33,446 nt of DNA. It comes from Rhodospirillales bacterium (GTDB lineage Bacteria > Pseudomonadota > Alphaproteobacteria > Rhodospirillales > Casp-alpha2). The position numbers and the translations under genes are program-made. Location: the NCBI GenBank assembly GCA_013204265.1, contig JABMOG010000090.1:1-33446 (forward strand), written 5' to 3'. Shown in pieces: positions 1 to 33,446 of the stretch. The stretch's first letter is position 1. The number at the start of each line of letters is the position of its first letter. Under the pieces are notes generated by a model. The model saw only the letters and a program-made list of their open reading frames with translations, was not told the origin of the DNA and searched no databases.

Positions 1-1305
1 AACCTGCATTTCACCGGAGACTTCCACGCCATCGGTGTTGCCCATAACCTGCTGTCAGCCCTGATCGACAACCATATCTATTGGGGTAACGAGTTGGAAT
101 TTGACGAACGCCGGGTGACCTGGCGGCGCGTTGTCGACATGAACGACCGGGCGCTACGCGATATCGTGACGTCTTTGGGCGGGATCGCCAACGGCTTCCC
201 CCGGGAAACCGGATTCGACATTACCGTGGCATCGGAGGTGATGGCTATCTTCTGCCTCGCTACCGATCTCAAGGACCTGGAAGAACGGATCGGGCGTATC
301 GTCGTCGGCTATACGCGGGGGCGCCAAGCAATCCGGGCTTCGGACCTGAATGCTCAGGGCCCGATGACCGTATTGTTGAAAGATGCCCTGCAGCCCAATT
401 TGGTGCAGACGCTGGAAAACAACCCGGCCTTCATCCACGGCGGCCCGTTCGCTAATATCGCGCATGGCTGCAATTCCGTCATGGCAACCAAGACGGCCTT
501 GAAACTGGCCGATTACGTGGTCACCGAGGCCGGTTTCGGCGCCGACCTGGGCGCCGAGAAGTTCTTCGATATCAAGTGCCGTCTGGCCGGCCTTAACCCA
601 AGCGCCACCGTCATCGTTGCCACTATCCGTGCGCTCAAGATGCACGGCGGCGTGGCTAAGGACAATCTCGGCACGGAAAATGTCGATGCCGTGACCAAGG
701 GCTGTGATAATCTGCGCCGCCACGTGCGCAATGTGAAATCCTTCGGCGTGCCAGCCGTGGTCGCGGTCAATCGTTTTTCGGCCGATACTGATGCCGAGGT
801 CGCCGCCGTGCGCGCCGGTGTGGACGGTTTGGGCGTCGAGGTTATCGACTGCACCCACTGGGCCGATGGCTCAAAAGGCACCGAAAAACTGGCACAGCAC
901 GTGGCCATGATGGCCGATGCCTGCAGTGGACAGTTCATCCCCTTGTACGATGATGCCATGCCCTTGTGGGACAAGGTCAAAACGGTAGCAACAAAGCTGT
1001 ACAGCGCCGACGACATTATTGCCGACAAGAAAGTGCGCAATCAGTTCACCGAGTTGCAGAACGCAGGTTACGGCCATCTGCCGGTTTGCATGGCCAAGAC
1101 CCAATACAGCTTTTCCACCGATCCCGATCTGAAGGGCGCGCCGTCGGGCCATGTGGTGCCGATCCGCGAGGTGCGGCTGTCGGCGGGTGCCGGGTTTGTC
1201 GTCGTCGTCTGTGGCGAGATCATGACTATGCCGGGTCTGCCCCGGGTGCCGTCGGCCAACACCATCCGCCTCAACGATGAAGGTCTGGTCGAAGGCTTGT
1301 TCTAG
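1..1305 (+). CDS. fhs: Formate--tetrahydrofolate ligase, C-terminal part (5' end outside window)
   Basis: Frame 1 is open from base 1 ([49 protein letters not shown]...) and continues with Fhs-typical [33 protein letters not shown] and PGLPRVPSA. Confidence 0.96.
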
Positions 1306-1344
1306 AGCATTTCCGGTTCACTCGCGTTCACCGAAAATTCTCTA
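1303..1344. repeat. Imperfect inverted repeat/hairpin overlapping the fhs stop codon; possible dispersed repeat or terminator
   Basis: TAGAGCATTTCCGGTTCACTCG / CGTTCACCGAAAATTCTCTA; the reverse complement of the right arm (TAGAGAATTTTCGGTGAACG) matches the left arm at most positions. Confidence 0.55.
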
Positions 1345-1372
1345 CGCCATTTATGAGTTCATGACCTAGGGG

Positions 1373-2962
1373 TTAATACCCTAGCGCCAGGCCATCCTTG
1401 CGGGGGTCGGAACCGCCGGTCAGCACGCCGTGCTGCCAATCGATCCGTATCGCTTGGGACCCGCCGATGGGCTTTTGCGGCGCGCTCGTTTTGTGCCCCA
1501 TGCCCTGCAGTGCCCGGACGACATCGCCGGGCATTCCGCTTTCGACCTCGACCGGGCCGTCGACGGCGGGGAACAGACGCGGCAAGTCCATGGCTTCTTG
1601 CAAGTCGAGGCCGTGTTCAAACATGTTGGCCAGGAAATAGGCATGGCCGAAGGACTGATAATGCCCGCCCATGACGCCGAACGGCATGACCGCACGGTCG
1701 CCCTCGGTCAGCATCCCGGGAATGATCGTGTGCATGGGCCTTTTGTTGGGCGCGATGCAGTTGGGATGGCCGGGGTTGAGGTTAAAACTCAAACCCCGGT
1801 TTTGCAGGATCACTCCAGATTTCGGCGCCACCAGCCCGGACCCGAAGGACTGGAACAGGGAATTTATAAAGCTGACGGCGTTACGGTCTTTGTCGACGAC
1901 GCACAAGTATACGGTGTCCGAATGGGGAATATTCTCGGGCGGCAAACCGGCAGTCGCTGTGCCGGGAACAATTTGTTCGCGCAGTTTTGCGGCGTGGTCT
2001 GCGGATAACAACATGTCGATCGGCATATCGATCTGGTCCGGGTCACCGATCAGTGCGTCGCGCTGCGCGTAAGCCAGCCGCCCGGCCTCAATGAATACAT
2101 GCAGGCGTTCCGGCGACAAGGGGTCGAGTTTATCCAGGCCCATGTCGGCGAGGATGTTGAGCATCAACAGGGCGATGATGCCTTGGCCGTTGGGCGGGCA
2201 TTCGTGAACCTCAAAACCGCGATAGGTGGTCTTGACCGGGGTCACGTATTGCCCCGCCGCACCTGCGAAATCTTCCATTTCATGGCTGCCGCCCAGGTGT
2301 TTCAGGTGGCCGACGATGTCCTCGGCGACGGCGCCGATGTAAAACCCGTCGCGGCCCTCGGCGGCGATTGTTTCCAGGGTGGCGGCCAGTTCAGGCTGCC
2401 TGTGGGTGTGGCCCGGCTCGGGCGAATTACCGTCGGGCAGATATATGCGCCGGGCGCTTTCATCCTGGCCCAGCATGTCTTTGCACCTGGCCCAGTCGTT
2501 GGCGACCCGGTCATGGACCGGAAAACCATCGCGGGCATAGCCGATGGCGTAGCCGAGAACCTCGGCCAGGCTCTTCGTGCCGTGGTCTTCCAGCAACCGG
2601 CACCAGGCGTCAATGGCGCCGGGCACAGTCACCGCGTGGGGCGAATGGGCGCCAATTGCGCTGACGCCCTGTTCGGCAAACCAGTCTGGTGTGGCCTTTG
2701 CAGGCGCGCGGCCGGACCCGTTGTAAGCGACAATGTTGGCGCTGCCTCCCGGTGCGTACAAAACGAAACAATCGCCGCCGATGCCGGTTGATTGAGGCTC
2801 GACCACGCATTGCACGGCGCACGCCGTGATCGCTGCGTCCATGGCATTGCCGCCGTTCCGCAGCATGTCGAGCGCCGCCGCCGTGGCCAGAGGATGGGAG
2901 GTTGCCGCCATGCCTTCAGTTGCGCGTGCGGGAGACCGGCCGGGGAGTTCAAGGTTTCTCAT
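1373..2962 (-). CDS. Gamma-glutamyltranspeptidase (Ntn-hydrolase) family protein
   Basis: ATSHPLATAAALDMLRNGGNAMDAAITA, STGIGGDCFVLY, HSDTVYLCVVDKDRNAVSFINSLFQSFGSG. Start placed at MRNLELPGRSP; a GTG start at 3043 is also possible. Confidence 0.9.
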   Translation of the reverse strand: MRNLELPGRSPARATEGMAATSHPLATAAALDMLRNGGNAMDAAITACAVQCVVEPQSTGIGGDCFVLYAPGGSANIVAYNGSGRAPAKATPDWFAEQGVSAIGAHSPHAVTVPGAIDAWCRLLEDHGTKSLAEVLGYAIGYARDGFPVHDRVANDWARCKDMLGQDESARRIYLPDGNSPEPGHTHRQPELAATLETIAAEGRDGFYIGAVAEDIVGHLKHLGGSHEMEDFAGAAGQYVTPVKTTYRGFEVHECPPNGQGIIALLMLNILADMGLDKLDPLSPERLHVFIEAGRLAYAQRDALIGDPDQIDMPIDMLLSADHAAKLREQIVPGTATAGLPPENIPHSDTVYLCVVDKDRNAVSFINSLFQSFGSGLVAPKSGVILQNRGLSFNLNPGHPNCIAPNKRPMHTIIPGMLTEGDRAVMPFGVMGGHYQSFGHAYFLANMFEHGLDLQEAMDLPRLFPAVDGPVEVESGMPGDVVRALQGMGHKTSAPQKPIGGSQAIRIDWQHGVLTGGSDPRKDGLALGY

Positions 2963-2978
2963 AGGGGGATGGTTCCAT

Positions 2979-2988
2979 TCGTATACGA
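2979..2988. promoter_or_regulatory. Perfect palindrome TCGTATACGA, GntR-like candidate operator; second dyad CCGAT-CAT-ATCGG at 2996-3008
   Basis: Read directly in the divergent region between the GGT-family gene and tctC. Confidence 0.4.
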
Positions 2989-3157
2989 TTTGAACCCGAT
3001 CATATCGGTATGAGGGGGGGGTGTTCAACGTTGGGCTGGTCACTATTCGATGTTTGGTTTAGGCTGATGGCTGGGTAAAGGGAAGGAGGCAAACGGTTGG
3101 CGTTTCAACAGCCGCTCCGTCCTTGAAAACGATGTGTATTCCTTAGGGAGGAACCAA

Positions 3158-4138
3158 ATGACTAAAGCATTTTTTCGCGGTCTGACCGCGAGTGTTGCCG
3201 TTGCTGCCGCCGTAACCTTGGGCGTTAGTACCCCGGCCCAAGCCGGTGCGCCATCTTGTAAAACCGCCAAGCTGATCGTGCCGTGGAAAGCGGGCGGTGG
3301 CACCCATGTGTTGTTCTCGATCTATGAGAAAACCATCCAGAGCATGAACCTTGCGTCTAAGATCAAGGTCGTGACCATTCCCGGCCAAGGTGGCAATAAG
3401 GGCGCCAAGGAAGCCGCCAAGGCCAAGGCCGATGGCTGCACCCTGTTCGCCATTCACCAAAGCGCCATCACCAGCTACCTCAATGGCCGTATCGATATCA
3501 CCTTTCCAGACTTTGATACGGTGTCGTTGTTAACATCGACGCCGGATATCATCGGTGCGTCAGGAAAAGCGCCGTGGAACAACTTCGCTGAATTCAAGAA
3601 AGCCGCACTGGCCGCGCCGGGCACCATCCTGGTCGGCGCCACCTTCGGGTCCACCAGCCAGTTCATGTGGCTGCTCCTGGAAGACCTGACCGGCATGAAG
3701 TTCAAGTACGTGCCCTTCGACGGAACCCGCCAGCGGATGACCGCGTTGTTGTCTAACGCCATCACCATGGGCACCCTGAACGTTGCGTCTGGCCGCAAAT
3801 ACCTCGAAGGCGGGGAATTGAAGGCCTACGGCATTGCTGACGGAAAACGTTCCAAGCATCTGCCCAACATGCCGACCCTGAAGGAAGTGGGCGTCGATAT
3901 GGTGTTTGCCCTAAAACGCGGCATCGTCGCGCCAAAGGGTACGCCGAAGGAATATATCGATTACTGGTCCGGCGTCTTCAAAAAAGCCTCCGAGGATGCG
4001 GGCCTGTTGAAGCAGATGGATGCCAAAGGCACCGACATTGAATGGGTCGGACCTGAGGGATACCGCAAGTGGGCGGAAAAGACCTACAAGGACTATGAAA
4101 AGGTCGCCATCAAGATCGGCATGTATAAGAAAAAATAA
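3158..4138 (+). CDS. tctC: Tripartite tricarboxylate transporter substrate-binding protein (TctC/Bug family)
   Basis: Signal peptide MTKAFFRGLTASVAVAAAVTLGVSTPAQA, then TAKLIVPWKAGGGTHV and a Bug-like fold pattern; followed by tctB and tctA. SD GGGAGG precedes ATG 3158, so the longer 3134 start is unlikely. Confidence 0.87.
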   Translation: MTKAFFRGLTASVAVAAAVTLGVSTPAQAGAPSCKTAKLIVPWKAGGGTHVLFSIYEKTIQSMNLASKIKVVTIPGQGGNKGAKEAAKAKADGCTLFAIHQSAITSYLNGRIDITFPDFDTVSLLTSTPDIIGASGKAPWNNFAEFKKAALAAPGTILVGATFGSTSQFMWLLLEDLTGMKFKYVPFDGTRQRMTALLSNAITMGTLNVASGRKYLEGGELKAYGIADGKRSKHLPNMPTLKEVGVDMVFALKRGIVAPKGTPKEYIDYWSGVFKKASEDAGLLKQMDAKGTDIEWVGPEGYRKWAEKTYKDYEKVAIKIGMYKKK

Positions 4139-4162
4139 GCACGGCTGTTATCGCCAGGATGT

Positions 4163-4188
4163 GGCCCGGACCCTGATGGGTCCGGGCC
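4163..4188 (+). terminator. Strong GC-rich hairpin between tctC and tctB; attenuator or partial terminator
   Basis: GGCCCGGACCC-TGAT-GGGTCCGGGCC, 11-bp perfect stem with 4-nt loop, then GTTTTC. Confidence 0.75.
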
Positions 4189-4224
4189 GTTTTCGGCTTA
4201 TCTGACGATCTTCGCGGAGTACTC

Positions 4225-4737
4225 ATGCAACGTCTCAACCGTGACGCCATTATTGCCATCATCCTGTTGGCGCTTTGTGGCGTCTTTTTCTGGGCCAGTT
4301 TCGATATTCGCCAGCCCGATTACGGGGTCCTGATGCCGTCTACGTGGCCGAGGGTGATCATCGGGGTCCTGGCGTTTCTGTCGGTGCTGTATCTTATCCA
4401 ATCCCTGGGCGCTGGAGCCGAAACCCTTGCGGACGGTCAGTCCGACGCCGAGGACGATAGGGGCCCCGGGTTTATGGGCTGGGTCGAACACTGGAAAAAT
4501 CCGCTTTGGTGTTTCTTTCTTTTCTTTATTTATCTTCTGACCTTACCAGTGCTTGGCATGCTGCTCGGCGGTATCGCCTTCGTTTTCGTTCTGATGGGGG
4601 TGTTGGGCGGCTGGGACGGCAAGAAACCGGTGGTTCACGCCGTTTATGCCGTTTGTTCCATTGGCTTCATGTGGGGTCTGTTTACCTTCGGCCTTGGTGT
4701 GTTGTTGCCGACGGGCATGATTCTGGAAGCGTTTTAG
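4225..4737 (+). CDS. tctB: Tripartite tricarboxylate transporter small membrane subunit TctB
   Basis: 170-aa hydrophobic protein between tctC and tctA, with TctB-like N-terminal pattern. Confidence 0.83.
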   Translation: MQRLNRDAIIAIILLALCGVFFWASFDIRQPDYGVLMPSTWPRVIIGVLAFLSVLYLIQSLGAGAETLADGQSDAEDDRGPGFMGWVEHWKNPLWCFFLFFIYLLTLPVLGMLLGGIAFVFVLMGVLGGWDGKKPVVHAVYAVCSIGFMWGLFTFGLGVLLPTGMILEAF

Positions 4738-4746
4738 GGGTCCCCG

Positions 4747-6417
4747 GTGGTATTTGAGAACATCATAGCCGCGAGCGGTGAGATCGCCACTCTCAAGACC
4801 ATCTTGTTGATGATGGTCGGCGTCGCCGGCGGCTTAATCGCCGGCGCTATCCCGGGGTTCACCATCGCCATGGCGGTGGTGTTGACGCTGCCGTTTACCT
4901 TCGGCATGCCGGCGACCCAGGGTCTGGCGACCATGGTCAGTGTTCTTGTCGGTGGTTTGTCGGGCGGCCTGATGGCGGGGATCTTGACCGGTATTCCGGG
5001 CACGCCATCTTCGGTGGCGACCACATTCGATGGCTTCCCCATGGCGCGCAATGGCGAGCCGGGTTTGGCGCTCGGCCTCGGCGTGTGGTCGTCGTTCAGT
5101 GGCGGCATCATCAGCGCCGTCATGCTGATGACCCTGGCGCCACAAATGGCCCGTGTCGGGCTGGAGTTCAATCCATGGGATTATTTCATGCTGGTGATGT
5201 TCGCGTTGACCATCACCGCCAGCCTGTCGGGCAAAAACATGATCAAGGGCCTGATCTCCGGGGCTATGGGGTTGTTATTGCGTACTATCGGCGAAGACGA
5301 AGCGGCCGGTATGGGGCGGTTCAATTTCGGTATCGATTCCCTGCTGCAAGGGTTTGATTTTATCGCCGTGCTGATCGGTCTGTTCGCCTTCAGCCAGCTT
5401 CTCAACGACGTCCGCGACCCTAAAACCGCCGGCAAGGCCTTGACCGAACGCGGCACGGTACGGGTCCGGATCGAACATGGCCGCGCCATTCGTACTCTTC
5501 TTAAGCACTGGACGGTGGTTGTCCGCTCATCCCTGATCGGCGTGTTTACCGGCATCCTGCCCGGGGCCGGTGGCTCTATCGCCAATATTCTAGCCTACGA
5601 TCAAGCCAAGAAGGCATCCAAGCATCCGGAAAAATTCGGTACCGGAATCCCGGAAGGCATCATCGCACCTGAAAGCTCGAACAATGCGGTCGAGGGCGGC
5701 GCGCTGATGATTCTCATGGCGCTCGGCATTCCCGGCGACGTGACGGCGGCGATTATGCTGGGCGCGCTGCTGATCCACGATATCGTTCCCAGCCCGTCGT
5801 TCATCACCGATGAGCCGGTTCTGGCGTATTCCATCTTTATCGCGTTCTTTGTCGCGACCTTCATGATGATTGGGATGCAATCCTTTATGCTGCGCGTTTT
5901 CGTCATGGTGACCAGGGTCCGCATGTACGTTCTGGCCAGCATCATCCTCGGTTTCTGTGGCATCGGGGTGTTCGCCCTGCAAAACGTCACCTTCGACATC
6001 TGGACGCTGCTGTGGTTCGGCATCCTGGGCTTTGTGATGCGCCATTTCGGTTTCCCACTGGTGCCGATGATCCTAGGCGTGGTTCTGGGCAATATTGCCG
6101 AGTTAAATTTGGCCCGGTCCCTGGCCATTACCACAGACCTCAGCCCTTTCGTCACCCGGCCATGGTCGTTGTTCTTTTTAATTTTCGCCGTGTTCTCGGG
6201 CCTCTTCCCGTTATTCCAGTCGCACCGGGTTATGGAGAAGAAATGGACGCTGTTTTACCTGCCGGTTTCGTGTTTTGCATCCTCGGTGCCGTTGTTCATG
6301 ATGGGTGGCGTACCGCGGCCCGTGTTGGGGGCGATTGTCGCCGCCTTCGGGGCCTATCATTTGTGGCGGCGTTGGCAAAACGGCTGGCGGTTTAAACCAA
6401 TAGAGAAAACTATATGA
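4747..6417 (+). CDS. tctA: Tripartite tricarboxylate transporter large permease TctA
   Basis: GAIPGFTIAMAVVLTLPFTFGM, ILTGIPGTPSSVATTFDGFPMARNGEPGLALGLG, GILPGAGGSIANILAYDQAKKASKHPEKFGTGIPEGIIAPESSNNAVEGGALM. GTG start. Confidence 0.95.
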   Translation: MVFENIIAASGEIATLKTILLMMVGVAGGLIAGAIPGFTIAMAVVLTLPFTFGMPATQGLATMVSVLVGGLSGGLMAGILTGIPGTPSSVATTFDGFPMARNGEPGLALGLGVWSSFSGGIISAVMLMTLAPQMARVGLEFNPWDYFMLVMFALTITASLSGKNMIKGLISGAMGLLLRTIGEDEAAGMGRFNFGIDSLLQGFDFIAVLIGLFAFSQLLNDVRDPKTAGKALTERGTVRVRIEHGRAIRTLLKHWTVVVRSSLIGVFTGILPGAGGSIANILAYDQAKKASKHPEKFGTGIPEGIIAPESSNNAVEGGALMILMALGIPGDVTAAIMLGALLIHDIVPSPSFITDEPVLAYSIFIAFFVATFMMIGMQSFMLRVFVMVTRVRMYVLASIILGFCGIGVFALQNVTFDIWTLLWFGILGFVMRHFGFPLVPMILGVVLGNIAELNLARSLAITTDLSPFVTRPWSLFFLIFAVFSGLFPLFQSHRVMEKKWTLFYLPVSCFASSVPLFMMGGVPRPVLGAIVAAFGAYHLWRRWQNGWRFKPIEKTI

Positions 6418-6926
6418 GCGAATGGACCGAAGACGTTTTTGAGGTGTTGGTATCGGCGGGTGTTCGCCAGGCGGCTTATGTGCCCGACATGGGCCTGAAG
6501 CGGCTGATCGAGTTGTGCCGCGCAGAAAGCTCCATGCGGGCGGTCTCTCTGACCACCGAAGAAGAAGGCCTTGCCCTGTTGTGCGGGGCCTGGATCGGCG
6601 GCGACCGGGGGGTGTTGATGATGCAGTCGTCCGGCGTCGGCAATTGCCTCAACATGTTATCGCTGACGCGGGCGTGCGAAATTCCGCTGTTGATGATCGT
6701 CACCATGCGTGGCCAGCATCACGAGTTCAATCCGTGGCAAAACCCGATGGGGCAGAACGCGCAAGGGTATCTGGAAACCGCAGGCGTGGCGACACGGATG
6801 ATCGAAGACGGCGCCGCCGTCGGCCCCGCCGTGGCGGAAGCCGTAGGGCCGGTGTTTGAGGAAAACGCCCGCATCGCGATCATGGTGCACCAAAAAGTAA
6901 TGCCCGTTAAAACGTTCGGAAAGTAG
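6414..6926 (+). CDS. comD: TPP-binding decarboxylase alpha subunit, sulfopyruvate/phosphonopyruvate decarboxylase type (ComD-like)
   Basis: 170-aa N-terminal PYR-type domain (TEEEGLALLCGAWIGGDRGVLMMQSSGVGNCLNML); overlaps tctA by 4 nt; split alpha/beta architecture. Confidence 0.75.
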   Translation: MSEWTEDVFEVLVSAGVRQAAYVPDMGLKRLIELCRAESSMRAVSLTTEEEGLALLCGAWIGGDRGVLMMQSSGVGNCLNMLSLTRACEIPLLMIVTMRGQHHEFNPWQNPMGQNAQGYLETAGVATRMIEDGAAVGPAVAEAVGPVFEENARIAIMVHQKVMPVKTFGK

Positions 6927-6937
6927 AGGGATATTTG

Positions 6938-7531
6938 ATGAACACCGACAGCCAGACCTTCCCGCTGCACCGACGCGAGGTCACCAAGGCATTGTTGGCC
7001 AACCGCGACGATTTGGTCGTTGTCGCCGGGTTGGGGTCGTGCGCCTGGGATATCACCGACGCCGGCGACCATGACCTGAACTTTCCATTATGGGGTGCCA
7101 TGGGCGGGGCTGCGACCGTCGGGCTGGGGCTTGCCCTGGCGAAACCCGATCACAGGGTGCTGGTGTTGACCGGCGACGGAGAAATGTTGATGGGCATGGG
7201 CTCGCTTGCCACCATCGCCCTGCAGAAACCGCGCAATCTGGCGGTCGTCGTGTTGGACAACGAGCGCTACGGTGAAACCGGCATGCAAAAGACCCACACC
7301 GCGTTTGGCGTCGATCTGCCGGCGGTCGCACAAGCGGCGGGCTTTCAAACTGTCGGCACCGTCACCGACCAGGCCGGGCTGGTTGAGGCTTGCCCTGTGA
7401 TCCTGGGTGACTCTGGACCGGTGTTTTATACGATCAAGGTGCAGGCCGAGAATTTGGACTTCGTGCTGCCGACCAACGATGGCACGGTCCTGAAAGACCG
7501 CATGCGCAAGGCTCTGTTGGGGCAGGCGTAA
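6938..7531 (+). CDS. comE: TPP-binding decarboxylase beta subunit (ComE-like)
   Basis: TPP motif GDGEMLMGMGSLATIALQKPRNLAVVVLDNERYGETGM; adjacent to the alpha subunit. Confidence 0.77.
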   Translation: MNTDSQTFPLHRREVTKALLANRDDLVVVAGLGSCAWDITDAGDHDLNFPLWGAMGGAATVGLGLALAKPDHRVLVLTGDGEMLMGMGSLATIALQKPRNLAVVVLDNERYGETGMQKTHTAFGVDLPAVAQAAGFQTVGTVTDQAGLVEACPVILGDSGPVFYTIKVQAENLDFVLPTNDGTVLKDRMRKALLGQA

Positions 7532-7541
7532 GCGAAGCGCC

Positions 7542-8360
7542 ATGCCAGGACCGAACTTCGACGGCTTAACCCATGCCCAACGGATCGCCATTATCGTTTG
7601 CGTCGCTGTGGTGATGACGCTGGCGGCGGTTTCACTCAGCCCGTTTCCCCAGGATCCCGATTACCATCGTTTTGCCGATAAGCGCATGCTGTTCGGCGTC
7701 CCCAATTTTGGCGATGTGATCTCCAACTTTGCGTTTCTTTTTGTCGGGCTTGCCGGGCTGGCGTTCATTTCTGGAAGCGGCGGGCGGACCGTGCTGTCGA
7801 AACCCGGAGAATGGCTGCCTTATGGCGTTTTCTTCGCCGCGCTGGTTCTGGTGACAGGCGGGTCTGCCTATTACCACTGGGCGCCGGACAATGGGCCTTT
7901 GTTCTGGGACCGGCTGCCGATCACCATTGCCTTCATGGCACTTCTAGCGGCGTTCATTGCCGATCGAATCGATGTTCGTTTCGGGACCCGGTTTGCTTTG
8001 CCGGGGCTGGTGGTGGTTGGTGCGGCGGTGACGTATCATTGGTTGTTGAGCGAGCAGGCGGGGCGGGGCGACCTCAGGTTCTATGTCCTGTTGCAGGCCG
8101 TGGCAGTGGTTTCCATCGTGTTGATGTGCAAGCTGTTTCCGGGCCGAAACACCACCTTCCGCCATGTCGGCTGGATGCTTTTGTGGTATGGATTGGGCAA
8201 GGTGTTCGAATTTTCCGACCGAAAGATTTTTCTGGCGCTGGATTGGGTCAGCGGCCACACGCTCAAACACTTGGTTTCGGCCGTGGCCATATACATGGTG
8301 CTGGCCATGTTAAAGGATCGGCTGGAGGCTATGGCGGCGGAACCGGCGGCGGAAGCGTAA
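7542..8360 (+). CDS. CREST-superfamily / alkaline-ceramidase-like integral membrane hydrolase
   Basis: Multi-TM protein with SxxxH (SAYYH), D (WDRLPI) and HxxxH (HTLKH), the signature of the CREST/ceramidase family. Confidence 0.72.
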   Translation: MPGPNFDGLTHAQRIAIIVCVAVVMTLAAVSLSPFPQDPDYHRFADKRMLFGVPNFGDVISNFAFLFVGLAGLAFISGSGGRTVLSKPGEWLPYGVFFAALVLVTGGSAYYHWAPDNGPLFWDRLPITIAFMALLAAFIADRIDVRFGTRFALPGLVVVGAAVTYHWLLSEQAGRGDLRFYVLLQAVAVVSIVLMCKLFPGRNTTFRHVGWMLLWYGLGKVFEFSDRKIFLALDWVSGHTLKHLVSAVAIYMVLAMLKDRLEAMAAEPAAEA

Positions 8361-8364
8361 ACCA

Positions 8365-9996
8365 ATGGGCGCAGAAAATATTTTCGATAATGGGCTCGAC
8401 GCCAATCCAGCGAACTTCCAGCCGCAAACGCCATTGAGCTTTCTCGATTGGGCGACCACGGTCTATCCTGACAAAACCGCCGTCATTCACGGCGACGCCC
8501 GCTACACTTACCGGCAATTCGGCGAGCGCTGCCGCCGCCTGGCGTCGGCCTTGCAACAGCGCGGCGTCGGTGTTGGCGATACGGTGGCGGTGATGGCGCC
8601 CAATTCGCCGCCGATGCTGGAAGCCCATTACGGCGTGCCGATGACGGGGGCTGTACTGAACGCGCTGAATTATCGCCTGGATGCCGCTGGTATTGCCTTC
8701 ATCCTCGGTCACGGCGAGGCCAAAGTGCTGATTACCGACCGGGAATTCTCACCGGTAATTTCACAGGCGCTCACCCAATTGGACCGGACCATCATCGTCA
8801 TTGATATTGATGATCCTTTGGCCGGCAGCGGCGAAATGCTGGGTGAGACGGACTACGAGTCCTTTTTGAGTGAAGGCGACGCGGATTTCCGCTGGCAGCC
8901 GCCGGCCGACGAATGGCAGGCGATTTCGCTGAATTATACGTCGGGCACCACCGGCAACCCCAAGGGCGTGGTCTATCATCATCGTGGCGCGTTTCTCAAC
9001 GCCATGGGCAACGCGCTTGTTTTCGGGCTGAACAGCCGCTCGGTCTACCTATGGACGCTGCCGATGTTCCATTGCAATGGCTGGTGTTACACTTGGGGGG
9101 TGACGGCGGTCGGCGGCACCCATGTCTGCCTGCGCGGTCCCGACCCGGCACGGATATTCCCGTTAATTAAAGAGCACGGCGTGACCCATATGTGCGGCGC
9201 GCCGATCATCCTCAATATGCTGGTACATGCCCCGGATGACGTAAAAACCAATTTTGACAATCCAATCGAGGTCGCGACAGGAGGCGCCGCCCCACCCAGC
9301 GCGGTCATCGCCGCGATGGAAAAAATGGGGTTCAAGGTCACGCATTTGTACGGCCTGACCGAGAGTTACGGTCCATCGACCTATTGCGCGCCCAAGGCGG
9401 CGTGGGCGGATATGGACCTGGAGGAAAAGGCCGTGGAAATGGCGCGCCAGGGCGTGCGCTATCCGACGTTGTCGGAACAAGCCGTGCTCGACCCGAACAC
9501 CCTGGCCCCGGTGCCTGCGGATGGCGCGACCATCGGTGAATTGATGCTCCGTGGCAACACGGTGATGAAGGGCTACCTCAAAAACCCTGACGCTTCGGCT
9601 GAGGCCTTCGAAGGGGGCTGGTTCCATACCGGCGACCTCGGCGTCGTTCATGCGGACGGCTATGTCGAGATCAAGGATCGCTCCAAAGACATCATCCTGT
9701 CCGGGGCCGAGAATATCTCGACGCTGGAAGTCGAAGAGGCGCTGTACCGGCACCCACACGTGATGGAAGCCGCCGTCGTCGCCATGCCGCATGAACGGTG
9801 GGACGAAACCCCGTGCGCGTTCGTGACGCTGACGCCCGGCGCCGGGGCGGTTACCGAGGACGACATCATTCAGTGGTGCAAAGACAACCTGGCCCATTTC
9901 AAAGCCCCGACCAAAGTGGTCTTCGGGCCGCTGCCGAAAACCTCGACCGGCAAGGTCCAGAAATTCGTCCTGCGCGAACGGGCGCGGGCGTTGTAG
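8365..9996 (+). CDS. AMP-forming acyl-CoA synthetase (LvaE-like position)
   Basis: LNYTSGTTGNPKGVVYHHRGA, LYGLTESYGP, FHTGDLGVVHADGYVEIKDRSKDIILSGAENIS, KTSTGKVQKF. Confidence 0.92.
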   Translation: MGAENIFDNGLDANPANFQPQTPLSFLDWATTVYPDKTAVIHGDARYTYRQFGERCRRLASALQQRGVGVGDTVAVMAPNSPPMLEAHYGVPMTGAVLNALNYRLDAAGIAFILGHGEAKVLITDREFSPVISQALTQLDRTIIVIDIDDPLAGSGEMLGETDYESFLSEGDADFRWQPPADEWQAISLNYTSGTTGNPKGVVYHHRGAFLNAMGNALVFGLNSRSVYLWTLPMFHCNGWCYTWGVTAVGGTHVCLRGPDPARIFPLIKEHGVTHMCGAPIILNMLVHAPDDVKTNFDNPIEVATGGAAPPSAVIAAMEKMGFKVTHLYGLTESYGPSTYCAPKAAWADMDLEEKAVEMARQGVRYPTLSEQAVLDPNTLAPVPADGATIGELMLRGNTVMKGYLKNPDASAEAFEGGWFHTGDLGVVHADGYVEIKDRSKDIILSGAENISTLEVEEALYRHPHVMEAAVVAMPHERWDETPCAFVTLTPGAGAVTEDDIIQWCKDNLAHFKAPTKVVFGPLPKTSTGKVQKFVLRERARAL

Positions 9997-10005
9997 GGTG
10001 TATTA

Positions 10006-10773
10006 ATGAACGGACCTTTTTCCCTAGACGGTAAAATCGCCCTGGTAACCGGTGCGTCCGGCGGTTTGGGGCGGCATTTCGCCGGTGTTCTGGCCGGGGC
10101 CGGGGCACGGGTCTGCGCGGCTGCGCGCCGCATGGACAAGGTTTTGGAAACCGTGGCCGAGATCGAGGCCGCCGGTGGCAGCGCCTTCGGAGTGGAAATG
10201 GACGTCACCGATTCGGCTAGCGTCACCGCCGCTTTTAGCCTGATCGAAGAACAAGCCGGGCCAGTCAACGTGGTCGTCAATAACGCCGGGATCGCCAGTG
10301 GCAAGCTGGCGCTGGACCTCAACGAGTCTGACTGGGACCGGGTCATGGACACCAACCTCAAGGGCGCCTGGACCGTCGCCCAGACCGCCGCCCGGCGCAT
10401 GGCCGAGGCCAAGGGGGGCGGCGTCATCGTCAATATAGCCTCTGTGCTGGGGCTCAGGGTTTCCCAGGGCGTCGTGCCCTATGCGGTGTCCAAAGCCGGG
10501 CTGATCCAGATGACCAAGGCGCTTGCGCTTGAGTGGGCGCGCCACGGCATTCGCGTCAACGCGCTGGCACCGGGCTATGTGGAGACCGACCTGACCCATG
10601 ATTATCTGGCCAGTGAGGCCGGAAAGACATTATTGAAACGCATTCCGCAACGCCGCCCGGCGGAGATGGCGGAACTGGACGGGCCGTTGCTGTTGCTGGC
10701 GTCCGATGCGTCGAGCTATATGACCGGCGCCGTCATCGCCGTCGATGGCGGTCATCTGGTCAGTTCGCTGTAG
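10006..10773 (+). CDS. Short-chain dehydrogenase/reductase (LvaD-like position)
   Basis: KIALVTGASGGLGRHFA, VVNNAGIAS, YAVSKAGLIQMTKALALEWARHGIRVNALAPGYVETDL. Confidence 0.93.
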   Translation: MNGPFSLDGKIALVTGASGGLGRHFAGVLAGAGARVCAAARRMDKVLETVAEIEAAGGSAFGVEMDVTDSASVTAAFSLIEEQAGPVNVVVNNAGIASGKLALDLNESDWDRVMDTNLKGAWTVAQTAARRMAEAKGGGVIVNIASVLGLRVSQGVVPYAVSKAGLIQMTKALALEWARHGIRVNALAPGYVETDLTHDYLASEAGKTLLKRIPQRRPAEMAELDGPLLLLASDASSYMTGAVIAVDGGHLVSSL

Positions 10774-10785
10774 GAGGCACAGGTT

Positions 10786-11985
10786 ATGGATTTCACCCTT
10801 ATCCCCGAGGTCGAGGATTTTCGCCAACGTATCCGCGCCTTCGTCGCCGACCATGTTTTGCCGCTGGAATCCGATCCGGCGTCTTTCGATGGCCACGAAA
10901 ATATTACCGAAGATTTGTTGCAGTCCATGCGCGCCAAGGCCCGGGCCGAGGGTTTGTGGGCGTTATCGATGCCCCGTGATCGGGGCGGGCAGGGGCTGGA
11001 CACCGTTGGTATGGCGGCGTGTTACGAGGAAATGGCGCGCTCGATCTTCGGGCCGGTCATATTCAATGCCGCCGCCCCCGACGACGGCAATATGGTGGTG
11101 CTCAACAAAATTGGCACCGAAGCGCAGAAAGACCGCTGGCTGCAGCCGATTATCGACGGTCATATGCGCTCGTCCATCGTTATGACCGAACCCCATCCCG
11201 GCGCCGGGTCCGACCCCGCCGGGATGATGCAGACCACGGCCATCCTGGATGACGGCAAGTGGACCATCAAAGGCCACAAATGGTTCATCACCGGGGCCGA
11301 GGCGGCGCAGCATTTTATTTTGGTTGCGCGGACCAGCACTGATCCGCGAAAGGGGCTGACGGCGTTCATGTTTGATCGCGACCAGCCGGGCTGGGAGATC
11401 ACCCGGCGCATCCCGATCATGGGGCCGGAGGAACACGGCGGGCATTGCGAGATGAAATTCTATGATCTCGAAATTCCCGACGAAAACCGGCTGATGGACA
11501 TAGGCGACGGGCTCAAGGTGGTTCAAATTCGCCTCGGCACGGCGCGGCTGACCCACTGCATGCGCTGGCTCGGCATGGCCAAGCGGGCTTTGGAAATCGC
11601 CGGAGACTATGTTTCCGAGCGCGAGGCCTTTGGCGAGAAACTGATCGAGCGCGAAAGTATTCAGATGAAGCTGGGCCAGGCCGCGATGGCGATCCATACC
11701 GGGCGCTTGCTGGTGATGAATGCGGCGTGGAAAATCGATCAGGGTGATTTCGCCCGCAAGGAAGTCTCCATGGCCAAGGTTGCCGTCGCCGATACCCTGC
11801 ATCTGGCCGTCGATACCGCGATTCAGTTGTGCGGGGCCAAGGGCTATTCCAAAGACACCTTGCTGGAATGGATGTACCGCTATGCCCGCCAGGCGCGGCT
11901 GGTGGATGGCGCGTCTGAGGTTCACGAGATGGTGCTGGCGCGATTCTTCGGCCAAGAGGGGCTGGACTTCTGGCAATGGGGCTAA
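10786..11985 (+). CDS. Acyl-CoA dehydrogenase, ACAD10/11-like (LvaC-like)
   Basis: GNMVVLNKIGTEAQKDRWLQPIIDGHMRSSIVMTEPHPGAGSDP, EEHGGHCEMKFYDLEIP, LGTARLTHCMRWLGMA, QLCGAKGYSKDT. Confidence 0.92.
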   Translation: MDFTLIPEVEDFRQRIRAFVADHVLPLESDPASFDGHENITEDLLQSMRAKARAEGLWALSMPRDRGGQGLDTVGMAACYEEMARSIFGPVIFNAAAPDDGNMVVLNKIGTEAQKDRWLQPIIDGHMRSSIVMTEPHPGAGSDPAGMMQTTAILDDGKWTIKGHKWFITGAEAAQHFILVARTSTDPRKGLTAFMFDRDQPGWEITRRIPIMGPEEHGGHCEMKFYDLEIPDENRLMDIGDGLKVVQIRLGTARLTHCMRWLGMAKRALEIAGDYVSEREAFGEKLIERESIQMKLGQAAMAIHTGRLLVMNAAWKIDQGDFARKEVSMAKVAVADTLHLAVDTAIQLCGAKGYSKDTLLEWMYRYARQARLVDGASEVHEMVLARFFGQEGLDFWQWG

Positions 11986-12986
11986 AGGATAACGAGAACC
12001 GGCTGCGGGACTATCTGTCTGCCACCGCCGAGGCCCCGGTCACAATCACCGCTTTTGAGAAGCTCTCGGGCGGGGCCATCCAGGAAAACTGGCTGTTGGA
12101 TATTACCGTCGCCGGTGGCAAATGGGCGGGGGATAAGCAACTGGTGCTGCGCCGCGACGCCTTATCGAAAGTCGCCACCAGCCACAGCCGTGCAGAGGAA
12201 TTTGCCCTGTTAAAACAGGCCCACCGCGCCGGTGTCACCGTGCCGGTGCCGTGCGTGTTAGAGACCGACCCCAGTATACTGGGCGGGCCGTTTTTCATCA
12301 TGCTCCGCGTTGAGGGAACAGCGGCCGGGCACAAGCTGGTCAAGCGACCCTCCGACGATGCCCTGGCCGCCGAATTGGCAACCCAATTGGCGCGAATTCA
12401 CGGAATTCCACCGGACGACTCTTTATCATTCCTTGCCGCGCCCGACGCCGCGCCCGCGCTGGCAGCGGTGGCGGCCTACCGGGGTTATCTGGATGCACTG
12501 GGTCAGTCCCGTCCGGCATTGGAATGGGGGCTCAGGTGGCTGGAATTGCACGCACCGGACCCTGGCGAAACCGTGCTGTGTCACCGCGATTTCCGCACCG
12601 GTAATTACATGGTCGATAATGACGGCAATTTGACCGGCATTCTGGATTGGGAATTCGCAGGTTGGGGTGAGCCGGAAGAAGACATCGGCTGGTTCTGCGC
12701 CAAGTGTTGGCGCTTCGGCGCGAATGATCGCGAGGCGGGTGGTATCGCCGGGCGGGACGCCTTTTACCGGGCCTACAAAGACGCATCCGGGCGCAGCATT
12801 GACCCCCGCCGCGTCGATTACTGGGAAACCATGGCTCATGTGCGTTGGGCCGTCATCGCGTGTCAGCAGGCGGCGCGCCATGTGTCGGGCGAGCAGCCGT
12901 CCCTGGAATTGGCGTTGACCCAGCATCTGGTGCCGGAACTGGAACTGGACGTCCTGCGCCGAACCGGGGGGGGAGTGGATGCGTGA
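11976..12986 (+). CDS. APH-fold phosphotransferase (LvaA / ACAD10-11 kinase-domain-like)
   Basis: Kinase motif HRDFRTGNYMVDNDGNLTGILDWEFAGWGEPEEDIGW; overlaps the acyl-CoA dehydrogenase gene by 10 nt. Confidence 0.9.
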   Translation: MGLKDNENRLRDYLSATAEAPVTITAFEKLSGGAIQENWLLDITVAGGKWAGDKQLVLRRDALSKVATSHSRAEEFALLKQAHRAGVTVPVPCVLETDPSILGGPFFIMLRVEGTAAGHKLVKRPSDDALAAELATQLARIHGIPPDDSLSFLAAPDAAPALAAVAAYRGYLDALGQSRPALEWGLRWLELHAPDPGETVLCHRDFRTGNYMVDNDGNLTGILDWEFAGWGEPEEDIGWFCAKCWRFGANDREAGGIAGRDAFYRAYKDASGRSIDPRRVDYWETMAHVRWAVIACQQAARHVSGEQPSLELALTQHLVPELELDVLRRTGGGVDA

Positions 12987-13347
12987 TCGTCCCGATGGTG
13001 CGGAGCTGCTGGCCCTGATCCAACGCATCGAAGATGCCGACCCCCTGGTCTCGCTGCCCGCTGATGAGGGCTACACCCAACGGATGCTGGCCCACGCCAA
13101 GGCAATCGCCGAGCGCCAGCAGGCATTAGGCCGCGCGTCCGAGGAACAGGAATTACAGGATTTAAGGTCGCTTCTAGGCGGCGACGGCGGGCTTGCCGAC
13201 CTCAACCGGGACTTGGCGCTGGCGATACGGGGCGGTGAATTTGATCCCGGCGCGCCCGGTGCTGATGCGGCCCGTCGTCATCTTTGGCAAACGGCGCTTG
13301 AACGTGTGCGCGAAAGCAATCCGAAGGCGATGAAGGAACAAGGTTAA
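12979..13347 (+). CDS. Small DUF6285-type protein (LvaB-like partner of the APH kinase)
   Basis: 122 aa, overlaps the kinase gene by 8 nt; RPDGAELLALIQRIEDA ... RRHLWQTALERVRESNPKAM. Confidence 0.72.
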   Translation: MRDRPDGAELLALIQRIEDADPLVSLPADEGYTQRMLAHAKAIAERQQALGRASEEQELQDLRSLLGGDGGLADLNRDLALAIRGGEFDPGAPGADAARRHLWQTALERVRESNPKAMKEQG

Positions 13348-13349
13348 AT

Positions 13350-13361
13350 ATTGTATACAAT
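13350..13361. promoter_or_regulatory. Perfect 12-bp palindrome ATTGTATACAAT, GntR-type candidate operator
   Basis: Read directly; lies in the intergenic region upstream of the mmgE/prpD gene. Confidence 0.55.
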
Positions 13362-13365
13362 CCGG

Positions 13366-13382
13366 ATTGTTCCGTTCACAAT
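13366..13382. promoter_or_regulatory. Second dyad ATTGT-N7-ACAAT
   Basis: ATTGTTCCGTTCACAAT, immediately downstream of the first palindrome. Confidence 0.4.
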
Positions 13383-13419
13383 ACTCTCAACGCCGTAAAG
13401 GCGAATGGGAGGACAGTTT

Positions 13420-14802
13420 GTGAGCATTGCCGGGGAACTGGCGCGCCGTATCAAGGCGCTGCGCTACGACGATCTGCCCATTGAGGCAATCACCTGGGCG
13501 AAGACGGCGATCCTGGATACCGTCGGCGTCACCCTGGCCGGTGCGGCCGAGGAATGTGTCGGCATTGTCGAGCGCGTGCAGGCCCCCGGTCCCGGCCCGT
13601 GCCTGATTTTCGGGCGCACGGCCCGCACCAATCCGCTCGATGCCGCGCTTATCAATGGCACCGCGTCGCACGCGCTGGATTTTGACGATTTTGCCATCAC
13701 CATCGGCGGCCACCCGTCGGTGCCGTTGGTGCCGGCGCTGATCGCGTTGGGGGAAACCCAGCCGGCAAGCGGGCGCGACGTGTTGACCGCCTATATCGCC
13801 GGTTACGAGGTCCAGTCCCGCATCGCCAAGGCCGTCAACTTCCATCACTACGAAAAAGGCTGGCACCCGACGGCGACGCTCGGCATTTTCGGCACCGTCG
13901 CAGCCTCAGCTCATCTGCTGGATTTGAGCGAGGCACAAACGGCGACGGCGTTGGCGGTGGCGGTGTCGCTGGCGTCGGGGGTGAAGGTCAACTTCGGCAC
14001 CATGACCAAGCCACTGCACGTCGGCCATTCAGTACGCAATGGCGTGCAGGCGGTGTTGTTGGCGAGGGAAGGTTTTACCGCCAACCCAGAAGCCTTCGAG
14101 GCAAAACAGGGTTTTTTCAACGTCTTCAACGGGCCGGGAAATTTCGATCCGGAGCAGATCTTCGATGGCTGGGCCGATCCACTCGATATTATCGACCCCG
14201 GCCTCGGGCTGAAACAGTTCCCGTGTTGCGGCTCTACCCATCCGGCCATCAGTTGCATGCTGGATTTGGTGCGGGTCCACGGGCTTGCCGCCGCAGATGT
14301 CGTGAAAATCGATATTCGCACCAATCCGCGCCGTCTGCCGCACACCAACAACCCGGACCCACAAAGCCCACTGGAAGCTAAGTTTTCCATGCATTACACC
14401 GTCGTCCGCGCCTTGGTTGATGGGCGCGTGACCCTTGAGCATTTTGAGGGCGATGCTTTCCATGACCCGGCGGTGCGCCGTGTTATGGCAATTGTCACCG
14501 TCGGCGAACACCCCGATATGGGGGCAGATACGGCCAACCAGTTCGGCGCCGAAGTTACCGTCACCAAACAGGACGGCGAAACCGTTTCCGCCCGTATAAA
14601 CCACCAGCTCGGGCGCGGTCCGGCCAATCCGATGTCGCGGGACGAGCTGTTGTCCAAGTTCGAAGACTGCGCCGGTCGGGTTTTACCGCGCGAGCGCATT
14701 CTCCCGGTGTTCGAGCAGCTGGAAAATTTTGAGACCCTGCCAGCCATCACGGACCTGACCGACGCGTTACTACCGGAACACAGGAGCAAAAAAGTTGGCT
14801 GA
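13420..14802 (+). CDS. MmgE/PrpD family protein
   Basis: ILDTVGVTLAGA, NGTASHALDFDDF, KPLHVGHSVRNG, FPCCGSTHPAI. SD GGGAGGA at 13407-13413 favours GTG 13420 over ATG 13405. Confidence 0.93.
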   Translation: MSIAGELARRIKALRYDDLPIEAITWAKTAILDTVGVTLAGAAEECVGIVERVQAPGPGPCLIFGRTARTNPLDAALINGTASHALDFDDFAITIGGHPSVPLVPALIALGETQPASGRDVLTAYIAGYEVQSRIAKAVNFHHYEKGWHPTATLGIFGTVAASAHLLDLSEAQTATALAVAVSLASGVKVNFGTMTKPLHVGHSVRNGVQAVLLAREGFTANPEAFEAKQGFFNVFNGPGNFDPEQIFDGWADPLDIIDPGLGLKQFPCCGSTHPAISCMLDLVRVHGLAAADVVKIDIRTNPRRLPHTNNPDPQSPLEAKFSMHYTVVRALVDGRVTLEHFEGDAFHDPAVRRVMAIVTVGEHPDMGADTANQFGAEVTVTKQDGETVSARINHQLGRGPANPMSRDELLSKFEDCAGRVLPRERILPVFEQLENFETLPAITDLTDALLPEHRSKKVG

Positions 14803-14848
14803 TTTTGATGTTGTTGGTGCCGGTAACGCCGCCCAGTTTAAAGGATGA
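14795..14848 (+). pseudogene. 17-codon relic of an FAD-binding flavoprotein N-terminus (TcuA-like)
   Basis: TTG start after AGGAG; translates LADFDVVGAGNAAQFKG*, resembling the (M)ADxDVVVVGAGNAA Rossmann start of TcuA-like dehydrogenases, then TGA. Confidence 0.55.
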
Positions 14849-14852
14849 GGTT

Positions 14853-16004
14853 ATGAAACAACGTAAAATCCCCGCCGTTTTTATGCGTGGCGGAACGTCG
14901 AAGGCGGTGATGTTTCTGCACGCCGATTTGCCCGAGGACCGCGCCGAGTGGGATGCTATTTTCCTCGCCGCCCTTGGTAGCCCCGACCCCAACGGACGCC
15001 AGCTTAACGGCATGGGCGGCGGTATTTCGTCGCTCAGCAAGGCATGCATCATCGGTCCCTCAGCGCGCGATGACGCCGATGTCGATTACACCTTCGCCCA
15101 GGTGTCCGTCGACCGGGACAACGTCGGTTACGGCGCCAACTGCGGCAATATGTCGTCCGCCGTCGGCCCCTTCGCGGTCGACGAGGGGTTGGTGACGCCG
15201 GGCGGCGACGAGGCCCTGGTCCGCATTTACAACACCAACACGGACAAGATTATTCATTCCCGTTTCCAGATGGAGGACGGCATTGCCGCCGTCGATGGCG
15301 ATTTCGATCTTAAGGGCGTCGCCGGTACCGGTGCACCGGTGCGGCTGGATTTTCTTGCGCCCGGCGGTGCCGCGACGGGGCGGTTGTTGCCGACGGGTAA
15401 CGTCATCGATTTTATAGAAGTCGACGGGTTGGGCCGCGTCGAGGCGTCGCTGGTGGACGCCGCCAACCCATGCGTCTTTGTCGAAGCCGCTGCCTTGGGG
15501 CTGACCGGAACCGAAGCCCCCGACGAAATAGACGCCAAGGTCGACGTGATGGCGTGGCTGGAATCCATCCGCGCCCAGGGTGCCGTCCTGATGGGGCTGG
15601 CCGAGACGCCCGAAGCCTGCACGGAAAACGCACCGTCGTCGCCTTTCGTCGGCATGGTCACGGCAGCCCAAGACGCAAAAACCCTGGCCGGGGAACATAT
15701 CCGCGCCGCAGACGCCGACCTGACGGCGCGGATCGTCTCATCAGGCAATACCCACCGGGCGCTGCCGCTGACCGGCGCGCTGTGTTGCGCCACTGCGGCT
15801 CGCATTGAGGGCACACTCATTCACCGCCATTCCCGCAGGGGTACGGACCCCGACAGCGATCTTCGTATCATGCAGCCGTCGGGAATTATCCCCGTGGTCT
15901 GCACCGTCACCAACACAGACACCGGATGGCTGGCGGAACGGGCCGGTGTTTACCGCACCCAACGCCGTTTGTTCGAAGGGCGGGTTCTTATCCCAGGTTC
16001 TTAG
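14853..16004 (+). CDS. prpF: PrpF family protein (4-oxalomesaconate tautomerase / aconitate isomerase family)
   Basis: KIPAVFMRGGTSKAVMF, NGMGGGISSLSKACIIGPS, YGANCGNMSSAVGPFAVDEGLV. Confidence 0.93.
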   Translation: MKQRKIPAVFMRGGTSKAVMFLHADLPEDRAEWDAIFLAALGSPDPNGRQLNGMGGGISSLSKACIIGPSARDDADVDYTFAQVSVDRDNVGYGANCGNMSSAVGPFAVDEGLVTPGGDEALVRIYNTNTDKIIHSRFQMEDGIAAVDGDFDLKGVAGTGAPVRLDFLAPGGAATGRLLPTGNVIDFIEVDGLGRVEASLVDAANPCVFVEAAALGLTGTEAPDEIDAKVDVMAWLESIRAQGAVLMGLAETPEACTENAPSSPFVGMVTAAQDAKTLAGEHIRAADADLTARIVSSGNTHRALPLTGALCCATAARIEGTLIHRHSRRGTDPDSDLRIMQPSGIIPVVCTVTNTDTGWLAERAGVYRTQRRLFEGRVLIPGS

Positions 16005-17125
16005 CGTCTTTGGCGCTTCGGTGGCGGCGTTGGGTTTTTTTCGATAAATGCCCGGGCTACGGGCGCCATGTTGGGAAAATGTGTTTCCATCAATTGCAGG
16101 GATTTGTCCAACAGCGCCTTGTCGCCGCCCCAGGCCCCGGCCTGAACGCCCAGCCGGAGTACCCCGGCATCCGAAGGAAGGATTTCGATCAGGCGGCGGA
16201 GATGGACCGCTTCGTCCGCGTAACGTCCGCTCAGGTGCAGCGCGATTGCCATGGACACAATCGAATTGATGGCGTTGGGGTCCTGATCAAGGGCGCGGGA
16301 AAACATGTCTATGGCGTCTTGCGTTTTTCCCTGGCGGCCTAAGGTTTGACCGGCGAGGTCCCAGAGCTGGCGGTTATTGCTGCGCCCGCACTGGTCCTTG
16401 AGGGCAGTGACGGCTTCGGGCGGGGATTGTTTGCGGGACCGAGGCAAGGCCTCTAGCGCCTCGATGCATTTCCGGTAGGCCAGTCCCAAGGCCCGGCTCG
16501 CCTTTTTGTGTTGCGGCCCCGACAGGGCCTTGAGTTTTTTGATTTGCGATACGGGAATGGCTTCGTTGCGGCCCTCGCCGCCCGAGGTCACGATGGCCAC
16601 CAGCCGGCCCTGCGAGTCGACCAACGCGCCGCCTGAATTGCCGGGCTGGCTGAAGGCACCGTTGTGCAACCGCGCCAAAGGCTTGCCGGCGGCTAAGGGC
16701 ACCAGCAGGCGGCCCGGCTCGTAAATCCGGATGGTGCGGCTGCGGGTGTCGGCGCCGATGGTGTAAAGCCGGTCTTCCGGGTCGGCTTGGGCGGTTGGGA
16801 ATAACCCCGGGGCTTTGATGTCCGGCGCACGGATCAGGAGCAGGTCGCCGTCGTAGGCAGAGGGCACGACGGCGGCGGTTACGGGCTCGCCGGAGGGAAG
16901 GATGATCACGGCCTCTCGGTTTTCGGCGATCACGTGGCGGTTGGTGACCAACAGGCCGGACTCAATGAGCACGGCGCTGGCAAGTGGGTCGAACGAGGCA
17001 ATGCGGAAAACTCGGGACGTGCTCGCGCAAACGGCTTCTGGCGCGTGGCAGGGGGCCTTGGCCGACGCGGGCAGGGCAGCGCTTAAAACCAGCAGCGCCA
17101 GCATTTCCGGTAGAAGCGCGCGCAT
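16001..17125 (-). CDS. Secreted trypsin-like serine protease with C-terminal TPR region
   Basis: Signal peptide MRALLPEMLALLVLSAALPASA; triad motifs TNRHVIA, DGDLLLI, QPGNSGGAL; C-terminal TPR-like GKTQDAIDMFSRALDQDPN. Confidence 0.8.
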   Translation of the reverse strand: MRALLPEMLALLVLSAALPASAKAPCHAPEAVCASTSRVFRIASFDPLASAVLIESGLLVTNRHVIAENREAVIILPSGEPVTAAVVPSAYDGDLLLIRAPDIKAPGLFPTAQADPEDRLYTIGADTRSRTIRIYEPGRLLVPLAAGKPLARLHNGAFSQPGNSGGALVDSQGRLVAIVTSGGEGRNEAIPVSQIKKLKALSGPQHKKASRALGLAYRKCIEALEALPRSRKQSPPEAVTALKDQCGRSNNRQLWDLAGQTLGRQGKTQDAIDMFSRALDQDPNAINSIVSMAIALHLSGRYADEAVHLRRLIEILPSDAGVLRLGVQAGAWGGDKALLDKSLQLMETHFPNMAPVARAFIEKNPTPPPKRQRR

Positions 17126-17478
17126 TAGAAAATCCCCTTGGCGCGCAGCGTCGACAGAACCAGAAATACCGCCGTTGCCCCGATCGTGCCGGGCAACAGA
17201 TTGCGTTTGAACAGGAAAAATAGCACGAACCCAACCGCGAGCGCCGCAATGCGGTCGACCAGCTGGGTTTCCGCCAGAATTCCGATCGGCATCAGCATGA
17301 TACGCGAAATCAGCCCAGCCAGCATGCCGTAGGCGACGCAGGCGAACCACTGCGACAAAGGTCCGGCAGGGTCGATGCGCGCGGCAATAAGAACGCCGCC
17401 CGCGCGCCAGATATAGGTCGACAGGCTGACCAGTACCAACAGGCCCCACATGCCGCCGACAAGTTCCAGATTGGTCAT
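17125..17478 (-). CDS. azlD: AzlD-family branched-chain amino acid transport protein
   Basis: Small membrane protein (TYIWRAGGVLIA ... FVLFFLFKRNLLPGTIGATAVFL) overlapping azlC by 4 nt. Confidence 0.83.
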   Translation of the reverse strand: MTNLELVGGMWGLLVLVSLSTYIWRAGGVLIAARIDPAGPLSQWFACVAYGMLAGLISRIMLMPIGILAETQLVDRIAALAVGFVLFFLFKRNLLPGTIGATAVFLVLSTLRAKGIF

Positions 17479-18233
17479 AGCGGGCTCTTGGCTGTGCGGG
17501 GCATTCGGCGGTCGATCCAGTAGGCGGCGGAACCGGCGATGACGCCGCAGAACGGCAAACCCCAATCCGGTGAGATCAGGTGGAACAACGGCCCCAACAC
17601 GGCGCCGAACATCAGTGCCAGAATGCAGTTGCGGTGGCGCACGCCGGAAAACAGGAACACGAAATAGACCGGGTTGAGGTAAATCAGGCTGACGATGACG
17701 TAAAACGGAAACGATGCCGCCAGATGATAACCCAACGCCGTGCCGGTCAACCCGCCGGTCATGCAGATGCCGCACAGGCCCAGGTAATACGGCAACCTCT
17801 GGTCCTCGGCCATCGCCGGGCCGTGGCGCAGGGTCAGTGCCCAAGTGTTGATGGACATTATGGCGACCAGCAGATAGCGCAACCGCCAGGCGCTTTTGTC
17901 GCCGCGAAACAGCGGCAGCATCGACAGCGACATCGGCAAAAACCTGAGATTTGCCATGCTGGATGCCAACATTATCGCCAGTACCGGCGCGCCGACGGCG
18001 AACAATTCGGCGTAGGCCACCTGGCCGGGCAACCCCCACACTGTAGCGGTGGAAACGACAGAGACGCCGAAGCTCAGCCCACTGTCGCGCGCCAGCGAGC
18101 CAAACCCCATCATCGACGCCAGGACCATGAAAAACGGCATGCTGAGCCCATCGCCGACGCCTTTGAAAAAGGCTTTGCGGCGCTCCTCCGGGGTCGAGAC
18201 CGGGGATGCGTCGGGGGCAGGGGCGTTTGAAAT
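17475..18233 (-). CDS. azlC: AzlC-family branched-chain amino acid transport protein; candidate ATT start (first ATG at 18140)
   Basis: GFGSLARDSGLSFGVSVVSTATVWGLPGQVAYAEL...; family-like sequence (RRKAFFKGVGDGLS) extends upstream of ATG 18140 to an in-frame TGA with no ATG/GTG/TTG codon. Confidence 0.85.
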   Translation of the reverse strand: MSNAPAPDASPVSTPEERRKAFFKGVGDGLSMPFFMVLASMMGFGSLARDSGLSFGVSVVSTATVWGLPGQVAYAELFAVGAPVLAIMLASSMANLRFLPMSLSMLPLFRGDKSAWRLRYLLVAIMSINTWALTLRHGPAMAEDQRLPYYLGLCGICMTGGLTGTALGYHLAASFPFYVIVSLIYLNPVYFVFLFSGVRHRNCILALMFGAVLGPLFHLISPDWGLPFCGVIAGSAAYWIDRRMPRTAKSPL

Positions 18234-18305
18234 ATCGTGTCCTTTTCAGCGGCTTGTGAGTTGGCTACCTTAGGACGGAGGTTCCATCAGGGAAAGGCCA
18301 CAACT

Positions 18306-18764
18306 GTGGGAACGAGCACCGAAGCAACTGCCACCGGGGCGCGGGCGGGCATTACGCTGATCACCGGCGTCATTGGTTCCGACACCCATATCGTCGGCAA
18401 CCGGATTGTGTCGATGGCGTTGGAGGAAGCCGGCTTCAAGGTTGTCGCTCTGGGCGCATTGACACCGGCCGAAGAATTTATTGCCGCAGCCATTGAAACG
18501 GCGGCCGACGGCATTCTGGTATCGTCGCTGTATGGCCAGGGCGAACTGGACTGCCGGGGGTTTCGCGACATGTGCGTCGAGGCGGGCTTGGAGGGTATCC
18601 TTTTGTATATCGGCGGCAATCTGGTCGTCGGTAAGCAGGATTGGGCCGAGGTCGAGGCGCGGTACCGGGATTTAGGCTTTGACCGCGCCTTTCCCAACGC
18701 CACCCGCACCGATGAAATCATCGCCGTGCTGGACGCAGATTTTGCCGCCCGGCGGCAAGGCTAA
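18306..18764 (+). CDS. glmS: Methylaspartate (glutamate) mutase-type cobalamin-binding S subunit
   Basis: GVIGSDTHIVGNRIV (DxHxxG), SSLYGQGELDCRGFRDMCVEAGLEGILLYIGGNLVVGKQDW. GTG start. Confidence 0.93.
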   Translation: MGTSTEATATGARAGITLITGVIGSDTHIVGNRIVSMALEEAGFKVVALGALTPAEEFIAAAIETAADGILVSSLYGQGELDCRGFRDMCVEAGLEGILLYIGGNLVVGKQDWAEVEARYRDLGFDRAFPNATRTDEIIAVLDADFAARRQG

Positions 18765-18765
18765 A

Positions 18766-20172
18766 ATGACCGCCGCCCTGCTCATAGATTTCGGTTCCAC
18801 ATTTACCAAACTGCGCGCCGTCGACCTGGACAGCGCGGCTATTATTGGTGCCGGGCAGGGGCCGTCCACAGTCGCCACCGACGTTACCGAGGGTTTAGTC
18901 GCCGCCCTCGGTGACCTGGAAGCCCATATCGGCGGATTGCCCGATTTTAAACACCGATTGGCGTGTTCCAGCGCCGCCGGGGGATTGGCCATGGTGACCG
19001 TCGGGCTGGTCCGGGAACTGACCGCTGAGGCCGCCCGCCAGGCCGCGCTCGGCGCCGGGGCCAAGCTGGTCGGGGCCTTTTCCCATGGACTTACAACACA
19101 CGATATTGCCGAGGTCGAACGTCTGGCCCCCGACATTATCCTGCTCGCCGGGGGCACCGACGGCGGCAATTCTGATGTCATTTTAGCCAACGCCGGCAAG
19201 CTGGCGACCAGCGCCGTGGCCTGCCCCATCGTCGTTGCCGGTAACCGTGAAGCCGCAGACGAGGCCGCAGACGTGTTACGGGCGGCGGGCAAGCCGGTCA
19301 CCGTGGCTGAGAACGTGATGCCGGAATTCGGCGAGCTTAACGTGGAACCGGCCCGCGCCGCCATTCGCACGGTGTTTATCGAGCGCATCGTCCACGCCAA
19401 GGGGATCGACCGTGCGGCGCAAATGTTCGACGCGGTGTTGATGCCGACGCCGGCCGCCGTGCTCGACGCCGCCAAGCTGTTGTCCGAAGGGCTGCCTGGA
19501 AAGGCCGGGCTGGGTCCGTTGCTGGTTGTCGATGTCGGCGGGGCGACCACCGACGTGCATTCGGTGGCAATGGGCGCGCCGACGGTGGAAGGCGTTATCG
19601 CCCACGGCCTGCCCGAGCCCTACCTGAAACGCACCGTCGAAGGTGACCTCGGTATGCGCCTTAACGCCGCCACCATTATCGAGGCGGCGGGGCTGGAGGC
19701 GATCGCGGAACAGGCAGGGCTATCGTTGGTGCGGGCACGGGAAATTCTTGATGCCATTATTTTTGACGTCGAACGCCTGCCCGAGGCTAAGGATGAAGCC
19801 AGTTTTGACCAAGCCTTGGCCCGCGCCGCCGTGGACGCCGCCGTCACCCGGCACGCCGGTTCGCTGAGTATTGTGCAAACGGTGACCGGTCCGGTCCAAA
19901 TGCAGACCGGCAAAGATCTGAGTGCGGTGGAAACCATCATCGGCACCGGCGGGGTGTTGGCCCATTCGGCCAATGGGGGCGGCGGGGCGGTGGAAATTCT
20001 GGCGGCGGGGCTGGCCGATGCGGACCGTCCGCAAAACCTTAAACCCAAAGCGCCTAAGCTGCTGCTCGACAGGGATTACGTATTGTACGCCTGTGGTTTG
20101 CTCGCCACCGTGGCGCCTGAGGTCGCCTTGACCTTTGGCTTGGCCCACATGCATGCTGTCGGTGAGGATTGA
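18766..20172 (+). CDS. glmL: MutL/GlmL ASKHA-fold partner protein of the B12 mutase
   Basis: LIDFGSTFTKLRAVDLD, LLAGGTDGGNSDVILANA, LLVVDVGGATTDVHSVA, IIGTGGVLAHS; located between S and E subunits. Confidence 0.9.
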   Translation: MTAALLIDFGSTFTKLRAVDLDSAAIIGAGQGPSTVATDVTEGLVAALGDLEAHIGGLPDFKHRLACSSAAGGLAMVTVGLVRELTAEAARQAALGAGAKLVGAFSHGLTTHDIAEVERLAPDIILLAGGTDGGNSDVILANAGKLATSAVACPIVVAGNREAADEAADVLRAAGKPVTVAENVMPEFGELNVEPARAAIRTVFIERIVHAKGIDRAAQMFDAVLMPTPAAVLDAAKLLSEGLPGKAGLGPLLVVDVGGATTDVHSVAMGAPTVEGVIAHGLPEPYLKRTVEGDLGMRLNAATIIEAAGLEAIAEQAGLSLVRAREILDAIIFDVERLPEAKDEASFDQALARAAVDAAVTRHAGSLSIVQTVTGPVQMQTGKDLSAVETIIGTGGVLAHSANGGGGAVEILAAGLADADRPQNLKPKAPKLLLDRDYVLYACGLLATVAPEVALTFGLAHMHAVGED

Positions 20173-20177
20173 GAATC

Positions 20178-21665
20178 ATGGGCTTGGACGTTACCGAAAT
20201 TCCCCTTTCATCGGCGCAAATTCCGGGCGACGACTTCGCCCGCATGCGCCGCGACAATCTGGCGCGCTGGCCGACCGGGGCCGAGGTCGACCTGGACGAG
20301 GCCGTGGCGTTCCACAAATCCCTGCCGAAACACAAGCAACTGGGCTGGGTAATGCGGCGGGCGGCGGAAGAAGGCCGTTGCCTGACCCAGCCGCGCGGCG
20401 GTTTCGGCACGCTGGAACTGCAATTGGAACTGATGCGGGCACTCGATCAGGACGGCATGGCTGACATCGTGCCGACGACGACCGACAGCTACACCCGCAA
20501 CGAACAATGGGCGCAGGCCCAGACCGGTATTGAAGAATCGGAACGCTTGGGCAGGTCCATGCTCAACGGTTATCCGATGGTTAATTATGGCCCGCTCGCA
20601 ACGCGCCAACTGATTGAGGCTATCGACAAACCGGCTATCGTGTTGTCCGGCACCGCCATGCCGCGCTTGACGGTGGAAATCGGGTTCGCCGCCGGGTATT
20701 CGGGCTACCTGGGTTCCGGCATCGCCTATACCACGTCCTATACCAAGGACACCTCGATTGCCGAGGGTATCCGCAATTATCAATACCTCGACCGCCTGGC
20801 GGCGCTGTACCAGGAACACGGTGTCGAATTGCATCGCCGCCAACCAGGGTTTCTGACCGGCACCAATGTGCCGCCGTGCATCGCCATCGCCGTTGCCGTG
20901 CTCGACGCATTGTTGGCTGCCGGCCAAGGGGTGCGCAATTACGGGTTGGAGCTGGCACAGACCCTGCACTTGATTCAGGACGCCGTCGCAATCCGTGTGT
21001 GCGGCGAACTGGCCCATGAATATCTTGCCGCCGCCGGTTATACAGACATGTTTTTGCCGGTAACCTCGCTGCACTGGATGGGCGCGTGGCCGCAGGATGA
21101 CGCCCAGTGCCAGGCGCTGGTGGCCTATGGCGGCACCCTTGCCGCCGTCGGCGGTGCGGTCAGCGTGACCACCAAAAGCACGCATGAGGCTTATGGTATT
21201 CCGACCCCCGCCGCCAATGCCGAGGGCCTGCGCACGACCCGCATGGCGGTCTATATGGCGCGCCATATCCGGCTCGATGAATTGCCGGAATTCAAGGCCG
21301 AGGCCGATCTGATGCGACGTGAAACCCGGGCCATCATCGACCGCGTGCTGGAAATGGGCGATGGCGACGCCGCCCAAGGCACGGTCAAGGCCTTGGAGGC
21401 AGGCGCGCTCGATATTCCGTGGTCGCCCAGCCGCTTTGTCCAGTCGCGGGTCATGCCTGCGCGCGACGCCGATGGCTACCTGCGTATTTTCGATCCCGGC
21501 AATATGGTGTTTGCCAAGGACATCGCCGAAATCCACACCGAGCGGTTGAAAAAACGGGCCGAGGCCGAAGGCGTCGCCTATGACCATAATCTGGCGGTCA
21601 GCAGTGTTTACGAAATTTCCGAGCCATTGGATCGCCTGTTACCGTTCCCGTGGGCGGCGGAATAG
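20178..21665 (+). CDS. glmE: Glutamate-mutase-type E subunit with altered substrate pocket
   Basis: WPTGAEVDLDEAV, TQPRGGFGTLELQLELMR, STTTDSYTR-like segment, GRSMLNGYPMVNYGPLA, LTGTNVPP, HWMGAWPQDDAQ, HEAYGIPTPAANAEG, MPARDADG. Confidence 0.9.
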   Translation: MGLDVTEIPLSSAQIPGDDFARMRRDNLARWPTGAEVDLDEAVAFHKSLPKHKQLGWVMRRAAEEGRCLTQPRGGFGTLELQLELMRALDQDGMADIVPTTTDSYTRNEQWAQAQTGIEESERLGRSMLNGYPMVNYGPLATRQLIEAIDKPAIVLSGTAMPRLTVEIGFAAGYSGYLGSGIAYTTSYTKDTSIAEGIRNYQYLDRLAALYQEHGVELHRRQPGFLTGTNVPPCIAIAVAVLDALLAAGQGVRNYGLELAQTLHLIQDAVAIRVCGELAHEYLAAAGYTDMFLPVTSLHWMGAWPQDDAQCQALVAYGGTLAAVGGAVSVTTKSTHEAYGIPTPAANAEGLRTTRMAVYMARHIRLDELPEFKAEADLMRRETRAIIDRVLEMGDGDAAQGTVKALEAGALDIPWSPSRFVQSRVMPARDADGYLRIFDPGNMVFAKDIAEIHTERLKKRAEAEGVAYDHNLAVSSVYEISEPLDRLLPFPWAAE

Positions 21666-21667
21666 GG

Positions 21668-21696
21668 TTTCGCCGTGCCATCCGTCCACCTATAAT
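21668..21696 (+). promoter_or_regulatory. Candidate promoter for the acylating aldehyde dehydrogenase-SucCD-like operon
   Basis: TTTCGC-N17-TATAAT; perfect -10 hexamer, weak -35, in the only substantial gap of this strand segment. Confidence 0.4.
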
Positions 21697-21739
21697 TCAC
21701 CAAACAAACATCCAAGAGTAAAAACCCAAGAGGCATTTT

Positions 21740-23170
21740 ATGATCCAGACCGCTACCCAGGCCACCCTCCAGCCAGGCGACGAAACCGAGATCGTTGCGG
21801 GCCTTATTGAACGCGCCCGCGCCGCCCAGGGCGTTTTTGCTGATGCCGATCAAGCCCGTGTCGACGAGGCCGTGACCGCACTGGCGTGGTCGATTTTCGA
21901 GCCCCACCGCGCCCTGGAACTGGCCCAACGCGCGGTTGACGATACCGGCCTCGGCAATGTTGAGAGCAAAATCATCAAGAATCAGCGCAAGACTTTCGGC
22001 TGTCTGCGTGACTTGATGCGGGTGAAAACCGTCGGGGTTATTGAAGACAACCCGGCCAAAGGATTAGTCAAATACGCCAAGCCGGTCGGTGTCGTCGCGG
22101 CCATAGCGCCGTCGACCAACCCGGCGGCGACCCCGGTCAACAAGGCGATGATGTCTTTGAAGGGCCGCAACGCCGTGATTGTCGCGCCCAGCCCCGCCGG
22201 TGCGGGAACCACGACCCTGACGGTCGATTACATGCGGGCCGAGTTGGTAAAAATCGGCCTGCCCGCCGATCTGGTGCAGGTATTGCCGCAGCCGGTCAAC
22301 AAGGCGCTGACCCAGGCGTTGATGGAAGCTGCTGATCTGGTTGTTGTTACCGGGTCACAAAACAACGTTCGCCGGGCCTATTCGTCGGGCACCCCGGCGA
22401 TTGGTGTTGGTGCCGGGGACGTCTCAGTAATTATAGATTCCTCCGCCGACCTTAGCGACGCGGCGGAAAAAATCACGATGTCCAAGATCTTTGATAATTC
22501 CACGTCGTGTTCGTCGGAAAACCAGATCATCGTTCTGGCTGACGTTTACGATGACGCGATCCAGGCGCTCCAAGCCGCCGGTGGTTATCTGGCGACGCCC
22601 TTGGAGAAGGAAAAAATTAGAAATACGCTGTGGGTTGACGGTCATCTCAACCGCAAGGTCATCGCCAAGGATGCCGACGTATTCGCCGCCGAGGCCGGTC
22701 TTGCGCCGGAGGCAGCAATGGCAAAATTTTTCATGGTTGAGGACGAAAACCCCGGCCCTGACACGCCGTTTTGCGACGAAAAATTGTCGCTGGTATTGAC
22801 CATCTACAAGGCGCGCGATTTCGACGACGCGATGGCGCAGACCGACGCCATTATGGATGTTTGTGGGCGCGGCCATTCGGTCGGCATCCACACTGCCGAC
22901 ATGGATCACGCCCGCAAGCTGGCCGAGACCTTATCGACCGTGCGTGTCCTGGTTAATCAGGCGCACACTTTCGGCAATGGCGGCAGTTTCACCAACGGCC
23001 TGCCGTTTACGCTGTCCATGGGCTGCGGAACGTGGGCCGGAAATTCCATTTCGGAAAACCTCAACTACCGCCACTTCATAAACATCACCCATCTGGTGAC
23101 GGAAATCCCCGAAGACAAACCGTCGGAAGACGATTTGTTCGGTGAATACTGGGCCAAGCACGGAAAATAA
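21740..23170 (+). CDS. CoA-acylating aldehyde dehydrogenase (SauS / SucD-Clostridium / EutE-like)
   Basis: APSTNPAATPVNKAMMSLKGRNAVIVAPSPAG, VVTGSQNNVRRAYSSGTPAIGVGAGD, FDNSTSCSSENQIIV (catalytic Cys), VNQAHTFGNGGSFTNGLPFTLSMGCGTWAGNSISENL. Confidence 0.88.
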   Translation: MIQTATQATLQPGDETEIVAGLIERARAAQGVFADADQARVDEAVTALAWSIFEPHRALELAQRAVDDTGLGNVESKIIKNQRKTFGCLRDLMRVKTVGVIEDNPAKGLVKYAKPVGVVAAIAPSTNPAATPVNKAMMSLKGRNAVIVAPSPAGAGTTTLTVDYMRAELVKIGLPADLVQVLPQPVNKALTQALMEAADLVVVTGSQNNVRRAYSSGTPAIGVGAGDVSVIIDSSADLSDAAEKITMSKIFDNSTSCSSENQIIVLADVYDDAIQALQAAGGYLATPLEKEKIRNTLWVDGHLNRKVIAKDADVFAAEAGLAPEAAMAKFFMVEDENPGPDTPFCDEKLSLVLTIYKARDFDDAMAQTDAIMDVCGRGHSVGIHTADMDHARKLAETLSTVRVLVNQAHTFGNGGSFTNGLPFTLSMGCGTWAGNSISENLNYRHFINITHLVTEIPEDKPSEDDLFGEYWAKHGK

Positions 23171-23176
23171 ACGGAC

Positions 23177-24301
23177 ATGAATTTTGAAGAACACGCCGCC
23201 AAACCGCTGTTGAAAGCGGCGGGCATCGCAATTCCCGATGGGTGCTATGCCGTCACTGCAAATGAAGCCGCCGAGGCGCAGCGCACCATCGGCCCTTGTG
23301 TCGTCAAAGCCCAGGTGCCGACCGGTAAACGCGGCAAGGCTGGTGGCATCAAGACTGCGGACACACCTGAAGAGGCTAGCGCAGCCGCGGACGCTATTCT
23401 CGGTATGGAGATCGCGGGGCACCGGGTTGAAGGGGTGTTGGTCGAGGGGCGGTCTGATATCGTACGGGAATTTTATGCCGCCGTGATGAACGACCCCGCG
23501 TCGAAAGGCCCGCTGGTGCTGTTTTCCACGGAAGGCGGCATGGATATCGAAGAGGTTGCCGCTTCAACCCCGGAAAAACTGAAACAAACCGCCGTCGATA
23601 TTCGAGTCGGTTTCGATATGGCTGCGGCAAAGTCCCTGCTGGACGGGTTCGACCTTGGCGACACCTCGGAGCGGATCGCTGATTTTTTGGTCAGGCTTTA
23701 TAGCGCCTACCGCGAATTTGATGCCGAATTACTGGAAGTCAATCCGCTGGCCGAGACAGCCGACGGCGGGCTGGTGGCGCTCGACTGCAAATTCGTGCTC
23801 GACGATTCCGCGATCAAACGCCAAGTCGAACTGGCCGCCCGTGGGGCCCCGGAAAGACTGACCGAGCTTGAAAAACGCGGCGACAAAGCGGTTATAAAAT
23901 ATATCGAACTGGACGGCGATGTCGGGGTATTGGCCAATGGCGCCGGACTGACTATGACGACGATGGACGTTGTCCGCCATCACGGCGGCAATCCGGCGAA
24001 TTTCTGCGAAATCGGCGGCGAAGCCTACACCAAGGCGCAGACGGCGTTGGAGATGGTCCTCGACAAACCGGGAATCAAATCGCTGGTGGTCAATTTCTGC
24101 GGTGCGTTTGCGCGGTGTGAAGTGATGATGGAAGGCCTGCTCAATGCCTGGGAGGAACTTAACCCCGACATACCGGTGTTTTTTTCCATCGCCGGGACCG
24201 GCGACGAGGAAGCCATTAAAATGCTGAAAGACCGCCTCGGGATGGACCCCTACCCGGACATGGACGCCGCCAGTAAGGCTGCGGTGGAGGCTGCGAAATG
24301 A
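23177..24301 (+). CDS. SucC-like beta subunit of a nucleoside-triphosphate-dependent acyl-CoA synthetase
   Basis: VPTGKRGKAGGIKTADTPEEA, FSTEGGMDIEEVA, DGDVGVLANGAGLTMTTMDVVRHHGGNPANFCEIGGEA. Confidence 0.9.
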   Translation: MNFEEHAAKPLLKAAGIAIPDGCYAVTANEAAEAQRTIGPCVVKAQVPTGKRGKAGGIKTADTPEEASAAADAILGMEIAGHRVEGVLVEGRSDIVREFYAAVMNDPASKGPLVLFSTEGGMDIEEVAASTPEKLKQTAVDIRVGFDMAAAKSLLDGFDLGDTSERIADFLVRLYSAYREFDAELLEVNPLAETADGGLVALDCKFVLDDSAIKRQVELAARGAPERLTELEKRGDKAVIKYIELDGDVGVLANGAGLTMTTMDVVRHHGGNPANFCEIGGEAYTKAQTALEMVLDKPGIKSLVVNFCGAFARCEVMMEGLLNAWEELNPDIPVFFSIAGTGDEEAIKMLKDRLGMDPYPDMDAASKAAVEAAK

Positions 24302-25167
24302 GAATTTTGCGGCGCCAACACCGGGTTCTGATCCAGGGCATTACCGGCAAGCAGGGCACGTTCTGGACCGAGTTAATGCAGCAGTACGGCACCAACGTGG
24401 TCGCCGGCGTAAATCCGAAAAAAGCCGGCACCGAGCATTGCGGCGTGCCGGTGTTCGCGTCCGCCACCGAGGCCATGCGCGAGGCCGAATTCGACGCCTC
24501 GGTGCTGTTCATCCCGCCTTTGGGCGTCAAGGATGCGGCATTGGACGCGATTGGCGCGGGTGCGAAAAACCTGTGCATCCTGACCGAACACATCCCCGTC
24601 CAGGATGTCATGCATATAATGGCCGCCGCCCGCGAAGCGGGCACCCACATCACCGGCCCCAACACGGCGGGCTCGGTCACTATCGACGAATGTTTCCAGG
24701 GCTTCATGCCGGCCTTTAACACACGCATTTTTAAAAAAGGTGTCGTCGGGGTGATTTCCCGTTCCGGCAGCCTCGGTACCCTGATGTGCCAAAACATCGT
24801 ATCGGCCGGGTTCGGCCAATCGGCGTTCATCGGCATCGGCGGCGACCCCATCATCGGCACCACGACGCGCGATGCGCTGGAGGCACTTGATGCATTTGAG
24901 GGCACCGACGCGGTGGTCCTGGTCGGGGAAATCGGCGGTGTCATGGAAGAAGAAGCCGCCGAATACGCTGCCACCATGTCGAAACCGGTAATCGCCTTCA
25001 TTGCTGGCGGGGCCGCGCCCAAGGGCAAGAAAATGGGTCACGCCGGGGCTATCGTCATGGGCGACCGTGGAACGTACCAATCAAAAAGCACCGCGCTGCA
25101 AGCCGCCGGGGTCACCGTTTTGGCGACCCCGTCCCACGTCGGCGACGCGCTGAGAGAACGACTGTAG
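24298..25167 (+). CDS. SucD-like alpha subunit of acyl-CoA synthetase
   Basis: VLIQGITGKQGTFWT, ISRSGSLGTLMCQ, GIGGDPIIGTTTRD, phospho-His motif GKKMGHAGAIVMG. Confidence 0.91.
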   Translation: MRILRRQHRVLIQGITGKQGTFWTELMQQYGTNVVAGVNPKKAGTEHCGVPVFASATEAMREAEFDASVLFIPPLGVKDAALDAIGAGAKNLCILTEHIPVQDVMHIMAAAREAGTHITGPNTAGSVTIDECFQGFMPAFNTRIFKKGVVGVISRSGSLGTLMCQNIVSAGFGQSAFIGIGGDPIIGTTTRDALEALDAFEGTDAVVLVGEIGGVMEEEAAEYAATMSKPVIAFIAGGAAPKGKKMGHAGAIVMGDRGTYQSKSTALQAAGVTVLATPSHVGDALRERL

Positions 25168-25181
25168 GTGATCCAAAAAGT

Positions 25182-25209
25182 TTGTTTTTTTATCCAGGGC
25201 ACATAAAAT
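25182..25209 (+). promoter_or_regulatory. Candidate promoter upstream of the cNMP-binding gene
   Basis: TTGTTT-N16-TAAAAT in an AT-rich intergenic stretch. Confidence 0.35.
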
Positions 25210-25252
25210 AGTTGTAGAAATAAAATTGAAATAGGGAAGGTTGAACACTGTC

Positions 25253-25615
25253 ATGGCGAGCGGATTCGAGCAAAAAACCTTTAAGCCCAACGAATTTCTG
25301 GTCAAGGAAGGCACACCTTCCGATGCTGCATTTTTGATCTCCAGCGGCAAGGTCGAGATACGCAAAGGCGCGATGGGGAGCAACCCGCAAACCATCGCTG
25401 TCCTCGGAAAAGGGGCGGTGGTCGGTGAAATGTCGCTGTTTGATGACCATCCGCCTATCGCCAGTGCCATCGCCATCGAAGAAACAACGACCAGCGCCAT
25501 TTCCCGCGATGAATTCCAACGCCGGGTCAGCGCCATGGACCCGGTGATGCGCGTGATTCTAAAGATCATGGTCGATCGTATCCGCGACATGTCAAAAAAA
25601 CCAAAGGTAAGTTGA
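25253..25615 (+). CDS. Stand-alone cyclic-nucleotide-binding (CNBD/CRP-like) domain protein, no HTH
   Basis: LVKEGTPSDAAFLISSGKVEIRKG, GKGAVVGEMSLFDDHPPIASAIA; ends after one CNBD. Confidence 0.82.
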   Translation: MASGFEQKTFKPNEFLVKEGTPSDAAFLISSGKVEIRKGAMGSNPQTIAVLGKGAVVGEMSLFDDHPPIASAIAIEETTTSAISRDEFQRRVSAMDPVMRVILKIMVDRIRDMSKKPKVS

Positions 25616-25621
25616 GGGCTT

Positions 25622-26374
25622 TCAGAATACCGCCCGTCGGATTAAATTTAATCCGACCAACAACAACATCACCAACATCACTTTGCGGAAAGTGTCCTGG
25701 TTGATGCGTTCGCGAATGGCCTCGCCAATGCAAATCCCGATCATGCCGGGGATGCAGGCATACAGCGACAGGTAGACGACATCGCCGGAAAATATGCCGT
25801 TGCGCCAATAGGCAACGGCCAGCGGCACTGAAAACGCAAACCACGCCATCCCGACGCTACGCACGAAGACATCTTTGGGCAGTTTCAGCATGACGAAATA
25901 CATCGTCATGGGCGGCCCCCAGATAGTCGAGATTCCGCCCAACAGCCCGCCCATGGCCCCGGCCAGTGGCCCGGCCCATTTTTCTGTTTTGGGCTGGAGC
26001 GCTGGCATGTTGGGATGCGCCAGGCTGATGGCGGAAAAGGCGGCGACACAGGCCCCCAACATGCCGAACAAGACACCCGTGTCCATGCCGACGATCAATT
26101 CAGCCCCGATGAACAGAAATACCAACCCCGTGATGATCATCGGCCAGAATCGTCTCAAGGGTTCCTGAAGGTTGCCGAGGCGCACCGTTTGCCACAGGTT
26201 AGTGACTATGATCGGCATCACCAGGATGCCCAGCACCGTCAGCGGCGGGAAAAAATTGAGCAGGATGGCGATGGAAACCATGGGCAGGCCCAAGGCGACG
26301 ACGCCTTTAACGACGCCGCCGACGACCAGCGACGCCGTCAGGATGGCGACCAAGGGCCATTCCAATCCGAGCAT
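25622..26374 (-). CDS. TauE/SafE family membrane exporter
   Basis: GGVVKGVVALGLPMVSIAILLNF and GGLLGGISTIWGPPMTMYFVMLKLPKDVFVRSVG; multi-TM. Confidence 0.85.
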   Translation of the reverse strand: MLGLEWPLVAILTASLVVGGVVKGVVALGLPMVSIAILLNFFPPLTVLGILVMPIIVTNLWQTVRLGNLQEPLRRFWPMIITGLVFLFIGAELIVGMDTGVLFGMLGACVAAFSAISLAHPNMPALQPKTEKWAGPLAGAMGGLLGGISTIWGPPMTMYFVMLKLPKDVFVRSVGMAWFAFSVPLAVAYWRNGIFSGDVVYLSLYACIPGMIGICIGEAIRERINQDTFRKVMLVMLLLVGLNLIRRAVF

Positions 26375-26379
26375 CTGTC

Positions 26380-27453
26380 TCAGCCCCCCACGGAAAAGGT
26401 GGCGGTGGCCAGGGCGGAAAGCGTGGTGGCAGGCTTCAGCGCCGGTGCACCCGCTGGCAATACGACGGAGCCGTTGGTGACGGCCATGGGGGTTGCAAAA
26501 ATTCCTGTTTCAGGCTTGAGGAACCCGTTCATTTCACCGGCGTTGTCGATTGTGGTCCGCGCCGTGCAGGCTTCCATCCAGCAGCCAACGTCGCTGGCGA
26601 CTCCGTTGCCGAGGACGGGTGTCATGCCGCGCTCGCGAATTTGCGCCAACCCATCGGCCAGTGCGCCCAGCCCGCCCGCCTTCATTAGTTTCAGTTTGAT
26701 ATAGGTCGCCGCGCCCAGGTCGGCGGCGCGGTCGATGTCATCCGGCCCGTAGATGGACTCGTCCAACATCATCGGCACGGTTGCGACTTCGGCGACGGCG
26801 GCAGCCGCGTCCCAGTCGTCGTCGTGGCAGGGTTGTTCCAACAATTCGATTCCGGCAGGGTTTAGCCCGGCGCAAAATCGGAGCGCCTCATCCTGCCTGT
26901 ATCCCTGGTTGCCGTCGAGCCGGATCAGCGCACGGCCGCGAAGGTGGTTCTGGATAAAGCGGACCCGCGCTATATCCGCCTCGACCTCGAAGCCGACTTT
27001 GACCTTGAGCGTTGCGTAGCCTTCCCCCAGCCGGGCGTCGATTTCCTGGGCGATGCCGTCTTCGTCAGTGGCGTTGACGATGGCCAATAACGGCACGGCG
27101 GTGGCTGTGGGCACGCCGAGCAAGGGGTGACCGTCACACATTTCCAGGGCCGTCATTGTCGCCGTAGACGTGAAGGGGGCGTTCGAGTGTTCGGCCTGAA
27201 TTATCGGCCCTGCGTCCTCCGTCGCCATGCCGGATATGCGTTGCGCCAGGCCGCAGGCGATGGCCCAACTGTCGTCGATGGTTTCGGGCGTATAGCCGGT
27301 CAGGATTGTTGCTTCGCCGTATCCCTCATTGCCGTCACCATCCCGGACGACGCAAAGAACGGTATCGAACGCTTTGACCACTCCTAGCGCCAGCTTGTAG
27401 GGGTGGATCAAAGGTAGGGAAAATCGGTAGAGCGTGATTGATGCAATAGGCAT
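26380..27453 (-). CDS. Enolase-superfamily protein, MLE/dipeptide-epimerase-like subgroup
   Basis: LKVKVGF (KxK), RLDGNQGY, ELLEQP, MLDESIY, YIKLKLMKAGG, GNGVASDVG. Confidence 0.87.
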   Translation of the reverse strand: MPIASITLYRFSLPLIHPYKLALGVVKAFDTVLCVVRDGDGNEGYGEATILTGYTPETIDDSWAIACGLAQRISGMATEDAGPIIQAEHSNAPFTSTATMTALEMCDGHPLLGVPTATAVPLLAIVNATDEDGIAQEIDARLGEGYATLKVKVGFEVEADIARVRFIQNHLRGRALIRLDGNQGYRQDEALRFCAGLNPAGIELLEQPCHDDDWDAAAAVAEVATVPMMLDESIYGPDDIDRAADLGAATYIKLKLMKAGGLGALADGLAQIRERGMTPVLGNGVASDVGCWMEACTARTTIDNAGEMNGFLKPETGIFATPMAVTNGSVVLPAGAPALKPATTLSALATATFSVGG

Positions 27454-27480
27454 AGATGATTTTATGCACAAGGCGCGCGC

Positions 27481-27508
27481 TTGGAACACCCTTAAAACCT
27501 TTTATACT
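27481..27508 (+). promoter_or_regulatory. Candidate promoter placing +1 at or next to the ATG of the SdhB-like gene (leaderless)
   Basis: TTGGAA-N16-TATACT; -10 ends 7 nt before ATG 27516; no Shine-Dalgarno before the ATG. Confidence 0.45.
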
Positions 27509-27515
27509 CAATCCC

Positions 27516-28232
27516 ATGCAGGAATTGCTTACAGTATCGATCTGGCGCGGAGGAGAAGACGGGGAATTCGTCGCCTACGACGTTCCGAGGCGTGAAAACC
27601 AGACCGTGCTGGATGTAGTCACCTATATCCAGCGCAAGCTGGATCCGGGGTTGAGTTATCGCTTTGCCTGCCGCGTCGGTATGTGCGGGTCGTGCGCCAT
27701 GACGGTCAATGGCCGCGCCCGGTGGACATGCCGCACCCATGTGTCGCACGTCGCCAGGGATGGACGGCTGGAAATAGCCCCCTTGCTAAATCTTCCGATT
27801 ATCAAAGACGTCACTGTCGACATGCAGGGCTTCTTCGACAAATGGGCCAAAGCCGGTGGTGCGTTTCAGGCGACGCAGACCCGTAAAGATGATTTCGCCG
27901 CGATCCCGCCAAGCGATCCGAGGCGCCGTCACGCCAACGCCGGTATCGAATGCATTGGTTGCGGAGTCTGTTACGCATCGTGCGACGTGGTCGCGTGGAA
28001 ACCCGATTACCTGGGGCCGGCGGCGCTCAACCGCGCTTGGACGCTGGTCAACGACGCCCGCGACGGAATGGGGGCGGTACGTCTGGCCCTGGTTTCCGGC
28101 GACGACGGGTGTCTGGGCTGTCATTCCCAGCAGGGCTGCCAGGAACACTGCCCAAAATCCTTGAGCCCGACGGCGGCCATTGCCGGGTTGAAACGCGCCG
28201 TGGCGATAGCGACGCTAAAGGGCAAGCTATGA
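27516..28232 (+). CDS. Succinate dehydrogenase/fumarate reductase-like iron-sulfur subunit
   Basis: CRVGMCGSCAMTVNGRARWTC [2Fe-2S], CIGCGVCYASC and CHSQQGCQEHCPKSLSP clusters. Confidence 0.93.
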   Translation: MQELLTVSIWRGGEDGEFVAYDVPRRENQTVLDVVTYIQRKLDPGLSYRFACRVGMCGSCAMTVNGRARWTCRTHVSHVARDGRLEIAPLLNLPIIKDVTVDMQGFFDKWAKAGGAFQATQTRKDDFAAIPPSDPRRRHANAGIECIGCGVCYASCDVVAWKPDYLGPAALNRAWTLVNDARDGMGAVRLALVSGDDGCLGCHSQQGCQEHCPKSLSPTAAIAGLKRAVAIATLKGKL

Positions 28233-28582
28233 GCGCCGGGCAAATACAAACCCGTGTGTGGCTGGCCCAGCGCCTCAGCGCTGTTGTGCTGGCCATCGCC
28301 GTTACCGTGCATCTGGGCGGAATCATTGTCGCCGTACAAGGCGGTCTTTCGGCAGCCGAAATTATCGCCCGCGTCGGCGGCAACGGTGTGGCCGCTCTGT
28401 TTTACGGGATATTTGTCGTCGCCTGCGCCGTGCATGCGCCGATCGGCCTGCGCACCGTTTTGCTGGAAATGACGGCGCTGAAGCCGCGATTGGCAGACGG
28501 TGTTGCCGGGGTATTCGCCGTCGCCGTGCTGGTCCTGGGGCTGCGCGCCGTGCTTGGTTTTTACCAGTTAGGGGCGGGGTGA
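28229..28582 (+). CDS. SDH/FRD-like membrane anchor subunit (SdhC-type)
   Basis: QRLSAVVLAIAVTVHLGG motif, three hydrophobic segments; overlaps the Fe-S gene by 4 nt. Confidence 0.75.
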   Translation: MSAGQIQTRVWLAQRLSAVVLAIAVTVHLGGIIVAVQGGLSAAEIIARVGGNGVAALFYGIFVVACAVHAPIGLRTVLLEMTALKPRLADGVAGVFAVAVLVLGLRAVLGFYQLGAG

Positions 28583-28935
28583 TGGCAGGCACGTTGAACA
28601 AGCCCCATCGCAACCACGCCACTTGGTGGGCATTCGCGCTGCACCGCCTGTCGGGTGTGGCGCTGGCGTTATTCCTTCCCATTCATTTCTGGGTGCTGGG
28701 CCTCGCACTTCGGGGCGAAGTGGCGCTGGACGGTGCCTTGGTATGGTCCGAGCAGCCGTTGGTTAAGCTGGCCGAGGCCGGTTTGATCGTGCTGCTGGCG
28801 GCTCACCTGACTGGTGGGGTGCGGCTGTTGGCGCTGGAATTTTTCCCGTGGCGGGATTGGCAAAAGACCCTGGTGGCGGTTACGGGGGGTGTGAGCCTCG
28901 CCGCCGGGCTTTTGTTTTTGGTCAATGCCTTTTGA
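28582..28935 (+). CDS. SDH/FRD-like membrane anchor subunit
   Basis: WAFALHRLSGVALALFLPIHFWVLG ... AAHLTGGVRLLALEF; overlaps the previous gene by 1 nt. Confidence 0.8.
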   Translation: MAGTLNKPHRNHATWWAFALHRLSGVALALFLPIHFWVLGLALRGEVALDGALVWSEQPLVKLAEAGLIVLLAAHLTGGVRLLALEFFPWRDWQKTLVAVTGGVSLAAGLLFLVNAF

Positions 28936-29647
28936 ATTTTTACTGATACCGGGCGGCGCGTTCCTGGCCGCGTTGGCGGTTGGAGTGGTGGGGTTCGGCG
29001 ACGGCCTGATCGTTGCGGCGGTGTGGCTGCATGTGCTTGCCCCGGTGGAAATCGTGCCGTTGGTAGTGGCGTCGGGCCTGGTTATCCATCTGATATCTTT
29101 GATCAGCCTTCACCAGTCGCTAGACTTTTCAAAGCTGTGGCCCTTCCTGATCGCGGGCACTCTGGGCGTGCCGGTGGGGAACTGGCTGTTGCAGGTTATC
29201 GACCCGAATGTTTTCCGCACCGGGGTCGGGGTGTTTCTGGTGGCTTACGGTGCCTTTTTCCTGATTCGTCCGAATCCTGGCCTGATTACCAGGGGCGGTC
29301 GAACTGCGGACGGGATGATCGGCGCAATCGGTGGGGTTCTGGGCGGGCTGGCGGGGCTTTCGGGTATCGTGCCGGGGGTCTGGGCCAGCCTTCGCGGTTG
29401 GAGCAAGGAACAACAACGCGGCGTCTTTCAGCCGTTCGTTCTTGCCATGCACGCCATGGCGCTGGGCTGGCTGGCGTTCGGCGGCCTGGTTAACGCCCGG
29501 ACCGGCATCAACTTCCTGTGGTGCCTGCCGGCCATCGCGTTGGGGTCCTGGCTCGGGCTTTGGTGCTACGGGCGCTTGGATGAAGGGCGATTTCGCCGTA
29601 TCGTTCTGGGGTTGCTGTTGGTGTTGGGCGTGACGCTGTTGATCTGA
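28925..29647 (+). CDS. TauE/SafE family membrane exporter (second in window)
   Basis: AALAVGVVGFGDGLIVAAVWLHVLAPVEIVPLV, GGVLGGLAGLSGIVPGVWASLRGWSKEQQRGVFQPFVL. Confidence 0.85.
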   Translation: MPFEFLLIPGGAFLAALAVGVVGFGDGLIVAAVWLHVLAPVEIVPLVVASGLVIHLISLISLHQSLDFSKLWPFLIAGTLGVPVGNWLLQVIDPNVFRTGVGVFLVAYGAFFLIRPNPGLITRGGRTADGMIGAIGGVLGGLAGLSGIVPGVWASLRGWSKEQQRGVFQPFVLAMHAMALGWLAFGGLVNARTGINFLWCLPAIALGSWLGLWCYGRLDEGRFRRIVLGLLLVLGVTLLI

Positions 29648-29667
29648 TAAGGGCAGGGGTAGTGGTT

Positions 29668-30543
29668 ATGAAAATCGATCTGGACGCCGTCGAGGAAACG
29701 GCCAAGCTGCTCTATATCCGGGCGCTGAAGGTGCTGCCTGATGACATCAAAGAAGGGTTTAAGCGCCTCGATGCGACTGAGACGGACGCTACCGGAAAAT
29801 CCATCCTGGCGACCATGATCCGCAACATCGATGTTGCCGAAGACACCGACAATCTGCTTTGTCAGGATACCGGCATCCCCATCTATAACGTCACCATCGG
29901 GCGCGGTGTGCAACTCGACGGCGTTGACCTCAAGGCCGCCATCCAGAAGGGCTGCGCGCGGGCGACGACGGAATATCCGCTGCGCTCGTCGGTCGTGCAT
30001 CCGGTGACGCGGGTCAACGAGCATACCTCGTGCGGGCGCAGGGTGCCGGTTATCAATGTCGATTTTTCCGACCGCGTGAATGAGCTGGTGATCGAAATGA
30101 TCCCCAAGGGGTCGGGCTCGGAAAATGGCTCGTTTTTGAAAATGTGCATTCCAGCCGAAGGCGTCAACGGCATCAAGACCTTCGTGATCGACCGTGTGAT
30201 GGAGGCTGGTGGCAAGGTTTGCCCGCCGACCATCGTCGGCGTCGGCGTCGGTGGCACGGCGGACCTGTGTACCAAGATGGCGAAAATCGCCGCTACGCGA
30301 TCTTTGGGTTCGGTGTGTGACGACCCGGAAGGTGCAAAACTGGAAGCGGAACTCTGCGACGCGGTCAACAGCCTCGGCATCGGGCCGCAGGGGCTGGGTG
30401 GTGATTCAACATCGTTCGCCGTGCATGTCGAGACGGCGGCCACCCACATCACCATGAATCCGGTGGCGGTCAACATCCAGTGCCATTCGGCTCGCCGCGC
30501 CCGGGCCACGTTCACGCCCGGCGGCGTCGAAATAGGATTCTGA
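29668..30543 (+). CDS. Class I fumarase / L-tartrate dehydratase-type Fe-S hydro-lyase, alpha subunit
   Basis: LLCQDTGIPIYNV, NEHTSCGRRVPV, IPKGSGSENGSFLKM, KVCPPTIVGVGVGGTAD, IQCHSARRARATF. Confidence 0.92.
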   Translation: MKIDLDAVEETAKLLYIRALKVLPDDIKEGFKRLDATETDATGKSILATMIRNIDVAEDTDNLLCQDTGIPIYNVTIGRGVQLDGVDLKAAIQKGCARATTEYPLRSSVVHPVTRVNEHTSCGRRVPVINVDFSDRVNELVIEMIPKGSGSENGSFLKMCIPAEGVNGIKTFVIDRVMEAGGKVCPPTIVGVGVGGTADLCTKMAKIAATRSLGSVCDDPEGAKLEAELCDAVNSLGIGPQGLGGDSTSFAVHVETAATHITMNPVAVNIQCHSARRARATFTPGGVEIGF

Positions 30544-30546
30544 ATT

Positions 30547-31158
30547 ATGACTGAGCACGAATTCCATATGCCGGTATCGGACAACGACGTGCGTGCCTTG
30601 CGCGTCGGTGACCACGTAGTATTGCAGGACACCCTGTTCGGTATTCGCGATGCCACCTTGATCCACATGTTCGATAAAAACCGGGAAACGCGGCTTGATC
30701 TGAACGGCCACGCCGTTATTCACACGGCGCCGAATGTCAAAAAGGTGCCGGTATCCAATTCCTGCCCGGCGGGATACCAGTCGATCTGCATCGGCACGAC
30801 GACCAGCGCACGGATGGAACGTTTCACCCGGCCGCTGATGGAGAGTAACGGCGTTCGCATAATCATCGGCAAGGGTGGCTTAGGGCCTGAAAGCGCGCAG
30901 GCGTTTCAGGATTTGGGCGGTGTCTATCTGGCGATTATTGGCGGCACGGCGGCGCTGGAAACTACCTGGATCGAACAAATTCTCGACGTCGATATGGACG
31001 ACCTCAACCCGGAAAGCCTGTGGCAGTTCCGAATCAAGGATTTCGGGCCGTTGCTGGTAGCGATGGATGCTCATGGTGGCAGCCTCTATGACGTGGTTCG
31101 CGCCAATGCTCAGGATAAACGCGCCGCGGCTCTCGCCCGCATGGGCATCGACAGTTGA
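30547..31158 (+). CDS. Class I fumarase / L-tartrate dehydratase-type hydro-lyase, beta subunit
   Basis: LRVGDHVVLQDTLFGIRDATL, IGKGGLGPESAQAFQDLGGVYLAIIGGTAAL. Confidence 0.91.
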   Translation: MTEHEFHMPVSDNDVRALRVGDHVVLQDTLFGIRDATLIHMFDKNRETRLDLNGHAVIHTAPNVKKVPVSNSCPAGYQSICIGTTTSARMERFTRPLMESNGVRIIIGKGGLGPESAQAFQDLGGVYLAIIGGTAALETTWIEQILDVDMDDLNPESLWQFRIKDFGPLLVAMDAHGGSLYDVVRANAQDKRAAALARMGIDS

Positions 31159-32876
31159 GCGATTTTGAAACAATTGAGACCGATGTTTTAATCCTCGGCG
31201 CGGGCGGCGCCGGGCTGTTCGCTGCGTTGCACGCATCGACAACGGCCCCCGACCTTTCGATCACTATTGCCGTCAAGGGCTTGTTAGGGAAATGCGGTTG
31301 CACCCGCATGGTCCAGGGTGGCTACAACGTCGCCCTGGCGCCCGGCGATTCGGTCGAGCGCCATTTCATGGACACCGTCGAGGGCGGCAAGTGGCTCAAC
31401 GACCAAGACCTCGCCTGGACCCTGGTTGAGGTTGCCCAGGAACGTGTCCGCGAGTTGGAAAACGAGTTGGGTTGTTTTTTTGATCGTAACGAAGACGGCT
31501 CCGTGCACCAGAAGGCCTTCGCTGGGCAAACGTTTGATCGCACCGTGCACAAGGGCGACCTGACCGGTATCGAGATCATCAACCGGCTGGCCGAACAGGT
31601 GTGGTCGCGGGGGCTGGGGCGGCTCGAAGATCACCGGGCGGTAGAACTGGTTCCCGCCGCTGACGGGACCGGAATTGCTGGTGTCCTGATGATAGACATG
31701 CGTACCGGCGGGTTCGTTTTTGTGCGTGCCCGCGCAGTGCTGATGGCGACTGGCGGCGGGCCGACCATGTACCGGTTCCACACACCATCGGGCGATAAAA
31801 CCGCCGACGGCATGGCCATGGCGTTGCGCGCCGGGTTGCCGTTGCGCGACATGGAAATGGTGCAGTTCCACCCGACCGGCTTGCTGGCCCGGGCGGACAC
31901 CCGGATGACCGGGACTGTTTTGGAGGAGGGCCTGCGCGGGTTCGGGGCGTATCTTTTGGACGGCAATGGCGACAGGTTCATGGACAAATACGACGAGCGC
32001 GCCGAACGCGCCACCCGCGACATCGTCAGCCGCGCTATGTTCGAGGAAATGCGAGCAGGCAAACTTGGGCCGCTGGGTGGGCTGTACCTGTCGATGGGCC
32101 ATCTTGATGAGGCCGAGGTGCGGCGTTTGTTCAAGGGTATGGTGCAGCGCTGTGCCGATTGCGGGTTCGACCTGGCCGGCGATAAGGTCGAGGTGGTGCC
32201 GACGGCGCATTACATGATGGGCGGAATAGAGTTTTCCGCCGATGGCCACACGGAATGGGATGGCCTGTTCGCCGCCGGTGAAGACACCGGGGGTGTGCAC
32301 GGGGCCAACCGGCTGGGCGGCAATGGCGTCGCCAATTCCACCGTGTTCGGCGGCATCGCCGGCGATACCATCGGTCGCTGGACGCCTGGGCAAGGCGTTT
32401 TCCATGATCCTGATGAGGCGGCTATCGCAGCCGCCATGAGACTTTGCCGGACACCGTTGTCCAACCCGCCCGGCGATCTGGAAGATATCCGCACCCGGCT
32501 GGCCGATATCATGTGGGATGACGTCGGCATCGTCCGCGATGCGGCCTCGCTGACCCGCGCCTTGGACGGGCTGGTGGTGTTGGAGACCGACCTCGACGGC
32601 ATCGGCGTCGATGGCGGGAACCTTGCCTACAATCTGACCTGGCATGACTGGATGAACCTGAAAAACCTGATTTTGGTGTCGCGCGCGATCACTGCCGCCG
32701 CCCTCGCCCGTGACGATTCCCGCGGCGCCCATTTTCGCGCCGATTTTCCCGAGACCCGCAATCTGGAAACCTCGACCTTCACCCGTGTGCGGCTGGTCGG
32801 GGATGAGATGGAAACGACCGCTGAGCCGGTCGTATTCACTCGCGTCAAGCCGGGTGAAACGCTGTTGGACACATAA
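31155..32876 (+). CDS. SDH/FRD-like flavoprotein subunit, atypical (no covalent-FAD His)
   Basis: TDVLILGAGGAGLFAALHA, GCTRMVQGGYNVAL, MVQFHPTGLLAR, LEEGLRGFGAYLL, TAHYMMGGIEF, VHGANRLGGNG. TTG start overlapping the upstream TGA. Confidence 0.92.
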   Translation: MSDFETIETDVLILGAGGAGLFAALHASTTAPDLSITIAVKGLLGKCGCTRMVQGGYNVALAPGDSVERHFMDTVEGGKWLNDQDLAWTLVEVAQERVRELENELGCFFDRNEDGSVHQKAFAGQTFDRTVHKGDLTGIEIINRLAEQVWSRGLGRLEDHRAVELVPAADGTGIAGVLMIDMRTGGFVFVRARAVLMATGGGPTMYRFHTPSGDKTADGMAMALRAGLPLRDMEMVQFHPTGLLARADTRMTGTVLEEGLRGFGAYLLDGNGDRFMDKYDERAERATRDIVSRAMFEEMRAGKLGPLGGLYLSMGHLDEAEVRRLFKGMVQRCADCGFDLAGDKVEVVPTAHYMMGGIEFSADGHTEWDGLFAAGEDTGGVHGANRLGGNGVANSTVFGGIAGDTIGRWTPGQGVFHDPDEAAIAAAMRLCRTPLSNPPGDLEDIRTRLADIMWDDVGIVRDAASLTRALDGLVVLETDLDGIGVDGGNLAYNLTWHDWMNLKNLILVSRAITAAALARDDSRGAHFRADFPETRNLETSTFTRVRLVGDEMETTAEPVVFTRVKPGETLLDT

Positions 32877-32886
32877 GGAGCGCGCC

Positions 32887-33369
32887 ATGATCAAAGGTTT
32901 ACATCACAACGCCTATCGCTGCCGGGATTCCGAAGAAACCCGCAAGTTCTACGAAGAATTTCTTGGGCTTTCGTTGGTCGGGTCGCTGGCAATCAACGAA
33001 ACCAAGACCGGGCAGGAAACCAATTTTTTGCACACGTTTTACCAGATGGACGATGGCTCGTGCCTGGCCTTTTTCGAGGTCCCGGACCAGCCCTTCGAGT
33101 TTAAGGACCAGCACGATTTTGACCTGCATATCGCGGTTGAGGTAACGCCCGAGGACTTGCAGGCGATGTTTGAGAAGGGCAAGGCCGAAGGCAGGGAGCC
33201 TCGTGGTATCGCCGACCATCATTTCGTCCGCTCCATCTATTTCCGCGATCCCAACGGTTATGTTATCGAGTTGACGGCGAAAACGGATGACCACGATTCT
33301 ATCCTTGATCCTGCCACCAATAACGCCCGTGGCATCCTCGACGATTGGCAGGCTGCGAAGGGGGCCTAG
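32887..33369 (+). CDS. VOC/glyoxalase-family protein
   Basis: IKGLHHNAYRCRDSEETRKFYEEFLGL ... HHFVRSIYFRDPNGYVIELTA. Confidence 0.87.
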   Translation: MIKGLHHNAYRCRDSEETRKFYEEFLGLSLVGSLAINETKTGQETNFLHTFYQMDDGSCLAFFEVPDQPFEFKDQHDFDLHIAVEVTPEDLQAMFEKGKAEGREPRGIADHHFVRSIYFRDPNGYVIELTAKTDDHDSILDPATNNARGILDDWQAAKGA

Positions 33370-33394
33370 TTGTTTTTTACGCAAATGCGTCGTC

Positions 33395-33412
33395 GCGGAT
33401 GCAGGCATCCGC
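33395..33412 (+). terminator. Perfect hairpin after the VOC gene; possible terminator
   Basis: GCGGATGC-AG-GCATCCGC, 8-bp arms; no clear T-run immediately after. Confidence 0.35.
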
Positions 33413-33446
33413 TCGGGATTTGCTTTAACTGCGAACCTGTTTCAAA

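Follow-up and report, generated by a model that had tools for sequence, protein, structure and literature searches.

An altered GlmE-like mutase, found here in a 33,446 nt stretch of Rhodospirillales DNA (the window), marks one widespread bacterial lineage and is no local accident. The protein has the glutamate-mutase fold and comes with the B12 machinery, R149 and E171 are lost and an arginine at position 214 is gained throughout the clade, and its genes are tightly tied to sulfonate genes. In the absence of activity data, we lean, by a modest margin, toward reading GlmS-GlmL-GlmE as an AdoCbl-dependent mutase of organosulfonate catabolism. For the exact substrate pair, 2-sulfopropionate/3-sulfopropionate is the leading candidate, itself slightly more likely to need revision than to stand and likewise without activity data.

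Active site and B12 machinery of the GlmE-like subunit

In a phmmer search the translated ORF (495 aa) aligns with glutamate mutase epsilon over residues 16-481 (1e-114), and it scores 454 bits against the NCBIfam model MthylAspMut_E, above its cutoff of 390. Aligned without gaps in the active-site region to Clostridium cochlearium GlmE, the reference for residue numbering, it is identical at R66, R100, N123, Y177, Y181, K326 and E330 and substituted at R149 (Leu), H150 (Ser) and E171 (Leu). An AlphaFold2 model of the subunit (mean pLDDT 92.7) superposes on 6h9e_B/1cb7_B with a TM of 0.94-0.96 and 1.2 A rmsd over about 470 columns, so there is no sign of a register shift that would restore Arg or Glu.

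Much of this had been claimed from sequence alone. The original prediction gave a gap-free register with R66, R100, Y177, Y181 and K326 conserved, which held, with E330 and N123 conserved too; its three substitutions also held, with the codons at exactly the positions it had named, and the model superposition, in line with the check it suggested, gave no hint of an Arg or acidic residue at the altered positions. Its claim of an intact radical machinery was borne out by the GlmS motif, a GlmL above cutoff and the kept R66, R100, Y177, Y181, K326 and E330. What it did not contain is the replacement of E214 by Arg in all core members, the changes F216 to Pro, H291 to Leu and F297 to Trp, and the organosulfonate gene context.

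As seen in GlmE crystal structures, the glycyl half of the substrate is gripped by R66 and R149, with E171 in contact with its amine, and the acrylate half by R100 and Y177 (PMC10947579). Since R100 and Y177 are kept and R149 and E171 replaced, the side of the pocket that holds acrylate is intact, and the side for the migrating group has changed. The pocket swaps Arg149 and Glu171 for Leu and adds Arg214, an active site rebuilt and not simply lost; this is shown at the sequence level, and the reach of Arg214 to the substrate is inferred. The net shift toward positive charge would possibly suit an amine-free, more anionic substrate, again by inference, a contact between Arg214 and the substrate not being established.

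Of the features of glutamate mutase, those met are a TIM-barrel E subunit with AdoCbl machinery, a separate S subunit with the DxHxxG cobalamin motif, and GlmL; those unmet are the arginine claw R66/R100/R149 (R149 being Leu) and the amine-contacting E171 (also Leu). GlmS of the window, whose annotated start is probably too early, carries GSDTHIVG, and GxDTHIVG is found in 22/22 collected homologues. Methylaspartate ammonia-lyase is the usual enzyme downstream of glutamate mutase. No match to it was found in the window's genome (a 90%-complete MAG), and only 5 of the 42 genomes with the new mutase family have a copy above cutoff. The five genomes with both are G449, G467, G481, G485 and G490.

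About 80 loci were collected by a scan of genome contigs and a search in related genomes, and the clade comprises 68 non-redundant core loci (alpha-, beta-, gammaproteobacterial and similar MAGs) plus 6 distant loci. Azospirillum oleiclasticum (L039) and Hyphomicrobium sp. CS1BSMeth3 (L096) are carriers available in culture. Every clade homologue covering the sites has Leu149 and Leu171: within an alignment of 103 rows, these stand in 95/95 and 94/94 of the new-type rows covering the respective site, and all 6 glutamate-mutase-type rows have Arg149/His150/Glu171. The predicted Leu states are thus clade-wide, and position 150 is Ser or Thr, not Ser alone, with one exception. R66, R100, Y177, Y181, K326 and E330 are invariant across the aligned new-type rows. 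Arg replaces E214 in 82/82 core-clade rows, and group comparison returned further fixed states of the core clade (F216P, S180, T95, E102, H291L and F297W). Substitutions invariant across a clade point to selection and not to decay. A tree from which columns 149, 150, 171 and 214 were excluded sets the core clade apart on one side of a branch with a support of 100 and puts true-type GlmE (Arg/His/Glu) on a branch of its own with a support of 99; several end branches are long.

A referee may ask whether this is still a glutamate mutase, with Arg214 substituting for Arg149 in the claw. The score above the NCBIfam equivalog cutoff for methylaspartate mutase E speaks for it. Against it, Leu stands at the ammonium contact E171 in every member, the window's genome yielded no methylaspartate ammonia-lyase and only 5 of 42 genomes have it over cutoff, the neighbours are sulfonate genes (below) and true-type GlmE lies on a separate branch. 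We consider this reading very unlikely.

Sulfonate genes around the mutase

The features of the window are collected in Table 1. The importer, which from its translation we take to be TctC, TctB and TctA, is possibly an organosulfonate transporter. The adjacent decarboxylase has TIGR03845 (108 bits, cutoff 148) and TIGR03846 (138 bits, cutoff 222) as its best families, both below cutoff. L-Ala-D/L-Glu epimerase (1jpm) is the nearest solved structure to the enolase-superfamily enzyme. Only near relatives share the MmgE/PrpD and PrpF-type isomerase genes that precede the mutase operon (window 13405-16004). Promoter and terminator scans returned counts equal to the shuffled expectation.

Table 1. 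Features of the window, with positions, strand and basis of assignment.
Feature	Position	Strand	Basis
Tripartite tricarboxylate importer (TctC, TctB, TctA)	3134..6417	+	TctA matches TctA/TctC neighbours of other mutase loci
Two-subunit decarboxylase, closest to sulfopyruvate decarboxylase alpha/beta	6414..7531	+	TIGR03845, TIGR03846
GlmS-like cobalamin-binding subunit	18237..18764	+	methylaspartate mutase subunit S, 187 bits > cutoff 110 (NCBIfam)
GlmL-like accessory/reactivase protein	18769..20172	+	accessory_GlmL, 570 bits > cutoff 475 (NCBIfam)
GlmE-like mutase subunit with Leu149/Ser150/Leu171/Arg214 (GlmE numbering)	20178..21665	+	homology, alignment, model superposition
Codons TTG TCC, R149 to Leu and H150 to Ser	20643..20648 (TTG 20643-20645, TCC 20646-20648)	+	alignment
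Codon CTG, E171 to Leu	20709..20711	+	alignment
Codon of residue 221, E214 to Arg (GlmE numbering), invariant in core clade	20838..20840	+	alignment
CoA-acylating aldehyde dehydrogenase, SauS family	21740..23170	+	NF047625, 774 bits > cutoff 600
SucC-like ADP-forming CoA ligase beta, GAFAR replacing GGITR/GGIVR-type substrate-loop motif	23177..24301	+	below succinate-ligase cutoffs; alignment, motif count
SucD-like CoA ligase alpha, RSGSLGTLM replacing (R/K)SGTLTYEA	24298..25167	+	below succinate-ligase cutoffs; alignment, motif count
TauE/SafE exporter	25622..26374	-	Pfam PF01925
Enolase-superfamily (MLE subgroup) enzyme, proposed epimerase	26380..27489	-	Pfam PF13378
FrdB-like iron-sulfur subunit	27516..28232	+	Pfam Fer2_3/Fer4
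FrdC/FrdD-like membrane anchors	28223..28935	+	ORFs; next to FrdB in relatives, conserved
Second TauE/SafE exporter	28925..29647	+	Pfam PF01925
Class I fumarase-like alpha subunit	29662..30543	+	PRK06246, 308 bits (NCBIfam)
Class I fumarase-like beta subunit	30547..31158	+	TIGR00723/ttdB matches, below cutoffs
FrdA-like flavoprotein, distinct subfamily	31155..32876	+	homology, alignment

Neighbour counts cover 79 mutase loci, some truncated at contig ends. GlmL adjoins the mutase in 65 of them and GlmS is recognised in 44, and the enolase-superfamily gene is a neighbour in 45 (present in 38/42 genomes). Less frequent are TTT-transporter binding proteins (about 30), a quinone-oxidoreductase-like gene (27), a SauS-type dehydrogenase (16; the Azospirillum one scores 796 bits against the cutoff of 600), Frd genes (10-12) and SucCD-like ligases (8-10). 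Xsc (sulfoacetaldehyde acetyltransferase) and TauE also adjoin the mutase in some loci and are thus local neighbours, not merely genome-mates. Beside the mutase in some beta-/gammaproteobacterial loci lie what we take to be SuyAB-, SlcC- and ComC-like genes, named by similarity, no curated model having been passed; the SuyB-like protein shows an 87% match to UxaA-family proteins in Cupriavidus pinatubonensis, where SuyAB was identified (PMC12890257). Gene orders in a gammaproteobacterial locus (L032, GlmL-GlmE-FumB-FrdA-SlcC-ComC) and a betaproteobacterial one (L084, FrdA immediately after GlmE) place the mutase upstream of the Frd-Fum module.

In locus L115 (6008-8645), an operon of Xsc, TctC and what we take, by sight, to be the large and small aconitase-X subunits faces the mutase operon. 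Aconitase X also adjoins the Frd cluster in L121 and L135.

At the genome level, with 387 genomes of the window's class as background, Xsc is over its curated cutoff in 39/49 mutase genomes versus 46/387 (p 8e-23), SauS is found in 36/45 versus 24/387, and the FrdA subfamily described below (threshold E <= 1e-150) in 36/41 versus 32/387. For the alphaproteobacterial subset, that is, loci whose titles name alphaproteobacterial groups, the counts are 15/18, 16/17 and 16/17, respectively (one-sided Fisher p 5e-11, 6e-17 and 2e-15). These genomes are mutually related, with many MAGs among them; the full sets extend to beta- and gammaproteobacteria, against a background of one class. At the threshold used, the FrdA subfamily is missing from three of 39 core genomes, and Xsc is missing from some (incomplete MAGs). 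The window's genome holds Xsc only as a fragment (C5:4451-4966); its genus relatives have Xsc and the mutase on the same contig.

A distant second GlmE-like group (L085-L090; Rokubacteria, Chloroflexi, Deltaproteobacteria) has Leu149 and Leu171 but retains E214, H291 and F297. Its two searched genomes (G486, G487) have no Xsc over cutoff and no FrdA subfamily, which serves as an internal control. We rejected these sequences as the same enzyme on account of both observations, and infer that they probably act on yet another new substrate.

A non-sulfonate, amine-free acid should be considered here, e.g. 2-hydroxyglutarate/3-methylmalate or methylmalonate semialdehyde/succinate semialdehyde, with the sulfonate genes reflecting shared ecology. 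Any deaminated substrate would be compatible with the loss of Glu171, which binds the amine, and the acylating aldehyde dehydrogenase, SucCD-like, Frd and Fum proteins superficially resemble a semialdehyde-to-malate route. However, the dehydrogenase is above the SauS cutoff, the SucCD-like ligase and FrdA differ from the succinate enzymes at substrate contacts, and Xsc, TauE and Suy genes are local neighbours beyond the shared genome. We find this alternative unlikely; its semialdehyde version was set aside because the dehydrogenase, SucCD-like ligase and FrdA all diverge from succinate enzymes and the sulfonate genes are local.

The TauE sulfite exporters near the mutase also fit a B12-dependent C-S lyase, in which a radical beside the C-S bond would expel sulfite as in the glycyl-radical enzyme IslA; glycyl-radical enzymes are known to cleave C-S bonds by a radical mechanism (PMC12890257). 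Yet R100, Y177, Y181, K326 and E330, which serve isomerisation in glutamate mutase, are all retained, and the same genomes have separate desulfonating enzymes (Xsc, SuyAB), leaving this reading very unlikely.

The Frd-Fum module and a possible 1,2-sulfonate shift

In many mutase genomes, from several lineages, FrdABCD-FumAB adjoin SuyAB-, SlcC- and ComC-like genes, in some together with Xsc, SauS and SucCD. Cultured Methylobacterium radiotolerans, M. oryzae and Paracoccus versutus have the same arrangement on plasmids, whereas in Pseudomonas sp. MPC6 and strain NT-25 plasmid-borne FrdABCD-FumAB come with sulfate/sulfite exporter genes. E. coli FrdA His44 links FAD covalently and Thr244 binds carboxylate. 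In the FrdA subfamily these are Cys and Glu in 26/26 aligned copies, plasmid-borne ones from cultured bacteria included; the remaining catalytic residues are kept, and the His44/Thr244 test for succinate dehydrogenase/fumarate reductase is unmet.

DHPS breakdown naturally yields 3-sulfopropionate (PMC11489063), and a thesis by J. Mayer cited in PMC11489063 has homotaurine-derived 3-sulfopropionate degraded aerobically via sulfoacrylate and sulfolactate in Roseovarius nubinhibens. From chemistry and gene order, and independently of that thesis, we infer that the module fits oxidation of 3-sulfopropionate to 3-sulfoacrylate, followed by a hydration that would give sulfolactate or, if it took place at the other carbon, malonate semialdehyde and sulfite. 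Against this assignment, Glu244 and Cys44 are not obviously suited to, nor explained by, oxidation of 3-sulfopropionate, itself an inferred substrate.

The plasmids offer some further observations. On that of MPC6 (L134, 8318-13167), the module lies beside a CoA-acylating (methyl)malonate-semialdehyde dehydrogenase, with sulfite oxidase and sulfate exporter genes nearby, a gene content from which a route from 3-sulfopropionate to malonate semialdehyde and sulfite and on to acetyl-CoA may be inferred. The conjugative plasmid of NT-25 (L137, 1-13894) has the module with a TRAP importer, a gene annotated as sulfolactaldehyde 3-reductase and a gabD-like dehydrogenase, and by gene content possibly resembles a route from 3-hydroxypropanesulfonate to 3-sulfopropionate. 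On a Sulfitobacter sp. THAF37 plasmid (L138, 9706-23254), FrdABCD-FumAB lie with a TTT transporter, TauE and a mandelate-racemase-family enzyme, and no mutase is found on that stretch. We rejected this mandelate-racemase gene as a counter-example, its 28% identity over 158 residues indicating a different enzyme.

If 3-sulfopropionate is the linear partner, the 1,2-shift isomer is 2-sulfopropionate, whichever group moves; with R100 and Y177 retained for acrylate, it would be the sulfonate that migrates. The original prediction spoke of a carbon-skeleton mutase for a changed substrate, perhaps one without the alpha-amino group. The changed substrate is supported by clade invariance, the mostly absent ammonia-lyase and gene context, without biochemistry; the label may be the wrong name if the migrating group is a sulfonate.

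The bolder reading, a possibility only, is a B12-dependent 1,2-sulfonate migration from 2- to 3-sulfopropionate heading what would be a full sulfonate equivalent of the methylmalonyl-CoA/succinate/fumarate/malate route. In our leading account, whose steps are all inferred, the sulfo-acid would be imported by the TTT transporter, and the alpha-carbon of 2-sulfopropionate epimerised by the enolase-superfamily enzyme, as methylmalonyl-CoA epimerase works with its mutase. The mutase would abstract H, and fragmentation-recombination would then move the sulfonate: where glutamate mutase splits its substrate into glycyl radical and acrylate, the pair here would be acrylate (bound by R100/Y177) and a sulfite radical, the latter bound by R66, perhaps also by R214 and Ser/Thr150. 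From established radical chemistry, this pair may be considered plausible. FrdABCD would take 3-sulfopropionate to 3-sulfoacrylate, FumAB would hydrate this to 3-sulfolactate, and SlcC/ComC-like dehydrogenases with sulfopyruvate decarboxylase would yield sulfoacetaldehyde, which may proceed to Xsc or, via SauS and the SucCD-like ligase, to sulfoacetate (or in the reverse direction). SuyAB would offer an alternative exit to pyruvate and sulfite.

That 2-sulfopropionate has a chiral, acidic alpha-carbon beside its carboxylate, a target for an epimerase, would explain the constant enolase-superfamily partner. As inferred from sequence, the two-base KxK/K pattern of this enzyme may fit an epimerase at least as well as a lyase. 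A methylaspartate-pathway analogue, in which the gene acts as a lyase replacing methylaspartate ammonia-lyase, is possible in principle; we did not retain it, KxK/K fitting an epimerase at least equally.

Further points count against the 2-/3-sulfopropionate pair, besides the missing ligase signature (below) and the genomes without the FrdA subfamily or Xsc. We found no mention of 2-sulfopropionate in the literature searched, and no natural source is documented there; SauS and Xsc, for their part, could possibly serve other sulfonates of generalist degraders. A related alternative keeps the organosulfonate B12 mutase and changes its substrate, e.g. 2-sulfo-3-hydroxypropionate to 3-sulfolactate, or a larger sulfo-dicarboxylate. 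The genome association with Xsc, SauS and the FrdA subfamily fits it equally, and SuyAB, SlcC and ComC act on sulfolactate and adjoin the mutase in some loci. It leaves unexplained, however, why the FrdA subfamily is the most constant genomic partner, adjoining the mutase in several lineages, and we regard it as unlikely. The 2-/3-sulfopropionate pair remains our preferred working candidate.

Significance and comparison with known systems

Organosulfonates hold a large share of biological sulfur, and recent papers reportedly call the microbial degradation of C3 sulfonates such as 3-sulfopropionate unclear. The literature searched for a joining of glutamate mutase with sulfonates returned no earlier report of a B12 mutase in sulfonate use, and a 1,2-sulfonate shift, if shown, would be new chemistry. 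If a B12 mutase does act on sulfonates here, cobalamin supply would be tied to the sulfur cycle, adenosylcobalamin chemistry would gain a reaction type, and a wide range of proteins at present called methylaspartate mutase would have their annotation corrected. Natural variants of the glutamate-mutase claw are also material for studying how protein controls radical fragmentation.

With glutamate mutase GlmES and GlmL of C. cochlearium (1CB7/1CCW/1I9C/6H9E), the new mutase shares the fold, the two-subunit base-off/His-on B12 architecture, GlmL and R66/R100/Y177/Y181/K326/E330. It differs at R149/H150/E171 (Leu, Ser/Thr, Leu), E214 (Arg), F216 (Pro), H291 (Leu) and F297 (Trp), and in a sulfonate gene context mostly without methylaspartate ammonia-lyase.

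The pairing of a CoA-acylating aldehyde dehydrogenase with a SucCD-like ADP-forming ligase (21740-25167) is that of the sulfoacetate modules SauS-SauCD (Bilophila) and SqwD-SqwKL, which come from other organisms and were described without any mutase; the reaction direction in the window is not established. HpfX/HpfYZ of Enterococcus gilvus (3-sulfopropionaldehyde dehydrogenase, 3-sulfopropionate-CoA ligase) share the enzyme families and a C3 sulfonate. The 3-sulfopropionate-CoA ligase signature, His160 in HpfZ and Asn312 in HpfY (PMC11489063), is absent from the window's pair, where GAFAR and RSGSLGTLM stand, and the SucCD-like ligase may therefore serve sulfoacetate, as SauCD and SqwKL do.

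The degradation of 3-sulfopropionate in R. nubinhibens, as cited in PMC11489063, passes through the same sulfoacrylate and sulfolactate that we infer for FrdABCD/FumAB, but starts at homotaurine, and the citing passage names no genes and no mutase. Finally, methylmalonyl-CoA epimerase, its mutase, succinate dehydrogenase and fumarase follow the same logic as the proposed route, namely an epimerase, a B12 mutase turning a branched into a linear acid, a dehydrogenase and a hydratase; here, by contrast, there would be no CoA ester, a sulfonate would stand for the thioester, as we infer, and the mutase belongs to an unrelated subfamily.
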